Made by a program: the position numbers and the translations under genes. Below, one piece after another: positions 1-64,000 of a stretch of DNA of 64,000 nt. This stretch comes from Haloactinomyces albus (lineage in GTDB: Bacteria > Actinomycetota > Actinomycetes > Mycobacteriales > Pseudonocardiaceae), in NCBI RefSeq assembly GCF_031458135.1, contig NZ_JAVDXW010000001.1, positions 4,278,001 through 4,342,000 on the forward strand. Reading direction: 5' to 3'. The notes beneath the pieces are model-generated. The model was not told the origin of the DNA. It did no database searches and saw nothing but the letters and a program-made list of their open reading frames with translations. How positions within the stretch are numbered: the first letter of the stretch is position 1; the number at the start of each line of letters is the position of its first letter.

Positions 1-271
1 CGACGACCAGCACCCGAGTGGCCAGCCGGATTCGCGTGGTGCGCGCGGCCAGATACCCGAAGGTGGCCAGCGGATCCCAGTAGGTGCCGCCACGTTGCTC
101 GGCGATGTCGGTGGGGACGGCGACATGCTCGCTGCAGGTCAGATGGTGGAATCCCAGGCTGTCCGCGACTTCGGCGATTCGCCCCAGCTCCTCGATGCCC
201 GCGGAGCGTTCCCACGTCGAGTGCACCCCCGGCACCTTGGTCACCACCGGGCTGACGATCCCGATCCGCAT
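1..271 (-). CDS. LLM-class (luciferase-like, probably F420-dependent) oxidoreductase, N-terminal part
   Basis: The reading frame starts at ATG 271 and runs off the left edge of the window, so only about 90 N-terminal residues are visible. They begin MRIGIVSPVV and continue with a TIM-barrel start typical of the luciferase-like family: an E-x-A-D-x-L-G-F segment, then TCSEHVAVP, then WDP-LATF-GYLAARTTRIRLATRVLV. The spacing of the SEH and T-R-I-R-L-T motifs fits the TIGR03619-like F420 subfamily, but cofactor use cannot be proved from the fragment. It is divergent from the IclR gene; the shared upstream region carries one motif A and one motif B copy, which suggests co-regulation with the steroid genes. 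Its substrate is unknown. Confidence 0.8.
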   Translation of the reverse strand, partial: MRIGIVSPVVTKVPGVHSTWERSAGIEELGRIAEVADSLGFHHLTCSEHVAVPTDIAEQRGGTYWDPLATFGYLAARTTRIRLATRVLVV

Positions 272-343
272 TCTCGCCGCCTTCTGCTCGACTGCTGCTG
301 GTGGCTCGTTCTTAGCCGAGTCGGGGTGGCTTCGCGTGGGTGC

Positions 344-360
344 GTCCCGCTGACCGGGAG
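344..360 (+). promoter_or_regulatory. Motif A copy 1 (candidate IclR operator)
   Basis: The sequence GTCCCGCTGACCGGGAG is an imperfect palindrome of arms TCCCG/CGGGA. Closely related copies occur upstream of most operons of the steroid region. Here it lies 139 bp before iclR and 73 bp before the LLM gene. Binding by the IclR protein is inference from its position next to the regulator gene. Confidence 0.65.
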
Positions 361-457
361 CCGCGCGGCGATGAGGCTGCATCGCCCCACCGGGAAACGG
401 ACGGCAGTGGCCGCACACGAGTACTTCCCTGTGACGTGGGTCGCTGCTAGATTGAGA

Positions 458-477
458 AACAATAATTCATTTCAGTT
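458..477 (+). promoter_or_regulatory. Motif B copy 1 (candidate TetR-type operator)
   Basis: AACAATAATTCATTTCAGTT lies 22 bp before the iclR start. It matches the copy at 15821-15840 at 17 of 20 positions. The arms AAC...AAT and ATT...GTT form an imperfect inverted repeat with a 2-bp centre, a layout common for TetR regulators. It is markedly AT-rich within GC-rich DNA. Confidence 0.6.
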
Positions 478-498
478 TTCTCGGCTTGGGAGGGTGTC

Positions 499-1389
499 AT
501 GACCGTGCTCAGTGCAGCGCCGGAGGCCGGGCGGGACCAGCGTCGCGGGTTGCCCCCATCGATGGTCGAGCGAATGACCCTGATCCTGGATTCCTTCGAG
601 GGGCGATCGGTGCGGTTGAGCCTGGATGATGTCACACAGCGCACGCAGCTTCCCCGTTCAACCGCTCATCGGATCCTCGATCAGCTGGTGCGGCTGCGCT
701 GGCTGGAACGCACCTCGTCCGGCTACAGCCTCGGTCAGCGCGTGCTCGGCATCGGCGGTCGCGATGGCAGCTGTGCCGAGGTTCGTTCCGTCGCCGCGCC
801 GCTGCTGCACGAACTCCAGATGAAAACTGGAATGGTCGTTCACTTGGCGGTGCTCGACGGTGCCGAGGTGTACTACCTCGACAAGGTCGGCGGGCGCTTC
901 GCCACGAGCGTGCCCTCACGGGTCGGGGGGCGCGTCCCGGCACACTGCACCGCGCTGGGCAAGGCCATGCTGACGTGGCTGCAACCGGAGCAGGTCGAGG
1001 ACCGGATCGGTGACGCCATCGTGCGATTGACCAACCGCACGATCGGTGATCTGAGCACGCTGCACCAGGAGCTCAACCGCATCCGGCGGCGACAAGGGCT
1101 GGCCTTCGAGCGCGGCGAGTGCTTTCCCGAGATCAGTTGCGTGGCGGCGGCCATTCGTGGTTCGGAGGAACTCCCGGCGAGCATTTCGCTCGTCGGCGAC
1201 CAGCGTGCGCCGCTGGAGAAGGTCGCCCCGCTGGTGGTCGATGCGGCGCGGCAGATATCGAGGGAATTGTTCCCGCACCTGCACGAGAACCGACGGTCGC
1301 CCCGGATCGCCGAGGCGCCGGAGGCAACCTGGTCCTCCGAGACCATGGACCGCTTTCTGGCCACCGGCCAGTACGGCGACTGGCTCTGA
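499..1389 (+). CDS. IclR-family transcriptional regulator
   Basis: The 296-aa product has an N-terminal winged helix-turn-helix (about residues 22-80, with the recognition segment QLPRSTAHRILDQLVRLRWLER) and a C-terminal IclR effector domain (about 100-265, including VYYLDKVGG, HCTALGKAML and a GECFPEISCVAAAI segment). IclR proteins bind small catabolic intermediates and control aromatic or steroid pathways. It is convergent with hsaB, 7 bp apart, and has motif A and motif B in its own promoter, so autoregulation is likely. Steroid clusters of this kind are usually described under KstR-type TetR control, so an IclR gene at the head of the locus is worth noting. The effector is unknown. Confidence 0.93.
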   Translation: MTVLSAAPEAGRDQRRGLPPSMVERMTLILDSFEGRSVRLSLDDVTQRTQLPRSTAHRILDQLVRLRWLERTSSGYSLGQRVLGIGGRDGSCAEVRSVAAPLLHELQMKTGMVVHLAVLDGAEVYYLDKVGGRFATSVPSRVGGRVPAHCTALGKAMLTWLQPEQVEDRIGDAIVRLTNRTIGDLSTLHQELNRIRRRQGLAFERGECFPEISCVAAAIRGSEELPASISLVGDQRAPLEKVAPLVVDAARQISRELFPHLHENRRSPRIAEAPEATWSSETMDRFLATGQYGDWL

Positions 1390-1396
1390 AGCGGGC

Positions 1397-1951
1397 TCAT
1401 CCCCAGCGGTCCGTCCCACACCATGGCGCGGGCGGGGACTGCTCGGCGTGCTCCGGTTCGATCCCGAACCGGCCCCGGAAGAAAATCATCGGGCGTTCCT
1501 CGTTCACCGTCTCCAGTTGCAACACGTGCCCGATCACCACGTCGTGGTCACCCGCTACGTGGACATCGTGGATTTCTGCATGTACACGCAGCAGCACGTC
1601 ACGCAGCGCGGGCGTGTTCCAGTGGGACAGCTCCCAGTCCAACCCGTCGTACTTGCGCCCCCGGTGCGATCCGAAGCGGTCACAGAGGTCGGTTTGCTGC
1701 TCGGAGAGCACATTGACGCAGAACCGTCCGGCGTTGCGGATCCGCGGCCAGGCGCGACCGGAATGGTCGGCGCAGAACAGCACCAGAGGTGGCTCCAGCG
1801 ATACCGAGGCGAACGACTGGCAGGCGAAGCCCACCGCCTCGTCGCCGTCGATACCGGTCACCACGGTGACGCCGCTGGCGAAGGCACCCATCGCCGTGCG
1901 CATTTCCGCGGGAGTCGGTGCCGTCCCGGCGGGTGCTTCTGTGGAAGTCAT
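1397..1951 (-). CDS. hsaB: HsaB-like flavin reductase of the 3-HSA monooxygenase
   Basis: The 184-aa protein belongs to the FMN-binding flavin reductase family (RibF/HpaC-like). It shows the early ASGVTVVTG segment, the F-A-C-Q-S-F-A-S-V-S-L-P-P-L motif at about residues 45-60, and the RFCVNVLSEQQ segment at about 85-95. In steroid degraders HsaB supplies reduced flavin to HsaA, which hydroxylates the aromatised ring A (3-HSA). I chose ATG 1951 because the longer open frame upstream has no family similarity and would run across motif A copies. It is divergent from hsaD; the shared promoter holds two motif A copies. Confidence 0.88.
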   Translation of the reverse strand: MTSTEAPAGTAPTPAEMRTAMGAFASGVTVVTGIDGDEAVGFACQSFASVSLEPPLVLFCADHSGRAWPRIRNAGRFCVNVLSEQQTDLCDRFGSHRGRKYDGLDWELSHWNTPALRDVLLRVHAEIHDVHVAGDHDVVIGHVLQLETVNEERPMIFFRGRFGIEPEHAEQSPPAPWCGTDRWG

Positions 1952-1993
1952 GGCACCGCACGTTAGGTGTCGCGACGATGGTGCCGCGCCGGC

Positions 1994-2010
1994 GTCCCGA
2001 TCAACGGAAG
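1994..2010 (-). promoter_or_regulatory. Motif A copy 2
   Basis: On the minus strand this reads CTTCCGTTGATCGGGAC, a diverged copy of the palindrome. It lies 43 bp before hsaB and 49 bp from copy 3, so the hsaB/hsaD promoter carries a pair of sites. Confidence 0.5.
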
Positions 2011-2058
2011 CTGTGCTCGCACCCCCGTTTTTCCCAGCGCACCGGCCAAACGGGCGCG

Positions 2059-2075
2059 GTCCCGCTGATCGGGAC
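2059..2075 (+). promoter_or_regulatory. Motif A copy 3
   Basis: GTCCCGCTGATCGGGAC is one of the most symmetric copies. It lies between divergent hsaB and hsaD, 146 bp before the chosen hsaD start. Confidence 0.65.
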
Positions 2076-2220
2076 GATCGCGCCGGGCTCGCCCGAAACC
2101 GGATAGCTTCACCGTAGCGGTTACGCGGACAGAGCCATTCCGCGCGAGGAGCCGGAATCGTTGCGCACACACGTTCGCGTGGAGCTTGCACCGTCCCACG
2201 ATGAGCTTGAGGTCTGCAGA

Positions 2221-3087
2221 ATGCCGGAACCGACCTATGAGTCCACATTGCGTGAACTTCGGACCGATCAGGGGGTGTTGCGCTACCACGAAGCAGGCGA
2301 TGGTCCACCGCTGCTGATGCTGCACGGCTCGGGTCCCGGCGTCAGCGGCTGGCAGAACTTCAGCGGCAACCTGCCGGTGTTCGCCGAGCACTTCCGTTGC
2401 CTGGTGTTGGAGTTCCCCGGCTTCGGGGCCAGCGATTCCACCGGCGAACACCCGATGGCAGCCGCCGCGCCTGCTGTGCCGCGTTTCCTCGACGGCCTCG
2501 GGTTGTCGCAGGTCGACGTGATCGGCAACTCGATGGGGGGCATCATCGCCGCACAAACCGCCATCGGCCATCCGGACCGGATACGCAGACTGGTCACGGT
2601 CGGCGGTATGGGGCGCAACCTGTTCAGCCCGGGCCCCGGCGAGGGGATCAACCTGCTGATGGAGTTCGCCGAGGATCCCACCCGCGAGCGGTTGGTGCAG
2701 TGGTTGAACTCGATGGTCCACGACCGTTCGATGGTCACCGAGGAGCTGATCGAACAGCGGTGGCGGCTGGCCACCGACCCGGAGTCGTTGGCCAGTGCCC
2801 GCAGGATGTACGGCAGGGGTGCGCTCGAGGCGCGGGCCGCTGCGGCCGAGAACTCCGATGCGCCGCCCACCTGGGCGATGCTGCACAAGATCAAGGCCAG
2901 GACGATGATCACCTGGGGGCGTGATGACCGGGTGAGCCCGCTGGACATGGCGATCGTGCCGATGCGCACGATTCCCGATGTCGAGCTGCACGTGTTCCCC
3001 GACTGCGGGCACTGGGCGATGATCGAACAGAAGCAGGCCTGGGAGAGCGCCGTACTGGCCTTCCTGCTCCGAAAGGACAACTCGTGA
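2221..3087 (+). CDS. hsaD: HsaD-like meta-cleavage product C-C hydrolase (alpha/beta hydrolase)
   Basis: The 288-aa protein is an alpha/beta hydrolase of the BphD/MhpC group. It has the oxyanion motif HGSGPG (residues 35-40), the nucleophile elbow GNSMGG (Ser104), the acid in GRDDRVSP (Asp236) and the base in CGHW (His264). This spacing matches HsaD and BphD. In the steroid pathway it splits 4,9-DSHA into 2-hydroxyhexa-2,4-dienoate and the HIP acid. An in-frame ATG lies at 2161, but the family N-terminus begins near MPEPTYESTL, so I chose ATG 2221. It overlaps kstD by 4 bp (GTGA). Confidence 0.92.
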   Translation: MPEPTYESTLRELRTDQGVLRYHEAGDGPPLLMLHGSGPGVSGWQNFSGNLPVFAEHFRCLVLEFPGFGASDSTGEHPMAAAAPAVPRFLDGLGLSQVDVIGNSMGGIIAAQTAIGHPDRIRRLVTVGGMGRNLFSPGPGEGINLLMEFAEDPTRERLVQWLNSMVHDRSMVTEELIEQRWRLATDPESLASARRMYGRGALEARAAAAENSDAPPTWAMLHKIKARTMITWGRDDRVSPLDMAIVPMRTIPDVELHVFPDCGHWAMIEQKQAWESAVLAFLLRKDNS

Positions 3088-4766
3088 GCCGCTGGGACAC
3101 CGAACACGACTTCGTCATCGTCGGCTCGGGCGGCGGTGGGATGGCCGCGGCGCTCACCGCGGCCGATGAGGGACTCGACACGCTGGTGGTCGAGAAAGGA
3201 TCGATGTACGGCGGTTCCACCGGAATCTCCGGCGGTGGCATCTGGATCCCCAACAATCCCACCCTGCGCGCGGCGGGCCACGAGGACAGCCGCGAGTCGA
3301 TCCGCCGCTACCTCGACCTGCTGACCGAGGGACGGGTGCCCGCGGCGCGGCTGGACGCCTACGTCGATCACGGACCCGTCGCCATGGAACTGCTCGGCCG
3401 AAGCAAGTGGCTGCGGTTCTTCTGGGTCAAGGGATACTCCGACTACCACCCCGAGTTCGAGGGCGGTCGCCCGAGGGGGCGCTCGATCGAGGCGAAACCC
3501 TTCGACACCCGCAAGCTCGGCGAGGACGAGAAGTACCAGCGCCCCAACAACATGAAGGGACCGCTGGGACTGTGGATCACCGCCAAGGACTACCGCGACA
3601 TGGCGATGGTCAAGCGCACCTGGCGCGGTCGCTGGGCCTCGGTGATCGCGGCATGGCGGGTGTCCTCGAACGTGATCCGCCGCCGCCACATGGCCACCGG
3701 TGGTCGCGCGCTGGTGGCGCGGCTGCGGATGGCGCTCAAGGACGCCGGTGTCCCGCTGTGGCTGGACACGCCGATGACCGAGCTGGTGATCGGGGACGAC
3801 GGCGCGGTGTCCGGCATCGTCGTGCGGCGCGAAGGCCGCACGCTGCGGATCCGCGCCCGCCACGGGGTGTTGCTGGCCACCGGTGGGTTCGAGCACAGCA
3901 AGCAACTGCGGGAACAACACCTGCCCGCCGGGGCGCGGGAGAACTACAGCGCCGGCGCGAAGGAGAACATCGGTGACGGCATCCTGGTGGGGCAACAGGT
4001 CGGCGCGGACGTCGACCTGATGGACGACGCGTGGTGGATGCCCTCGGTGCGGCACCCCGCAGGTGCGGTCATTCCGCTGGTGTCGGAGCGTTCCATTCCG
4101 CCGTCGGTGATCGTGTCCTCGGCAGGCACGCGGTTCACCAACGAGTCCGCGCCCTACGTCAACTTCGTGCACGACCAGATCGCAGGCGGGCACGTGCCCG
4201 CGTGGTTCGTGATGGACGCCAAGGCACGCGCGCGCTACCCGTTCGCGCAGATACTCCCCGGAATGTCGATCCCGAAGGAGTTCCACGAGGCCGGTATCGT
4301 CCACCAGGCAGGCACCATCGCCGAGCTGGCGAAGCGAATCGGGGTTCCCGCGGATGCGCTGAGCGACACCGTCGAGCGGTTCAACGGCTTCGCGCGCAGC
4401 GGTGTGGACTCCGACTTCCGTCGCGGCGAGAGCGCCTACGACCGGTATTACGGCGATCCGACACTGCCGAACCCGACGCTCGACGAGATCGCCAAGCCGC
4501 CGTTCTACGCGGTGCGGATCGAGGTCGGCGACCTCGGCACCAAGGGTGGTCTGGTGTGCGACGAGCACGGCCGCGTGCTGCGCGCCGAGGGCGGTGCGGT
4601 CGACGGGCTCTATGCCGCGGGAAACACCACGGCCGCGGTGATGGGGAACGAATACGCCGGACCGGGCGCCACGATCGGCCCTTCGATCGTGTTCGGTTAT
4701 CTCGCGGCCCGACATGCCGCCACGCGCTCCCGGTCCGGACGCGACCCGCTCACCCGGTCGGCATGA
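3084..4766 (+). CDS. kstD: 3-ketosteroid dehydrogenase (KstD-type flavoprotein)
   Basis: The 560-aa protein has an N-terminal FAD-binding motif (VGSGGGGMAAA, from residue 13), then E-K-G-S-M-Y-G-G-S-T-G-I-S-G-G-G with WIPNN, and the C-terminal FAD/active-site stretch NEYAGPGATIGP with Tyr524 and a following glycine, as in 3-ketosteroid-delta1-dehydrogenases. KstD introduces the 1,2 double bond in ring A, which leads to ring opening once the 9-position is hydroxylated. It starts at GTG 3084, translationally coupled to hsaD. A delta4-(5alpha)-dehydrogenase of the same family cannot be excluded. It is followed 45 bp later by kshB. Confidence 0.9.
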   Translation: MSRWDTEHDFVIVGSGGGGMAAALTAADEGLDTLVVEKGSMYGGSTGISGGGIWIPNNPTLRAAGHEDSRESIRRYLDLLTEGRVPAARLDAYVDHGPVAMELLGRSKWLRFFWVKGYSDYHPEFEGGRPRGRSIEAKPFDTRKLGEDEKYQRPNNMKGPLGLWITAKDYRDMAMVKRTWRGRWASVIAAWRVSSNVIRRRHMATGGRALVARLRMALKDAGVPLWLDTPMTELVIGDDGAVSGIVVRREGRTLRIRARHGVLLATGGFEHSKQLREQHLPAGARENYSAGAKENIGDGILVGQQVGADVDLMDDAWWMPSVRHPAGAVIPLVSERSIPPSVIVSSAGTRFTNESAPYVNFVHDQIAGGHVPAWFVMDAKARARYPFAQILPGMSIPKEFHEAGIVHQAGTIAELAKRIGVPADALSDTVERFNGFARSGVDSDFRRGESAYDRYYGDPTLPNPTLDEIAKPPFYAVRIEVGDLGTKGGLVCDEHGRVLRAEGGAVDGLYAAGNTTAAVMGNEYAGPGATIGPSIVFGYLAARHAATRSRSGRDPLTRSA

Positions 4767-4811
4767 GCGTGCCTCGCGAGTACCGAGGCGTACCGAGAAC
4801 GGGAGGTAGGC

Positions 4812-5843
4812 ATGGCGCAACCCGCCACGCTGCGCGTGCGTGTCGTGCAGGTGATCCGCGAGACGCCGGACGCGCATTCGCTGGTGCTGGAACCGGTGGA
4901 CGCCCCCGAGGGGATCGACTACCGGCCAGGGCAGTTCGTGACCGTCCGGGTCCCGTCCAGCCGGGACGGTGGTGCGGCGCGCTGCTATTCGCTGTGCAGT
5001 TCGCCGCATCGGGCGGAGAAGCCCAGAATCACCGTGAAGCGCACCGCGGGTGGATACGGTTCGAACTGGATCTGCGACAACGTCGTCGAGGGCGCCACAC
5101 TGGAGATGCTGCGGCCCTCGGGGACGTTCACGCCGGGGTCACTGGACGAGGACGTGCTGCTGCTCGCGGGCGGCAGTGGGATCACCCCGGTCATGTCGAT
5201 CCTGAAATCGTGCCTGTCCGCGGGAACCGGCTCGGTCACGCTGATCTATGCCAACTGCGACGAGCAGTCGGTGATCTTCCGCGACGAGCTGATGACGCTG
5301 GCCGAGGAATACCCCGAGCGGCTCACCATCGTGCACTGGCTGGAGTCGGTGCAAGGGCTGCCCACGGAGCCCGGTATCCGCGCGCTGGTGGCGCCGTACA
5401 CCGACCGGCGGATCTTTCTCTGCGGCCCGGGGCCGTTCATGGAACTTGCCACCGCTGTGCTGACCACGCTGCAAGTTCCCGCGGAACGGATCAATGTGGA
5501 GCGGTTCTCCTCGCTGCGCGGTGATCCCTTCGCCGACGACGAGGTCGAGATCGATACCTCGGGTCCGTCGAGCACGGTCGAGGTCGAGCTCGACGGACAG
5601 ACCCGGACCGTTTCCTGGCCACGTGGCAACAAGCTGCTCGACGCACTGCTGGAAGCAGGCGTCGACGCCCCGTTCTCCTGCCGGGAAGGGGCGTGCAGCG
5701 CCTGCGCGTGCGTGCTCCTCGACGGCGAGGTGACGTTGGACAACAACGAGGTGCTCGATCAGCAGGACCTCGACGACGGCCTGATCCTGGCTTGCCAGGC
5801 AAGACCGGTCACCGGTCGGCTGAAGGTCACCTACGACGAGTGA
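4812..5843 (+). CDS. kshB: KshB-like 3-ketosteroid-9-alpha-hydroxylase reductase
   Basis: The 343-aa protein has an FAD-binding domain (Y-R-P-G-Q-F-V-T-V, then RCYSLCSSP at about residues 57-65), an NAD-binding domain (LLAGGSGITPVMSIL, CGPGPFM) and a C-terminal plant-type [2Fe-2S] ferredoxin domain with Cys290, Cys295, Cys298 and Cys328. This order is that of KshB and of related phenylacetyl-CoA reductase components. It passes electrons from NADH to the Rieske oxygenase KshA, which hydroxylates C9. No kshA is present in the window. The start has a clear GGGAGGT ribosome-binding site. It could also serve another oxygenase. Confidence 0.88.
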   Translation: MAQPATLRVRVVQVIRETPDAHSLVLEPVDAPEGIDYRPGQFVTVRVPSSRDGGAARCYSLCSSPHRAEKPRITVKRTAGGYGSNWICDNVVEGATLEMLRPSGTFTPGSLDEDVLLLAGGSGITPVMSILKSCLSAGTGSVTLIYANCDEQSVIFRDELMTLAEEYPERLTIVHWLESVQGLPTEPGIRALVAPYTDRRIFLCGPGPFMELATAVLTTLQVPAERINVERFSSLRGDPFADDEVEIDTSGPSSTVEVELDGQTRTVSWPRGNKLLDALLEAGVDAPFSCREGACSACACVLLDGEVTLDNNEVLDQQDLDDGLILACQARPVTGRLKVTYDE

Positions 5844-5866
5844 TCTCCGAGTGCTCACCGCAGTGG

Positions 5867-5883
5867 CTCCCGGTCACCGGGAC
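5867..5883 (-). promoter_or_regulatory. Motif A copy 4
   Basis: The minus strand reads GTCCCGGTGACCGGGAG, a near-perfect palindrome. It lies in the 136-bp gap between kshB and hsaE, 97 bp before the hsaE start, which suggests that hsaE begins a separate transcription unit. Confidence 0.65.
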
Positions 5884-5979
5884 GATCGTCCTGCGAGGAC
5901 GGCACCCGTGCCACCGTGCAGTTACGCAACGCCGACCGCCCTCGTTGTGGCGCGGTCGACGATCACGAGAGGCCAGGAA

Positions 5980-6765
5980 ATGCTCAGTGTCGAAGACCGC
6001 CGTGCCGCGGCCGATCGGCTGTGGGCCGCGGAGTGCGACCGGACCCCGATCGACCCGTTGACGGCATCGTTGCCCGATATCGACGTCGCCGACGCCTACG
6101 ACATCCAGCTGATCAACATTCGGCGCCGCCGCGAGGCCGGTGCGCGGGTGTACGGCCACAAGGTGGGACTTTCCTCGCCGGTGATGCAGCAGATGATGGG
6201 AGTCGACGAGCCGGACTACGGCCACCTGGTGGACGGCATGGTGTGCCGGGAAGGTGTGCCGATTCCGGCAGCTCGCTACTGCCACCCGCGCATCGAGGTC
6301 GAGGTGGGGTATGTGCTCGGGGCGGACCTGCCCGGCCGGGGCTGCACCGAAGCGGACGTGCTGGCCGCGACCGAGTACCTGGTTCCCGCGATCGAACTGA
6401 TCGACAGCCGGATCCGGGACTGGCGTATCGCGCTGGCCGACACGATCGCCGACAACGCGTCCTCGGCAGGCGTGGTGCTCGGCGCGGGCCGGGTCAAGCC
6501 CGGCGAGATCGAACCGGCCGATATCGATGCCGTGCTCTACCGCGACGGCACCGAGGTCGTCCGTGGCAACACCAGTGCAGTGCTGGACAACCCGACGACC
6601 GCCGTGGCGTGGCTGGCGCGCAAGGTGGCGAGCTTCGGGGTGAAGCTGCAAGCGGGTCACGTCATCCTGCCCGGCTCCTGTACCCGCGCCGTGGACGTCC
6701 GTCCCGGCGCGATATTCCGCGCCGAGTTCGCAGAACTCGGTCACGTGACCGCACGATTCGAGTGA
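5980..6765 (+). CDS. hsaE: HsaE-like 2-hydroxypenta/hexa-2,4-dienoate hydratase
   Basis: The 261-aa protein belongs to the MhpD/fumarylacetoacetase-like hydratase family. It has GHKVGLSSP near residues 55-63, the metal-binding [13 protein letters not shown] segment, [10 protein letters not shown] and [11 protein letters not shown]. It hydrates the dienoate released by HsaD to a 4-hydroxy-2-oxo acid. The longer frame begins at 5851, but ATG 5980 has an AGGA ribosome-binding site directly upstream and matches the family N-terminus. It is followed 11 bp later by hsaG. Confidence 0.92.
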
Positions 6766-6776
6766 GGGATGGCGCA

Positions 6777-7691
6777 GTGACGAAGGCGACCGCCGCGATC
6801 GTCGGTTCCGGCAACATCGGCACCGACCTGATGTACAAGCTGCTGCGCTCGAAAATGATCGAGCCGCGCTGGATGATCGGTATCGACCCGGACAGCCCGG
6901 GACTCAAGCGTGCGGACGAGCAGGGCGTGGTCGCTTCCGTCGAGGGCGTGGACCGGTTGCTGGAACAGGAGGAACCGCCGGACCTCGTGTTCGAGGCGAC
7001 CTCGGCGCACGTGCACAAGCAGCATGCCCCCAAGTACGAGCAGCGGGGAATTCAGTCCGTCGACCTGACACCCGCCGCGCTGGGCCCGGCCGTGGTGCCC
7101 GCGGTGAATCTCGGTGAGCACGTCGAGACGGCGAACGTCAACCTGATCACGTGCGGCGGGCAGGCCACGATTCCCATCGTGCACGCGGTGTCGCGAGTGA
7201 CCGAGGTGGCCTACGCGGAGATCGTCGCCAGCGTCGCCTCTCCCTCGGCGGGGCCGGGCACGCGCGCCAACATCGACGAGTTCACGATCACCACCAGTCG
7301 CGGCATCGAGACCATCGGCGGTGCACGGCGGGGGAAGGCGATCATCGTCCTCAATCCCGCGGAACCACCGATGATCATGCAGGACACGGTGTTCTGCGCG
7401 ATCGGTGAGGACGCGGACCGGACGGCGATCGCGGAGTCGATCCACCGGATGGTGGCCGATGTCGCGGCCTACGTGCCGGGCTACCGGCTGCGCAACGAGC
7501 CACAGTTCGACGATCCGACACCGGAGAGCGGGGGAATGGCGCGCGTGGCGGTGTTCCTGGAGGTCGAGGGCGCGGGCGATTTCCTGCCGCCGTACTCCGG
7601 GAATCTCGACATCATGACCGCCGCCGCCACCAAGGTCGGTGAGGGATTCGCGCAGCGCGTTCTGTCCACTCGCGAAACCACGATCGGCTGA
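6777..7691 (+). CDS. hsaG: HsaG-like acylating acetaldehyde/propionaldehyde dehydrogenase
   Basis: The 304-aa protein has an N-terminal Rossmann motif ([16 protein letters not shown]), the catalytic cysteine in [10 protein letters not shown] (Cys126) and the typical A-S-V-A-S-x-S-A-G-P-G-T-R-x-N-I-D-E-F stretch. It oxidises the aldehyde released by the aldolase to acyl-CoA, usually propionyl-CoA in steroid degradation, in complex with HsaF. I set GTG 6777 as the start: the preceding AGGG lies just after the hsaE stop, and the frame upstream belongs to no known protein. It is 12 bp ahead of hsaF. Confidence 0.93.
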
Positions 7692-7703
7692 GAGGGGAGT
7701 TCC

Positions 7704-8723
7704 ATGCCATACAGCGACGATCTCGACATCCGGATCACGGATTCCTCGCTGCGCGACGGTTCGCACGCCAAGCGGCACCGGTTCACGGCCGACCACGTGC
7801 GCACGGTCGTGGCCGCGCTCGACGGGGCGGGGGTACCGGTCATCGAGGTGACCCACGGCGACGGACTCGGCGGCTCGTCGTTCAACTACGGCTTCAGCCA
7901 CACGCCGGAGCAGGAGCTGATCAAGGCTGCTGTCGAGACCGCCACCCAGGCGAAGATCGCGTTCCTGATGCTGCCGGGACTCGGCGTGCAGGACGATATC
8001 CGGCAGGCCGCCGACAACGGTGCGCGCATCTGTCGGATCGCGACGCACTGCACCGAGGCAGACATCGCCGTGCAGCATTTCGGGCTCGCCCGCGACCTCG
8101 GTCTGGAGACGGTCGGCTTCCTGATGATGTCGCACAGTCGTCCGCCGGAGGAGCTCGCCAAGCAGGCCCGCATCATGGCGGACGCAGGTTGCCAGTGCGT
8201 GTACGTGGTGGACTCGGCCGGTGCGCTGGTGATGGAAGAGACCGGCGACCGCATCGCCGCGCTGGTCACCGAGCTCGGCTCCGACGCGCAGGTGGGCTTC
8301 CACGGCCACGAGAATCTCGGGCTCGGGGTGGCCAACTCGGTGCTCGCCGTCCGCGCAGGCGCACAGCAGATCGACGGATCGGCCCGCCGATTCGGCGCCG
8401 GTGCCGGTAACACCCCGGTCGAGGCGTTCGTCGCGGTGGCCGAGCGGCTGGGCATCCGTACCGGCGTCGACACCGCCAAGATCATCGACGCCGCAGAGGA
8501 CGCGGTGCGACCGGTCATGGACGACGAGTGCCTGCTGGACCGGATGTCGCTGACCATGGGCTATGCCGGTGTCTACTCCAGCTTTCTCAAACATGCCGAC
8601 CGGCAAGCCCGGCGGTACGGCGTTTCCGGAGCCGAGATCCTCGTCGAGGCCGGGCGCCGGAATCTCGTCGGCGGACAGGAAGACCAACTCATCGATATCG
8701 CAGTCGCCCTCGCGGAAAAGTGA
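7704..8723 (+). CDS. hsaF: HsaF-like 4-hydroxy-2-oxoacid aldolase
   Basis: The 339-aa protein is an HMGL/DRE-TIM-type aldolase of the BphI/DmpG group. It has [14 protein letters not shown] (metal ligand Asp18, catalytic His21), the metal-binding HGHENLGLG (His200, His202) and a C-terminal dehydrogenase-contacting region with [10 protein letters not shown]. It cleaves 4-hydroxy-2-oxohexanoate to pyruvate and propanal, which is channelled to HsaG. The usual family length is about 340 residues. A GAGAGGGGAG ribosome-binding site precedes ATG 7704. Confidence 0.93.
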
Positions 8724-8731
8724 GACACAGC

Positions 8732-9916
8732 ATGCCGAACCCAGTACTCGACGCGGTCGAGGCGACCGCAGAAGAGATCAGCGCCCAGGGCAGTGCCAAC
8801 GAGTCCCGCGGCAAGCTCAGCGACGCGGCGGCCAAGCTGCTGCGCGACACCGGAGCGATCCGGATGCTGCAACCCAAGACCCACGGCGGTCTGGAAGCAC
8901 ATCCGCGGGAGTTCGCCGAGACGGTGATGCGGATCGCCGGCCTGGACGGTTCCACCGGATGGGTCGCCGGCATCGTCGGCGTGCACCCCTGGGAGATGGC
9001 GATGGCCGACCCGAAGGTGCAGCAGGAGATCTGGGGAGAGGACAACGACACCTGGATCGCCTCGCCGTACGCCCCGATGGGGCAGTTGCGGCCGGTGGAT
9101 GGTGGCTACATCTTCAACGGCCGGTGGCAGTTCTCCTCGGGAACCGACCACTGCGACTGGATTTTCCTCGGCGGTTTCCTGACGGATGCCGAAGGTGAGC
9201 AGCTGCAGCCGCCGCAGTCGGTACACGTGATCCTGCCGCGCGCGGACTACGAGATCGTGGAGGACTCCTGGGATGTCGTCGGCCTGTGCGGAACCGGCAG
9301 CAAGGACATCGTGGTCGCCGACGCGTTCGTGCCCGACTACCGGGTGATCCCGTTCTCGAAGGTGATCGACGGACAGGCGCCCGAGGAGGCGGGCCTGGAG
9401 AACCCGACCTACCACGTGCCGTTCTCCTGCGTCTTCCCGCTCGGCATCACCTCGGCGGTGATCGGTATCGCCGAGGGGGCACTGGCGCACCACATGGCCT
9501 ACCAGAAGAGCCGGGTGCAGATCACCGGTACCAAGGTGCGCGACGACCCGTACGTGCTCTCGGCGATCAGCGAGGCCGCCGCCGAGATCCACGCCGCGCG
9601 CTCGGCGCTGCTGGAGAACGCCTGCCGCAACTACGACACGGTCGCTGCCGGTCGTGCGGTGAGCTTTGCCGAACGTGCGGTGGGCCGCCGCACCCAGGTG
9701 CATGCCGCGTGGCGCGCGGTCAGCGCCGTCGACGAGATCGTCGCCCGGTCCGGTGGCAACGCGATGCGCATGGACAATCCGCTACAGCGATTCTGGCGGG
9801 ACGCCCACATGGGACTCGCACACGCCATCCACGTCCCCGGATCGGTGTTCCACGCTTCCGCACTGACCGAGCTGGGGATCGATCCGCCTCCCGGCCCCAT
9901 GCGCTCGATGATCTAG
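8732..9916 (+). CDS. hsaA: HsaA-like flavin-dependent 3-HSA monooxygenase (copy 1)
   Basis: The 394-aa protein has the acyl-CoA-dehydrogenase fold of group D flavin monooxygenases: an N-terminal helical domain with RMLQPKTHGGLEAHP, the GSTGWVAGIVGVHPWEMAM segment, the W-Q-F-S-S-G-T-D-H-C-D substrate/flavin stretch and G-L-C-G-T-G-S-K-D. It hydroxylates 3-HSA with reduced flavin from HsaB. It lies 8 bp after hsaF and 44 bp before hsaC. A second, related gene begins at 11939; position beside hsaC makes this copy the more likely true HsaA. Confidence 0.88.
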   Translation: MPNPVLDAVEATAEEISAQGSANESRGKLSDAAAKLLRDTGAIRMLQPKTHGGLEAHPREFAETVMRIAGLDGSTGWVAGIVGVHPWEMAMADPKVQQEIWGEDNDTWIASPYAPMGQLRPVDGGYIFNGRWQFSSGTDHCDWIFLGGFLTDAEGEQLQPPQSVHVILPRADYEIVEDSWDVVGLCGTGSKDIVVADAFVPDYRVIPFSKVIDGQAPEEAGLENPTYHVPFSCVFPLGITSAVIGIAEGALAHHMAYQKSRVQITGTKVRDDPYVLSAISEAAAEIHAARSALLENACRNYDTVAAGRAVSFAERAVGRRTQVHAAWRAVSAVDEIVARSGGNAMRMDNPLQRFWRDAHMGLAHAIHVPGSVFHASALTELGIDPPPGPMRSMI

Positions 9917-9960
9917 TCCGATCCCACTGTGCAGGCACGCAACATGAGGAAGGAAGAACC

Positions 9961-10881
9961 ATGACCGAAATCCGTGGCCTTGGCTACCTGAAGGTCCAGA
10001 CCCGCGACGTCGCGCGGTGGCGGGAGCTCACCGTCGACGCGCTCGGTTTCCAGGTCGGTTCCGGTCCGCATCCCGACGGGCTGTACCTGCGGATGGACGA
10101 GCGCCGGGCCAGGCTGGCCGTGCTGCCCGGTGACACCGACCGGGTACTGGCCGTCGGTTGGGAGGTGCGCGACGGGTCTGCGCTCGACGCGGTGGCGCGT
10201 GCCGTCGAGACCTCCGGAACGGCGGTGAAGAGGCTCTCGCAGGACGAGGCCGACGAGCGCGGTGTCGAACAGGGGATCGCCTTCGACGACCCGGCCGGTA
10301 CGCCCACCGAGGTGTTCTTCGCCCCGATTCTCGACCACAGCCCGGTGATCACCGGATTCGGCCATCGGTTCGTCACCGGCGAGCAGGGCATGGGGCACGT
10401 GGTACTGCCGACCACCTGTATGGAGGAGACGGTCGCTTTCTACACCGAGGTGCTCGGTTTCCTGCCACGCGGCGCGATTCGGCTCGGCGGTGGCGCTTCG
10501 GACGCCCCGCCGCGCCGCGTGCGGTTCATGGGAGTCAACCAGCGCCATCACAGTCTGGCGGTCTGCCCGGCCCCACACGGTGCGGACCCCGGCCTGGTGC
10601 ACCTGATGGTGGAGGCCGACAGCCTCGACGCGGTCGGGCGGGCGCTGGACAACGTTCGGCGGCTCGGCTTCTCGCTGTCCTCCACTCTGGGCAGGCACAC
10701 CAACGACAAGATGGTTTCGTTCTACGTGCGCGCTCCCGGTGGCTGGGACATCGAATACGGCACCGAGGGGATGTTGGTCGACGAGCGCCACTACACCGCC
10801 GAGGAGATCACCGCCGACAGCTACTGGGGGCACGACTGGTCGGATTCCGAACCATTGGCGGCATTCGACATGAAATCATAA
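9961..10881 (+). CDS. hsaC: HsaC-like extradiol (type I) ring-cleavage dioxygenase
   Basis: The 306-aa protein is a two-domain vicinal-oxygen-chelate dioxygenase. The iron ligands are visible in the C-terminal half: His146 (GMGHVVLP), His214 (GLVHLMVE) and Glu265 (DIEYG). HsaC cleaves the catecholic ring A of 3,4-DHSA between C4 and C5. The start has an AGGAAGGAA ribosome-binding site. It ends the hsaE-G-F-A-C unit and is followed by a hairpin terminator that it shares with a convergent SDR gene. Confidence 0.93.
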   Translation: MTEIRGLGYLKVQTRDVARWRELTVDALGFQVGSGPHPDGLYLRMDERRARLAVLPGDTDRVLAVGWEVRDGSALDAVARAVETSGTAVKRLSQDEADERGVEQGIAFDDPAGTPTEVFFAPILDHSPVITGFGHRFVTGEQGMGHVVLPTTCMEETVAFYTEVLGFLPRGAIRLGGGASDAPPRRVRFMGVNQRHHSLAVCPAPHGADPGLVHLMVEADSLDAVGRALDNVRRLGFSLSSTLGRHTNDKMVSFYVRAPGGWDIEYGTEGMLVDERHYTAEEITADSYWGHDWSDSEPLAAFDMKS

Positions 10882-10909
10882 GACGGCCTGCGTAGCAGTG
10901 GGGTAGGAG

Positions 10910-10937
10910 GCTCGCGGTTTTACCGGAAACCGCGAGC
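10910..10937. terminator. Bidirectional hairpin between hsaC and the SDR gene
   Basis: Perfect 11-bp arms (GCTCGCGGTTT and its complement) flank the 6-nt loop TACCGG. The hairpin lies between two convergent genes, 28 bp after hsaC and 6 bp from the SDR stop. No clear T-run follows. Confidence 0.7.
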
Positions 10938-10943
10938 TCCGCC

Positions 10944-11735
10944 TCACTCCGTGGGCAGCAGCCGCCGGGAGGCCTCGAGAGCGCCGAGCGCAAGCTCGGC
11001 GCGCGGAAACCCGCTGCGCTTCTCGGCAGCTGCCTGGTTGCCGCCCGCCACCCATACCGGCCCATCGGCCAGGTGCGCCAAGCCTTCCCGCGCCACGTCC
11101 GCCGGCTCGGCGACATCGAGGCCGGGGGTGTCGAAGTTCAGTCCGGCACGCTCCATCGCGGGCGTTCGAGTGACGCCCAGCACCAGCTCGAGCACGTCGA
11201 CCCCGCGTTCACGCAACTCCAGCCACAGCCCCTCGGCGAACACGCGGCTGAACGCCTTCACGGCCGAGTAGACGCTGATTTCCGGCTGGCCCAGGTAGCC
11301 CGCCAACGAGCCGACAAGCATGATCCCGCCGTGGCCGCGCTCGGCCAGCAACGCGCCGAAGTGGTGGGTGAGCGCGAGCTGCGCGGTGATGTTGAGGTCG
11401 ATGACGCCTTGCACCCGGCCCAGCTCGCCGGTGACGAAATCATGGCCGTAGCTGTTGGCACCGGCGTTGAAGATCAGCAGGCCGACGTCGAGGTCGTCGG
11501 TGTCGGCACGCACGGTGTCGATCGCGGTCGGATCGAGCAGGTCGAGTTCGATGGTGCGTACCTGCACCCCTTTCGCCCGCATCGCCGCTGCGGTCTCGGC
11601 GAGCGGCTCCGGCTTGCGGGCGATCAGCACCAGGTTGATGCCCGCATCGGCAAGCTGCTCGGCGAACGAGGCTCCCACACCTTCGGAGCCGCCCGCGATG
11701 ACTGCCCACGGACCGTACTTGCGTGTGTCGATCAT
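10944..11735 (-). CDS. Short-chain dehydrogenase/reductase
   Basis: The 263-aa protein is a classical SDR with an altered glycine motif (AGGSEGVGASFAEQL), NAGAN, a catalytic serine in VGSLAG, and YSAVK. The start at ATG 11735 has a GGAAAGGAA ribosome-binding site; longer frames upstream cross motif A. It is divergent from the second HsaA-like gene and shares motif A copy 5 with it, so a role in steroid or ring-product metabolism is likely. Substrate unknown. Confidence 0.85.
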   Translation of the reverse strand: MIDTRKYGPWAVIAGGSEGVGASFAEQLADAGINLVLIARKPEPLAETAAAMRAKGVQVRTIELDLLDPTAIDTVRADTDDLDVGLLIFNAGANSYGHDFVTGELGRVQGVIDLNITAQLALTHHFGALLAERGHGGIMLVGSLAGYLGQPEISVYSAVKAFSRVFAEGLWLELRERGVDVLELVLGVTRTPAMERAGLNFDTPGLDVAEPADVAREGLAHLADGPVWVAGGNQAAAEKRSGFPRAELALGALEASRRLLPTE

Positions 11736-11848
11736 GCGGTTTCCTTTCCGGATTGCAGGCGGAGTTGACCGGTGGCCGCCGTCTCGTTCTCCGGTGCCCG
11801 ATACCCCGGGGGAAAGGTAAGCCCGTGGCGCGACACAGGGGTGGCACG

Positions 11849-11865
11849 ATCCCACTGACCGGAAG
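11849..11865 (+). promoter_or_regulatory. Motif A copy 5
   Basis: ATCCCACTGACCGGAAG is a weaker copy, with changes in both arms. It sits between divergent starts at 11735 and 11939, 73 bp before the latter. Confidence 0.5.
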
Positions 11866-11938
11866 CACGGCACATGACGCCGTCGGCTCGAAGCACCATC
11901 GTCGATGACCCGTCCGACGCATGCGGTAGAGGAGCACG

Positions 11939-13102
11939 ATGACCGGCGATGTCCTGGCTGCTGTCCACCCACTGTTGCCGAGCATCGCGGAGCGAGCCGA
12001 GTCCGCGGACGAGAACCGGCTGATCTCCGAGCAGACCATGCGGGAGCTGGTCGACGCGGGCGTGTTCCGGATGCTGCAGCCGAAGCGCTGCGGCGGCTCC
12101 GAGGGGGATCCGGTGCAGTTCTACGAGGTGATTCGGGCGATCGCGGGTGCCTGCGGTTCGACCGGCTGGGTCACCGCCGTCGTCGGGGTGCACCCCTGGC
12201 AGCTCGGCCTGTTCAGCGAGCGGGCGCAGGACGATGTCTGGGGAACCGATCCGGACACTCTCCTCTGCTCGTCCTACGCCCCGGTGGGGCGGCTGACTCC
12301 GGTGGACGGCGGCTACCGGCTCAGCGGGCACTGGAGCTTCTCCTCCGGTTGTGATCACGCGGCGTGGGCACTGCTCGGAGCCGTCGTGGTCGGTGAGAGC
12401 GGCAGGCCGGTGGACTTCCTGACGGTGCTGGTGCCGCGCGCCGACTACGAGATCATCGATGTGTGGGACGTGATGGGACTTCGCGGCACCGGCAGCAACG
12501 ACATCACCGTCGACCAGGCGTTCGTGCCGGAGCACCGGGTCATGCGCAATTACGATCACTCGCAGCTGCGCGGGCCGGGGCAGCAGGTGAACTCCGGTCC
12601 GCTCTATCGAATGCCGTTCGGTGCGATCTTCACCTCCGCGATCGCAGCGCCGGTGATCGGCGCGGTCGCGGGGGGATACCAGCATTATCTCTCTGCGATG
12701 CGAGACCGGGCGCGGCTCAGTCTCGGTGGTGGACGATTCGTCGAGGACCAATTCGCCCAGGTCGCGGTGGCGCGCGCCGCATCCGAGATCGACGCGGCGG
12801 TACTACAGATGGATCGCAATATCGCCGAGCTCTACCGCAGCGCCGAAGCCGATGAGATCTCGATGGAACTGCGCCTGCGTGCCCGCAGAGACCAGGCACG
12901 CGGCACCGAGCGAGCGCTGGAGGCGATCGACCTGCTGTTCAAGGCCGCGGGTGGGCGTTCGCTGAAGCGCGGCAACCCGATCGAACGTGCCTGGCGGGAT
13001 GCCCACGCCGGCAGTGTGCACGTGGCCAACGATGCCGAACGTGCGCTCGCGATGTACGGCAAGGGTGCCTTCGGGCTGACCGTCGAGGACAATCTCATCT
13101 GA
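11939..13102 (+). CDS. HsaA-like flavin-dependent monooxygenase (copy 2)
   Basis: The 387-aa protein resembles the 8732 gene along its whole length: RMLQPKRCGGSEGDP, GSTGWVTAVVGVHPWQL, WSFSSGCDHAAWALL and MGLRGTGSNDITVDQAFVPEHR. It is thus a second group D flavin monooxygenase oxygenase component. It has no reductase gene beside it and may share HsaB. It may hydroxylate a different phenolic intermediate, for example one with a changed substitution pattern from bile acids. The start follows GGTAGAGGAGCACG, a good ribosome-binding site. A TetR gene follows after 65 bp. Confidence 0.87.
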   Translation: MTGDVLAAVHPLLPSIAERAESADENRLISEQTMRELVDAGVFRMLQPKRCGGSEGDPVQFYEVIRAIAGACGSTGWVTAVVGVHPWQLGLFSERAQDDVWGTDPDTLLCSSYAPVGRLTPVDGGYRLSGHWSFSSGCDHAAWALLGAVVVGESGRPVDFLTVLVPRADYEIIDVWDVMGLRGTGSNDITVDQAFVPEHRVMRNYDHSQLRGPGQQVNSGPLYRMPFGAIFTSAIAAPVIGAVAGGYQHYLSAMRDRARLSLGGGRFVEDQFAQVAVARAASEIDAAVLQMDRNIAELYRSAEADEISMELRLRARRDQARGTERALEAIDLLFKAAGGRSLKRGNPIERAWRDAHAGSVHVANDAERALAMYGKGAFGLTVEDNLI

Positions 13103-13167
13103 GAGATATGGTCAACAGGTCACGGTTTATCGTGCCCGGCCGGATCGTTTGGCCAAGAGGAGGAGCA

Positions 13168-13800
13168 GTGCCGAGAATCGCCGCAGCCAGGCCGGCGGCG
13201 GAGCCGAGCTCACCGCGGCAGAAGGCCCGGTACCGTCGGATCCTGCATGCCGCCGCGAATCTGGCGGCCGAAAGCGGGCTCGAGCGCGTTCAGATGCACG
13301 ATGTGGCCAAGGATGCCGGTGTCGCGATCGGTACGCTGTACCGCTACTTCCCGTCCAAGACACATCTGTTCACCGGCGTGATGGCAGACCAGGTGGAGCG
13401 GCTCGACGAGACCACGCCCGTGCCTGCGCCCGGCGAGGACCCGGAGGAAGCGGTGGCCGAGCTGCTGGTGCGTGCCAGCAGACATCTGCTGAGCAGGCCG
13501 TTGCTGGCGATCGCGATGCTGCAATCGAACTCCAGTGCCCATGCGGCGACGATCCCCGACACCGGGCGCATCGACAACATGTTCCGTGACCTCGTCCTGC
13601 GGACGCTGGGTATCGATGCCCCCACCGCGCAGGACATCACGCTGGTCCGGTTGCTGGTGCAGTGCTGGCACGGCGTGCTGACCGCGAGCCTGAACGGCCG
13701 GACGCCCCTGCCGGACACCGAGTCCGATCTCCGGATGGCCTGCCACCTGCTGCTTGCGCCACGCTCCAACACCGCGGCGGACGGCCGGGATTCTCGCTGA
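13168..13800 (+). CDS. TetR-family regulator, KstR-like
   Basis: The 210-aa protein has an N-terminal TetR helix-turn-helix (about residues 18-65; RILHAAANLAAESGLERVQMHDVAKDAG and then VAIGTLYRYFPSKTHLF). The V-Q-M-x-x-V-A-x-x-A-x-V-A-x-G-T-L-Y-R-Y-F-P-S-K pattern and the C-terminal layout recall KstR, the repressor of cholesterol catabolism that responds to a steroid-CoA. The start is GTG 13168, preceded by AGAGGAGGAGC. It is the best candidate to bind the TetR-like motif B, although no motif B copy lies beside it. The assignment to KstR is by recalled similarity only. Confidence 0.82.
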   Translation: MPRIAAARPAAEPSSPRQKARYRRILHAAANLAAESGLERVQMHDVAKDAGVAIGTLYRYFPSKTHLFTGVMADQVERLDETTPVPAPGEDPEEAVAELLVRASRHLLSRPLLAIAMLQSNSSAHAATIPDTGRIDNMFRDLVLRTLGIDAPTAQDITLVRLLVQCWHGVLTASLNGRTPLPDTESDLRMACHLLLAPRSNTAADGRDSR

Positions 13801-13807
13801 CCGGGAG
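13791..13807 (+). promoter_or_regulatory. Motif A copy 6, overlapping the tetR stop
   Basis: TTCTCGCTGACCGGGAG covers the last codons and the stop of the TetR gene and lies 73 bp before the next SDR start. The right arm is intact, the left is degenerate, as expected where coding sequence constrains it. Confidence 0.5.
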
Positions 13808-13879
13808 CAGCACCCTGCGACGGCGAGACCGTCGCTAGCATCCTCGCTCGGCCGAATGTCGCGAAAAGGAGAAGCCGGC

Positions 13880-14656
13880 ATGTCACGTTGCATCGCGGTC
13901 ACCGGGGCCGCTTCCGGGATCGGTCGGGCACTGGCCGGGCTGCTGACGGAGCAGGGCGACACGGTGATCGGAGTGGATCTGCACGGCACCGAGGTGTGTG
14001 CCGATCTGTCCACCTCGCAAGGGCGGCAGCAGGCCGCGGACGAGGTGTCCCGGCGATGTGCCGGTGTGCTGGACGCATTGGTCGGTTGCGCGGGGAGTAC
14101 CGCCCCACGGCCGGGAACCGTCGGTGTGAACTACTTCGGCACCGCGGAGTTCGTCGAGGCACTCCGGCCCGAGCTGGCAGCCGCGCAGCGGCCTCGGGTC
14201 GCCGTCGTCGGCTCGATCTCGGGCACCCAGACGTTCGACGAGGACATTGTGGACGCCTGCCTGGCCGGTGACGAGAAAACAGCCGTGCAATACGCCGAGG
14301 CGGCGGTGGAGCGCGGCGATGCGTCCCTGCTCTACCCGTCGTCCAAAGTGGCCGTTTCCCGGTGGCTGCGCCGGACGTGCGTCTCGCCCGGCTGGGCGGA
14401 TGCGGGTATCCCGGTGAACGCGGTGGCGCCCGGGGTGGTGCTGACCCCGATGACGGCGCCGCTGTTGGAGGATGAGCAGATGCGCAAGGTGGCCGATACG
14501 GCTGTCCCCATGCCGCTGAACGGCTACGCCGAACCCGAGGTGATCGCACGCTCCCTGAGTTGGCTCGTCGGCACCGAGAATACCCACATCACCGGGCAGG
14601 TCCTGTATGTGGACGGCGGTGCCGAGGCCACCTTGCGCGGCCCGGAGGTGTTCTGA
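13880..14656 (+). CDS. 3-alpha-hydroxysteroid dehydrogenase/carbonyl reductase-like SDR
   Basis: The 258-aa SDR has TGAASGIGRALAG, an unusual short Rossmann core with V-C-A-D-L-S-T-S-Q-G-R-Q-Q-A, VGVNYFGTAEFVEAL, a catalytic YPSSK and the end HITGQVLYVDGGAEA. The ADLST-x-x-G-R-x-x-A and VNYFG-x-x-E segments are those of Comamonas-type 3-alpha-HSD/carbonyl reductase. It would interconvert 3-alpha-hydroxy and 3-keto steroids, a step needed for bile acids and 3-alpha-hydroxysteroids. The ribosome-binding site AAGGAGAAG precedes ATG 13880. Family assignment is fairly firm; the steroid substrate is inference. Confidence 0.82.
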   Translation: MSRCIAVTGAASGIGRALAGLLTEQGDTVIGVDLHGTEVCADLSTSQGRQQAADEVSRRCAGVLDALVGCAGSTAPRPGTVGVNYFGTAEFVEALRPELAAAQRPRVAVVGSISGTQTFDEDIVDACLAGDEKTAVQYAEAAVERGDASLLYPSSKVAVSRWLRRTCVSPGWADAGIPVNAVAPGVVLTPMTAPLLEDEQMRKVADTAVPMPLNGYAEPEVIARSLSWLVGTENTHITGQVLYVDGGAEATLRGPEVF

Positions 14657-14660
14657 GCGG

Positions 14661-14689
14661 GGTTCGCCCGGATTGCCCGCGGGCGAACC
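14661..14689. terminator. Hairpin after the 3-alpha-HSD gene
   Basis: Perfect 10-bp arms GGTTCGCCCG/CGGGCGAACC with a 9-nt loop lie 4 bp past the stop. A second hairpin follows at 14708-14748. Confidence 0.65.
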
Positions 14690-14707
14690 GGGCGATTCGT
14701 CGCTGAC

Positions 14708-14748
14708 TCGGCGAGCGAGGATCGCACCAGGTGACTCCCGCTCGCCGA
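14708..14748. terminator. Second hairpin between convergent genes
   Basis: Perfect 10-bp arms TCGGCGAGCG/CGCTCGCCGA enclose a 21-nt loop, 14 bp from the stop of the minus-strand SDR. It probably terminates that operon. Confidence 0.5.
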
Positions 14749-14762
14749 ATGCACTGCGAGTG

Positions 14763-15698
14763 TCAATGCGTACCGGCGACGTTCTCGATGCCGGTGGTGT
14801 CCAGTTGCGCCACGCTGTAGGCGGCGTAGTTGTGGTAAGGGCTGCGGCCCGAGAAGTAGGGTGTGACCTTCTCCTCGATCTCCTCGACGCTGAAGGTGCC
14901 GTCGGCGGCGGTGAACTTCTGCTCGACCGTCGGGGCGGCAAGCAGCGCGATCATGTCACCGTAGACGACGAAGACCTGGCCGTTGATCTCGTCGGCGGCC
15001 GGGGATGCCAGGTAGCTGACGAAGGTGCCCACCCGCTCCGGCGCGAGGATGTCGAGGTGCGCGTCGTCCTGCGGATCGTCCGCGAACACGTGGGCGGTCA
15101 TGCTGGTGCGGGCACGCGGGCAGATCGCGTTGGTGCGCACTCCGTAGCGGGACAGGCCCTGCGCGGTTGAGAGCATCAGCGCGGTGATGCCCGCCTTGGC
15201 GGCGGAGTAGTTGGGCTGGCCCGCTGCGCCGAACAGGAACGCCTCCGACGTGGTGTCGATGACCCGGCCGTATACGGGACCACCCGCGGACTTGCTCGCC
15301 TTCCGCCAGTGCGCCGCTGCTGCGCGGGAGACCGAGGCATGACCTTTCAGGTGTACTCGGAGCACGTCGTCCCACTCGGGTTCGGTGAGGTTGAACAGCA
15401 TGGTGTCGCGCAGCACGCCCGCGTTGTTGACGACGATGTCGAGGCTGCCGAACGTCTCCACGGCGGCCTGCACGAGGCGGTCGCCCAGGCCCCAGTCGCC
15501 GACGTCGCCGGTCACCGCGATCGCTTGGCGGCCGAGTGCCTTGATCTCGTCGACAACGGCATCGGCGGCCGGGCCCATGTCGTTGACGACGACGTCGGCA
15601 CCGCGTGCGGCGAGGGCCAAGGCTTCCGCCCGGCCCAGCCCCGCACCGGCTCCGGTGACGACTGCGGCGCGGCCGGCCAAGCTGGTTGTTTCACTCAC
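14763..15698 (-). CDS. 17beta-HSD4/ChsB1-type beta-hydroxyacyl-CoA dehydrogenase (SDR)
   Basis: The 311-aa SDR has TGAGAGLGRAEALALAARGADVVVND, NNAGVLRD, a long insert before YSAAK and a C-terminal extension (about residues 245-311) absent from minimal SDRs. These are features of the peroxisomal multifunctional-enzyme-2-type dehydrogenases, including the steroid side-chain enzymes ChsB1 and Hsd4A. It would oxidise a 22- or 24-hydroxy steroid-CoA to the keto-CoA that FadA5 cleaves. Its start is GTG 15698 with an AGGAGCA ribosome-binding site. It is divergent from fadA5, and motif B copies sit before both. Confidence 0.85.
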   Translation of the reverse strand: MSETTSLAGRAAVVTGAGAGLGRAEALALAARGADVVVNDMGPAADAVVDEIKALGRQAIAVTGDVGDWGLGDRLVQAAVETFGSLDIVVNNAGVLRDTMLFNLTEPEWDDVLRVHLKGHASVSRAAAAHWRKASKSAGGPVYGRVIDTTSEAFLFGAAGQPNYSAAKAGITALMLSTAQGLSRYGVRTNAICPRARTSMTAHVFADDPQDDAHLDILAPERVGTFVSYLASPAADEINGQVFVVYGDMIALLAAPTVEQKFTAADGTFSVEEIEEKVTPYFSGRSPYHNYAAYSVAQLDTTGIENVAGTH

Positions 15699-15744
15699 CG
15701 TGCTGCTCCTGTTCCTCGGACAAGCTTCAGGCCAACGGGACAGA

Positions 15745-15764
15745 AACTAGTATTCATTATAGAA
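15745..15764 (-). promoter_or_regulatory. Motif B copy 2
   Basis: The plus strand reads AACTAGTATTCATTATAGAA. It shares the invariant core ATTCATT and the 5' AAC with the other copies. The minus strand contains TATAAT, so it may overlap the -10 box of the SDR promoter, 47 bp ahead of its start. Confidence 0.55.
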
Positions 15765-15820
15765 ATGTGCAAGTTCCATAGGAGAGCCATATTCCCTTGA
15801 TCTTGTGCCCTCTTGCGCTC

Positions 15821-15840
15821 AACGATAATTCATTCTAGTT
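15821..15840 (+). promoter_or_regulatory. Motif B copy 3
   Basis: AACGATAATTCATTCTAGTT lies 110 bp before fadA5. Its arms AACGATAAT and ATTCTAGTT match as an inverted repeat at 7 of 9 positions. Confidence 0.6.
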
Positions 15841-15892
15841 TTTTGGCGTGGTTTTCGAACCTGGCGAACCTGCTCGGGTCGAAGTGCCCTGA

Positions 15893-17110
<1,218 letters not shown>

Positions 17111-17118
17111 GGAAAGCC

Positions 17119-19341
17119 ATGACCATCGGACTGACCGAGGAACACCGCGACCTGCGGGACTCCGTACGAGCGTTGACCAGCCGCCACATCACCACGGAGG
17201 TGATCCGAGAGACCGTCGAGGCGAAAACCGAGCAGCTGCCCGCGTTCTGGTCGCGGCTCGCCGAGCAGGGACTGCTCGGACTGCACCTCCCGGAAGCGGC
17301 AGGCGGCTCCGGGTACGGCCTGCTGGAGCTCGTGGTGGTCGCCGAGGAACTCGGGCGGGGAATGGTGCCCGGCCCGTTCCTGCCCACCGTGCTGACGAGC
17401 GCGGTGCTGCACCGCGCGGGTCACGGCCGACTGCTTCCCGAGCTCGCCGAGGGCACCGCGATCGGGGCAGTGGCCCTGCGCCCCGGCAGCCTGATCCTCA
17501 CCCGCACCGATACCGGCGAAGCCCGGCTCTCCGGCGAGCCGGACCCCGTGCTGGGTGGGCATCTCGCGGACCATTTCGTGCTGCCCGCACGCGACGGGGA
17601 CGGCACCACCTGGGTGGTGCTGCCGCGCAACGCGGTCGAGACCGTCGACCTGGCAGGCCACGACCTGACCCGCAGGCTCTCGCGGCTTCGTGCCGATGGC
17701 GTGACCGTCCCGGCGGGCGACGTGCTGGACGTGGCCGCGCAGGTGCCGGTCGACCTGGCAGCTACGCTGTTCGCCGCGGAAGCCTCCGGCCTGGCGGACT
17801 GGGCGAGCACCACCGCCGCCGAGTACGCGAAGGTGCGCCACCAGTTCGGCCGCCCGGTCGGGCAGTTCCAGGGCGTCAAGCACCGCTGCGCACGCATGCT
17901 CACCCGGGCCGAGCAGGCCAGGGTGTGCGTCTGGGACGCCGCCCGCGCGAACCAGCCCGACGCGGTGGAGGATCGGGACCAGGCCTCGCTCGCGGCGGCT
18001 GTCGCCGGTGCCACCAGTGTGGAGGCGAGCTTCTGCTGCACGAAGGACTGCATCCAGACGCTCGGCGGTATCGGCTTCACCTGGGAGCACGAGGCGAACC
18101 TGTATCTGCGGCGCTCGCAGACACTGCGGTTGCTGCTGGGTTCCACCGCTTGGTGGCGGCGGCGCGTTGCCCGGCTCACTCTGGCAGGCACCCGACGCGA
18201 ACCGGGTATCGAGCTGCCGCCGGAAGCCGAGCGAGTGCGGGCCGAGGTCCGTGCGGAGCTGGCACCGGCGACCGAGCTCGACGGCGACGACCGCAGGAGC
18301 TACCTCGCCGAGCACGGCTACACCGCACCCCACCTGCCGTTCCCCTGGGGAAAGGGTGCCGACGCCGTTTCGCAGCTGGTGATCGACGAGGAGTTGCGCG
18401 CGGCCGAGCTGACCACGCCCGACATGGTGATCGGTGCCTGGGTGGTGCCGACACTGATCGCGCACGGCACGTCCGAGCAGCAGCAATGGTTTCTGCCCGC
18501 GACCCTGCGCGGTGACATCGTGTGGTGCCAGCTGTTCAGCGAGCCCGGCGCGGGCTCCGATCTCGCCGGACTGTCCACCCGAGCGGAGAAGGTGGACGGC
18601 GGCTGGAAAATCAACGGACAGAAGGTCTGGACCTCGATGGCGCGCGAGGCCCACCACGGCATCCTGCTCGCTCGTACCGATCCCTCGGCGCCGAAGCACA
18701 AGGGACTGTCCTACTTCATGCTGGACATGTCCGCCCCGGGCATCGACATCCGGCCATTGCGGGAGATCACCGGTGACGCGCTGTTCAACGAGGTCTTCTT
18801 CGACGACGTGTTCATCCCCGACGAAATGCTGGTGGCCGAGCCGGGCGACGGCTGGAAACTCGCCCGCACCACGCTGGCCAACGAGCGGGTGTCGCTTTCG
18901 CACAACTCGTCGCTGGGCAGCGGGGGCGAGGCGCTGCTGGCGATCGCGGCAGGTACCGGTTTCGAGCTCGATGACGAGCGGTTGACCACCCTGGGCGGCA
19001 TTCTGTGCGATGCCCAGTCCGGTGGGCTGTTCGGACTGCGCAGCACCATCCGATCGCTGTCGGGTCAGCAGCCGGGGGCCGAATCCAGTGTGGCCAAGCT
19101 GATCGGCGTGGAGCACGTGCAGCAGGTGTGGGAGACCGCGATGGACTGGGCCGGTGCCGAGGCCCTGAGCGGCAACCCCGAACGGCACGAGGCCACCTGG
19201 ATGTTCCTCAACTCCCGATGCATGTCGATCGCGGGCGGTACCACGGACGTGCAGCTCAACATCATCGGCGAGCGGCTGCTCGGACTTCCCCGCGATCCCG
19301 AGCCTGCGCAGGCGGATTCCGGAGAGGGACAGCGGTCATGA
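17119..19341 (+). CDS. chsE3: Fused tandem acyl-CoA dehydrogenase, FadE34/ChsE3-like
   Basis: The 740-aa protein is two acyl-CoA dehydrogenase domains in one chain (about 1-365 and 395-735). The first half lacks a catalytic glutamate in helix G but has R-H-Q-F-G-R-P-V-G-Q-F-Q-G-V-K-H and QTLGGIGFTWEHE; the second has SEPGAGSD and the base Glu589 in TLANERVSL. This pairing of a non-catalytic and a catalytic half is the FadE34 layout, which dehydrogenates C24 side-chain steroid-CoAs. It starts 8 bp after fadA5. The long open frame on the opposite strand is a composition shadow. Confidence 0.9.
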   Translation: MTIGLTEEHRDLRDSVRALTSRHITTEVIRETVEAKTEQLPAFWSRLAEQGLLGLHLPEAAGGSGYGLLELVVVAEELGRGMVPGPFLPTVLTSAVLHRAGHGRLLPELAEGTAIGAVALRPGSLILTRTDTGEARLSGEPDPVLGGHLADHFVLPARDGDGTTWVVLPRNAVETVDLAGHDLTRRLSRLRADGVTVPAGDVLDVAAQVPVDLAATLFAAEASGLADWASTTAAEYAKVRHQFGRPVGQFQGVKHRCARMLTRAEQARVCVWDAARANQPDAVEDRDQASLAAAVAGATSVEASFCCTKDCIQTLGGIGFTWEHEANLYLRRSQTLRLLLGSTAWWRRRVARLTLAGTRREPGIELPPEAERVRAEVRAELAPATELDGDDRRSYLAEHGYTAPHLPFPWGKGADAVSQLVIDEELRAAELTTPDMVIGAWVVPTLIAHGTSEQQQWFLPATLRGDIVWCQLFSEPGAGSDLAGLSTRAEKVDGGWKINGQKVWTSMAREAHHGILLARTDPSAPKHKGLSYFMLDMSAPGIDIRPLREITGDALFNEVFFDDVFIPDEMLVAEPGDGWKLARTTLANERVSLSHNSSLGSGGEALLAIAAGTGFELDDERLTTLGGILCDAQSGGLFGLRSTIRSLSGQQPGAESSVAKLIGVEHVQQVWETAMDWAGAEALSGNPERHEATWMFLNSRCMSIAGGTTDVQLNIIGERLLGLPRDPEPAQADSGEGQRS

Positions 19342-19381
19342 GGTACCGGATGGGAACGCTTTCCGCGGAACGGAGTTGATG

Positions 19382-20254
19382 ATGCCGATCGATCTCGACA
19401 AGGCGCTGAGCGCCGATTCCACCACTCGTGAGGTGAGCTGGACGCGGCGTGACGTGCTGCTGTACCACCTGAGTCTCGGTGCAGGCCGGGATGCGGCCAC
19501 CGACCCGGAGTTGGGCTACACCTACGAGCGTGATCTCCGGGTGCTGCCGACCTTCGCGATGGTGGCGGGGCAGGGGCCTTCCGCGGGTGACGGTGCGAGT
19601 TCCGGGCCGGAGCTGCCCGGTATCGACATCGACCTGCGCAAGATCCTGCACGCCGGTCAGGCCCTGCAGGTTCACCGTCCGTTGCCTCCGGAGGGCACCG
19701 CGACCGTGACCTCGCGAGTGACCGATGTACGGGACAAGGGCAAGGCGGCGGTGATCGTCCTGGAGCAGGCCGCGACCGGCGATGACGGCAAGCCGCTGTG
19801 GACGACGTCGATGCGGATCTGGGCGCGTGGCGAGGGCGGCTTCGGCGGCCCACCCGGCCCCGACACCGAGACGTCCGTTCCGGACCGAGCGCCGGATTAC
19901 GTGCTGGACGCACCGACCACCGTGGAGCAGGCGCTGCTCTACCGGGTCAACGGTGATCTCAACCCGCTGCACGCCGACCCCGAGTTCGCCAGGACGGCCG
20001 GGTTCGACCGTCCGATTCTGCACGGTCTGGCGTCCTACGGCATCCTCGCGAAGACCCTCGTCGACGGCGTGCTCGATGGGGACGTGACGCGGTTGACGGG
20101 ACTGTCGGTGCGCTTCGCCGGGTCGGTGTTCCCCGGCCAGACGATCCGCACCGGTGTGTGGCGACAGGACGGCGGGCTGGCGCTGTCGGCCACCTGCCCG
20201 GAACGTGACGATGCCCCGGTGCTCAGCCACGCGACCGCGGAGGTCCGATCATGA
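19382..20254 (+). CDS. Hsd4B/ChsH3-like double-hotdog enoyl-CoA hydratase (MaoC)
   Basis: The 290-aa protein has two hotdog domains. The C-terminal one carries the hydratase-2 motif YRVNGDLNPLHADPEFARTAGF with GFDRPILHG, holding the catalytic Asp and His. The N-terminal half has the substrate-binding YTYERDLRVLPTFAMVAG. Such proteins hydrate 22-ene or 24-ene steroid-CoA between ChsE3 and the 17beta-HSD4-type dehydrogenase. ATG 19382 fits the GGAG at 19372 better than ATG 19379. Its stop overlaps the next start by 4 bp. Confidence 0.87.
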   Translation: MPIDLDKALSADSTTREVSWTRRDVLLYHLSLGAGRDAATDPELGYTYERDLRVLPTFAMVAGQGPSAGDGASSGPELPGIDIDLRKILHAGQALQVHRPLPPEGTATVTSRVTDVRDKGKAAVIVLEQAATGDDGKPLWTTSMRIWARGEGGFGGPPGPDTETSVPDRAPDYVLDAPTTVEQALLYRVNGDLNPLHADPEFARTAGFDRPILHGLASYGILAKTLVDGVLDGDVTRLTGLSVRFAGSVFPGQTIRTGVWRQDGGLALSATCPERDDAPVLSHATAEVRS

Positions 20255-20907
20255 CCGCCGACGTTTCGCCCGACACATCCGGCACGCGCGGTGCGGAGCG
20301 CCCGAAGCTGACCGCACCGCCGAACAACGAGGGCGTCGATGCCGCGGTCGCTGCTGCTCGCCGGGTGGTCGCCTCGCTGCTGCACGCAGGTGACAACTCT
20401 CCCGCGGAAATGGCGGAGGTGGCGACGAAGCTCAACGCGGTCGCGGATTACCTGGACGAGCACGCTCCCGCCATGGAGGAGCGCATGGTCGACATGTGGG
20501 CGGGTGAGGGGGTGACCCGGCACGACCCGGTGGCAGGGCCCGAGAACACGATCGCGCCGCCATTGCCGCTGGCCGGTTCCGAGGACGGCTCGATCCAGGG
20601 CGTGGCCACGCTCGGAATGCCGTACCAGGGCCCGCCGGGATACGTGCACGGCGGGATCTCCGCGCTGCTGCTCGACCACACGTTGGGCGTCGCCAATCAC
20701 TGGAGCGGACCGTCGGGTATGACCGCGGAGCTGACATTGCGCTACCACCGGCCGACACCGCTGTTCGAGCCGCTGACCGTGTCCGGGCGGCAGGTGTCGG
20801 TCGACGGCCGCAAGATTCGCACCATCGGCGATATCACCGCGGGCGGCGAGTGCTGTGTCAGCGCGGAGGGGCTGTTCGTCACCCAGCACCCACCACGTCC
20901 GCGCTGA
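20251..20907 (+). CDS. PaaI-type hotdog thioesterase
   Basis: The 218-aa protein has an N-terminal extension of about 100 residues and a 4HBT hotdog domain with PGYVHGGISALLLDHTLG and AELTLRYHRPTPL. The H-G-G-x-x-x-x-L-x-D motif is that of PaaI/THEM4-like acyl-CoA thioesterases. It overlaps hsd4B by ATGA, so it probably releases stalled steroid acyl-CoA intermediates or recycles CoA. This role is inference. It ends the fadA5 operon, just before a hairpin. Confidence 0.82.
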   Translation: MTADVSPDTSGTRGAERPKLTAPPNNEGVDAAVAAARRVVASLLHAGDNSPAEMAEVATKLNAVADYLDEHAPAMEERMVDMWAGEGVTRHDPVAGPENTIAPPLPLAGSEDGSIQGVATLGMPYQGPPGYVHGGISALLLDHTLGVANHWSGPSGMTAELTLRYHRPTPLFEPLTVSGRQVSVDGRKIRTIGDITAGGECCVSAEGLFVTQHPPRPR

Positions 20908-20920
20908 GCCGAGGGCGGCA

Positions 20921-20949
20921 GGGGGCCGTGGCACGGTGCCACGGCCCCC
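20921..20949. terminator. Strong hairpin between convergent operons
   Basis: Twelve-base arms GGGGGCCGTGGC and GCCACGGCCCCC with loop ACGGT follow the thioesterase stop by 13 bp. The right arm runs into a 13-bp tandem direct repeat (ACGGCCCCCTGCC at 20941-20953 and 20954-20966). The facing gene ends at 21004. Confidence 0.7.
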
Positions 20950-21003
20950 TGCCACGGCCCCCTGCCACCGGGTCGGTCCCGGTGGACGGAACCGCAGCAC
21001 TGC

Positions 21004-22653
21004 TCACGGCTCGACGGTGACCTGATTTCGGACGACCTTGCCGGTGGCACTGCGGGGTAGCGGTTCCTGCGTGATCCGCCACCGGGTCGGCACTTTGAAG
21101 TGGGCCAGTCGCTGCTGCAGGAACGTGCGCAGCTCTTCTTCGGGCACCGCGCCGGCCTCGTGGGTGACCACCACGGCCGCGACCTGCTGACCGAGGTCGG
21201 GATGCGGCATTCCCAGCACGAGGCATTCACTCACCGCCGTGTGCTCGGCGAGCGCGTTCTCGATCTCCGCGGGGTAGACGTTCTCACCGCCGCGCAGGAT
21301 CAGGTCCGAGCGCCGGGTGGTGAGGCGCACGCGGCCGTGCTCCACGACGCCGATGTCGCCGGTGTGCAGCCATCGATCGGCTCGGATGGCGCCGGCGGTG
21401 GCTTCCTCGTCCTCCCAGTATCCCAGCATGGTGAACGGGCTGCGGACGCAGATCTCGCCTTCTTCCCCCTCGGGGAGGGGATTATCGTCGGCGTCCCGCA
21501 CCTCCAGGTGGACCGTGGCGATCGGGCGCCCCAGCGTGCTCGGGTCCGCTGCGAGGTCGTCGCCGGTGGCCACCGAGATCGCCGTCGACGATTCCGTGAG
21601 CCCGTAACTGTTCACCAGTGACCGCTCGGCCACCGGGAGTGCGTGGCGCAATCGCTGGTGGAACGCAGGCGAGGACGGTGCGGACGCCAGCGAGAAGGCG
21701 GTCAGCGAGGACAGGTCGTACTCGGAGAGATCGCCGTGCTCGAGCAGTCGGTGCGCCATGGTCGGCACCGCGCCCCAGTTGCTGACGCGTTCGGACTCGA
21801 TCAGGCGCAGCACCCGATCCACATCGAAACGGCCCTCGTGCATGATCACCGCGCTGCCGTCGGCGATGCGGGGAACGACCAGGTTGTGCAGGCCCGCGAT
21901 GTGGAAGAGCGGCACCGCCAGCAGGTAGCGCCGATCACCGGGATCCATGGGGTCGCCGAACGCCTGCGCCAGCGCATTGTTCATGCGGTGGTACTCGATG
22001 ACCGAGGTCAGGTTGCGGTGCGAGTGCATCGCCCCTTTGGGGCGGCCGGTGGTGCCGCTGGTATAGACGATCACTGCGGGATCGTCCTCGGCGACCTCGC
22101 ACGCGGGAAACGGTGCCTGCGGGTATTTCCGCGCCAGGCGCGGCACGTCGTGCTCGACGGTGAGTACTTCGACGTCCGACTCGCCGATCAGCGCGGCGCG
22201 CTTGGCATCGGCGACCACCACGGAGGGACGCGTGTGGCCGAGCGCGTAGGAGATCTCCTGCGGCGACCACCAGGCGTTGTAGCCGACGGCGATCGCCCCC
22301 ATCGAGGTCGCGGCCCAGAAGGCGACGATCCACTCCGGTCCGTTGGCGGCGAGGATGGCCACGCGGTCTCCCCTGCCCACGCCGTACTCCGTGCGGAGCG
22401 CCAGGGCAAGCGAGCAAACCTGCGCGGCATGCTCGCGATAGGTCAGTCGCCGGTCCGCGGTGACGAGGTAATCCCGGTCGCCGTACCGCAACGAGTCGGC
22501 CAGTACCTGGCCCAGTGAGCCCGCGCGGTGGGCGAACACCGGCATCCTCGTCCCCAGGACATCGTCGTCGACGAGTTCGAACGCTCCGCCGGGGCCGGTC
22601 AGCCGGGACACGATGTCACCGGGCGATTCCTGGGAGTCGAGGGATGTGCTCAA
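21004..22653 (-). CDS. Acyl-CoA synthetase (AMP-forming), FadD type
   Basis: The protein of about 549 aa has the adenylation signatures [31 protein letters not shown] and [19 protein letters not shown], with the C-terminal lysine in [11 protein letters not shown]. It activates a carboxylic acid to its CoA ester; the context suggests a steroid side-chain or ring-degradation acid. I chose TTG 22653 because AAAGG lies 7 bp upstream; ATG 22701 and 22710 are in frame and possible. It is divergent from the OYE gene with motif A copy 7 between them. Confidence 0.83.
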
Positions 22654-22733
22654 CCGAATGCCTTTCGTCGAGACAGCGTGTGCTTTCTGCTGGAAGGCCA
22701 TTGTTCGCATGAACGGACACGAAGCAGATGCCG

Positions 22734-22750
22734 TTCCCGGTCAGCGGGAC
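22734..22750 (-). promoter_or_regulatory. Motif A copy 7
   Basis: The minus strand reads GTCCCGCTGACCGGGAA. It lies between divergent acyl-CoA ligase and OYE genes, 76 bp before the OYE start, and so would control the whole aldolase operon that begins there. Confidence 0.65.
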
Positions 22751-22825
22751 TCACGACGAAATCCGGCGGCGCCGGAACTAGCGTCGTGATCGCCAGGACA
22801 GCGCTGCGGACGATGGGACTGCTTG

Positions 22826-24076
22826 ATGAACCTGCCGAGAACCTCGGAACGCGAGGTCCCCGATGTACTCGCCCCGGCACAGCTCGGGCCGGTCACGCTA
22901 CGCAACCGTATCGTCAAAGCGGCGACCTATGAAGGGCTGAGCAGGCGCAACCTGGTCACCGACGACCTCATCGACTTCCATGTCCGGCACGCTGCCGGTG
23001 GTGTCGGCATGACCACCGTCGCCTACTGTGCCGTGGCACCGGAGGGACGCACCGATCGGCACCAGATTCTCTGGCGGCCCGAGGCACTGCCCGGATTGCG
23101 CAAGCTCACCGAGGCGGTGCATGCCGAGGGCGCGGCGGTCTCGGCTCAGATCGGCCATGCCGGACCGGTGGCCAACCCGAGAGCCAACGGTGCCCCGGCG
23201 TTGGCACCGAGCCGGATCTTCCACAAGACCACGCTGAGTTTCACCCACGCCGCGAGCCGCGAAGATCTCCACCGCATCGTGCGGGCACACGCCGACGCCG
23301 CGGCGATGGCCGCCGAGGCCGGCTTTGACGCGGTGGAAGTGCACCTCGGCCACAATTACCTGGCCAGCTCCTTTCTGAGCCCGAAGTTCAACCGCCGCAC
23401 CGACGCCTACGGCGGTAGCCTGCCGGACCGCGCCCGGCTGTCGCTGGAGATCGTGCGTGCGGTGCGAGAAGCCGTCGGGAATCGGATCGCGGTGATCGCG
23501 AAGCTGAACATGGACGACGGCGTGCCGGGAGGTCTCTGGCTCGACGAGGCGATCCCGGTGGCACGCTGGCTGGAGGAAACCGAGGCGCTGGATGCGCTGG
23601 AGCTTACCGCGGGCAGCTCACTGGCCAACCCGATGTATCTGTTCAAGGGCGATGCCCCGCTGCGGGAGTTCGCCGCGGCGATGCCGCAGCCGCTGCGGAG
23701 CGGCATCAAACTCGTCGGCAACCACGTGCTGCGGAGCTACCCGTACCAGGACGGCTACCTGCTCGCCGACGCCCGTCAGATCCGCGAGGCCGTCACGCTG
23801 CCACTGATCCTGCTGGGCGGCATCACCGGCAGGCCGATCATGGACCGGGCCATGGCGGAAGGTTTCCAGTTCGTGGCGATGGCGCGGGCACTGCTGCGCG
23901 AACCGGATCTGGTCGACCGGATCCGCGAGGACGCCACCGCGAAGTCGCTGTGCATCCACTGCAACAAATGCATGACCACCATCTACAGCGGGACGAGATG
24001 CGTCCTCGCCGAGCACGAGAGCCCGCGCAGTGCGTCCCGGCAGGCGCAGACCGCCGTGACACGGGAGGACGCGTGA
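22826..24076 (+). CDS. Old Yellow Enzyme-type NADH:flavin oxidoreductase with C-terminal Cys cluster
   Basis: The 416-aa protein is an OYE TIM barrel (LRNRIVKAAT near residue 23; QIGHAG; VEVHLGHNYLASSFLSPKFN; D-A-Y-G-G-S-L-P-D-R-A-R) followed by a 4Fe-4S-like motif C-x2-C-x2-C with a later Cys (CIHCNKCMTTIYSGTRC). In 2,4-dienoyl-CoA reductases this cluster links to an FAD/NADPH domain, but here the protein ends about 30 residues later. It would reduce an enone or dienoyl-CoA, with electrons perhaps supplied by a separate protein. It overlaps the ligase gene by GTGA. Confidence 0.85.
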   Translation: MNLPRTSEREVPDVLAPAQLGPVTLRNRIVKAATYEGLSRRNLVTDDLIDFHVRHAAGGVGMTTVAYCAVAPEGRTDRHQILWRPEALPGLRKLTEAVHAEGAAVSAQIGHAGPVANPRANGAPALAPSRIFHKTTLSFTHAASREDLHRIVRAHADAAAMAAEAGFDAVEVHLGHNYLASSFLSPKFNRRTDAYGGSLPDRARLSLEIVRAVREAVGNRIAVIAKLNMDDGVPGGLWLDEAIPVARWLEETEALDALELTAGSSLANPMYLFKGDAPLREFAAAMPQPLRSGIKLVGNHVLRSYPYQDGYLLADARQIREAVTLPLILLGGITGRPIMDRAMAEGFQFVAMARALLREPDLVDRIREDATAKSLCIHCNKCMTTIYSGTRCVLAEHESPRSASRQAQTAVTREDA

Positions 24077-25728
24077 GACACGAGACGATCGCCGAGCTGC
24101 TGCTGGACCGGCTGGGTGACGACCGGCCGGGCCTGCGGACCCGGCAGCAGGAATGGACCTGGGACGAGGTGGTGCGGGCCTCCGAGGCCCGTGCCGCGCT
24201 GGCGCGGTCGCTGCGCCGCGAGGGACCGTTCCACATCGGAGTCCTGCTCGACAACGTTGCCGAGTACGTGTTCTGGCTGGGGGGTGCGGCGCTCGCGGGC
24301 GCGACGGTCGTGGGCATCAACCCGACCCGGGGTGGTTCGGCCCTGGAGCAGGAGGTCCGGCACACCGACTGCCAACTGATCGTCACCGACCGGGACGGTA
24401 TGGCACTTCTCGACGGGCTCGACATCGGTGTGGACCGCAGTCGATTCGTGCTGGTCGACGACCCGGCATACGACGATCAGGTGAGCGCGCACGCCGAGCA
24501 GCCGAGCCTCGATCCCGCCATCACCCCGCAGACCCGCATGTTGCTGCTGTTCACCTCCGGCACGACCGGTGCCTCCAAGGCGGCGATCTGCTCCCAAGGA
24601 CGACTGGCCGGACTCGGGTATCAGAACAGCACCAAGTACGAGATCACCTCCGACGACATCTGCTACTGCCCGATGCCGCTGTTCCACGGCAATGCGCTGA
24701 TGGCGCTGTGGGCCCCGGCACTGGCCGCCGGGGCGTGCGTGGCACTGACACCGAAGTTCTCCGCCTCCGGTTTCCTGCCGGACGTGCGCTGCTTCGAGGC
24801 GACGTTTTTCACCTATGTCGGCAAGGCCGTCAGCTACGTCCTCGCGCAGCCGGAACGCCCCGACGACGCCGACAACACCCTCACGCGCGCCTTCGGCACC
24901 GAGGCATCGCCGGAGGACCAGCAGGCCTTTCTGCGGCGGTTCGGGTGTCGACTCATCGAAGGATACGGCTCCAGTGAGGGTGCGGGGATGCTCAAACCTC
25001 TGCCGGAGGGGCCGCCGGGAGCCCTCGGGGTCGCGGCGAAGGACAGTGTGCGGATCGTCGACCCGGACACCCTGGAGCAGTGCCCTCCTGCCTCGCTCGA
25101 CGGGCACGGCCGAGTGCGCAACGCGGAGGAGGCGATCGGCGAGATCGTCGATCACGCGGGTGCCGCCAAGTTCGAGGGGTATTACAAGAACGAGACGGCC
25201 AACGCCGAGCGCGTACGGCACGGTTGGTACTGGACCGGTGACCTGGGCTACTTCGATCAGGACGGTTACTTCTACTTCGCGGGACGCTCGGGCGACTGGA
25301 TCCGGGTGGACGGCGAGAACATCTCCGCGCTGCTGACCGAGCAGGTGCTGCGCAGACACGGCGACGTGCTGGCGGCGACCGCGTTCGCGGTGCCCGATCC
25401 GCGCTCGGGTGATCAGGTGATGGCCGCGTTGGAGATCCCCGAGGGGAAGTCCTTCGACGACCTGGGACTGCCGGACTTCCTGGCGGGGCAGCAGGATCTG
25501 GGCGCCAAGGGCGCTCCTCGCTTCGTGCGGGTGTCGTATGCGCTGCCGACGACCGGTACGGGAAAGCTGCGCAAGAAGGAGATGCAGGCCGATGGTTGGC
25601 GCACCGCCGACGCGGTCTACCGCCGGACGGGCCGGGGCGGACCGGAATACGCCCTGCTGACCGAAGCGGACAAAACCGCACTGCACGACGAGTTCGCGGC
25701 CAGCGGTCGGCTGCGCTTCCTGCCGTGA
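24073..25728 (+). CDS. Acyl-CoA synthetase, FadD17-like
   Basis: The 551-aa AMP-forming ligase has LLLFTSGTTGASKAAICSQGR, P-L-F-H-G-N-A, IEGYGSSEG, Y-W-T-G-D-L-G-Y-F and R-S-G-D-W-I-R-V-D-G-E-N, with TGTGKLRKKEMQ near the C-terminus. The I-R-V-D-G-E-N-I-S signature is that of the FadD17/FadD19 steroid side-chain group rather than fatty-acid ligases. Its place between the OYE and the ChsE/ChsH/Ltp2 genes supports activation of a short (C3-C5) steroid side-chain acid. It starts at GTG 24073, overlapping the OYE stop. Confidence 0.85.
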   Translation: MRHETIAELLLDRLGDDRPGLRTRQQEWTWDEVVRASEARAALARSLRREGPFHIGVLLDNVAEYVFWLGGAALAGATVVGINPTRGGSALEQEVRHTDCQLIVTDRDGMALLDGLDIGVDRSRFVLVDDPAYDDQVSAHAEQPSLDPAITPQTRMLLLFTSGTTGASKAAICSQGRLAGLGYQNSTKYEITSDDICYCPMPLFHGNALMALWAPALAAGACVALTPKFSASGFLPDVRCFEATFFTYVGKAVSYVLAQPERPDDADNTLTRAFGTEASPEDQQAFLRRFGCRLIEGYGSSEGAGMLKPLPEGPPGALGVAAKDSVRIVDPDTLEQCPPASLDGHGRVRNAEEAIGEIVDHAGAAKFEGYYKNETANAERVRHGWYWTGDLGYFDQDGYFYFAGRSGDWIRVDGENISALLTEQVLRRHGDVLAATAFAVPDPRSGDQVMAALEIPEGKSFDDLGLPDFLAGQQDLGAKGAPRFVRVSYALPTTGTGKLRKKEMQADGWRTADAVYRRTGRGGPEYALLTEADKTALHDEFAASGRLRFLP

Positions 25729-25760
25729 GACCGCAGACCGACGAGGTACGGGAGACGCCG

Positions 25761-26927
25761 ATGGACCTTCGAGAGACCGCCGCGCAGCGCGCACTGCGAA
25801 CAGAGCTGCGCGCGTACTTCGCGAACCTGCTTCCCCCGGACGAGCGCAGACGTGTGGGGGAGCAGGGAGTCGGCGGTGACCGGTTCCGCGAGGTGGTCAA
25901 ACGACTCGGCTCCGACGGCTGGCTCGGGATCGGCTGGCCGACCGAGTACGGCGGGCAGGGGCGCTCGGTCCAGGACCAGTACGTGTTCTTCGACGAGGTG
26001 CAGCGGGCCGGGCTGCCGTTCCCGTTCGTCACCGTCAACACGGTCGGCCCGACGCTGATGAGCCACGGTTCGGCCGAGCAGAAGGAACGTTTCCTGCCGG
26101 GAATTCTTTCCGGGGACATCGTGTTCGCGATCGGCTACACCGAGCCCGGCGCGGGAACCGACCTGGCAGCACTGTCGACGCGTGCGGCCCGCGATGGCGA
26201 CGATTTCGTCGTCGACGGCAGCAAGATCTTCACCAGCGGAGCCAATACCGCCGACCACGTCTGGCTGGCGTGCCGCACCGACCCGGACGCGCCGAAACAT
26301 CGGGGGATATCGATCCTCATCGTGCCGACCGATGACCCCGGGTTCTCGTGGAGTCCGATTCGAACCGTCGGCGGGATGATGGTGACGGCGACCTACTACA
26401 GCGGAGTCCGGGTTCCCCAGTCCCACGTGGTGGGGGAGGTCGACGGCGGCTGGCGGTTGATCACCACCCAGCTCAACCACGAGCGGATCGGCCTGGCAGC
26501 GCTCGGCGGGCGCATGATCCAGCTGTGGGAGCAGGTGCTGGACTGGGCCAAGGACAACGGGGCCATCGAGTTGCCCTGGGTACGGCAGGACTTCGCGCGC
26601 AGCTACGCACGGCTGGAAGCCATGCGGATGATGAACTGGAAGATGACCGGTGCGGTGGCCGCAGGCACGCTCTCGGGCGCCGACGCGGGCGCCGCCAAGA
26701 TCTATGGAACCGAGACGCATATCGAGGTGCAGCGGACTCTGACGGGCATTCTCGGCGCGGCGGGCCGCATCCGGCCGGAGTCGCCGGGTGCAGCCCTCGC
26801 CGGTCAGGTCGAGCAGCTTTCGCGGCAGGGAATCGTGAACACCTTCGGTGGAGGAGTCAACGAGGTGCTGCGGGACATGGTGGCAACGCAGGGACTCGGT
26901 CTGCCACGGGCGAGGGGTGGCGCATGA
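25761..26927 (+). CDS. Steroid acyl-CoA dehydrogenase, catalytic (alpha) subunit, FadE26/FadE29-like
   Basis: The 388-aa acyl-CoA dehydrogenase has YTEPGAGTDLAAL, KHRGISILIVPT, the helix-G base Glu241 in QLNHERIGL, and a C-terminal TFGGGVNEVLRDM in place of the usual YEGT. These are features of the alpha subunits of alpha2beta2 steroid dehydrogenases (ChsE2, ChsE4). Local segments such as GGQGRSVQDQ recall FadE26, while the operon (chsH2, chsH1, ltp2) is that of ChsE1-ChsE2. I therefore leave the ortholog open. It overlaps chsH2 by ATGA. Confidence 0.88.
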   Translation: MDLRETAAQRALRTELRAYFANLLPPDERRRVGEQGVGGDRFREVVKRLGSDGWLGIGWPTEYGGQGRSVQDQYVFFDEVQRAGLPFPFVTVNTVGPTLMSHGSAEQKERFLPGILSGDIVFAIGYTEPGAGTDLAALSTRAARDGDDFVVDGSKIFTSGANTADHVWLACRTDPDAPKHRGISILIVPTDDPGFSWSPIRTVGGMMVTATYYSGVRVPQSHVVGEVDGGWRLITTQLNHERIGLAALGGRMIQLWEQVLDWAKDNGAIELPWVRQDFARSYARLEAMRMMNWKMTGAVAAGTLSGADAGAAKIYGTETHIEVQRTLTGILGAAGRIRPESPGAALAGQVEQLSRQGIVNTFGGGVNEVLRDMVATQGLGLPRARGGA

Positions 26928-27883
26928 GCGAGGACTACGAGCAGCGGCTGCAGGCATTCGTCGGCCGGGAGCTCCACGGTTGGCGAGCGGGGCAGGACCC
27001 GGTGAACCGGCCGATGATCCGCCACTGGACCGAGGCGATGGGCGACGACAACCCGGTGTACGTCGACGACGCGGCGGCCCGCGCCGCCGGACGTGCGGGG
27101 GTGGTGGCGCCGGCGTCGATGGTGCAGGCATGGACGATGCGGGGCTACGCCGCGACGGTGCGTCCCGAGGACTCCGGCGATGCCTCCGGCGAGTTGCTGG
27201 AGCTGCTTGCCGAAGGCGGATACACCTCCGTGGTCGCCACCGATTCCGAGTTCGGGTTCGAGCGCGAGCTCGAGCCCGGCGACCACGTCGGTGTGGCCGA
27301 GGTGGTGGAGTCGATCTCGGGGGAGAAGGAGACCGCGCTGGGCGCAGGCCGCTTCGTCACCACCCGCAAGACCTACCGGGACAGCAGCGGAGAACCGGTC
27401 GCGACGCAACGTTGGCGGACGTTGCGCTTTCGGACCGCCGAGCAGTCGAGCGAGCAGCCGAGCGAGCAGCCGGGTGCGCAGCGACCGCGCCCTGCGCTCA
27501 ATGCCGACAACAGGTTCTGGTTCGACGCGGCGCGCGAGCACCGGCTGCTCATTCAGCGCTGCACCGCGTGCCTGACCCTGCGGCACCCACCCGGTCCGTG
27601 CTGCCCGGAATGCCGTTCCTTCGACTGGGACACCGTCGAAGCCTGCGGCCGGGGCAGTGTCCACAGCTTCGTGGTGAATCATCACCCGCGCCATCCCGCA
27701 TTCGAGTATCCGCTCATCGTCGCGGTGATCGAGCTGGCCGAGGGCACCCGGCTCATCTCGAACCTGGTCGGCATCGCACCCGGGGACGTCCGGGTCGACA
27801 TGCCGGTGACTCTCGAATGGCTGGATGCGGATCCGGAGCTGTCCCTGCCGGTGTTTCGCGCGACCGCAACGGAGGAGACCTAA
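26924..27883 (+). CDS. chsH2: ChsH2-like MaoC-DUF35 fusion (enoyl-CoA hydratase subunit/aldolase partner)
   Basis: The 319-aa protein fuses an N-terminal MaoC hotdog domain (about 1-170) to a C-terminal DUF35 zinc-ribbon/OB-fold (about 190-319), with zinc ligands Cys213, Cys216, Cys227 and Cys230. This is the ChsH2 arrangement: the hotdog pairs with ChsH1 to hydrate 3-oxo-pregna-4,17-diene-20-carboxyl-CoA, and the DUF35 domain binds the aldolase Ltp2. The joining linker (173-184) is a threefold EQ-rich repeat coded by a 12-bp DNA repeat at 27440-27475. It overlaps both neighbours. Confidence 0.92.
   Translation: MSEDYEQRLQAFVGRELHGWRAGQDPVNRPMIRHWTEAMGDDNPVYVDDAAARAAGRAGVVAPASMVQAWTMRGYAATVRPEDSGDASGELLELLAEGGYTSVVATDSEFGFERELEPGDHVGVAEVVESISGEKETALGAGRFVTTRKTYRDSSGEPVATQRWRTLRFRTAEQSSEQPSEQPGAQRPRPALNADNRFWFDAAREHRLLIQRCTACLTLRHPPGPCCPECRSFDWDTVEACGRGSVHSFVVNHHPRHPAFEYPLIVAVIELAEGTRLISNLVGIAPGDVRVDMPVTLEWLDADPELSLPVFRATATEET
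27440..27475 (+). repeat. 12-bp tandem repeat coding the ChsH2 linker
   Basis: Three copies of GAGCAGYCGRGY in frame encode EQSS-EQPS-EQPG, the junction between the MaoC and DUF35 domains. Copies differ at two or three bases. Confidence 0.85.
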
Positions 27884-29001
27884 TGGACTTCACGCTGGGC
27901 GAGGAGCTGGAGACCGTGCGCGGACTCGCTCGCGAGATCTTCACCGACCACGCCACCACCGAGCGCGTCCGGGCCGCCGAAGCCGGCGAGAACCGGATCG
28001 ATGCCGAGCTGTGGGAACAGCTCGCGCGGGCTGGCCTGCTCGGGACCGTGATCGACGAGGACGACGGCGGCGTGGGGCTGGGGATCGGCGGACTGTGCGT
28101 GCTGCTGCAAGAGCAGGGCAGGGTTGTGGCACCGGTCCCGCTGTGGTCGGCGGCGGTGGCTGCACTTGCCATCGCCGAGTACGGCACGCCGCAGCAGCGG
28201 GCGGCCGTGCTGCCCGGCGTCGTCGACGGCTCGGAACGGATCACCGTGGCCTTGGAGGAGTTCGGACCCGTTGCCGCGGCAGAGCCGGCATGTGTGGCCA
28301 AGTCGGACGGCTCGCGGTGGCGGTTGACCGGGGTGAAGGCGGTCGTGCCCACGCCGTTCGGGGCGGATCGGGTGTTGGTGGCCGCGATGACCGAGCAGGG
28401 GCCGGGACTGTTCTTGACCGCAACGGACGCCGAGGACCTGCGCTGGGAGCACTGCGAGACGACCGACCACGATGCCGGCGGGAACTTGCAGCTCGACGGG
28501 GCCCTGGCCGAGGCGGTCGGCGCTCCGGGCGGTGGCGTACTCGACATGGTGCTGCGGTGGGCGGAGGTGGCACTGTCGGCGTTGCAGCTCGGTGTCGCGG
28601 AGGGCGCGCTGGCCCATGCCGCCGAGTACCTGCGCGAGCGCGTGCAGTTCGACAGGCCCCTGGGCAGTCTGCAGGCCGTGCAACACCAGCTCGCGGACTG
28701 CTACATCGAGACCGACGCCATGCGGGTCACGCTGTGGCAGGCGGTGCAGGCGGTGACCGAACTGACCGACGGTCACGCGCCCGCGAGCGCGGTGCTGGTC
28801 GCCAAGTGGTGGGCCGGCGACAGTGGGCTGAACGTGGTGCATCGCGTTCAGCACGTGCACGGGGGGATCGGCGTGGACACCGACTACCCGGTACACCGGC
28901 ACTTTCTCTGGGGAAAGCAGATCTCCGGGCTGCTCGGTGGTCCCAGCGCCACCCTCGATCGGCTCGGCTCCGTTCTCGTCGAAAGTGGTGCGCGGACATG
29001 A
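27883..29001 (+). CDS. Steroid acyl-CoA dehydrogenase, non-catalytic (beta) subunit, FadE27/FadE28-like
   Basis: The 372-aa protein is an acyl-CoA dehydrogenase without a helix-G glutamate (VALSALQLGVAEGAL at that position) and with the C-terminal V-H-G-G-I-G-V-D-T-D-Y-P-V-H-R-H-F stretch seen in the beta subunits of ChsE4-E5 and ChsE1-E2. It should form the alpha2beta2 partner of the 25761 product and help hold FAD. The V-D-T-D-x-P-V-H-R segment recalls FadE27 and the L-L-G-G-P-S end recalls FadE28. It overlaps chsH2 by one base and chsH1 by 4. Confidence 0.87.
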   Translation: MDFTLGEELETVRGLAREIFTDHATTERVRAAEAGENRIDAELWEQLARAGLLGTVIDEDDGGVGLGIGGLCVLLQEQGRVVAPVPLWSAAVAALAIAEYGTPQQRAAVLPGVVDGSERITVALEEFGPVAAAEPACVAKSDGSRWRLTGVKAVVPTPFGADRVLVAAMTEQGPGLFLTATDAEDLRWEHCETTDHDAGGNLQLDGALAEAVGAPGGGVLDMVLRWAEVALSALQLGVAEGALAHAAEYLRERVQFDRPLGSLQAVQHQLADCYIETDAMRVTLWQAVQAVTELTDGHAPASAVLVAKWWAGDSGLNVVHRVQHVHGGIGVDTDYPVHRHFLWGKQISGLLGGPSATLDRLGSVLVESGART

Positions 29002-29435
29002 CAACCACCGGATTTCCCACCGGCCGAGACTGCGACCGGATCGCTGTGGGGGAGAAGCTGCCGGTGCTCACCATCCCGCTGGACCGCACCATGATCGTGG
29101 CCACCGCGATCGCAAGTCGCGACTACCAGGACGTCCACCACGATCCCGAACTCGCCCGGCAGCGCGGTTCGCAGGACATCTTCATGAACATCCTGACCAC
29201 CAACGGGCTGGTGGACCGATTCGTCACGTCCTGGGCGGGTCCTGCGGCCACCGTGAAATCGATCAGGGTCCGGCTCGGAGCACCGAACTACCCGGGGGAC
29301 ACGCTGGTGCTCTCCGGAGAAGTGTCCGCTGTGGACGATGGCGGAGTGGAGCTCTCGGTGCGGGGAGACAACAGCGAGGGCGTGCACGTCAGCGGGACGG
29401 TCACCATCGCGATTCCGAAGGGGAGCACCGCGTGA
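28998..29435 (+). CDS. chsH1: ChsH1-like MaoC subunit of the steroid enoyl-CoA hydratase
   Basis: The 145-aa single hotdog protein has the hydratase residues in ASRDYQDVHHDPELARQRGSQDIF, then NGLVDRFVTSWAGP and K-S-I-R-V-R-L-G. The D-V-H-H-D and S-x-D-I-F-x-N-I-L segments match ChsH1, which is catalytic only when paired with ChsH2. It starts at ATG 28998 and overlaps both flanking genes by 4 bp, so stoichiometric expression with ChsH2 and Ltp2 is likely. Confidence 0.92.
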   Translation: MTTTGFPTGRDCDRIAVGEKLPVLTIPLDRTMIVATAIASRDYQDVHHDPELARQRGSQDIFMNILTTNGLVDRFVTSWAGPAATVKSIRVRLGAPNYPGDTLVLSGEVSAVDDGGVELSVRGDNSEGVHVSGTVTIAIPKGSTA

Positions 29436-30607
29436 GCGCGCTGTCCGGCGCCGCGGCGATTGCCGGAATCGGCGCGACCGAATTCTCCAAGCAGTCCGGG
29501 CGCAGCGAGCTGCAACTGTCCTGTGAGGCGACGCTGGCAGCGCTCGCGGATGCCGGACTCGATCCTTCCGATGTGGATGGCCTGGTGACGTTCACCGCCG
29601 ATACCAGCTCCGAGATCCACCTCGCACGCAACACCGGGATGGGCGAGCTGACGTTCTTCTCCCGTGTCGGCTACGGCGGCGGTGCCGCGTGCGGCACGGT
29701 GGCCCAAGCGGCGATGGCGATCGCGACCGGCGCGGCCGAGGTGGTGGTGTGCTATCGGGCGTTCAACGAGCGATCCGGCGAGCGGTACGGCCTCGGGCAG
29801 GCGGACCGGGCGATGGACACCGGAGCGGACCGCGCGGCGTACTCCTGGATGACACCGTACGGGCTGAACACGCCCGCGCAGTGGGTGGCGATGTTCGCCC
29901 GCCGCTACCTGCACGATTACGGCGCCACCAGCGAGGACTTCGGTCGGGTGGCGGTGACCGATCGCAGGCATGCCGCGAACAACCCCGCTGCTTGGTTCCA
30001 CGGCAAGCCGATCACGCTGGCCGACCATCAGGCCTCGCGCTGGATCGCGGAACCGCTGCACCTGCTCGACTGCTGCCAGGAGACCGACGGTGGGCAGGCG
30101 CTCGTGCTGGTCTCGGCCGAACGTGCGGGCGACTTGCCGCACCCGGTGGTGGCTGTCCGCGCGGCGGCGCAGGGGTCGGGCAAGGACCAGCACATGATGA
30201 CCAGTTACTACCGCCGTGGCATTTCCGGGATCCCGGAGATGGGACTGGTGGGTCGGCAGCTGTGGGCGCAGAGCGGACTCGGACCGGACGATATGGGTGC
30301 GGCCGTGCTCTACGACCATTTCACGCCGCTGGTTCTGCCGCAGCTCGAGGAACTCGGTTTCTGCCCCACCGGTACGGCGAAGGACTTCATCGCCGAGGGC
30401 AACCTCGAGCTCGACGGGCGGCTGCCCACCAATACCCACGGCGGGCAGCTCGGCGAAGCCTACCTGCACGGCATGAACGGCATCGCCGAAGCAGTCCGGC
30501 TCATTCGCGGCACATCGTGCAACCAGCCGCGCGAGGTCGGCAATGTCGTGGTCACCGCGGGAACGGGTGTGCCGACCAGCGGGCTGGTGCTGGGAGCGGA
30601 GCGATGA
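29432..30607 (+). CDS. ltp2: Ltp2-like steroid side-chain aldolase (thiolase fold)
   Basis: The 391-aa thiolase-like protein lacks the thiolase cysteines but keeps two tyrosines in the expected contexts: Tyr294 in VLYDHFTPL and Tyr344 in GEAYLHGMNG, the positions reported as catalytic in Ltp2. It performs the retro-aldol cleavage of 17-hydroxy-3-oxo-4-pregnene-20-carboxyl-CoA to the 17-ketone and propionyl-CoA with the DUF35 domain of ChsH2. GTG 29432 overlaps the chsH1 stop. It ends the recognisable steroid operon. Confidence 0.93.
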   Translation: MSALSGAAAIAGIGATEFSKQSGRSELQLSCEATLAALADAGLDPSDVDGLVTFTADTSSEIHLARNTGMGELTFFSRVGYGGGAACGTVAQAAMAIATGAAEVVVCYRAFNERSGERYGLGQADRAMDTGADRAAYSWMTPYGLNTPAQWVAMFARRYLHDYGATSEDFGRVAVTDRRHAANNPAAWFHGKPITLADHQASRWIAEPLHLLDCCQETDGGQALVLVSAERAGDLPHPVVAVRAAAQGSGKDQHMMTSYYRRGISGIPEMGLVGRQLWAQSGLGPDDMGAAVLYDHFTPLVLPQLEELGFCPTGTAKDFIAEGNLELDGRLPTNTHGGQLGEAYLHGMNGIAEAVRLIRGTSCNQPREVGNVVVTAGTGVPTSGLVLGAER

Positions 30608-30677
30608 GCAGCATCGATCCGGCATCGTCGGATGCGACGTGCGTCGATGTGGTGAGGGCGAGGGGACGGTGCGTGGT

Positions 30678-31076
30678 ATGTGGTGGGTGGCCGCCGATGC
30701 CCACGCGCCGCATACGGCGGCGTTCCTGGCGGCGGCCGGCGCCCTCACGCACCGCACGGTCGGCGGGTGGCGTGGTCTGGCTGCGGAGTACGCCGGTCTC
30801 GTCGACACCCACGTCCGGGTGAGTGAGCTCGCCACGGTCTGCGGTCTTCCCGCTGTGCCGGTGACCGTGATCTCCGCGGGACTGCAGCCTGCGAATCGTT
30901 TCGAACGAGCGGGACGGGAGCTGCTGCGCACCGAGGTGCACCGGCGGATCACCGCACTCAGCCCGTACGGACGCCACGTCGTCGCCGAGCACAGCGGCCA
31001 CATGATTCCGCTGGACGAGCCGAAGATCGTTGTCGACGAGGTGTGCGCCATGCATCAGCACCTGCACACGAGGTGA
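30678..31076 (+). pseudogene. C-terminal fragment of an alpha/beta hydrolase
   Basis: This 132-codon frame contains the end of an alpha/beta hydrolase: GWRGLAAEYAGL, then GLPAVPVTVISAG, then a helix with RRITALS-PYGRHVVAEHSGHMIPLDEP, which carries the catalytic histidine (GHMI). The nucleophile elbow and oxyanion region that should precede it are absent. An ATGA at 30604 overlaps the ltp2 stop but opens a different frame, so the original gene may have been fused to the operon and then damaged. It could instead be a short protein of unknown role. Confidence 0.5.
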
Positions 31077-31295
31077 GATCTCGCGGCATCGCTCGTGTCC
31101 GGACACCTCGTGGCACTGCGGGGTCGCTCGCCGAACCGCTGCCCACGACGCCGATCCGGCCATCGATCGGGGATCGACGTCGCATGTCCCGATTCCCCAT
31201 AGCGCTGTTGTGGTTCGTGTGGATTCGTCCCATTCCTTCTGTCGTGCCGGCTGCCTACCTTCGAGTGGTCGGCTCATCGGCCTGGAGGAGGTCTC
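31077..31295. promoter_or_regulatory. Intergenic region before the secreted hydrolase
   Basis: A 219-bp gap with a perfect 12-bp palindrome GTGTCCGGACAC at 31095-31106, which could be an operator. The strong GGAGGAG ribosome-binding site of the next gene lies at 31284-31290. I see no gene in it. Confidence 0.35.
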
Positions 31296-32672
31296 GTGCG
31301 ATCCGTACTCGGGTTTCGTCGTGGATTCGGTGCTCGGAGGGGTGCTGCCGTGGTGGCCCCGGTGTTGGCTGCCTGCCTGCTGACCTCTGCGGCGGGTTTT
31401 CCTGCCGGTGCGGAAAGGGACGGCCGTTGCGCGGGGATGGAGCGTCTGCGGGTTCCGGGGGCGGCACACCAGCAGCGCTCCTGTCTGCCGGAGTTGACCA
31501 CGGCGGGCACCGTGTCTTCCGGGCACACCGATCCCGCCGACTGGTCCGGCCTGACCCCGGCCGGGTTGCCGACACCGCGCGGTGTGCCCGGGATTCAGAT
31601 CGACGGCTACTTCCCGGACGATTCGCACACCAACAACACCCACGGCTGGAACCACGACTCCCAGTTCGTCATCCGGTTGCCCGACGATTTCAACGGGGGT
31701 CTGGTCGTCAGCGGCAGCCCCGGTAACCGACAGCAGTACGCCAACGACCGTGCCATCGCCGACTGGGTGCTGGCGCGCGGTTACGCGTTCGCCGCCACCG
31801 ACAAGGGCAACACCGGTCTGGACTTCCACCGGGATGGCGAGCGGCCCGGCGATGCCATCGCCGAGTGGAACCGGCGGGTGACGCAGCTGACGATCGCGGC
31901 GAAGGCCGTCGTCGCCCAGCGCTACGGCCGCGCACCCCAGAACACCCTCGTCACCGGGCTGTCCAACGGGGGGTACCTGGTTCGCTGGCAGTTGGAGAAC
32001 CGGCCCGGCCTCTACGACGGTGGCGTCGACTGGGAAGGCACGCTGTGGCGAGTACAGGCCCCGAACCTGCTCGGGTACCTGCCGAAGGCCCTGCGTGCGT
32101 ATCCGCGCTATGCCGACGGGGGTTCGGATGCCGACGAGGCGCACGCCGCGATGATCGAGGCGGGTTTCGCGCCCGGTTCGGAATTCCTGTGGCCGTATCA
32201 CCACGAGATCTACTGGGAACTCACCCAGCGCATCTACCGCAAAGAGCTCGACCCGAGTTATCAGGGTGAGCCCGCCGATTACGACTACTCGGCCCGCAAG
32301 GACATCGTCGCCCCGGCCATCGAGAAGATCGCACTGACCGGCCGCATCAAACGCCCGCTGATCACCATTCACGGCACCCTGGACACACTGCTGCCGATCG
32401 GGACCGATTCGGACCTCTACGCCGACATGGTGCGTGAAGAAGGCCGAAACTCGCTGTACCGCTACTACCGCATCGAGGGAGGCAACCACGTCGACGGGCT
32501 GGTGGACGAGTTTCCGAAGCGATTGCGTCCGTTGACGCCGTGCCATCGCTCGGCGTTCGTGGCACTGGAGAGCTGGCTTGCGCAGGGCGTGCAGCCGCCG
32601 CCTTCCGGAACCGTCGCGCGCCCGGCCGACGCGACCCCGGCCGAGCTGCTGACCCGGTGCCGGTTGGGATGA
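31296..32672 (+). CDS. Secreted alpha/beta hydrolase (tannase/feruloyl-esterase-like)
   Basis: The 458-aa protein begins with a typical Sec signal (R-R-G-rich start, hydrophobic AAVVAPVLAACLLTSAAG, cleavage near residue 38). The mature part has the nucleophile elbow GLSNGGY, an acid in HGTLDTLLP and a histidine in EGGNHVDG, in that order, as in tannase/feruloyl esterase or hydroxybutyrate-oligomer hydrolase relatives. It likely hydrolyses an ester outside the cell. GTG 31296 is supported by GGAGGAG upstream. There is no clear link to the steroid genes. The substrate is unknown. Confidence 0.75.
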   Translation: MRSVLGFRRGFGARRGAAVVAPVLAACLLTSAAGFPAGAERDGRCAGMERLRVPGAAHQQRSCLPELTTAGTVSSGHTDPADWSGLTPAGLPTPRGVPGIQIDGYFPDDSHTNNTHGWNHDSQFVIRLPDDFNGGLVVSGSPGNRQQYANDRAIADWVLARGYAFAATDKGNTGLDFHRDGERPGDAIAEWNRRVTQLTIAAKAVVAQRYGRAPQNTLVTGLSNGGYLVRWQLENRPGLYDGGVDWEGTLWRVQAPNLLGYLPKALRAYPRYADGGSDADEAHAAMIEAGFAPGSEFLWPYHHEIYWELTQRIYRKELDPSYQGEPADYDYSARKDIVAPAIEKIALTGRIKRPLITIHGTLDTLLPIGTDSDLYADMVREEGRNSLYRYYRIEGGNHVDGLVDEFPKRLRPLTPCHRSAFVALESWLAQGVQPPPSGTVARPADATPAELLTRCRLG

Positions 32673-32703
32673 TCCGCGCCGAGTGCGGACCACCCGGCGC
32701 GGA
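32673..32703. terminator. Hairpin between convergent hydrolase and beta-helix genes
   Basis: Perfect 9-bp arms TCCGCGCCG/CGGCGCGGA with a 13-nt loop begin right at the hydrolase stop. Confidence 0.55.
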
Positions 32704-32745
32704 GATTCTCCTCTCGGTTGCACCCTGCTGCGAGGAGTTGTGTGG

Positions 32746-33662
32746 TCAGCGTGGGTGTCCGATGCCCGGAGCGGGTTCGTCACGGCCGAAGTGGTTGCCC
32801 GATGCCCAGACGTGCATCCATCGGTCGTTTTCCTGTCGGTAGGCGTTTCCCCGTTTGTTGACCTCGACGGGTTTTGACTCGTGGTAGAACCAGTTCTTGT
32901 CGATATCGCAGCGATTATCCGGAATGCCGCGGATCGCGATGGCTTCCTGGTGGCGACTGTCGGGAAAGACGTCCATGGTGAACTGGAACGTATTGTGGTG
33001 AATCGCGATGGTACCGCCGGCGACCTTGCTGTCGTCGCCGGTATTCTGATTCAGCCCGTGCATGTCGAAGGCATGGCTGATCGGGTGCTTGCCGACCAGG
33101 TTGTAGCGGGCCGTGTAGCCGTTGCTGGAGTAGCCGAATCCGGCGATCGAGTGCCGATTGTAGTCGAAGTAGTTCCACTCGATCAGGGACTCCCCGTTGT
33201 ACAGGTTCACCCCGTAACCATAGTGTTCCATGGGATTGTTGTGGATGCTGCAGTGGTCCACCCGGGCATGCACGGGGTAGTTTCCGCCTCCGACGGAGAT
33301 CGCGGCGTGGGTGAAGCCATACATCTGACAGTTGTCCACGCGACAGTTTTCACCGAGGAAGTGAATGCCGCCGATCAGGTAATTGTCGTAGGCCTCATCG
33401 TCGTAGGGGTTGCCGTCGTATCCTTCCGGGTCCCAGTAGTTCGCCAGTCGCGGTCCCTGGATCCGCAGGCCGGTGAACCGTACGCGGTCGCCGCGGGTGA
33501 TGTGCGCGTCGTCCTTGATCCGGATGATGTCCCCATCACCGGCCTTTTCCAGGGCATTTTCAGCCCGGCGACATCTTGAACCACGAAGTCCGGAAGATCA
33601 CCGGGGCTGGCGTGATAGGTCTTGCCGCACCCGCGATATTGCAGAGGCAGAACACGCCGCAC
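32746..33662 (-). pseudogene. Frameshifted right-handed beta-helix (pectate-lyase-like) protein
   Basis: Two frames together make one beta-helix protein. The upstream frame (from GTG 33662) reads CGKTYHASPGDLPDFVVQDVAG; the downstream frame reads ENALEKAGDGDIIRIKDDAHI and continues through NCQMYGFTHAAISVGG, HHNTFQF and NKRGNAYRQEN to the stop at 32746. Adding one G to the GGG at 33564-33566 (minus strand) would join them. A stop codon lies directly upstream of GTG 33662 and no signal peptide is seen, so the N-terminus may also be lost. The fold is that of polysaccharide-active or phage-tail-like beta-helices; no catalytic assignment is possible. Confidence 0.7.
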
Positions 33663-34073
33663 ACGACTCTTTCACGCGAAAACCGGCCGTCGCTGGCCGA
33701 AACTTATCGAAATAAGAAATCTCGATGCATGTCAAGATGACTTTGACGGTATTCCAGAATACGGAAATTCGGGTACAAATGGTAATCAAGCATCGATGTG
33801 CTCACCACACAAGAACCGACATGAGGTGGCAACCGCACCGCCGCGGACAACGCGCCATAGTTACGAACTCAGCATTCGCCTCCGCAGTTCGGTCATTTTC
33901 CGGCATGATCGTCAACGTCCGAGGGGGATCCTCGACTGCGAGGCCGACACGCGTCAACACCCGAACACAATAGGAGTAGCACTCCCAAGGCGGCATCGCG
34001 AGCTATCGCTGACGCAGTAGGTCCTCCTGGAATATTCCACCGAATTGTCCCGCTTCGGTAGCATGTGAAAATC

Positions 34074-34166
34074 ATGGGGATCATTGCTTCCGCCGCCCGA
34101 TGGGCCTTCGCTGATGAGTCGTTCCACGAAGCAACCATCGACGGCATTTCGACGTTCTGCCCATGA
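34074..34166 (+). CDS. Micro-ORF 1 (30 aa), speculative
   Basis: ATG 34074 to TGA 34166 encodes MGIIASAARWAFADESFHEA and ten more residues ending TFCP. It lies 10 bp after a possible -10 box. The ribosome-binding site is weak (GTGAAAATC). Its only support is the 4-bp ATGA overlap with micro-ORF 2. No family is recognised. Confidence 0.25.
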   Translation: MGIIASAARWAFADESFHEATIDGISTFCP

Positions 34167-34240
34167 AGAATTTCCTGGGGGACGTCCTCGGCGATGTCGC
34201 GGCAGCTACACAGACCATTGTGGACTGGGTCGAGCCGTGA
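34163..34240 (+). CDS. Micro-ORF 2 (25 aa), speculative amphipathic peptide
   Basis: ATG 34163 to TGA 34240 encodes MKNFLGDVLGDVAAATQTIV and DWVEP. Hydrophobic residues recur every three to four positions (4,5,8,9,12,15,19,20,22,23), as in an amphipathic helix with acidic residues on the other face. It overlaps micro-ORF 1 by ATGA. It could be a small membrane-active or regulatory peptide, or chance. Confidence 0.28.
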   Translation: MKNFLGDVLGDVAAATQTIVDWVEP

Positions 34241-34646
34241 TTCACCTCTCCGGGCGGGTCCGGCCCCCACGGCGGGCATCGGTTCCGGGTGCCTCACCGT
34301 GTCACCCACATCACCCCAGTTCAGGTCACATTCCCTGACCTCGCCGGGCACTGTCTCCGAAGGTGGGGCACTTCAACTTGGTTTTCAGTCTCGAATCAGG
34401 TGGTCGCTTCCCGGCTGAGGCGGTGTGGCTGTGATGTTTGACAGGAGCGGGCAGTCCGGTTCTGCCGTGCTGGAACCTCGGAGTGCACCAAGCCGCCGAG
34501 GTGCCCGGTGTGGGCGTGGTCGGCGCGAGTGATCTGCCGCGCAACGCGCACAGCAACCACGTTGAGTACATGCTTGCGCTCGTGCTGTGCACGATTTCGA
34601 TGGAGTGTTCGCTCTTGACATCGGATGCACCGGCTTGGATTCTAAG

Positions 34647-34660
34647 TATGATAATGATTA
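34647..34660 (+). promoter_or_regulatory. Motif C copy 1, before the TRAP genes
   Basis: TATGATAATGATTA lies 103 bp before dctP. It matches the copy at the gntR promoter (44395-44408) at 13 of 14 positions, which suggests that the GntR protein controls the transporter. Confidence 0.6.
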
Positions 34661-34762
34661 GTCTCGATTTTGGCTTTGAATGGCTGGTGGACGATGTCAG
34701 GACGAGGTGGATCCTGGGCTTCTCGCAAGCAGGGGAGGGGCGTCAGACACCGACGCCGAGTG

Positions 34763-35962
34763 ATGCGGAGGGTCACCGGGGTTATCCTGGTTGGTCTCTT
34801 GTCTGCGGCATGTACTAGCGGGCAGGGTGGCTCTGCCACGGCAACACTTCGATTCCAGGAGCTCTACGCCCCGGGCAACGCTTTCGCCGATGCGACCAAG
34901 GCGTACGGAGACGCGGTTACCGAGGCGACCGATGGCCGAGTGAAGTTCGAGTATCATTGGTCCAACAGCGTCGTGGACTCCGACCAGGTTGCCGGTGCGA
35001 TGCGGGACGGCCTACTGGACATGGCTCGGCTGCAGCCACCGGCCAGCCCGGAAAAATTCCCGATCACCAACTGGCTCGCATCGGCTGCCCACCAAAGCAC
35101 CAGGGCATTCCCAGCAGGGCTCCTTCAACAGATCGGTGCCCATCTGGAGTTTGCATTGAACTCCCGGGTCCTGGAGGAGGAACTGAAAGAGCTCGGGATC
35201 CGGTATGTGGCACCACTGGCGCTGGTGCAGCAGTACGACCTGTTCTGCCGAAACTCCATCACGTCCTTGCAGGATTTGCAGGGAACCCCGATCCGGGTCG
35301 CGGGAGAAACCTGGGTCAAGGAAGCGGAGAACCTCGGTGCGCAGCCGGTTACTCTGCCTGCTGCAGAGATCTACGAGGGTTACCAACGCGGTGTCGTCGA
35401 TTGCGTGATGACCTATCCGACCCACTATATCGATTCGGGACTGTGGGAACTCGGCGGACACTACGTTCCGGTGAGCTTGACGGGCTGGAATCAGGATGCC
35501 ATCGCCATCAGTCGATCCACCTGGAAGGAGCTGTCCGCGGAGGAACGCCGGGAATTGCTGAGCAATGTCCGCGTCTGGATCGAGACTTTCGTCCAGCAGC
35601 AATTGGACAAGTACTGGCGGTTCGCGGCAAAGGCTCCGCAGCACGGAGTCGAAATGCTCGAACCCAGTCCCGAGATCCAGGCGAAGGTCGACAAGCACCA
35701 CGAGCGCGTACGCGAAAGCATGATCGAGAGCGCGCCCGAAGGTGTGCAGAACCCGGCTGCGCTCCTTGATCGTTACGAGCAGCTTCACGGAAAATGGCTC
35801 GGGATCATTCAGGAGCTCGGATTCAATACCGATGGTACGGGCCTTCGTGACTGGATGGAAAGCCTCGGCAGCGGCTCGCAGCCACCGGAGATCAATCTCG
35901 ACCCCTGGTTGGATCGGGTTATGCAGGAGGCGTACGCGCCGCTGTTGTCGGAAATCAAATGA
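34763..35962 (+). CDS. dctP: TRAP transporter substrate-binding lipoprotein (DctP family)
   Basis: The 399-aa protein starts with a lipoprotein signal MRRVTGVILVGLLSAAC, with the lipidated Cys17, so it is tethered outside the membrane. The rest is a DctP/TAXI-like solute receptor: an early F-x-E-L-Y-A-P-G-N segment, GTPIRVAGETWVKEAENLGAQPV with the arginine that usually binds a carboxylate, and LPAAEIYEGYQRGVVDCVMTYPTHY. It captures an organic acid for the DctQM permease. In-frame ATG 34670 is possible, but 34763 gives the proper signal peptide. dctQ follows after 48 bp. Confidence 0.9.
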   Translation: MRRVTGVILVGLLSAACTSGQGGSATATLRFQELYAPGNAFADATKAYGDAVTEATDGRVKFEYHWSNSVVDSDQVAGAMRDGLLDMARLQPPASPEKFPITNWLASAAHQSTRAFPAGLLQQIGAHLEFALNSRVLEEELKELGIRYVAPLALVQQYDLFCRNSITSLQDLQGTPIRVAGETWVKEAENLGAQPVTLPAAEIYEGYQRGVVDCVMTYPTHYIDSGLWELGGHYVPVSLTGWNQDAIAISRSTWKELSAEERRELLSNVRVWIETFVQQQLDKYWRFAAKAPQHGVEMLEPSPEIQAKVDKHHERVRESMIESAPEGVQNPAALLDRYEQLHGKWLGIIQELGFNTDGTGLRDWMESLGSGSQPPEINLDPWLDRVMQEAYAPLLSEIK

Positions 35963-36010
35963 CGGGTTTCCCGCCATAAATCCGGGTCCTCTGCGTGGAA
36001 GGAGTCGAGT

Positions 36011-36556
36011 ATGGAGTCGACGGGCACGGTTCGTGCTGCCGGTCATCGGCAAGTAACAGTCATCGGCCGATACCTGTCACGAGGGTTCTGGGGATTCGTC
36101 ACGGTACTGGCGGGGACAGCGGTAATCTTGCTTCTGCTGACGGTGGTCCTCAATGTGGCACTGAGGTACTTGGCCGGTGCCGGTATCCAGGCAGCGAATG
36201 CCATGGTCACAAACTGGTGGATGGCGCCGATAGCGATCCTCGGCCTGGCCATGGCGCAGCGGGAGGGCAGTCAGATCCGGGTGGATTTCGTGATCGATTC
36301 CCTGCCGCCGGCGATGAAGCGGTTGATCGAGCCAGTCGTGTTGGCTGTCGTCGCCGGATTCGGTCTCCTGCTTGCCTACATGGGGCTGCAGGAAGCGCTC
36401 GTGCAGATGGAACTCGGAGAGTACACAACGGTTGGCAGTCTTCCGATTTGGCCTGTTCGCTTCGCTGTTCCGCTCGGATTCTTCGCACTTGCGGTCGCAG
36501 CCGTCACGAGAGCTCTGCGACTCTGTCAATGCCGAAGGAGCATCTCGGATGAGTGA
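36011..36556 (+). CDS. dctQ: TRAP transporter small permease (DctQ family)
   Basis: The 181-aa membrane protein has four hydrophobic segments (about residues 24-46, 66-82, 104-125, 145-165) and the family feature A-M-A-Q-R-E-G-S-Q-I-R-V-D between the second and third. It forms the permease with DctM. ATG 36011 follows GGAAGGAGT. It overlaps dctM by 8 bp. Confidence 0.9.
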   Translation: MESTGTVRAAGHRQVTVIGRYLSRGFWGFVTVLAGTAVILLLLTVVLNVALRYLAGAGIQAANAMVTNWWMAPIAILGLAMAQREGSQIRVDFVIDSLPPAMKRLIEPVVLAVVAGFGLLLAYMGLQEALVQMELGEYTTVGSLPIWPVRFAVPLGFFALAVAAVTRALRLCQCRRSISDE

Positions 36557-38033
36557 CACCATTACGGAGTTCGGGTCGGGTACGGGACATCAGCAGGAGT
36601 CACAGCAGGACGGCACTGCGTCGGCCGGCATGCGACGTTTCAGTTCTGCGGTTGTGTTGCTGTCACCTATCGTGATTGTCGGCGGTGTCGTTGCCATGTT
36701 TGGTGACGTCGCCGGTGAGGTGCAGGGCATTGCAGCCATTGTCCTGATGTTCTGGCTGTTGCTCCTGCGTGTTCCGGTTGGGATCGCATTGGGGATCACG
36801 GGAGTTCTCGGCCTCTGGGGAATGGGAAGTCTCTCCGGTGCCGTCAATACCCTGCAGAATTCTCCGTGGACGACATCCGCTAGTTGGGCTCTCAGCGTCA
36901 TCCCGATGTTTGTGCTCATGGGCATGTTGCTTGAGCGAAGCGGTGTGGCACGGGACATCTTTCAGGCCGTCCGCGCGCTTCTGGGGCGGTTTCCCGGTGG
37001 CTTGGCGATCAGTACGAATTTCGCCGGTGCCGCCATGGGCGCGGCGAGCGGTTCCACGCTCGGCATCACGTATACGGTCGGTAGAATCGCTATTCCCGAG
37101 ATGGTCCGCAATGGATATGATCGTCGCTTTTCGGCTGCTGCCGTACTGACGGCGGGTACCGGTGGGCAGCTCATTCCGCCGAGCATCCTGCTCGTCGTCT
37201 ACGCCGGAATTGCTCAAGTGCCTGTCGGGCAGCAGCTGATTGCCGGTTTTGTACCCGGTATCGCGGTGCACGCGGTCTACGCGCTGATGATGGTGGCAAT
37301 TGTTCTCATGCGGCCACGGATCGCCCCCACATCGGGGGAGGCACGACTGCGCGGCCTGGAACGACTCCGTAAGGGGGTGGGGATCTGGCCGGTCCTGCTG
37401 CTCATCGTCGTCGTTCTCGGGGGGCTGTATCAAGGTGTCTTCACGTCCACCGAGGCCGGCGCGTACGGTGTGCTCGCCGCGATGTTCGTCGTACTCGTAT
37501 TACGAGGGCCATCGGTACTGGTCAAATCCGTCCTGCCTGCGACGAGAGATACCGCCGTTGCGGTCGGTGCGGTTTTCCTGATCCTCATCGGTGGTGCGAT
37601 GTTCGGGCGTTTCATGGCCTTGAGCGGGTTGCCTCGTGGCTTCGCCGAGTGGTTGGAAAGCGCGAACGCGGGTCCTGTCCATTTCATGCTCCTGGTACTG
37701 GTGATGTATCTGGCTCTGGGAATGTTCATGGATCCCATGGCCATGATGCTGATCACGGTCCCTATCCTGTTGCCGGTGGCAACCGCTGTCGGGATCGATC
37801 CGATTGTGTTCGGCGTGTTCGTCGTCCTTCTCGGTGAACTTGCCGTGCTCACTCCACCGGTCGGCATCCTTGTCTTCGCGGTGCACCGCATTGCGCGGGA
37901 CAGCGGAGTCAACCTGAGCCTGAGTGAAGCATTCCGGGGAGTTTCGTGGTTCTACCCCGTTACGTTGTTGGTTGCTCTCGCGATGGTGCTATATCCCGAG
38001 TTCGTGCTGTGGCTTCCCGGACTCATGGATTAA
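36549..38033 (+). CDS. dctM: TRAP transporter large permease (DctM family)
   Basis: The 494-aa protein has about 12 membrane segments. Family marks are RVPVGIALGITGVLG, SVIPMFVLMGMLLERSG, GGLAISTNFAGAAMGAASGST, TAGTGGQLIPPSILLVVYAG and the C-terminal E-L-A-V-L-T-P-P-V-G. It drives sodium- or proton-coupled uptake of the acid delivered by DctP. Its codons use more A/T at third positions than the steroid genes, which may mark separate ancestry. A perfect hairpin follows at 38101. Confidence 0.92.
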   Translation: MSDTITEFGSGTGHQQESQQDGTASAGMRRFSSAVVLLSPIVIVGGVVAMFGDVAGEVQGIAAIVLMFWLLLLRVPVGIALGITGVLGLWGMGSLSGAVNTLQNSPWTTSASWALSVIPMFVLMGMLLERSGVARDIFQAVRALLGRFPGGLAISTNFAGAAMGAASGSTLGITYTVGRIAIPEMVRNGYDRRFSAAAVLTAGTGGQLIPPSILLVVYAGIAQVPVGQQLIAGFVPGIAVHAVYALMMVAIVLMRPRIAPTSGEARLRGLERLRKGVGIWPVLLLIVVVLGGLYQGVFTSTEAGAYGVLAAMFVVLVLRGPSVLVKSVLPATRDTAVAVGAVFLILIGGAMFGRFMALSGLPRGFAEWLESANAGPVHFMLLVLVMYLALGMFMDPMAMMLITVPILLPVATAVGIDPIVFGVFVVLLGELAVLTPPVGILVFAVHRIARDSGVNLSLSEAFRGVSWFYPVTLLVALAMVLYPEFVLWLPGLMD

Positions 38034-38100
38034 GCAGTTGATCCGGGACGGAGTGCTTGCCGAAGTTCGGGCACATTGCCGCGGTGTGGGCATTCGAATC

Positions 38101-38134
38101 GGGGAACGCACCGAGCACGCTCGGTGCGTTCCCC
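38101..38134. terminator. Perfect 15-bp hairpin after dctM
   Basis: Arms GGGGAACGCACCGAG/CTCGGTGCGTTCCCC with loop CACG lie between the convergent dctM and SDR genes (68 and 33 bp from their stops). It should terminate both operons. Confidence 0.8.
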
Positions 38135-38166
38135 GCTGGTCCTGATGCTTGCACTCGATACGGCGC

Positions 38167-38934
38167 TCAGCTGTCGGCCGCTATACCTTGTGCCAGCCAG
38201 CCACCGTCGATCGGCACAACGACTCCCGTGATGTAACTCGACAGTGGTGTACCGAGGAAATACGCCAGCTCGGCGACTTCCTCGGGTTTTCCGAACCGGT
38301 TCATCGGTATGCGGTTCAGGAAGCTGTCCGAGTTGATGACGCCTCGGCGAATCGCCTTCGACGACAGTGGTGTCTCGATCGATCCCGGGGCAATACCATT
38401 CACTCGCACTCCGTCCGGTGCCCACTCGGATGCGAGGCTTCGGACCAGTCCGGCCACGCCGGCCTTGGCCGCACCATACGCCGCGCGCCCCGGAAAGCCG
38501 ACATGACCGTTGATGGAGGACAGAACGATGATCGATCCGCCGTTCGACATCGCCGATGCGGCTTGTCGCGCACCCACGAAACACCCCGTCAAATGTACGT
38601 CCAGCATCTTTCGCCATGATTCGAGCGAGTAGTCGAAGCTGGGGCCGGACTCATGGTGACCGGCATTGCCGATGAAGGCACGCAGGCCGCCCGGCACGGC
38701 TGCTGCGCGTGCGCATGCTGCGGTCACCGCAGACTCGTCGACCACATCCGCCTCGACTGCAGTGTGCGATCCGGGACCTGGCCAGGAGCGTGCTGAACGC
38801 TCGATCGCTTCCGCGTCACGATCGAGCCCGAAGACCGTGAAACCGCTGCGAGCGAATCGCTCGGCGATGGCGGCACCAATTCCCCGTGCAGCTCCGGTGA
38901 CCATGATGGACCCGGAAGTGCTCGTGTCAGCCAT
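38167..38934 (-). CDS. Short-chain dehydrogenase/reductase (last gene of P450 operon)
   Basis: The 255-aa classical SDR has TGAARGIGAAIAERF, GNAGH, a serine in VLSSING, YGAAK and the C-terminal end YITGVVVPIDGGW. The aspartate after the Rossmann core (FGLDRDAE) suggests NAD rather than NADP. It begins 12 bp after the SnoaL-like gene. It probably oxidises the alcohol made by the P450; this is inferred from the operon. Confidence 0.87.
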   Translation of the reverse strand: MADTSTSGSIMVTGAARGIGAAIAERFARSGFTVFGLDRDAEAIERSARSWPGPGSHTAVEADVVDESAVTAACARAAAVPGGLRAFIGNAGHHESGPSFDYSLESWRKMLDVHLTGCFVGARQAASAMSNGGSIIVLSSINGHVGFPGRAAYGAAKAGVAGLVRSLASEWAPDGVRVNGIAPGSIETPLSSKAIRRGVINSDSFLNRIPMNRFGKPEEVAELAYFLGTPLSSYITGVVVPIDGGWLAQGIAADS

Positions 38935-38946
38935 TGGCCGGCTCCT

Positions 38947-39378
38947 TCATGTCGATGTCAGATGTATGCTGCGCTGTACGTCTATCTGCTTTCGAGCGAT
39001 TAGCCATTGACCTCCGATCAGCTGTACGATGTCGCTGTACTCGCCGAACACGATCCATTGCGCGCTCGTCGACTCCATGGCCGCCTCGAAATACGCGGTC
39101 ACATACGCGCGGTCACCTGCGAGCTCGATGTCCACGTTCGTGATTAGATGTTTGCTCCACCGTATCTCCGAATCGAAGACGCCGCGATAGAACTTCAGAA
39201 AAGATTCGCTGCCCACGCGCACGCCGTCCACACGTTCCAGTTCGACATCGTCGGTAATCAGGCGCTGCAGGTCGGTCAGGTCATGAGTATCCACCGCACG
39301 GGCATATGCATGTAGGGTGTCCTGTGCTTGCTGGCGATGCAACAACATTTCAAGCGCTGCAGCATTCTCGATCGTCAT
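38947..39378 (-). CDS. SnoaL/NTF2-like small protein
   Basis: The 143-aa protein has the NTF2-like pattern: helix with LLHRQQAQDTLHAYARAVDTHDLTDLQRLIT-D-D-V, then the F-L-K-F-Y-R-G loop and T-N-V-D-I-E-L-A-G-D-R-A-Y-V-T-A-Y-F strands. Such proteins act as small lyases, isomerases or dehydratases (scytalone dehydratase, ketosteroid isomerase, limonene-epoxide hydrolase folds). Catalytic residues cannot be assigned from here. It is the fifth gene of the P450 operon. Confidence 0.82.
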   Translation of the reverse strand: MTIENAAALEMLLHRQQAQDTLHAYARAVDTHDLTDLQRLITDDVELERVDGVRVGSESFLKFYRGVFDSEIRWSKHLITNVDIELAGDRAYVTAYFEAAMESTSAQWIVFGEYSDIVQLIGGQWLIARKQIDVQRSIHLTST

Positions 39379-39387
39379 GGTTCTCGA

Positions 39388-39579
39388 TCACTCCTCCGGC
39401 TCCGGTGCCGATCTGCGTGGAATTCCGCTGCGAGGTGAAATTCCGGGCATGGCGGGAAGAAGTACACTGTCGAATTTGTGGTGGCCAAGCGGGCCGGCGC
39501 TGCGTTCGAGAATCTGCAGTGCCGGCCACGGTAGTAGATTGAGCATCTTTGATTTTATTCCCTCGAAGACATCGCTCAT
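39388..39579 (-). CDS. 63-aa hypothetical protein in the P450 operon
   Basis: ATG 39579 overlaps the MFS stop by 4 bp (ATGA), and the frame ends 9 bp before the SnoaL-like start. It reads MSDVFEGIKSKMLNLLPWPA, then LQILERSAGPLGHH and a proline/arginine-rich tail. The overlap at one end and tight spacing at the other argue for a real gene. It is not a family I know; the first 25 residues could form an amphipathic helix. Confidence 0.5.
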   Translation of the reverse strand: MSDVFEGIKSKMLNLLPWPALQILERSAGPLGHHKFDSVLLPAMPGISPRSGIPRRSAPEPEE

Positions 39580-40838
39580 CCGCCGGCCGTATCGATACCG
39601 GGGAGCGGTGGCGTGTGCGGGAGGACGTCGTTGACCGTCCGCCCTGGTCGGAATACCGGAAGCATCGCCAGGCATGCAACGCTGAGCATCAGCAGGATGC
39701 CGTATCCTGCAGTAAACCCACCGGTCAGATCGCGCATTGAACCGAGTAGCAGTGGGCCCGCGGCACCGGCAAGAAATGACACGGACAGAACCATGGCGCC
39801 CAGGCGGCCGGCTTCGGATTGGGTGCTCGTCGCATCCTGGATCAGAATCAGGGCCAGGGAGGACGCGCCACCGACACCGGTTCCGAACAGCATGACCGCC
39901 GGGAGTGCGAGCGTGGTGGGGGCCAGCACCATGAGCGAGAGTCCTGTGCCGGTACTGACCACGGTGAGCGCCAGCAGTGGGCGCCGGTCTCGTGTGAAGT
40001 CGGTCAGCAGCGGCAGGCTCAGCATCGCGCCGAGCTGGATGATCTGGAAGAGAGCGAAAAGACCGGCAGCATGCTGTGGCGAGAAGCCATGGTGGACGAA
40101 CGTCGGAGCGATCCAAGCTACTCCACTGAAGCCGATCAGCATGTTCAGAGTGGTGAACGTGGTGATCCGGCGTGCTGTGGGGCTGTGCCAGGGGAGTCGC
40201 CCACGCGCCACCCCCTGAAGCACCGGATCCCGTGGCGCAGCGGCGGACAGCCGCGGAAGCAAGGCCGACCAGCAAATGGTGGTGATGCCTGCGGCCAAGC
40301 CCCACAGGGCCAGGGCGGGACGCCAGCCTCCGAGCAGGTCCGCGGTGGGACCGGCGATCCACGCTGCGATGGCCACGCCCCCTGCCATCGCCATCGAGTA
40401 GACGCCCGTTGCGGCTCCCGGAATACGGGGTAGGTGGTGGAAGATGAGCCCGGGCATCAGTGAGGAGATCCCGCCCATCCCGATGCCCGCCAAAGCGGTC
40501 GAGAAGAGCAGGGTCTCGATCGAGCCGACCCAGAAACGCATGAGACTGCTGACCGCGAGCACGCCGAGCAGTATCGCCGCAGTGCCTTCCGCACCGATCC
40601 GTGCGGCAACGAGCTGCGAGACCGGGGCGAACAGCCCCATGCACAGGATCGGTACCGAGGTCAACAGCGCTGCGGTGCTCGCCGAGAGCACGAGGTCCTC
40701 GCCGATGGAGTCGAGCAGTGGCGGAATGGCTCCCAACGTCGCTCGTAGATTGAATCCGATCGCTGCAACGATGGACACGAGCAGCCATGCCGGGAGCCGA
40801 ATGTGCGCCCCGGCCTGTGCAGGCGGCATTGGATTCAT
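39576..40838 (-). CDS. MFS transporter, CynX/NimT-like
   Basis: The 420-aa protein has about 12 membrane segments. The start (AWLLVSIVAAIGFNLRATLGAIPPLLDSI), the P-G-L-I-F-H-H-L-P-R loop and the Y-S-M-A-M-A-G-G-V-A stretch are those of the CynX/NimT subgroup of the major facilitator superfamily. It would import a small anion or export a product. It lies 10 bp after the ferredoxin reductase gene. Confidence 0.88.
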   Translation of the reverse strand: MNPMPPAQAGAHIRLPAWLLVSIVAAIGFNLRATLGAIPPLLDSIGEDLVLSASTAALLTSVPILCMGLFAPVSQLVAARIGAEGTAAILLGVLAVSSLMRFWVGSIETLLFSTALAGIGMGGISSLMPGLIFHHLPRIPGAATGVYSMAMAGGVAIAAWIAGPTADLLGGWRPALALWGLAAGITTICWSALLPRLSAAAPRDPVLQGVARGRLPWHSPTARRITTFTTLNMLIGFSGVAWIAPTFVHHGFSPQHAAGLFALFQIIQLGAMLSLPLLTDFTRDRRPLLALTVVSTGTGLSLMVLAPTTLALPAVMLFGTGVGGASSLALILIQDATSTQSEAGRLGAMVLSVSFLAGAAGPLLLGSMRDLTGGFTAGYGILLMLSVACLAMLPVFRPGRTVNDVLPHTPPLPGIDTAGG

Positions 40839-40848
40839 CGGGACCGTG

Positions 40849-42009
40849 TCACCGAATGATGGTCGAATCGATGGGGATTCCGTCCGGAACCGTCCCGGCG
40901 TCGATGGCCTTTCGTGCCTCGATCATCCGCCTTGGCTGGTCGATGCTGAGATGCGCGGTGAGCTTGCCGTCGGTGTCGAGCCAGGCGGCTGCCCATTTCT
41001 CGGTGTCGTCGCCGCGAACGAGGACGGTGTCCGTGGGCGTGTGGTGGCCGACGTACTGGAGCTTGTGGCCGAACTGATCGCTCCAGAAGTAGGGAACGGG
41101 GTCGTGTACGGGCAATTCCTCCGATGGACCGGCAAGAACCGTTCCCGCGACGGTCTCCGCTGCAGCGCGTGCATCATCCCAGTGCTCGACGCGCAGGCGT
41201 GCGTTCCAGCGCGGTGACCACCGGGCCGCGACATCTCCGAGAGCATGGACGCCGGGCTGTGATGTCCGCAGGTGCTCGTCGACGAGCACGCCGCGCTCCA
41301 GGGCCACTCCCGACCCCTCGAGCCAGGAGCTCTCCGGACGCACGCCGATTCCGGTGACGACCACATCCGCGTCCAGGTGCTCACCACCGAGCAGATGCAC
41401 TCCGTGCTCGGTGATCTCTTCCACCTCGACGCCCAGACGTAGATCCACCTCGGACCACCATGGCCGGAGCAATTCGGCGATCTCCGAACCGAGCGCGAGC
41501 TCGAACGGGGCGCGCCCTTGTTCCACGCAGGTCACCGAGCAGCCCTGCTTCAACGCTGCGGTGGCGATTTCGGCACTGATCCAGCTGGCCCCGGCCAGCA
41601 CCACGCGTCGGCCGGGCCGGAGTTCCGCCCGGAGTGCGGCAGCATCCTCGCAGGTCCGCACCGTGAACTGGCGCCCAGATCCGGGGAGTCGTGCGGGGAA
41701 GGCTCCGGTCGCAATGACGAGTGCGTCATAGGCCAACTCGCCGCCGGTGGTCTGCACGATCCGTGCCTGCGGATCCAGGCCGGTGGCGCTCGTGCCGAGT
41801 CGCACATCCACCGACAGAGCATCGAAGTCGGTGCGCAAAGTCGTGTCGTGTTCCCCGGCCAGTACGGCCTTGGTCAGCGGGGGGCGGTCGTAGGGCGCAT
41901 ACCGCTCGGAGCCGAGCATGATCAGCTCACCCGCATACCCCTTCGAGCGCAATTGCTCGCACGTCCTTGTCGCGGCCAGCCCACCGCCTGCGATGACGAT
42001 CCGGTCCAT
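40849..42009 (-). CDS. NAD(P)H:ferredoxin reductase (FAD; P450 electron transfer)
   Basis: The 386-aa pyridine nucleotide-disulphide oxidoreductase-type flavoprotein has an N-terminal FAD motif (IVIAGGGLAATRTCEQLR), PYDRPPLTK, the T-G-A motif (LVIATGAFPARLPG), an NAD-binding G-A-S-W-I-S-A-E core and the second FAD motif GVHALGDVA. The C-terminal domain ends as in the rhodocoxin/putidaredoxin reductase family. It should pass electrons from NAD(P)H to the ferredoxin at 43394 for the P450. It lies 36 bp after the P450 gene. Confidence 0.9.
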   Translation of the reverse strand: MDRIVIAGGGLAATRTCEQLRSKGYAGELIMLGSERYAPYDRPPLTKAVLAGEHDTTLRTDFDALSVDVRLGTSATGLDPQARIVQTTGGELAYDALVIATGAFPARLPGSGRQFTVRTCEDAAALRAELRPGRRVVLAGASWISAEIATAALKQGCSVTCVEQGRAPFELALGSEIAELLRPWWSEVDLRLGVEVEEITEHGVHLLGGEHLDADVVVTGIGVRPESSWLEGSGVALERGVLVDEHLRTSQPGVHALGDVAARWSPRWNARLRVEHWDDARAAAETVAGTVLAGPSEELPVHDPVPYFWSDQFGHKLQYVGHHTPTDTVLVRGDDTEKWAAAWLDTDGKLTAHLSIDQPRRMIEARKAIDAGTVPDGIPIDSTIIR

Positions 42010-42045
42010 CGGATGCCTTACCTCCCTCGGTGGTTCAGCGATGGT

Positions 42046-43290
42046 TCAGCGGTGCTGCGAATCGGACAACAGGCGCTTTCCGGGAGTGAACCGTGCCGGG
42101 ATGCGGACGTAACCCATGTTGGTGCCCTGGTGCGGATAGCGTTGCAACGCATCGAAGTCCACGGTGTAGTCGGGCATGCGGGTCAGCACCGAGGACAGCA
42201 GTGTCTTGGCCATCAGCCTGCCGAGATGGGAGCCGGCACAGCGGTGGATGCCGACCCCGAACGCCGTGTGCCGGTTCGGCCACCGGTCGATGTCGATGTC
42301 GTCGGGATTGTCGAACTGTCCCTCGTCGCGATTGGCCGAGGACCACGACAACAGCACCCGGTCGCCTTCCTGCATCGGGCAACCCCGGAACTCGGTGTCC
42401 TCGGTGACCGTCCTGGCCAGTGCCTGCGTCGGTGAGAAGTAGCGCAGGAACTCCTCCACGGCCCGGTCGAGCAGGCTCGGGTCGTCGATCAGACGCCGGC
42501 GCACATCGGTGTGCCGGGCGAGCCACACCAGGGTCTGGCTCACCAGCGACGCCGTCGTGCCGACCCCGCCTGCGATCAGCAGTTCGACGATGGAGAACAC
42601 CTCGTCGTCGGTGATCGACCGCTCGTCGACCTCCTGGGCGACCAGGTAGCTGATGACGTCGTCCTGCGGATCTGCTCGCCGGGCGGCGATCGTCTGCCAC
42701 ATCTGTTCGGACAGGTAAGGGAGGTCGACCTGGGTGGCCTGGGTGTACTCCTCGCTGCCCGGCACCGCGGCCAGCACCGCATGATGGGCCCTGGAGTAGC
42801 GCTTCCAGTCCTCGATCGGAAGTCCCAGCCAATCGATGGTGACCAGCGCGGGCACGCCGATGACGGAGGTGAGGTCGCACTCGCCGCTTTCGATGACGCT
42901 GTCGATGAACGCCGTGACGTGATGCTCCACCATCCCCCGCATCTGCTCGACCGCGGCAGGCGATGTTATGCGATTGACAATCTTGCGGTACTTCCGAAAG
43001 TTCGGCGGATCGACTTCGATGGGGATGTGGTAGTGCATCGGTGTTTTGGGGATGACCACGGACAGGCCCTCCCCGCCGGAGGAGTTGCGTTCCGAGGAGA
43101 ACACGTCGTCGTTGCGGGCGGCTTCGAACACGCTCTCGTAGTCGGCCAGGACCCAGTATCCGCCGTGAGCTTCGGTCCAGCCCAACCCGTGGCTCTTTCG
43201 CAGGGCGCGGTACGAGGCGACGGGATCCTCCGAGTGCTCTTGCGAGTTGTGGTCGAAGTGGATCACGGGGCAGCGCTGCTCGCCGGTCAT
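42046..43290 (-). CDS. Cytochrome P450
   Basis: The 414-aa soluble bacterial P450 has the I-helix oxygen-activation segment AGGVGTTAS (about residue 245), E-F-L-R-Y as the ExxR motif, and the heme loop FGVGIHRCAGSHLGR with the heme ligand Cys351. The IEVDPPNFRKYRKIV segment is like class I P450s that act on terpenoids and other small acids (CYP101/CYP111-like), but no subfamily can be assigned. It heads a six-gene operon and is divergent from its probable ferredoxin, with motif C between them. Confidence 0.93.
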   Translation of the reverse strand: MTGEQRCPVIHFDHNSQEHSEDPVASYRALRKSHGLGWTEAHGGYWVLADYESVFEAARNDDVFSSERNSSGGEGLSVVIPKTPMHYHIPIEVDPPNFRKYRKIVNRITSPAAVEQMRGMVEHHVTAFIDSVIESGECDLTSVIGVPALVTIDWLGLPIEDWKRYSRAHHAVLAAVPGSEEYTQATQVDLPYLSEQMWQTIAARRADPQDDVISYLVAQEVDERSITDDEVFSIVELLIAGGVGTTASLVSQTLVWLARHTDVRRRLIDDPSLLDRAVEEFLRYFSPTQALARTVTEDTEFRGCPMQEGDRVLLSWSSANRDEGQFDNPDDIDIDRWPNRHTAFGVGIHRCAGSHLGRLMAKTLLSSVLTRMPDYTVDFDALQRYPHQGTNMGYVRIPARFTPGKRLLSDSQHR

Positions 43291-43324
43291 GCGTCCGGTG
43301 TCCTTCCGTCGCGGTTGCTGTTCA

Positions 43325-43338
43325 AGTGATAATGGTTA
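43325..43338 (+). promoter_or_regulatory. Motif C copy 2, P450/ferredoxin promoter
   Basis: AGTGATAATGGTTA followed by TACTAG lies midway between the divergent P450 and ferredoxin starts (35 and 56 bp). The position suits direct blockage of both promoters. Confidence 0.6.
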
Positions 43339-43393
43339 TACTAGATATCGCTGTTGTCAATGTCACGGGAAATGTTTCCGGCAAGGAGGAATC

Positions 43394-43585
43394 ATGCGTG
43401 TTCAGGTCGATGCCGGTCAGTGTCAGGGACATGGGCTGTGCCAGATGACCTCTCCCGAAGTGTTCGCCCTGCGGGACGAGGACGGACATGCCTACCCACT
43501 TCACGAGGAGGTCGGTTCGGACCTCGCCGAGGCGGCGCGCAGCGGCGCGGACGCCTGTCCCGAACGGGCGATCAGCGTCGAATGA
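43394..43585 (+). CDS. P450-type 3Fe-4S/4Fe-4S ferredoxin
   Basis: The 63-aa ferredoxin has C10-x2-H13-x2-C16 and a later Cys55-Pro, the pattern of single-cluster ferredoxins that serve actinobacterial P450s, in which the second cysteine position is a non-cysteine (here His). It starts after AAGGAGG and is divergent from the P450. It would accept electrons from the 40849 reductase. The next gene is convergent, 27 bp away. Confidence 0.9.
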   Translation: MRVQVDAGQCQGHGLCQMTSPEVFALRDEDGHAYPLHEEVGSDLAEAARSGADACPERAISVE

Positions 43586-43612
43586 CGCGCACGATGGGTG
43601 CTGTGTCGGCTC

Positions 43613-44353
43613 TCAGCGCGGCGTGCTGTCCCAGTCGATGACCTGGGTGAGTACCTCGGGGTACTTGCGCTGAGCATAGCGGGTGTAGGCATCGATGTGC
43701 TCCCGCATGTGCCGTTCCGACTCCTGCGGGTCCCGCTTGCTCAGCGCCTCGAGGATCTCCTGGTGGGCTGTGATGATCGCCGACCGTCGGTGAGTCGGGT
43801 AGTCGATGCCGATGACGGTGCCGTCCATGATCCCCAGCAGCGAGTCGAGCATGTAGCCGAACAAGGTGTTTCCCGAGGACCACGCGATGGTGTCGTGGAA
43901 CCGCTTGTTGGCCTCCAGGAACACGGACTGGTCGTCGAGATTGTCGCGCATCTGGTCGATGGTGGAGCCGAGTTCCCGGAGTGACTCGTCGGTGATCCGC
44001 TCTGCAGCGAGGCAGCTGATCATGGGTTCGAGTGCCGACCGGACTTCGACGATGGTCTGAAATGGGGCCTTTTTCATCTGCATGAGCAGCACGACCGTGC
44101 TGGCGAGGTGGGTGGCATCGGGGTCGAGGAGGACGGGGCCTCCCCGCGGGCCCGGCTTGAGGGCGATCACCCCTTGGAACTCCAGCAGCCGCAGTGCTTC
44201 GCGGAGTGTGCCGCGGCCGACGTCGTAGTTCTCCAGCATCGTTCGCTCGGGGGGAAGCAGGTCCCCCGGGGCGAGTAGATCGCGTCCGATGTCGCGCACG
44301 ATGCGCTGCGCGACGAACACGGCGGTCTTTGTCCGCTTGTTGCTTGTGCTCAT
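43613..44353 (-). CDS. GntR-family regulator, FadR/FCD subgroup
   Basis: The 246-aa protein has an N-terminal winged helix (about 10-75; GDLLPPERTMLENYDVGRGT then LREALRLLEFQGVI) and an all-helical FCD ligand-binding domain (about 95-225) with the metal/ligand histidine segment FHDTIAWSSGN and MREHIDAY. FCD regulators sense carboxylic acids or acyl-CoAs. A perfect palindrome ATTATCATGATAAT lies 37 bp upstream of its start at 44353, overlapping motif C copy 3, so autoregulation is likely. Motif C copies at five promoters suggest it controls the whole second locus. Confidence 0.92.
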   Translation of the reverse strand: MSTSNKRTKTAVFVAQRIVRDIGRDLLAPGDLLPPERTMLENYDVGRGTLREALRLLEFQGVIALKPGPRGGPVLLDPDATHLASTVVLLMQMKKAPFQTIVEVRSALEPMISCLAAERITDESLRELGSTIDQMRDNLDDQSVFLEANKRFHDTIAWSSGNTLFGYMLDSLLGIMDGTVIGIDYPTHRRSAIITAHQEILEALSKRDPQESERHMREHIDAYTRYAQRKYPEVLTQVIDWDSTPR

Positions 44354-44389
44354 GTCCCCTCCTGTTGGGATATTGGTTTCACAACAAGG

Positions 44390-44408
44390 ATTATCATGAT
44401 AATGATTA
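44390..44408. promoter_or_regulatory. Motif C copy 3 with a perfect palindrome, gntR/enoyl-CoA hydratase promoter
   Basis: ATTATCATGATAAT (44390-44403) is a perfect 14-bp palindrome; it overlaps CATGATAATGATTA (44395-44408), the best consensus motif C copy. Starts lie 36 bp (gntR) and 67 bp (crotonase) away. Confidence 0.7.
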
Positions 44409-44475
44409 CATCATACTTGTCCGGTTTTGTCCGAGCGGTACGACCGGAGAGACCCGACGAGAAGGAGAAGGGCTC

Positions 44476-45240
44476 ATGGCAGATATCCTGACCGAACGAA
44501 AAGGCGACACCCTGTGGATCCGCCTGAACCGCCCCGAGCGCCGCAATGCCTTCGATCCCGCCATGTCCGGCGCCATCACCGAGGCTTTGCAGGACGCCGC
44601 TTCCATGCGGACGGTGGTCATCACCGGATCGGACGGCAGCTTCTGCGCCGGTGGTTCGCTGCAGCAGTTGGGCACGCCGACGACCGGGGAGATGCGTGGG
44701 CTCTACCAGTCGTCGTTGCAGATGCTCGATGCCATCCGTACCTGTCCACGGCCGGTGATCGCCGCGGTGAACGGTGCCGCTGCCGGCGGTGGCAACGAGC
44801 TCGTGATGGCCTGTGATCTGGCGATCGCCGCCCGCTCGGCCACCTTCGGGCAAACCGGACCGAAGGTGGGCAGTGCTCCGGTCACCGGCGCCACCAATGT
44901 TCTGGGCGTGCAGATCGGGGAGAAGCGGGCCAAGGAGATGGCGATGCTCTGCCGGCGGTACTCGGCCGAGCAGGCCGAGGACATCGGCCTGATCAACGAG
45001 GTGGTCGAGGACGATCAGCTCGTCGACTCCGTCACGGCGTGGTGCGATGAGTTGGCGATGCTCAGCCCGCGGTACCTGGAGATCACCAAGATCAGCTCCA
45101 ACATCTGGTGGAACTCCGCGCGGGACTCCTTCAGCTCGGGGCTGGGCATGCTCGTGCAGGCTGTGGGAAGCGCCGATATGGTCGAGGGGGCCACCGCTTT
45201 CCTGGAAAAGCGGCGCCCCGGTTTCCCCGAGCCGGAGTGA
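44476..45240 (+). CDS. MenB/BadI-like crotonase (candidate ring-cleaving beta-ketoacyl-CoA hydrolase)
   Basis: The 254-aa crotonase has the oxyanion segments SFCAGGSL and AAGGGNELVMACDLAIA. The later QTGPKVGSAP, K-R-A-K-E-M-A-M-L-C-R-R-Y-S-A-E-Q-A and C-terminal FLEKRRPGF follow the MenB/BadI branch (naphthoyl-CoA synthase, 2-ketocyclohexanecarboxyl-CoA hydrolase) rather than common enoyl-CoA hydratases. In that branch the enzymes make or break a C-C bond in a ring. As menaquinone genes are absent here, ring opening is the better guess. AAGGAGAAGG precedes ATG 44476. Confidence 0.82.
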   Translation: MADILTERKGDTLWIRLNRPERRNAFDPAMSGAITEALQDAASMRTVVITGSDGSFCAGGSLQQLGTPTTGEMRGLYQSSLQMLDAIRTCPRPVIAAVNGAAAGGGNELVMACDLAIAARSATFGQTGPKVGSAPVTGATNVLGVQIGEKRAKEMAMLCRRYSAEQAEDIGLINEVVEDDQLVDSVTAWCDELAMLSPRYLEITKISSNIWWNSARDSFSSGLGMLVQAVGSADMVEGATAFLEKRRPGFPEPE

Positions 45241-45243
45241 GCC

Positions 45244-46023
45244 TCACTTCCCTTGCCAGCGGGGGGCTCGCTTCTCCTTGAACGCGAGCGCCCCCTCGCG
45301 GGCGTCGGCAGAAGAGCGGACCGGCTCGCTGATCTTCTGCTGACGCCCGAAGGCCTCATCGGAGGGCCAATCGCCTGAGGCGCGGATGATCTCCTTGGTC
45401 GCGCGTACGGCCAGTGGACCGTTGCAGGCAACGGTGCGAGCAAGTTCCAGCGCGGTGTCGCGAGCCTGCCCGGCGGCGGTGAGACGATTGATCAGATGCG
45501 CCTCGTGCGCACTCCGGGCGGGGATGAGCTCGCCGGTCAGCGCCCATTCCACAGCAAGGTGATAGGGCACCCGTTCGTGCAGCCGAAGCAACCCGCCACC
45601 CGCGGCAACCAGTCCGCGTTTGACCTCGGGCAGCCCGAAGACGGCTTCCTCCGAAGCGACGATCAGATCGCAGGCCAGCACGATCTCGAAACCGCCCGCG
45701 ATGGCGTGGCCCTCGACAGCGGCGATCAACGGCTTGTCCGGGGGGCGTTCGACGATTCCGGCGAATCCACGCCCGGGCACCGACGGGCGCTCGCCGGCGA
45801 GAAAGGCCTTGAGATCCATCCCCGCGCAGAACCCCTTGCCCGCACCGGTGATGATTCCGGCGACCAGGTCGCTGCGATTGTCGAGTTCGTCCATGGCCGC
45901 GGCGATGGCCTCGGCGGTCGCGCTGTTGACCGCGTTGCGGGATTCCGGCCGGTTGATGGTGACGATCTGGACACCGTCGATCTGCTCGGTCAGGACGACA
46001 GGGGTGTCGGAAGTTTCGGACAC
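45244..46023 (-). CDS. Enoyl-CoA hydratase/isomerase (crotonase)
   Basis: The 259-aa crotonase has NRPESRNAVNSATAEAI, the oxyanion motif GFCAGMDLKAFL and GGFEIVLACDLIVA, ATFGLPEV-like AVFGLPEVKRGL with the usual glutamate. It probably hydrates an enoyl-CoA in beta-oxidation. GTG 46023 is supported by AAGGAG at a 5-bp distance. It is the third gene of the thiolase-SDR-crotonase operon and is convergent with the 44476 gene, 3 bp apart. Confidence 0.87.
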   Translation of the reverse strand: MSETSDTPVVLTEQIDGVQIVTINRPESRNAVNSATAEAIAAAMDELDNRSDLVAGIITGAGKGFCAGMDLKAFLAGERPSVPGRGFAGIVERPPDKPLIAAVEGHAIAGGFEIVLACDLIVASEEAVFGLPEVKRGLVAAGGGLLRLHERVPYHLAVEWALTGELIPARSAHEAHLINRLTAAGQARDTALELARTVACNGPLAVRATKEIIRASGDWPSDEAFGRQQKISEPVRSSADAREGALAFKEKRAPRWQGK

Positions 46024-46063
46024 GGTGACTCCTTGCTGTGTGCGGGTGGTAGGAGGGAAAGGA

Positions 46064-46828
46064 TCACTTGGGCGGCATGCGGATGGCGCCGTCGAGACGG
46101 ATGGTCTCGCCGTTGAGCATGGCGTTGTCGATGATGTGCTGGGCCAGCTCGGCGAACTCCTCGGGTTTGCCCATCCGCTGCGGATGCGGAACCTGCTTGG
46201 CGAGGCCGTCGCGGATCTCATCGGAGAACCGAGCCAGAATCGGGGTGTCGAAGGTTCCCGGAGCGATCGAGCAGACCCGGACCATTTTGCGCGCCAGGTC
46301 CCGGGCCGCGACGAGGGTCATGCCGACCACGCCCGACTTGGCCGAGGCATACGGGATCTGGCCGATCTGACCTTCCCAGGCCGCCACCGAGGCGGTCAGG
46401 ACACAGACGCCGCGTTCGCCCTCGAGCGGCTCGTTGGTCACCATCCGCGCGGCGGCCATGCGCACCGTGTTGAACGTGCCGATCAGGTTCGTGCGCACGA
46501 TGGATTCGTAATCGTCGAGCGATCCGGGAGAACCGTCCTTCTCGACCACCCGCACCGTCCCACCACGTCCGGCACAGTGCACCAGGGCACGGATCGGTCC
46601 GGCGGATTCGGCGAGATCGAGCGCTTGGCCGACGGCGTCGGGGTCGGTGACATCGGCCGGAGCGAAGTGCGCGAGATCCCCCAGTTTCTCGGCCACGCGC
46701 TCGCCGTCCGAGCTCGGCAGGTCGACGATCACGGTGGGCACTTCGCGGTCGATGAATCGCTGCACGGTGGCCAGCCCCAGTCCCGAGGCTCCGCCGGTGA
46801 CCACGGCCGTTGCATTGTTCAACTGCAT
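46064..46828 (-). CDS. HSD10-like 3-hydroxyacyl-CoA dehydrogenase (SDR)
   Basis: The 254-aa SDR has TGGASGLGLATVQRF, H-C-A-G-R-G-G-T-V-R-V, a serine in TASVAAWEGQIGQ, YASAK and MTLVAARDLA. The G-Q-I-G-Q-x-x-Y-x-A-S-K-x-G-x-x-G-M-T segment is that of HSD17B10/type II 3-hydroxyacyl-CoA dehydrogenases, which oxidise 2-methyl-3-hydroxyacyl-CoA and related branched substrates. It lies between thiolase and crotonase genes, giving a compact beta-oxidation set. Confidence 0.88.
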   Translation of the reverse strand: MQLNNATAVVTGGASGLGLATVQRFIDREVPTVIVDLPSSDGERVAEKLGDLAHFAPADVTDPDAVGQALDLAESAGPIRALVHCAGRGGTVRVVEKDGSPGSLDDYESIVRTNLIGTFNTVRMAAARMVTNEPLEGERGVCVLTASVAAWEGQIGQIPYASAKSGVVGMTLVAARDLARKMVRVCSIAPGTFDTPILARFSDEIRDGLAKQVPHPQRMGKPEEFAELAQHIIDNAMLNGETIRLDGAIRMPPK

Positions 46829-46877
46829 CTTTTTCCTGCTTTCGTCATTGCTGCGGGAATCCGGCTTCCCACGTGGG

Positions 46878-48071
46878 TCAGTCGGTCAGGGATTCGATGA
46901 TCGTGGCGTTGGCCATGCCGCCGGCCTCGCACATCGTCTGCAGCCCGTAGCGTCCACCGGTGCGGGAGAGGTGGTGGATCATCGTGGTCATGAGTCGGCA
47001 GCCCGAGGCGCCGAGCGGATGCCCCAGTGCGATGGCGCCGCCAACGGGATTGAGCCTTGCCTCCTCGATGCCGAACTCCCGCTGCCAGGCCAAGGGAACC
47101 GGCGCGAAGGCCTCGTTGACCTCGAAGGTGCTGATGTCATCGCTTGCCAGCCCGGAACGTGCGAGCACCTTGTGGGTCGCCGGGATCGGACCGGTGAGCA
47201 TCAGCGTCGGATCGTCACCCACCACGGCCGAGGACACGACCGCGGCGCGGGGACGCAGACCCAGTGCCCTCGCTCGCTGCTCGGACATGATGAGCAGGGC
47301 ACTGGCACCGTCGGTGATCTGCGAGGAATTGCCCGCACTGATCACTCCGGGCAGTTCGGGGAAGCGTTCGCGGTAGGAGTTCAGGTCGAACGCGGGGTCG
47401 AGTCGGCCGAGACGTTCGGCCGTGGTGCCCTCGCGGATGGTCTCGTCGGCCGACACCGGGACCGGACCGTGCTCACCCGGCGCGGGGATGGGCACGATCT
47501 CGTCGTCGAAATCTCCCGCCGCACGAGCGTGTGCCGCGCGTTGGTGCGAGCGAGCCGAGTAGTCGTCGAGCTCACCACGGGTCAGCTTCCACTTCGCCGC
47601 CACCAGCTCGGCCGAGATTCCCTGCGGGACGAGGTCGGGAAACCGGCTGCGCGCTCCCTCGCCGTGCGGTTCCGCGCCCATCCGCGCGGAACCCATCGGA
47701 ACCCGGCTCATCGATTCCACACCTGCGGCGATGGTGATGTCGTAGTGACCGGACAGGATGCCCTGGACGGCGAAATCGACCGCCTGTTGTCCGGACCCGC
47801 ACTTGCGCTCGATGGTCACCGAGGGCACGTGCACGGGAAATCCCGCGGCGAGCACGGCCTGCCTTCCCGGTGTTGCGGACTGCTCGCCGGCCTGCCCGAC
47901 GCAGCCCACGAGCACGTCGTCGATCGTTGCCGGGTCGAGATCGTTCCGGGATACCAGCTGTGTCAGGACGTGAGCGAGCAGGTCGACCGGGTGCACACCT
48001 GCCAGCGCCCCCGCTGCCTTGCCGCGACCCATGGGTGAGCGGACGGCGTCGACGATGACGGCACGGTCCAT
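46878..48071 (-). CDS. Acetyl-CoA acetyltransferase-type thiolase
   Basis: The 397-aa thiolase has the nucleophile Cys91 in IERKCGSGQQ, His351 in GHPLGASG and the base Cys381 in MCEAGGMA, all intact. It cleaves a 3-ketoacyl-CoA with CoA. ATG 48071 is preceded by GGAG; an in-frame ATG 24 bp upstream falls near motif C copy 4. It heads the operon with the HSD10-like SDR and a crotonase, and is divergent from an acyl-CoA dehydrogenase gene. Confidence 0.92.
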   Translation of the reverse strand: MDRAVIVDAVRSPMGRGKAAGALAGVHPVDLLAHVLTQLVSRNDLDPATIDDVLVGCVGQAGEQSATPGRQAVLAAGFPVHVPSVTIERKCGSGQQAVDFAVQGILSGHYDITIAAGVESMSRVPMGSARMGAEPHGEGARSRFPDLVPQGISAELVAAKWKLTRGELDDYSARSHQRAAHARAAGDFDDEIVPIPAPGEHGPVPVSADETIREGTTAERLGRLDPAFDLNSYRERFPELPGVISAGNSSQITDGASALLIMSEQRARALGLRPRAAVVSSAVVGDDPTLMLTGPIPATHKVLARSGLASDDISTFEVNEAFAPVPLAWQREFGIEEARLNPVGGAIALGHPLGASGCRLMTTMIHHLSRTGGRYGLQTMCEAGGMANATIIESLTD

Positions 48072-48092
48072 CGCTGTCTCCAAATCTATGTT

Positions 48093-48109
48093 CATGATAA
48101 TAATGGATA
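48093..48109 (-). promoter_or_regulatory. Motif C copy 4 (diverged)
   Basis: CATGATAATAATGGATA lies 22 bp before the thiolase start. It matches the consensus with a 3-base shift between the halves, so it is a weaker copy. Confidence 0.45.
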
Positions 48110-48161
48110 TCTTGCACCTGTCCGGCGGATCGAGCAAACTTGACCGCACGTACATCGATAC

Positions 48162-48175
48162 TATGATGATGATTA
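48162..48175 (+). promoter_or_regulatory. Motif C copy 5
   Basis: TATGATGATGATTA followed by CTAGG lies 17 bp before the acyl-CoA dehydrogenase GTG, in the thiolase/ACAD divergent promoter. It differs from copy 1 at one of 14 positions. Confidence 0.6.
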
Positions 48176-48192
48176 CTAGGAACGGAGAGCTC

Positions 48193-49356
48193 GTGCAACA
48201 GGTAATCGACGCTGATGAGCAGCGGGCGCTCGAAGAGGTCGCCGCCAAGGTCGCCAAGGAACGATATGCGCCATACGACGAGGAGTGGGACCGCTCTCGC
48301 ATGGCGTTTTCGAAGCAGGAACGTCGCTATCTGGGCGAGCTCGGCTTTCTCGGTATCGCGTTGCCGGAGCAGTACGGCGGTGGGGGAGCACCCCTGCAGC
48401 ACGCGCTGGGAGTCATCGAGGCGCTGGCCAAGGAATGCCGCCCGGCTGCCTTCCAGGTTTTCGAGGCCAACACCGGACCGGCCCAGGTGGTGGCCAGGTT
48501 CGGCACCGAGCAGCAGCGGGAGCGTTTCCTGCCGCCGATCATCAGCGGGGACGCGACCCTGGCCGTGGCCATCTCCGAGCCGGATGCCGGTTCGGCGGCC
48601 ACGGACATGAAGACCAAGGCGACCGTATCCGGGGACTCGCTGGTCCTCAACGGCTCGAAACGCTGGATCTCCAACGGTGGCGAAGCCGACTACTACCTGG
48701 TCTACGCGCGGATGAACGATGAACCGGGCTCCAAGGGCATCGGTGCCGTTCTCGTCGAGGCCGACCGCGACGGGGTGAGTTTCGGCCAGCGCGAGAAGCT
48801 GATGGGCTTCCGCGGGATTCCGTCCGCGGACATCCTGTTCGATGATGTGGTGGTGCCTGCCGACAACCTCGTCGTGGGACCTGGCCGGTTTCGGGAGCTG
48901 TTCGGCGCATTCTCCATCGAGCGACTGGGCAATGCCACGATGAGCCTGGCGATCGGTCAGGCCGCGCTGGACCGGACCAAGCACTACGTGCAGGAGCGCG
49001 AGCAGTTCGGCAAGCCACTCGTGGAGTTCCAGAGTGTGCAGATGAACCTGGCGGACATGGTGCTGCAGGTGGAAGCCGCGCGACTGCTGATCCGCCGTGC
49101 GGCGGCGAATGTCGGTGATGAACTGCCGGATTCGCTGGAGGTCTCACTGGCCAAGTGCACCGCGAACGAAATGGCCAAGCGGGTCACCGACCTGGCCATG
49201 CAGCTGCACGGCGGTAATGGCTATACCGAGGAATACGGCTTGGAGCGTCTGCATCGGGACGCGCACGGTTGGGCGCTGGCCGGCGGCACTCCGAGTATGC
49301 AGCGCATCCGCATCGTCTCGGAACTGCTCGGGCGATCGTTCGATCAGCGCCGCTGA
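48193..49356 (+). CDS. Acyl-CoA dehydrogenase (helix-G glutamate type)
   Basis: The 387-aa flavoprotein has LPEQYGGGGAPLQHALG, the FAD/substrate segment ISEPDAGSAATDM, the helix-G base Glu243 in FSIERLGNA, R-E-Q-F-G-K-P-L-V-E-F-Q and QLHGGNGYTEEYGLERLHRDA. The usual C-terminal Y-E-G-T is A-G-G-T here, so the base is in the isovaleryl-CoA dehydrogenase position, which often goes with branched substrates. GTG 48193 follows CGGAGAG. It heads a nine-gene operon that runs to 58247. Confidence 0.9.
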   Translation: MQQVIDADEQRALEEVAAKVAKERYAPYDEEWDRSRMAFSKQERRYLGELGFLGIALPEQYGGGGAPLQHALGVIEALAKECRPAAFQVFEANTGPAQVVARFGTEQQRERFLPPIISGDATLAVAISEPDAGSAATDMKTKATVSGDSLVLNGSKRWISNGGEADYYLVYARMNDEPGSKGIGAVLVEADRDGVSFGQREKLMGFRGIPSADILFDDVVVPADNLVVGPGRFRELFGAFSIERLGNATMSLAIGQAALDRTKHYVQEREQFGKPLVEFQSVQMNLADMVLQVEAARLLIRRAAANVGDELPDSLEVSLAKCTANEMAKRVTDLAMQLHGGNGYTEEYGLERLHRDAHGWALAGGTPSMQRIRIVSELLGRSFDQRR

Positions 49357-49407
49357 CCGTCGGTGCAGGCACGGAAACGTATTCGACCATTTCGGGAGGG
49401 AAACACG

Positions 49408-50178
49408 ATGACACACCGTTTCGAAGGCCGCATTGCCGCTGTGGTCGGTGGTGGGTCCGGTATGGGCCGGTCCATCTCCCATCGACTGGCGAGTGAGGGT
49501 GCTCATGTCTATGTCGCCGACCTCGGTGCCGATGCCTCCGAAGGGGTGGCCAAGGAGATTCAGGCGGCGAACGGCTCCGCAACCGGTGTGCAGGTCGACG
49601 CCACCGACAACGCGAGCCTGACGGCGCTGTACGACAAGATCCGCGCCGAGCACGGGGTGCTGCACGCGCTGCACGCTCAGGTGGGCATGCCCGGCCCCGC
49701 GGGGATGGAGGTCGACGACGCCGAGTGGGCCAAGAACATCGACGTCAACGTCAAGAGTGCCTACTACACCTGCACGCTCGGCTTCGACCTGCTCAAACAA
49801 GCCGATTCCGCGGCCATCACCATGACCTCGTCCACCTCGGCACTGGTCGGATCCCCGTTCAGCCCGATCTACTCGCTGACCAAGGGATCGCTGGTGCCGT
49901 TCACCCGATCCCTGGCGCTGATGGGTGCCTCCGAAGGAGTGCGGGCGAACGTGGTCTGCCCCGGCACCGTGCACACCCCGATGCTGGCCAGTTTCTTCGG
50001 CCGGGAGCCGGATGCCGATGTGAAGGAGCTGACCAAGGACTTCGTCAGCGGGATCCCGCTCGGCCGCGGCGCGGAACCGGAGGAGATCGCTTCGGTGGTC
50101 GCGTTCCTGCTCAGTGATGACGCCAGCTATGTCACCGGGGTCACCATCCCGGTCGACGGTGGCCTGACCGCCAAGTGA
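49408..50178 (+). CDS. SDR-family oxidoreductase with altered NAG motif
   Basis: The 256-aa SDR has a glycine-rich VGGGSGMGRSISHRL, YSLTK and the C-terminal YVTGVTIPVDGGLTAK. The structural N-A-G motif after the fourth strand is H-A-Q-V-G instead, and the catalytic serine lies in MTSSTSAL. It may still be active, since YxxxK and the serine are present. GGGAGGG precedes ATG 49408. Substrate unknown; the operon suggests a hydroxy acid or its CoA ester. Confidence 0.83.
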   Translation: MTHRFEGRIAAVVGGGSGMGRSISHRLASEGAHVYVADLGADASEGVAKEIQAANGSATGVQVDATDNASLTALYDKIRAEHGVLHALHAQVGMPGPAGMEVDDAEWAKNIDVNVKSAYYTCTLGFDLLKQADSAAITMTSSTSALVGSPFSPIYSLTKGSLVPFTRSLALMGASEGVRANVVCPGTVHTPMLASFFGREPDADVKELTKDFVSGIPLGRGAEPEEIASVVAFLLSDDASYVTGVTIPVDGGLTAK

Positions 50179-50199
50179 AACGAACGGGGAGGCATAGTC

Positions 50200-51270
50200 G
50201 TGGTACAAGTCGGTCTGTTGCTCAGTGACGTCCCGAAGTCGGTGACGCCTGATCAGCAATTCAAGGATGTGCTGCGCATCGTCGAGGCGGCCCAGCGCAA
50301 CGGGTTCACCTACATCGCGATCGGCCAGCACTTTCTCTACGGTGATCTGCGGTGGCTGCAGCCGGTTCCGCTGCTGGCGCGGTTGGCCGCCGAGGTCGGT
50401 CCGGAGGTCAAGCTCGTCACCCAGATCATGATCGCGCCGCTCTACCATCCGGTGCTGCTCGCCGAGGAGATCGCCACGCTCGACGTGGTCACCGAGGGCA
50501 GGTTGGTCTTCGGTGCAGGGCTGGGATACCGCCCCGAGGAGTTCGACTACCTCGACGTGCCGTTCAAGCAGCGCGCCTCGCGGATGGACGAGTCGCTGGA
50601 GCTGATGAAGAAACTGTGGACCGAGGACACGGTGAATCACCAGGGCAAGTACTGGCAGCTCGAGGATGTCGCACCGCACCTCAAACCCGTGCAGTCCCCG
50701 CACCCGCCGATCTGGATCGGCGCGCACAGCATGGCAGGCACCCGACGGGCGGGCCGCTTCGGTGATGCTTATGCCTGTCCGCCGGAAACACCGCCGCACG
50801 AGGTGGCAGAGCGACTGACTGTGGTGCAGGAAGGGTTTGCCGCGCGCGGCAAGGAGTTCGGACCGCAGCCACTGCGCCGCAACGTCATGGTGGCCGACAC
50901 TCGCGAGGAGGCCATCACCGAATACGCGAGGGTCGCCCAGGGCAGGTATCTGACGTATGCCCGCAAGGGGCTGGACGTCATGGCCGACACCGATCTGGAG
51001 AACGAGTTCGCACAAGCCGTTTCCGGACATGCGGTGATCGGGACACCCGACGACGTGGTCGGACAGTTGACGAAGCTGGCCACCGATCTCCCCGTCGACC
51101 CGCTGCTCGTCCGGCCGCAGTGGCCGACCATGGACGGCGACGAGACCATCGCCGCGATCAACCGGCTCGGTCGCGAAGTCGTGCCCTCCTTGCTGCCGAT
51201 CACGCCGCGCCGGGACATTCCCGCCCCCGAACTCTTCTCGGAGCCTGCCGTAGGAGGTACGCAGCCATGA
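50200..51270 (+). CDS. Luciferase-like flavin-dependent monooxygenase (LLM class)
   Basis: The 356-aa protein is a bacterial luciferase-type TIM barrel: FTYIAIGQHFLYGDLRWLQP, KLVTQIMIAPLYHPVLLAEEIATLDVVTEGRL, F-G-A-G-L-G-Y-R-P-E-E-F and P-P-I-W-I-G-A-H-S. Relatives use FMNH2 or F420 and oxidise a carbonyl or hydrocarbon; a Baeyer-Villiger-type or hydroxylation step would fit a pathway that opens rings. No flavin reductase gene is adjacent. It starts at GTG 50200 after GGGGAGG and overlaps the ligase gene by ATGA. Confidence 0.83.
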   Translation: MVQVGLLLSDVPKSVTPDQQFKDVLRIVEAAQRNGFTYIAIGQHFLYGDLRWLQPVPLLARLAAEVGPEVKLVTQIMIAPLYHPVLLAEEIATLDVVTEGRLVFGAGLGYRPEEFDYLDVPFKQRASRMDESLELMKKLWTEDTVNHQGKYWQLEDVAPHLKPVQSPHPPIWIGAHSMAGTRRAGRFGDAYACPPETPPHEVAERLTVVQEGFAARGKEFGPQPLRRNVMVADTREEAITEYARVAQGRYLTYARKGLDVMADTDLENEFAQAVSGHAVIGTPDDVVGQLTKLATDLPVDPLLVRPQWPTMDGDETIAAINRLGREVVPSLLPITPRRDIPAPELFSEPAVGGTQP

Positions 51271-52910
51271 CCCAGGTGTACCGCGATCTCGTGCCGAGCT
51301 TCGAGGATCCGGATGACTGGACCCTCGCCACGGTATTGCGCTCGCATGCCGCCACTCGCCCCGACGCGACATTCCTGATGGCACCGGAGGAGGGGCTGGA
51401 GTGGACCTACGCGGAGATGCTGTCCTCGGCGCAGCGGGTCGCAGGCACGCTGACCAAGTCCGGGGCCGAGCCCGGGGACCGCGTGGTCATCATGGCCGCC
51501 AACTCCTCGAGACTGGTGCGAACCTGGTTCGGAACAGCCGTCGGCGGCATGGTCGAGGTACCGATCAACACCAACTACGAGGGGGAGTTCCTGCGTCACC
51601 AAGTCGCCACGGTGGCGCCTCGGTGGGCGGTCATCGATGATGCCTTCGCGGAACGCATGGTGGCCATCGCCGACGACGTACGCGGTATCGACAAGTTCTG
51701 GGTGATCGACACCGGGCGCGGTGCCGAGGCGGTCGAGTTGCTCCGCGCCCACGGTTGGGCCGCAGAGCCGTGGGAGGATCTGGAGGAAGGGCCGGTACTC
51801 GATCTGCCCGATCCGCAGCCGCAGGACCTGGGCGCCATCTTCTTCACCTCCGGTACCACGGGTCCGTCCAAGGGCGTGGCGATGCCGCAGGCGCAGCTGT
51901 ACTTCTTCGCCCAGGTGGTCGTTTCCCTGACCCGGCTGACTCCGGAGGACACCTATCTGACGACGACACCGCTGTTTCACGGCAATGCTCAATTCATGGC
52001 GGTGTTTCCCGCGCTGGTCGCCGGTGCTCGCGCGGTGGTGCGATCGAAGTTCAGCGCCAGCAAGTGGATCGATCACGTGCGTGAGTCCGGTGTGACGGTG
52101 ACGAACTTCGTCGGCGTGATGATGGATTTCGCCTGGAAGCAGCCTCCGCGCCCGGACGACCGCGACAACGAACTCCGGTGCATCTATGCCGCCCCCACTG
52201 CCAGTACCATCGCTGATTCCTTCAAGGAGCGCTACGGTATCGAGGCTTTCGTCGACGCATTCGGTCTGACGGAGACGTGCGCGCCGATCCTGTCGCCTTA
52301 TGGCGTCGAGCGTCCAGCGGGGGCGGCAGGATTGCAGGCTGCCGATTGGTTCGATATCCGCCTCGTCGATCCGGACACCGACCGTGAGGTGCCCGTCGGA
52401 GAGGTGGGAGAACTGGTGGTGCGGCCGAAACAGCCGTGGACCTGCAGCATGGGCTACTACGGCATGCCGGAGAAGACGCTGGAAGTGTGGCGCAATCTCT
52501 GGTTCCACACCGGCGACGCTCTCCGGCGTGATGAACACGGTTGGTATTACTTCGTCGATCGCTACAAGGACGCGCTGCGCCGACGCGGCGAGAACATCAG
52601 CTCCTACGAGATCGAGGAAGTGATTCTGGCGCACCCGGCCGTGGCCGAATGCGCGGTGATCGGCGTGCCGAGCGAGGTGGAAGCCGGTGAGGACGAGGTC
52701 ATGGCCGTGATCGTTGCTCCGAGCCCGGTCGATCCGGGTGAGATATTCACCTGGTGCCAGGGCCGTATTCCCGAATTCGCGATTCCACGGTTCGCGCGGT
52801 TCGTGGACGCACTGCCGAAGACACCTTCCGAGAAGGTGCGCAAGGCCGCACTGCGCGAGGTCGGCGCCTCTTCCGACACGCACGATCGCCTTCGCGAGTC
52901 GGTCCGCTGA
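51267..52910 (+). CDS. Acyl-CoA synthetase (AMP-forming), CaiC-like
   Basis: The 547-aa ligase has IFFTSGTTGPSKGVAM, P-L-F-H-G-N-A-Q, DAFGLTETCAP, F-H-T-G-D-A-L and RYKDALRRRGENISSYEIEEV, with the lysine in T-P-S-E-K-V-R-K. The R-R-R-G-E-N-I-S-S-Y-E motif is typical of the CaiC/long-chain or carnitine-like CoA ligase branch. It probably activates the imported or oxidised acid. It overlaps the LLM gene by 4 bp and is followed 31 bp later by an ACAD gene. Confidence 0.88.
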   Translation: MTQVYRDLVPSFEDPDDWTLATVLRSHAATRPDATFLMAPEEGLEWTYAEMLSSAQRVAGTLTKSGAEPGDRVVIMAANSSRLVRTWFGTAVGGMVEVPINTNYEGEFLRHQVATVAPRWAVIDDAFAERMVAIADDVRGIDKFWVIDTGRGAEAVELLRAHGWAAEPWEDLEEGPVLDLPDPQPQDLGAIFFTSGTTGPSKGVAMPQAQLYFFAQVVVSLTRLTPEDTYLTTTPLFHGNAQFMAVFPALVAGARAVVRSKFSASKWIDHVRESGVTVTNFVGVMMDFAWKQPPRPDDRDNELRCIYAAPTASTIADSFKERYGIEAFVDAFGLTETCAPILSPYGVERPAGAAGLQAADWFDIRLVDPDTDREVPVGEVGELVVRPKQPWTCSMGYYGMPEKTLEVWRNLWFHTGDALRRDEHGWYYFVDRYKDALRRRGENISSYEIEEVILAHPAVAECAVIGVPSEVEAGEDEVMAVIVAPSPVDPGEIFTWCQGRIPEFAIPRFARFVDALPKTPSEKVRKAALREVGASSDTHDRLRESVR

Positions 52911-52941
52911 GTGTGGATGGCGACCGGACAGGAGAATCAAC

Positions 52942-54108
52942 ATGGATTTCAGCACCGATACGCTGCACGATGATATTCGCGCGGCGGTGCGAGCACTGTG
53001 CTCGGACTTTTCCGACGACTACTGGGCCGAGCACGATCGGACCCAGGAATTCCCGTGGGATTTCTACAACGGGGTGGTCAAGGGAGGTTGGCTCGGCCTG
53101 ACCGTGCCGGAGCAGTACGGCGGTGGTGGGCAGGGTGTGACCGAGGCCGCGATCGTGGAGCAGGAGATCGCCGCATCCGGGGCCGGGATGAACGGCTGCA
53201 GCGCCGTGCACATCGGCATCTTCGGTTTCGAGCCGATCATCAAGCACGGCAGCGAGGAGCTCAAGCAACGGTTCCTGCCCCGGCTGGCCGAAGGTGATCT
53301 GCACGTGTCGTTCGCGGTGACCGAGCCGGATGCCGGTACGGATACCACGAACATCGCCACGTTCGCGCGCAAGGTCGAGGGCGGATGGTCGATCTCCGGC
53401 AAGAAGGTGTGGATCACCAAGGCGCAGGAGGCCGAGCGACTGCTGATCCTGTGCCGCACCACACCTCGCGACGAGGCGCCGAAGAAGACCGCAGGCATGA
53501 CTCTGTTCTTCGCCCCGATGGATCGCGACCGGGTCACGGTCCGCAAGATCCCGAAGATGGGCCGTAACGCGGTGGACACCAACGAGCTGTTCATCGACGA
53601 GCTGTTCGTACCCGATTCCGATGTGGTCGGTGAGGTCGGGCACGGATTCCGCGCGATTCTGGCAGGCCTCAATGCCGAGCGCGTCATCTCCGCCAACGCG
53701 GCGATCGGGATCGGCCGGGCCGCGCTGCGCAGGGCCGCCGGATACGCCAAGGAGCGCACCGTGTTCGGCAGGGCCATCGGGCGGAATCAGGGCATCGCCT
53801 TCCCACTGGCGCAAGCTCAGATCCAGTTGGACGCGGCGGACCTGATGTGCCGCCGCGCAGCATGGCTGATCGACAACGACCATCCGGCAGGAAAGGACGC
53901 CAACGAGGCGAAATACCTCGCGGCGGAGGCGGGCTTCTTCGCCGCGGACGCGGCGCTGAGCGCACACGGTGGTTACGGCTACTCGCAGGAGTACCACATC
54001 GAACGGTACTTCCGGGAATCCCGGTTGATGCGGATCGCGCCGATCAGCCAGGAAATGGTGCTGAACTACATGGCCGAGCATGTGCTCGAACTCCCGAGGA
54101 GCTACTGA
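52942..54108 (+). CDS. Acyl-CoA dehydrogenase (helix-G glutamate type)
   Basis: The 388-aa protein has VPEQYGGGGQGVTEAA, VTEPDAGTDTTNI, KIPKMGRNAVDT, the base Glu246 in LNAERVISA, R-T-V-F-G-R-A-I-G-R-N-Q-G and AHGGYGYSQEYHIERYFRESR. At the C-terminal Y-E-G-T position it has A-P-I-S, so catalysis relies on the helix-G glutamate. This form is common for acyl-CoAs with bulky or cyclic groups. It overlaps the CitE-like gene by one base (TGATG). Confidence 0.9.
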   Translation: MDFSTDTLHDDIRAAVRALCSDFSDDYWAEHDRTQEFPWDFYNGVVKGGWLGLTVPEQYGGGGQGVTEAAIVEQEIAASGAGMNGCSAVHIGIFGFEPIIKHGSEELKQRFLPRLAEGDLHVSFAVTEPDAGTDTTNIATFARKVEGGWSISGKKVWITKAQEAERLLILCRTTPRDEAPKKTAGMTLFFAPMDRDRVTVRKIPKMGRNAVDTNELFIDELFVPDSDVVGEVGHGFRAILAGLNAERVISANAAIGIGRAALRRAAGYAKERTVFGRAIGRNQGIAFPLAQAQIQLDAADLMCRRAAWLIDNDHPAGKDANEAKYLAAEAGFFAADAALSAHGGYGYSQEYHIERYFRESRLMRIAPISQEMVLNYMAEHVLELPRSY

Positions 54109-55001
54109 TGCAGCCCTACCGATCCGTGCTGTTCCTGCCGGGGCATCGGCCGTCCTGGGTGGACAAAGCCTTACGTGCCGGGCCTGATGCGATCGTGCTG
54201 GACCTGGAGGATTCCGTGCCGGAATCCGAAAAGGTGGGCGCGCGAGCCACTGTTGCCTCGTCCATCGAGCGGCTGGCCGCCGAGCAAACGGCCCCGGACG
54301 TGCTCGTACGGGTCAATCCCCTGGACACCAAGCTGACCGGGGGAGACCTGGAGCAGGTGATGGTACCGGGACTGACGGGCATCTTCGCGCCGAAGATCGA
54401 GCAGGCCACCGACGTGCTGCGCTACGATGCGCTGCTCGACCACTTCGAGACACGCAACGGGGTGTCGGGGCTGGAGTACATCGTCCCGGTGGAGACCGTG
54501 CGCGCGATCCACGAATGCCGCGAGATTGCCGGTGCCTCACCGAGAGTGGGAGCGATGATCGGCCCCACCGCCGAGCACGCCGATATAGCTCGAGCCGTGG
54601 GATACGAATGGTCTCCGGAAGGCACCGAGACGCTGTATCACCGCAGCCGGATTCTGCTGGCATGCCGTGAGGCGGGAATCCACGCGTTGACCGGACTCTG
54701 GGAGAAGCTGTCCGATACGGATGGTCTTGCGGAGTTCGCACGGCGTGGTAGGCAGCTCGGGTTCCGCGGCATGATCGCCATCCACCCGAGCCATGTGGCG
54801 ACGATCAACGAGGCGTTCACGCCATCCGATGAGGACGTCGAGTTCTACCGGGGGATCGTCGACACCTACGAGAAGGCCACCGCCGACGGCACCGGCGCAG
54901 TGCGCTACCGGGGGACACACATCGACAAGGCGCACTATGACAGGGCACTCGCGTGGCTCGAACGCGCGGAGCGCATCACCGGAACGGGGAACCGCCCATG
55001 A
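54108..55001 (+). CDS. CitE-like (HpcH/HpaI family) beta-hydroxyacyl-CoA lyase
   Basis: The 297-aa protein has RSVLFLPGHRP, D-A-I-V-L-D-L-E-D-S-V with the metal-binding acid, K-I-E-Q-A-x-D-V, V-E-T-V-R-A-I and GFRGMIAIHPSHV, all of the CitE/malyl-CoA lyase group. Members cleave citramalyl-, methylmalyl- or hydroxymethylglutaryl-type CoA esters into acetyl- or propionyl-CoA and a 2-oxo acid. It overlaps the MaoC gene by 4 bp, so hydration followed by lyase cleavage is likely. Confidence 0.87.
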   Translation: MQPYRSVLFLPGHRPSWVDKALRAGPDAIVLDLEDSVPESEKVGARATVASSIERLAAEQTAPDVLVRVNPLDTKLTGGDLEQVMVPGLTGIFAPKIEQATDVLRYDALLDHFETRNGVSGLEYIVPVETVRAIHECREIAGASPRVGAMIGPTAEHADIARAVGYEWSPEGTETLYHRSRILLACREAGIHALTGLWEKLSDTDGLAEFARRGRQLGFRGMIAIHPSHVATINEAFTPSDEDVEFYRGIVDTYEKATADGTGAVRYRGTHIDKAHYDRALAWLERAERITGTGNRP

Positions 55002-55507
55002 CCATGCAAGCGACGCAAGCGACCATGCGGGGCCTGTACTTCGAGGAGTTCGAAGTCGGTGCCGAGTATCGGCACGCGCTGACCCGCACGATCACCGAGA
55101 TGGACAATGTCATGTTCACCTCGCTGACCATGAACCTGCAGCCACTGCATCTGGACGAGGAGTTCGCCAAGGAATCGGTGCACGGTGCCAGGGTGCTCAA
55201 CAGCCTGTTCACCGTCGCGCTGATCGGGGCGTTCCACGTCCCCGAACTGACCATGGGAACCACCCTGGGCAACCTCGGTTACGAAAAGATCGAGTTCCCG
55301 CACCCGGTGTTCCACGGTGACACGCTGCGTGCGGAAACCACGGTCCTGGACAAGCGAGAATCCCGTAGTCGCGACGATTCCGGAATCGTGTGGTTCGAAC
55401 ACCGTGGCTACAACCAGGACGACGTGCTCATCTGCCGCTGCCACCGCATCGGCCTGATGGCAAAGAAGCCGACGGACCCCGAGCAGAGCAAAGAAGGTGT
55501 GCGATGA
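54998..55507 (+). CDS. MaoC-like enoyl-CoA hydratase (mesaconyl-CoA hydratase-like)
   Basis: The 169-aa single hotdog protein has YFEEFEVGAEYRHALTRTITEMDNVMFTSLT, N-x-Q-P-L-H-L-D-E-E-F-A and G-N-L-G-Y-E-K-I-E-F-P. The N-L-Q-P-L-H-x-D motif carries the hydratase aspartate/histidine equivalents. Close relatives hydrate mesaconyl-type or methyl-branched enoyl-CoAs beside CitE-type lyases. It overlaps both the CitE-like and ALDH genes by 4 bp. Confidence 0.87.
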   Translation: MTMQATQATMRGLYFEEFEVGAEYRHALTRTITEMDNVMFTSLTMNLQPLHLDEEFAKESVHGARVLNSLFTVALIGAFHVPELTMGTTLGNLGYEKIEFPHPVFHGDTLRAETTVLDKRESRSRDDSGIVWFEHRGYNQDDVLICRCHRIGLMAKKPTDPEQSKEGVR

Positions 55508-56973
55508 CTTCCACAACAGGTGCCGACCGCGACTACGTGCCCGACGTGCGCACGTTGACCATCGACAACCGGCAGGTGCAGCCGGAGGGCGCAGCGTGGG
55601 ATGTGTACAACCCGGCGACCGAGCAGGTCCTCGCAACGGTGGCGGGAGCCTCGAGCAAGCAGGTCGACGATGCCGTTTCGGCCGCACGCAAGGCATTCGG
55701 TCGGTGGTCGTCGATGAGTGGGCACGAGCGCGCGGCCGCGATTCACCGATTCGCCGATGTGCTGGAGGCACGCACCGACAAGCTGCTGGCCTCGATCGTC
55801 AACGAGGTCGGCACGCCCGTCTCCCTGGCCGAGGGCTTGCAGGTCAAGCTCGGTCTGATGCATCTGCGCTGGCAGGCCGAGGCGGCGAAGAAGGACCGCA
55901 CCCTGCACCTCGGCGGCTACGACCAGCCGGTACCGACGATGAGCGACGTGACGCACTACCCGGTCGGCGTGGTCGCGGCGATCACCGGATACAACTATCC
56001 GCTGAATCTCGCCATCTTCAAGTTCGGTGCGGCCCTGGCCGCGGGCTGCACGGTGGTGCTGCTGCCCTCCCCGCGAACCCCGCTGACCACGCTGCTGTTC
56101 GGTGATCTCAGCCGGGAGGCCGACCTGCCGGACGGCGTGTTCAACGTGCTGGTCGGTGATGCCGAGGTCGGACAGCAACTGACTTCGCATCCCGGAGTGG
56201 ACAAGGTCTCGTTCACCGGGTCCGATGCGGTGGGCGCAAAGATCATGGAGCAGGCCGCGACAAACCTGAACGGCGTCACCCTCGAACTCGGAGGTAAATC
56301 CGCGAGCATCGTGCTGCCCGGCACCGATGTCGAATCGTTGGCCACCGAAACGCACCTGCGGTGGTCGCGCAACGGCGCGCAGGGCTGCGCCGCGCTGGCA
56401 CGGTTGCTGGTGCACGAGAGCCTCTACGATCGCTTTCTGGAGGCCAGTGCCGAGGGATTCGAGCAAATGCGGGTCGGTGACCCGTGGGACCCGAAGACCA
56501 ATATCGGACCGATGATCCGGCCGGACCACCGGGAGCGGGTGCAGGGGTTCATCGACGAGGCGCTCGGTGCGGGAGGCAAGGCACTGCTGTCGGTGGATCG
56601 GCCGCTGCCCGAATCCGGCTGGTACGTGAACCCGGTATTGCTGGGCAACCTGCCGCATGACGCGCGCGCGGTGCAGCAGGAGATCTTCGGACCGGTGGCG
56701 GTGATCGTGCCGTTCTCGGATACCGACGAGGCGATTCGGTTGGCGAATGACACGGCCTACGGGCTGGCGGCCAATGTCTGGTCACCCGATCTCGAGGAGG
56801 GACGCCGGGTGGCCGAGCGGCTCCGTGCCGGCACTGTGTGGATCAACGGAGGCGGGGCGATGCGCCCCGACGCGCCGTTCGGTGGTTCCGGACGTTCGGG
56901 GGTTGGCAGGGAACTCGGGGAGTGGGGGATCCATGAATACCTGGAACCCCGCCACATCCAGTGGCGTGTCTGA
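55504..56973 (+). CDS. Aldehyde dehydrogenase (NAD(P)-dependent)
   Basis: The 489-aa protein has YPVGVVAAITGYNYPLNLAI, F-T-G-S-D-A-V-G, the general base Glu261 in LELGGKSA, the nucleophile Cys295 in GAQGCAALA, and E-I-F-G-P-V-A-V-I near the end. All main ALDH residues are present. It would oxidise an aldehyde formed by the P450/SDR steps or by later cleavage. ATG 55504 overlaps the MaoC stop. Confidence 0.92.
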   Translation: MTSTTGADRDYVPDVRTLTIDNRQVQPEGAAWDVYNPATEQVLATVAGASSKQVDDAVSAARKAFGRWSSMSGHERAAAIHRFADVLEARTDKLLASIVNEVGTPVSLAEGLQVKLGLMHLRWQAEAAKKDRTLHLGGYDQPVPTMSDVTHYPVGVVAAITGYNYPLNLAIFKFGAALAAGCTVVLLPSPRTPLTTLLFGDLSREADLPDGVFNVLVGDAEVGQQLTSHPGVDKVSFTGSDAVGAKIMEQAATNLNGVTLELGGKSASIVLPGTDVESLATETHLRWSRNGAQGCAALARLLVHESLYDRFLEASAEGFEQMRVGDPWDPKTNIGPMIRPDHRERVQGFIDEALGAGGKALLSVDRPLPESGWYVNPVLLGNLPHDARAVQQEIFGPVAVIVPFSDTDEAIRLANDTAYGLAANVWSPDLEEGRRVAERLRAGTVWINGGGAMRPDAPFGGSGRSGVGRELGEWGIHEYLEPRHIQWRV

Positions 56974-57017
56974 TATCGGCTGGTCATTGGCTCGATACGG
57001 CTTCGGAGGTAGGCGAC

Positions 57018-58247
57018 ATGCCAGATAACAGGTCCGGCGGGGATGGGCCTCTCGCGGGTGTGCGGGTGCTCGAGCTCGGCACGATGTATGCCGCGCCGAC
57101 GGCGGGGCGGATGCTCCGGGACTTCGGTGCCGAGGTCATCAAGGTGGAGGATCCGGTGGCCGGGGACTACGCTCGGCAATGGGTGCCTCAGAAGGAAGGG
57201 CTGTCTCTGGGGTTTTCGCGGCTCAACGCAGGCAAGCGTTCGGTCGGTGTCGATCTGCGTGAGCAGGACGGTCGCGATCTCGTCAGCCAAATGGCGTCTC
57301 AAGTGGACATCGTGATCGAATCCTTCCGGCCGGGACGGCTGGAAGAGTGGGGACTGGGCTACGAGGTGCTCAGTGCGAACAATCCCGGGCTGGTGCTCGC
57401 CCGTGTGTCCGGCTTCGGCCAGACCGGGCCCTACCGGTTGCGCCCGGGGTTCGGCACCGTGGCCGAGACGGCCAGCGGCTTCGCCCAGATCAACGGCTGG
57501 CCGGACTCGCCACCCACCTCGCCACCGTTCGGCTTTGCGGATTCGATCGCCGGCATGGCGGCCGCCATGGGTGCGGCCATGGCGCTGTACCGGCGGGGAC
57601 AAACCGGGCACGGAGATGTGGTCGATGTGGCGCTGTACGAGCCGCTGATGTTCATCATCGGCGATCTGGTGCTCAAGTACACCGGGCTCGACGAGGTGCA
57701 GGGACGTATCGGCAACGGAACCGGGGCGGCTTCTCCGCGGGGTATCTACGAGGCGGCTGACGGGAAGTTCCTGTCCATCGCGGCGTCCAACCAGGCGATC
57801 GCTTCCCGGCTCTTTGCGGCGATGGGGCAGCGGGAACTCATCGACGATCCGAGATTCGCCACCAACGCCGCACGGCTGACCAACAATGATCTGGTGCAGA
57901 AGCAGGTCGCGGATTGGGTGGGATCGCTGCCGCGGGATGCAGTGCTGGCCGTGCTCGACGAATTCGAGGTGGTGAACTCTCCCGTCAACGATGCTTCCGA
58001 CATCGTGGCCGATCCGCATTTCCTGGAGCGGACCCTGGTGGGCATCACGGGCAACGAAACACTCGAGTCCGTACTGATGCCGGGGCCGGTACTGCACATG
58101 GCCGGGTATGCGGGTCCGGTCTACGACGGTGTACCCGCTATTGGTGAGCACACCGATCAGGTGCTGCTCCGGGAGTTGGGACTTTCGGACGGGGAGCTCG
58201 GCGAATTGGCCGACCGGGGAGTCGTCAGCGGCTCATCCGCTCGGTGA
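57018..58247 (+). CDS. Class III (CaiB/BaiF family) CoA-transferase
   Basis: The 409-aa protein has GVRVLELGTMYAAPTAGRMLRDFGAEVIKVED, the R-x-N-x-x-K-R-S-V loop (LNAGKRSVGVDL), and the likely catalytic Asp175 in FGFADSIAGM. Family members move CoA between acids; BaiF acts in bile-acid metabolism and CaiB on carnitine. It gives a second route to activate the substrate by recycling CoA from a product such as succinyl-CoA. It lies 44 bp after the ALDH gene and ends the operon. Confidence 0.9.
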   Translation: MPDNRSGGDGPLAGVRVLELGTMYAAPTAGRMLRDFGAEVIKVEDPVAGDYARQWVPQKEGLSLGFSRLNAGKRSVGVDLREQDGRDLVSQMASQVDIVIESFRPGRLEEWGLGYEVLSANNPGLVLARVSGFGQTGPYRLRPGFGTVAETASGFAQINGWPDSPPTSPPFGFADSIAGMAAAMGAAMALYRRGQTGHGDVVDVALYEPLMFIIGDLVLKYTGLDEVQGRIGNGTGAASPRGIYEAADGKFLSIAASNQAIASRLFAAMGQRELIDDPRFATNAARLTNNDLVQKQVADWVGSLPRDAVLAVLDEFEVVNSPVNDASDIVADPHFLERTLVGITGNETLESVLMPGPVLHMAGYAGPVYDGVPAIGEHTDQVLLRELGLSDGELGELADRGVVSGSSAR

Positions 58248-58267
58248 GGCCGAGGACATCGCTGGTC

Positions 58268-58293
58268 GGCCGCGAATCTCGCGATCCGCGGCC
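58268..58293. terminator. Weak hairpin after the CoA-transferase gene
   Basis: Seven-base arms GGCCGCG/CGCGGCC with a 12-nt loop lie 20 bp after the stop, in the 170-bp gap before the next gene. No T-run. Confidence 0.35.
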
Positions 58294-58417
58294 GCCCCGC
58301 AATACCAGCACGTTGCAGCCCGCCATCGCTCCATGGGCAGGTTCGGATCGAATACGAGGACTGCCGAAGACATACGCCGGTCACGGTCCCGGTTGATCAC
58401 CCGGGAGAAGTGCTCCG

Positions 58418-60414
58418 ATGAAGCATTCACCTGATGAACCGGCCCACGATGTCTCGGAGGTCCCTGCCTATCCGCACGTCTTCGAGCCCATCCGGATCGG
58501 AGCCATGTCCCTGCGCAACCGGGTCATGTTGCCGCCACACGCTTCTGCGATCGGAAACCTGTGGGGATCTCAGGCCGATGCGAACCGCAACATCGCCTAC
58601 TGGGAGTCGCGGGCAAAGGCCGGAGTGGCCTGGATCGACGGAGTCGCCGGACGGGTTCGCAATCGACTCGTCCCCGGCTTCGAACCCCACGGCTACGGTG
58701 CCGAGACCACGGGCTTCTACCGGTTGCCCTTCTTCGTCGAGCGGGTCCAGCAGATGGTCGCAGCCATCCATGCCGCGGGTGCGACCGTCACATCGCAGTT
58801 GACCGTGATCGGTGGGAATCCGCACACTCCCTCACGGCAACTGAGCGCGCCACTGTACAACTCCCGACCGCACGTGCTGCGGCGGGACGAGATTGCGTGG
58901 TACGTCGAGGAATACCGGTTTTCGGCACGACAGGCTCGACGGGCGGGACTCGACGGTATCGAGCTGCACCTCAATCACGACGACCTGCTCGAGTGGTTCC
59001 TCTCGCCCCTGACCAACCACAGGGAGGACGAATTCGGTGGCTCCCTCGAGAACCGTGCGCGGTTCGCGGTCCAAGTGCTGACGGCGGTACGCGAGGAGAT
59101 CGGCACCGACATGACACTCGGTGTCCGGTTCAACCTGCGAGAGGAGATGCCGGGGGCTATGACGCCACCGAGGGGATCACCATCGCGCAGTACCTCGAAA
59201 GCACCGGCCTCATCGACTTCCTGCACACTGTCATCGGCTCGCCCTGGGGGGATCCGAGCTACATCCAACCGCAGTACTACGCCCCGGCGCAGTGGTCCCA
59301 TCTGGCCGGTGATCTGAAGAAGGCCATCTCGCTACCGGTCGTGCACACCGGTCGGATCAACACCATCGACGCTGCCGAGCGCGTGCTCGCCGACGGCCAC
59401 GCTGACATGGTGGGTATGGCTCGGGCACACATCGCCGACGGCGAGATCCTGTCGAAGGCCCGAGAAGGCCGTACGGACGAGATCAGACCCTGTATCGGTG
59501 GCAACGACTGCATCAGCCGCCGCTACGTCGAAGGGCTCCCCTTCGGTTGCGCGGTCAATCCGCATGCGGCGAAGGAGCTGGATGGTCCGTGGGGACCTGT
59601 CGCCCGACCACGGCGTCTCATGGTTGTCGGTGGGGGACCGGCGGGGATGGAACTTGCGGCGCTCGCCGCCGAGGGCGGTCACGCGGTCGATCTGTGGGAG
59701 GCCGCCGATGAACTGGGAGGACAGTTGCGCGTCGCCGCAGCCGCGCCCAGCTATGACCAGTACAGCCGGTACCTCGACTGGCAGGAGCGCCGACTGGAGC
59801 GGCTGGAGGTGAAAATCCGGCTCGGTGAATGCGCGGATGCCGACGCGGTGATCACCACGGGCACCGACGTGGTGGCCGTGGCGACGGGTGCGACCCCACA
59901 TCGTCCCTTGATCAAGGGCATTCACGGCGAGAATGTCTTCGACATTCGCGAGGTTCTGCGTGGCGACGTCTCGGTGGGGCAGCGGGTGCTCGTCGTGGCA
60001 CAGGACGACCACCTGCCGCCGCTGAGCGTGACGGATTTCCTCAGCGAGCGTGGGCACGACGTGACCATGGTGTACGCGACCACCGGTCCGGGGCAGTTGC
60101 TCGGTCGTTACATCCTGGGTGGGATTCTGGGCCGACTTCACTCGCGTGGCGTGGTCTTCCGCTTCATGGAGGAGGTCACCGAGATAGCGCCCGACCGGGT
60201 CCGGGTGGCCAACGTCTATTCACGATGCGAGGAAGAGCTGACCGGCTTCGACTCGGTCGTGCTTGCTTGCGGTGGTGATGCCGATGCGGAGTTGTACGAC
60301 CAACTGCGCACGCGGATGCCCGAGGTGCACCTCCTCGGTGACGCGTTCGCTCCGCGGCGACTGGTGTCCGCGACTCGCCAAGCCTACGAATTGGCGAAGG
60401 TACTTCGCGCGTAG
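58418..60414 (+). pseudogene. Frameshifted 2,4-dienoyl-CoA reductase/TMADH-type flavoenzyme
   Basis: The N-terminal OYE barrel (LRNRVMLPPHAS, IELHLNHDDLLEWFLSP, FGGSLENRARF) is in one frame to about 59156; the rest (GYDATEGITIAQYLEST, DMVGMARAHIADGEI, Cys cluster, then FAD motif VVGGGPAGMELAALAAEGGHAVDLWE and an NAD(P) domain) is in another. One G added to the G5 run at 59152-59156 restores ...REEMPGGYDATEG. The whole would be about 665 aa, normal for the family. The 4Fe-4S site keeps three cysteines but has Gly at one ligand position (CIGGNDC). The enzyme reduces dienoyl-CoAs or enones. Confidence 0.8.
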
Positions 60415-60450
60415 CGGTTTTCTCCGCTTTCGTGGAGTACCGACGCCGGA

Positions 60451-60479
60451 GTGCGTCCCCGTAACCGACGAGGACGCAC
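60451..60479. terminator. Hairpin between convergent genes
   Basis: Eight-base arms GTGCGTCC/GGACGCAC with a 13-nt loop lie 36 bp after the flavoenzyme stop and 49 bp from the SDR stop. Confidence 0.55.
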
Positions 60480-60528
60480 CCCCGCACCGACCCGTGGGGA
60501 GCTCCGCGCTCGCGGCTCTGCTGTTTTC

Positions 60529-61293
60529 TCAGCGTTGTCCGCCATCCACGGTCAGCAGGGCGCCCGTCGTGTAGCTGGATGCGTCACTGGCCAGGTACAG
60601 GGCGGTACCGACGATCTCCTCCGGTTGGCCACCGCGCTGCAACGCGAATCCCTCGGCGCGTCGGGCGAACTGTTCGGAGTCCCACGAGGCACTGACGTCG
60701 GTGTGGAAGGTGCCTGCCACGATCGCGTTGCAGCGAACCGCCGGACCGAAGGCATGGGCGAAGCCGACCGTGAGGGCGTTGAGACCGGCCTTGGCCGCCG
60801 AGTAGGGTGCGATCTCGGGGCGGGGGTGCAGGGCACCCGCACTGCTGATGTTGATGATGGAGCCGCCGCCTGCTGCCGCCATCTTCGTGCCCACCAGTGC
60901 GGCCAGGCGGAACGGTCCCTTCAGATTCACCCCGATCACCTTGTCGAACAACTCCTCGCTGACCCCGTCGAGACTGTCGTACAGCGGGGACATCCCGGCG
61001 TTGTTCACCAGTACGTCGATGCGCCCGAACCGCTCGTAGGCAGCCTCGACCAGCGCGTCCAGATCCGCCCAGCGACCGACGTGGGCGCTGACCGGCAGCG
61101 CCGACCGTCCGGTGTCCCGTTCCACCTCGGCGGCGGTCTCCTTGCAGGAGTCCAGATTGCGGCTGGCGACGACGACATCGGCCCCGGCGCGGGCGAGGCC
61201 GTGCACCATCGCCTCGCCCAGTCCGCGGCTGCCTCCGGTGACCAGGGCGACCCGGCCGGTCAGGTCGAAAGCTGTGTGGGTATCGAACTTCAC
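60529..61293 (-). CDS. Short-chain dehydrogenase/reductase
   Basis: The 254-aa SDR has TGGSRGLGEAMVHGLARAGADVVVASR, NNAGMSPLYD, a serine in NISSAGALHPRPEI, YSAAK and the end SYTTGALLTVDGGQR. The arginine after the third strand (VVASRN) suggests NADP use. GTG 61293 has a GAGGAGG ribosome-binding site; the longer frame upstream runs through the motif C promoter and is rejected. It is divergent from an acyl-CoA dehydrogenase gene. Confidence 0.87.
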   Translation of the reverse strand: MKFDTHTAFDLTGRVALVTGGSRGLGEAMVHGLARAGADVVVASRNLDSCKETAAEVERDTGRSALPVSAHVGRWADLDALVEAAYERFGRIDVLVNNAGMSPLYDSLDGVSEELFDKVIGVNLKGPFRLAALVGTKMAAAGGGSIINISSAGALHPRPEIAPYSAAKAGLNALTVGFAHAFGPAVRCNAIVAGTFHTDVSASWDSEQFARRAEGFALQRGGQPEEIVGTALYLASDASSYTTGALLTVDGGQR

Positions 61294-61349
61294 GAGCGCC
61301 TCCTCGGTGTGGAGCCGTACCGGTTCTCCGGAGTTGACCCTGCCATATT

Positions 61350-61363
61350 CATTGTTATGGTAA
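61350..61363. promoter_or_regulatory. Motif C copy 6 (diverged)
   Basis: CATTGTTATGGTAA followed by TCATAG lies between divergent SDR (56 bp) and ACAD (57 bp) starts. The right half ATGGTAA fits the consensus; the left half is poor. The same AT-rich island in the same position supports it. Confidence 0.45.
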
Positions 61364-61420
61364 TCATAGATATAGGTGCGAAGGCCAGAACTTCGCGATG
61401 CCGAGAAGAAGGAGCATCCG

Positions 61421-62572
61421 GTGGGTGACAACCACGATCAGCTGTTCGAGCTCTCCTCGAGCCACCGCCGGCTGCAGGAAGAAGCGCGCGCTTTCGCCGC
61501 GTCGGTGCGGGATATCGCCGAACGGGCCGACGAATCCGACGACGTCGACCCCGACATGCGCAAGCGGCTGGCAGGCAGCGGTCTGGCCGCGATCACAGTC
61601 CCCGCGGAGTTCGGCGGCCGCTATGATCGGGTGGATTCTCTTGCGGTCACCGTTGCCCGAGAAGTGTTCGCAGCCGAAAGCGCGCATCTGGATTCACTGC
61701 TCGGGATGCAGGGCATCGGCAGTTACGCGATCAGTGCCGGGGGAGACGACTCCGTTCGCGCGCACTGGCTGCCCAAGGTGGCACGTCTCGATGCGATCGC
61801 CGCGCTCGCCCTCACCGAACCCGATGTGGGGTCCGACCTCAAGGCACTGTCCACCACGGTCACCGAGCGCGATGGTGAGCTGATCGTCAGTGGCCACAAA
61901 TCCTTCATCACCAATGGCGGCGACGCGGATTTCTACTGCGTATTGGCGCGAGAGAACGATGGGTACTCCCTGGTCCTCGTCCCGGCCGCCGCAACCGGCG
62001 TCAGCACCGAGAAACCGCACCAGATCATCGCTCCCCACGTCCTCGGCGACGTCGTGCTGGACGAGGTTCGTGTACCGGTGGAGTACCGGCTGGGTGCGCC
62101 CGGTGAGGGATTCAAGCTGGTGTTGGCGACCCTGGCAACCTTCCGGGTATCGGTGGCGGGTGCTGCGGTGGGGACGGCACAAGCCGCTCTCGAAGAGGCC
62201 GTGCGACATGCAAGTGGACGTGAGCAATTCGGGGTCAGCCTGGCTCGGCTCGGCTCGGTTCCCGCTTCCCTGGCAACTTCCTGGACCGAGATCGAGATGG
62301 CTCGCGCGCTGACCTACCGTGCAGCTGCCGCAGCGGCACGAGATCCACTGGCCAATCTGCACCTGTCCTCCATGGCCAAGGTGGGAGCGACCGAGACAGC
62401 AGGGCGCGTCGTCGACAGGTCGGTGCAGACAATGGGCCGTTTCGGATTGGTGCGCGGCAGCAGGATCGAGCGGCTTTATCGCGAAGCACGCCCCATGCGC
62501 ATCTACGAAGGGTCGACCGAAGTCATTCAGGACTCCCTGGCCAAGCAGCTGGTGAAGCAATTCGCCCGGTAA
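61421..62572 (+). CDS. Acyl-CoA dehydrogenase (MCAD-type catalytic glutamate)
   Basis: The 383-aa protein has VPAEFGGRYDRVDSLAV, LTEPDVGSDLKAL, R-E-Q-F-G-V-S-L-A, and the C-terminal R-P-M-R-I-Y-E-G-S-T-E-V-I-Q with the catalytic Glu363. Unlike the other dehydrogenases of this locus, the base is in the common medium-chain position and helix G has no glutamate. GTG 61421 is supported by GAAGGAG. A korA gene follows after 48 bp in the same direction. Confidence 0.9.
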   Translation: MGDNHDQLFELSSSHRRLQEEARAFAASVRDIAERADESDDVDPDMRKRLAGSGLAAITVPAEFGGRYDRVDSLAVTVAREVFAAESAHLDSLLGMQGIGSYAISAGGDDSVRAHWLPKVARLDAIAALALTEPDVGSDLKALSTTVTERDGELIVSGHKSFITNGGDADFYCVLARENDGYSLVLVPAAATGVSTEKPHQIIAPHVLGDVVLDEVRVPVEYRLGAPGEGFKLVLATLATFRVSVAGAAVGTAQAALEEAVRHASGREQFGVSLARLGSVPASLATSWTEIEMARALTYRAAAAAARDPLANLHLSSMAKVGATETAGRVVDRSVQTMGRFGLVRGSRIERLYREARPMRIYEGSTEVIQDSLAKQLVKQFAR

Positions 62573-62620
62573 TCCGAACCGAGTGCATCTTCCCGGTAAA
62601 GCAAGGAGTGGCCGCCACCC

Positions 62621-64000
62621 ATGAGCAACGACACCGCGCCTCGCCCGGACACAACCGGACAGAAGCGCACAGTGAACCGAGTGGTCATCCGGTTCGCCGG
62701 GGACTCCGGTGATGGAATGCAGCTGACCGGCGATCGCTTCTCCGCCGAAGCCGCGGCATTCGGCAACGATCTCGCAACACAGCCCGACTTTCCCGCAGAG
62801 ATCCGAGCTCCGCAGGGAACACTACCCGGGGTCTCGAGCTTCCAGGTTCATTTTGCCGACTACGACATCCTCACCGCAGGCGACCGGCCCGACGTGCTCG
62901 TGGCGATGAATCCGGCGGCGTTGAAGGCCCATCTCGGCGCTCTCGCGCGTGGCGGAACGGTCATCGTGAACACCGATGAGTTCACCGGGCGCAACCTGAC
63001 CAAGGCCGGCTATGCCGCGAACCCGCTCACCAGCGGAGAACTCGATGGTCTCGTCGTGCACGAGGTGGCAATGACCACGCTCACGCGCGGGGCGGTGGAA
63101 GCAACGGGGGTGAACAAGAAGGACGCCGGGCGAGCCAAGAACATGTTCGCTCTCGGCCTGCTGTCCTGGATGTATCACCGTCCGGTTGACGATACCGAGC
63201 GCTTTCTGCGCGAGAAGTTCGCCCGCAGACCCGAGCTTGCCGAAGCGAACGTGCTCGCGTACCGGGCGGGATGGAACTACGGTGAAACCACCGAAGCATT
63301 CGCCACCACCTACGAGGTGGGACCCACCGCGTTGTCACCGGGGACATACCGCCAGGTGACCGGTAACACGGCTCTGTCCTACGGGCTGGTCGCCGCGGGC
63401 CGCCGTTCGGGCTTGCCGGTCTTCCTCGGTAGTTACCCGATCACGCCGGCCAGCGACGTCCTGCACGAGTTGAGCAAACTCAAAAGATTCGACGTCACCA
63501 CCTTCCAGGCCGAGGACGAGATTGCAGGCATCGGCGCCGCGCTCGGCGCGGCGTTCGGGGGCTCGCTGGGTGTGACCACCACGTCCGGCCCCGGACTGGC
63601 GCTCAAAAGCGAAACCGTCGGTCTGGCGGTGATGACCGAGCTGCCGCTGCTCGTCGTCGACGTGCAGCGTGGCGGCCCCTCCACAGGGCTTCCGACCAAG
63701 ACCGAGCAAGCCGACCTGCTGCAGGCGTTGTTCGGGCGCAACGGCGAGTCGCCCGTCCCCGTCGTGGCTCCTCGCTCTCCGGCGGACTGCTTCGCAACGG
63801 CACTGGAAGCCACCCGCATCGCGGTCACCTATCGCACTCCGGTGTTGCTGCTCTCCGACGGTGCCATCGCCAACGGCTCCGAGCCCTGGAACGTTCCCGA
63901 ACCGGATGAGCTGCCGGAAATCGATCCCGATTTCTCCCGTTCTTCCGAGTGGTCCGAATCGGGTCAGGAGTTTGCTCCCTATCAGCGGAATGCCGAGACC
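62621..64000 (+). CDS. korA: 2-oxoacid:ferredoxin oxidoreductase, alpha subunit (KorA-like), truncated by window end
   Basis: The first 460 residues are visible and the frame is open at the right edge. It begins with the gamma domain (VIRFAGDSGDGMQLTGDRFS, FPAEIRAPQGTLPGVSSFQVHF) fused to the alpha domain (GNTALSYGLVAAGRRSGLPVFLGSYPITPASDVLHELSKLK, QAEDEIAGIGAALGAAFGG, DVQRGGPSTGLPTKTEQADL). This gamma-alpha fusion is that of KorA, which with KorB and thiamine diphosphate oxidises 2-oxoglutarate or another 2-oxo acid to acyl-CoA. AAGGAG precedes ATG 62621. Its place after an ACAD may reflect the 2-oxo acid products of the pathway. Confidence 0.9.
   Translation, partial: MSNDTAPRPDTTGQKRTVNRVVIRFAGDSGDGMQLTGDRFSAEAAAFGNDLATQPDFPAEIRAPQGTLPGVSSFQVHFADYDILTAGDRPDVLVAMNPAALKAHLGALARGGTVIVNTDEFTGRNLTKAGYAANPLTSGELDGLVVHEVAMTTLTRGAVEATGVNKKDAGRAKNMFALGLLSWMYHRPVDDTERFLREKFARRPELAEANVLAYRAGWNYGETTEAFATTYEVGPTALSPGTYRQVTGNTALSYGLVAAGRRSGLPVFLGSYPITPASDVLHELSKLKRFDVTTFQAEDEIAGIGAALGAAFGGSLGVTTTSGPGLALKSETVGLAVMTELPLLVVDVQRGGPSTGLPTKTEQADLLQALFGRNGESPVPVVAPRSPADCFATALEATRIAVTYRTPVLLLSDGAIANGSEPWNVPEPDELPEIDPDFSRSSEWSESGQEFAPYQRNAET

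Follow-up and report, generated by a model that had tools for sequence, protein, structure and literature searches.

A MenB/BadI-related crotonase family and its probable catabolic pathway in Haloactinomyces albus

Asp-163 of MenB is strictly conserved and catalytically essential, and in type I MenB a bicarbonate occupies the position of the base of other crotonases; the excerpt of PMC3637252 used here adds that no further bicarbonate-using crotonase was known at that time. In hydration, Glu144 acts as the base and Glu164 as the acid, according to an excerpt of PMC3660561. EchA20 is presented as a ring-opening enzyme, and the gene order echA20-ipdA is given in Table 1, in the excerpted text of PMC5380842. 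EchA20 is a HIEC-CoA hydrolase and BadI a 2-ketocyclohexanecarboxyl-CoA hydrolase.

The crotonase of the H. albus window (the whole stretch of 64,000 nucleotides analysed) resembles each of these enzymes in part. It shares with MenB the fold, the QTG-P-K-VGS and CR-Y segments and Ser133; unlike MenB, it lacks the catalytic Asp and the equivalents of Tyr258 and Trp, keeps Glu108, and reaches 161.5 bits with the menB profile TIGR01929, about half of the required 342.7. It falls on the same branch as BadI and has a catabolic context with a CoA ligase and acyl-CoA dehydrogenases, whereas it scores 170.4 bits against a badI cut-off of 467.6 (NCBIfam) and is missing the Asp of the BadI-like rows L162, L192 and L194, all rows compared being under that cut-off. 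EchA20 is likewise a crotonase of actinobacterial ring catabolism, but it stands outside the 50-row branch described below, and its candidate in this genome is a separate gene with another active-site segment and 23% identity. With the enoyl-CoA hydratases (ECH/EchA8), the fold and the general-base Glu are common, while Glu164 is replaced by Gly in all 24 rows of the clade. Our literature searches listed no title or abstract on this crotonase family or gene cluster. We consider the enzyme to be a crotonase with a catabolic role, from an uncharacterised family near the MenB/BadI root, probably acting in a GntR-controlled, P450-started pathway that degrades an oxygenated compound of alicyclic or terpenoid-like type (probability about 0.55).

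The gene and its placement among crotonases

The reading frame runs from an ATG to one stop and encodes 254 amino acids with no internal stop. A longer frame from the GTG at 44194 was rejected as the start, since the three nearest relatives (76-83% identity) have their ATG at the same position and a purine-rich stretch lies upstream of the ATG at 44476. The match to Pfam ECH_1 (192 bits) and the crotonase fold place the product in the crotonase superfamily; the gene is genuine and encodes an enzyme of an uncharacterised family. The segments QTGPKVGS (residues 126-133) and CRRYSAEQA (residues 159-167), from which the preliminary description had argued for ring-forming or ring-opening chemistry, are present and common with MenB and BadI. 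The step from these segments to ring chemistry is nevertheless unsupported, because the MenB/BadI-like Asp is missing, the Glu is kept, neither the badI nor the menB score comes near its cut-off and a separate EchA20 candidate exists.

In our careful tree of 68 rows, the 24 family rows form one clade (support 100/100), whose 26-row sister group (92/82) comprises the 21 MenB/BadI rows, themselves grouped at 100/99, and five basal rows. The union of the clade with the basal and MenB/BadI rows contains 50 rows at 100/95, which bears out the placement on the MenB/BadI branch made in the preliminary description. The main groups of a quick tree of 109 rows were the same. The BadI-like rows were L162 (430.6 badI bits), L192 and L194, all under the cut-off, with L161 left out. 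In approximately unbiased (AU) tests, grouping the clade with MenB/BadI alone was not rejected (p = 0.274), which leaves more than one exact branching order compatible with the sequences. Grouping it with EchA20, from which it is apart in both trees, was only marginally disfavoured (p = 0.055), as was grouping it with two-Glu hydratases (p = 0.057), which were represented by three rows. A further test gave p = 0.045 for a group labelled hydratases, most rows of which carry Ser, Asp or Asn at 108 and Phe or Tyr at 128, so that it is no set of two-Glu hydratases. Judged by these trees, the family is well bounded, probably diverged close to the MenB/BadI root and falls in none of MenB, BadI and EchA20; the phylogeny against MenB, BadI and steroid ring-opening crotonases that the preliminary description had proposed places it beside MenB/BadI and apart from EchA20, the alternatives being only marginally disfavoured.

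One crotonase, L165 (225.8 badI bits, Glu108, without the Asp), resembled a wider sister group of the clade. This candidate was rejected: all 20 fetched loci that match it have Val108 and Asp135 and are of MenB/BadI type (394 genomes of the class searched, 123 with a match; L192-L194 are among the 21 rows). L165 (1501-2271), L038 (1501-2226) and L069, L071 and L079 are rare MenB-stem crotonases in which Glu108 is kept and Pro stands for the MenB Asp. Separately, six loci from Nocardia, Pseudonocardia, Amycolatopsis and Rhodococcus (L063, L065, L066, L067, L087 and L110) carry one or two MenB-branch crotonases with several others adjacent, groups that possibly serve alicyclic acid catabolism.

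A match at 1e-45 or better was found in 18 of 298 genomes of the order, 14 of them, our own included, at 63-100% identity (the G184 match spans 176 residues only) and four at 41-43%. Among the best 80 loci listed from named genomes, 20 lie at 60-83% identity and the remaining 60 do not exceed 40%; the former include Prauserella, Rhodococcus, Geodermatophilus, Streptomyces, Nocardioides, Thermobifida fusca, Pseudonocardia dioxanivorans and three gammaproteobacterial MAGs. No BadI over the cut-off occurs in 246 genomes of the phylum or in the 14 genomes behind the study loci, where L161 comes nearest (456.7 bits).

The genome of H. albus holds 19 crotonase matches. One, at C1:2699824-2700663, is menB with 422.8 bits, over the cut-off and 1.6 Mb away on the same contig, which rules the window crotonase out as the menaquinone enzyme; as the preliminary description had it, no men gene was found among the window genes scanned. 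A CoA-transferase pair (genome 4225676-4227157) includes an ipdA relative at 4226498-4227157, with 306.7 bits to 6co6_A, which we take to be IpdAB. The crotonase that adjoins this ipdA relative on the same strand (4227190-4228005) lacks the MenB Asp; it matches the echA20-ipdA order of Table 1 in the excerpt of PMC5380842 and is our EchA20 candidate. We rejected EchA20 as the identity of the window crotonase, the ipdA-linked crotonase sitting elsewhere in the genome. The similarity of the motifs and the presence of steroid-type genes on the window's left side would speak for a menaquinone or steroid D-ring enzyme, a highly improbable reading given these two separate genes. The steroid-type ring A/B genes at window positions 1397-10881 encode relatives of HsaA, HsaB and HsaC/biphenyl-diol dioxygenase, a KstD-like protein, a hydratase and an aldolase; the HsaA, HsaB and HsaC matches are all under curated cut-offs, which marks a divergent set.

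Active site and fold

Residue counts were taken from a 65-row alignment, on which the numbering across families also rests. We take Glu108, Gly128 and Pro135 of the window crotonase to stand at the positions of Glu144 and Glu164 of enoyl-CoA hydratase and of Asp-163 of E. coli MenB, respectively. Glu108 is present in 24/24 clade rows and 5/5 basal rows as opposed to 0/21 MenB/BadI rows, whereas Asp135 occurs in 21/21 MenB/BadI rows and in none of the 29 clade and basal rows; position 135 is Pro or Gly throughout the clade. Gly128 is common to 24/24 clade rows and 20/21 MenB/BadI rows, and Ser133 is kept in every clade row. Position 156 is Ala, Ser or Thr in the clade (Trp in 0/24, against 20/21 MenB/BadI rows), and position 230 is Val or Ile (Tyr in 0/24, against only 12/21). 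The MenB/BadI row with Asp at 128 is the MenB of this genome, which makes that enzyme type II by the rule given in the excerpt of PMC3637252. The two-Glu set of the hydratases is thus incomplete in the window crotonase, as Glu144 unaccompanied by Glu164 is not what a normal hydratase has. The residues point to a MenB-type pocket that would have kept the hydratase base and lost, or never gained, the MenB acid residue.

A 10-sequence AlphaFold model had low confidence (pLDDT 71.8, with low values at 127-159) and was replaced by one built on 65 sequences (mean pLDDT 94.0, pTM 0.91). The best solved fold match is 3p5m, a generic hydratase/isomerase (Z 34.9 over 244 residues, VIA-align); MenB 3t88 aligns with Z 31.3 over 213 residues, the alignment ending at residue 216 of the monomer model. 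All 1000 chains in the fold search have Z of at least 8, so the search gives no separation of crotonase families.

The full-length match to 3p5m, together with the general-base Glu and the marginal AU values, is consistent with an ordinary enoyl-CoA hydratase/isomerase that has only surface segments in common with MenB. Additionally, the enzyme exceeds no cut-off among the best 25 of 73 NCBIfam families, where oxepin_alt (181.9 bits, cut-off 300), PRK07511 and EchA19 score highest. Against this stand the Gly at the Glu164 place in the whole clade, the 68- and 109-row trees and the best PDB sequence matches, which are MenB chains (144 bits). We regard an ordinary hydratase as unlikely.

Operator-like sites and gene neighbourhood

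The crotonase is separated by 122 bp from a divergent FadR-type GntR gene (Table 1), the probable regulator next to it in the preliminary description. The gene downstream is on the opposite strand, so that the crotonase is the sole gene of its own unit. The preliminary description took this single-gene unit from the gntR divergent promoter as a frequent mark of a signature enzyme; the single-gene unit stands, but operator-like sites of one kind also lie before other genes.

We trained a 19-base motif on 10 segments from upstream regions in other genomes, which were picked by eye once they had been compared with the window's site (L057c yielded no good site). The window maximum of this motif is at 44389 with 24.3 bits, compared with at most 19.0 in ten Markov-shuffled windows. 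Since the motif also scores AT-rich gaps (33702, 61347, 15828), only sites of the 13-mer ATGATAATGATTA are listed. With up to three mismatches, the 13-mer occurs 13 times in the window, some sites overlapping, against an expectation of 1.5 and no more than 4 in any of 100 shuffles; with up to two, nine times in the genome versus two for a reversed control. Seven of these nine sites lie within 45 kb (4312648 to 4357684) and precede the TRAP, P450/ferredoxin, gntR/crotonase, thiolase/dehydrogenase and ABC (two sites) genes and a SnoaL-type gene; the four in the window had been seen when the 13-mer was chosen, the three beyond it had not. The GntR protein would bind this shared operator-like site. 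Since such a site also stands before the P450/ferredoxin, thiolase/dehydrogenase and TRAP genes, the crotonase is apparently part of a regulon. A second FadR-type GntR regulator, another candidate for binding the shared site, is encoded in the same island (L178 3875-4543; genome 4343874-4344542).

Table 1. Features at and around the crotonase gene, with window coordinates and counts of loci with a counterpart (crotonase orthologues vs controls).
Feature	Position	Strand	Basis or occurrence
Crotonase, clade sister to MenB/BadI group; Glu108, Gln126-Thr127-Gly128, Ser133, Pro135	44476..45240	+	sequence, tree, model
Perfectly palindromic site ATTATCATGATAAT in the gntR-crotonase gap, probable operator of GntR	44390..44403		
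Operator-like site before P450/ferredoxin	43326..43338	+	2 mismatches
Operator-like site before TRAP transporter genes	34648..34660	+	
Operator-like site between thiolase and acyl-CoA dehydrogenase	48163..48175	+	1 mismatch
FadR-type GntR regulator (GntR + FCD domains), divergent	43613..44353	-	5/31 vs 0/60
Single-cluster ferredoxin	43394..43585	+	8/31 vs 0/60
Cytochrome P450; best solved relatives P450cin, CYP125	42046..43290	-	9/31 vs 0/60
Ferredoxin reductase	40849..42009	-	7/31 vs 0/60
TRAP transporter genes DctP, DctQ, DctM	~34940-38033		
Second crotonase, ordinary hydratase type, over PRK08252 cut-off	45244..46023	-	8/31 vs 0/60
Short-chain dehydrogenase (SDR)	46064..46828	-	12/31 vs 0/60
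Thiolase, start estimated, ORF to 48302	46878..48071	-	11/31 vs 1/60
Acyl-CoA dehydrogenase, start estimated	48160..49356	+	11/31 vs 0/60
SDR	at 49363		2/31 vs 0/60
Luciferase-like monooxygenase (LLM)	50200..51270	+	2/31 vs 0/60
Acyl-CoA ligase	51267..52910	+	25/31 vs 0/60
Acyl-CoA dehydrogenase	52942..54108	+	16/31 vs 3/60
CitE/HpcH-type acyl-CoA lyase, malyl-CoA lyase relatives	54108..55001	+	20/31 vs 0/60
MaoC hydratase, mesaconyl-CoA hydratase relatives	54998..55507	+	15/31 vs 0/60
Aldehyde dehydrogenase (ALDH)	55537..56973	+	7/31 vs 0/60
Class III CoA-transferase (CaiB)	57060..58247	+	10/31 vs 0/60

Genes were called with a custom script, which missed the thiolase and an SDR at 38167 among others. 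Neighbours were counted in 31 orthologue loci and 60 control loci of other crotonases, using ORFs of at least 55 aa, 50% identity and 60% cover; L125 and L130, which duplicate L042 and L051, were not counted. The 31 loci are non-independent, several coming from one genus or family, and end at about 10 kb or at contig ends. The ligase gene lies directly 3' of the crotonase in 12 of 30 mapped loci, and the CitE gene is next in eight of these 12. The TRAP and MFS genes have a counterpart in 0/31 orthologue loci and 0/60 controls, which argues against a fixed role in the pathway. These counts support the membership of the window crotonase in a conserved catabolic gene set and, with the shared operator-like sites, agree with its earlier description as the enzyme of a pathway.

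Beyond the window, the island continues to about 4374 kb of the genome. It includes an amidohydrolase, a branched-chain-type ABC transporter, an NDMA-type alcohol dehydrogenase (over its cut-off), a FAD oxidoreductase related to KstD (under every cut-off among the matches listed) and another ligase, overlapped by a two-Glu crotonase (L179 13718-14512; genome 4369717-4370511), relatives of which are also found close to several of the window crotonase's orthologues. A Baeyer-Villiger monooxygenase (BVMO; L179 8013-9653, genome 4364012-4365649), with PAMO as its best match among solved proteins (678 bits), lies about 41 kb from the window crotonase and adjoins a lipase-type alpha/beta-hydrolase. 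A BVMO of 55-69% identity (own copy apart) was found within 50 kb of the orthologue on the same contig in 11 of 20 family-bearing genomes, our own included; these 20 are the bearers accessible to the analysis and no random draw, with 12 further bearers outside the count. In the other nine, no BVMO of at least 55% lies within 50 kb: a 55% copy sits on another contig in G085 and G549, and G548 carries one of 50% at a distance of 34 kb; the copies of G241 (50%) and G546 (43%) lie elsewhere, G204 has one of 38%, and G263, G544 and G545 gave no BVMO match at 1e-60. Of 10 same-family genomes without the crotonase, one has a BVMO above 50% (58%).

Proposed reaction and its significance

The chemistry, the substrate and the pairing of regulator and site described here are those that we infer. 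The pathway would start with the P450, and probably the BVMO, acting on an oxygenated alicyclic or terpenoid-like compound; the CoA ligase would make the thioesters, and the beta-oxidation enzymes, the MaoC hydratase and the CitE-type lyase would carry out the finishing steps. The resemblance of the P450 to P450cin, together with the BVMO and esterase resemblances, hints weakly at a terpenoid-type substrate. The CitE and MaoC relatives, of malyl-/beta-methylmalyl-CoA and mesaconyl-CoA type, suggest a methyl-branched C4/C5 dicarboxylate end. In the window crotonase, the oxyanion hole would hold the thioester enolate and Glu108 would activate water for attack on C-beta, while a substrate carboxylate or an exogenous anion could fill the vacant Glu164 place (Gly128), the role of bicarbonate in type I MenB.

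The retention of Glu108 somewhat favours hydration, and hydration of a branched or cyclic enoyl-CoA is a plausible outcome that we put forward tentatively. Two two-Glu crotonases and a MaoC hydratase are already present in the cluster, which may make plain hydration redundant and favours a special reaction; this redundancy and the alicyclic-ketone flavour of the island favour ring opening. Hydrolytic C-C or ring opening of a cyclic beta-ketoacyl-CoA is a second possible outcome, which we regard with some doubt. In its BadI-like form, water would attack the ring ketone and a retro-Claisen step would yield a dicarboxyl mono-CoA. Such a reaction would fit the sister position of the clade to MenB/BadI, the neighbouring ligase, hydratase, SDR and pair of acyl-CoA dehydrogenases, which make up the set required for building a cyclic beta-ketoacyl-CoA, and the island's BVMO, P450 and NDMA-type alcohol dehydrogenase, which suggest alicyclic ketones. 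Moreover, EchA20 opens a ring (excerpt of PMC5380842), and since the MenB Asp is absent from the EchA20 candidate of this genome, ring opening need not use this residue. Nevertheless, the MenB/BadI Asp, Trp156 and Tyr230 are missing throughout the clade and the badI score is far below the cut-off, and a BadI-like hydrolase is therefore doubtful. An improbable further idea is that the family represents a second crotonase lineage in which bicarbonate or a substrate carboxylate would take the Glu164 place while the hydratase Glu is kept, an intermediate between hydratases and MenB/BadI that would catalyse a new terpenoid-type step linked to the PAMO-like BVMO.

The probably catabolic crotonase described here is of an ordinary enzyme class, within which its family is new and well bounded. 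If it were only a hydratase, the gain would be a corrected annotation. As it stands, it provides a delimited and testable crotonase family located where the enzymes that form or open rings diverge from hydratases, and the regulator, the operator-like sites and the conserved pathway genes are handles for finding the substrate. The pathway may also show PAMO-like Baeyer-Villiger monooxygenases at work in nature.
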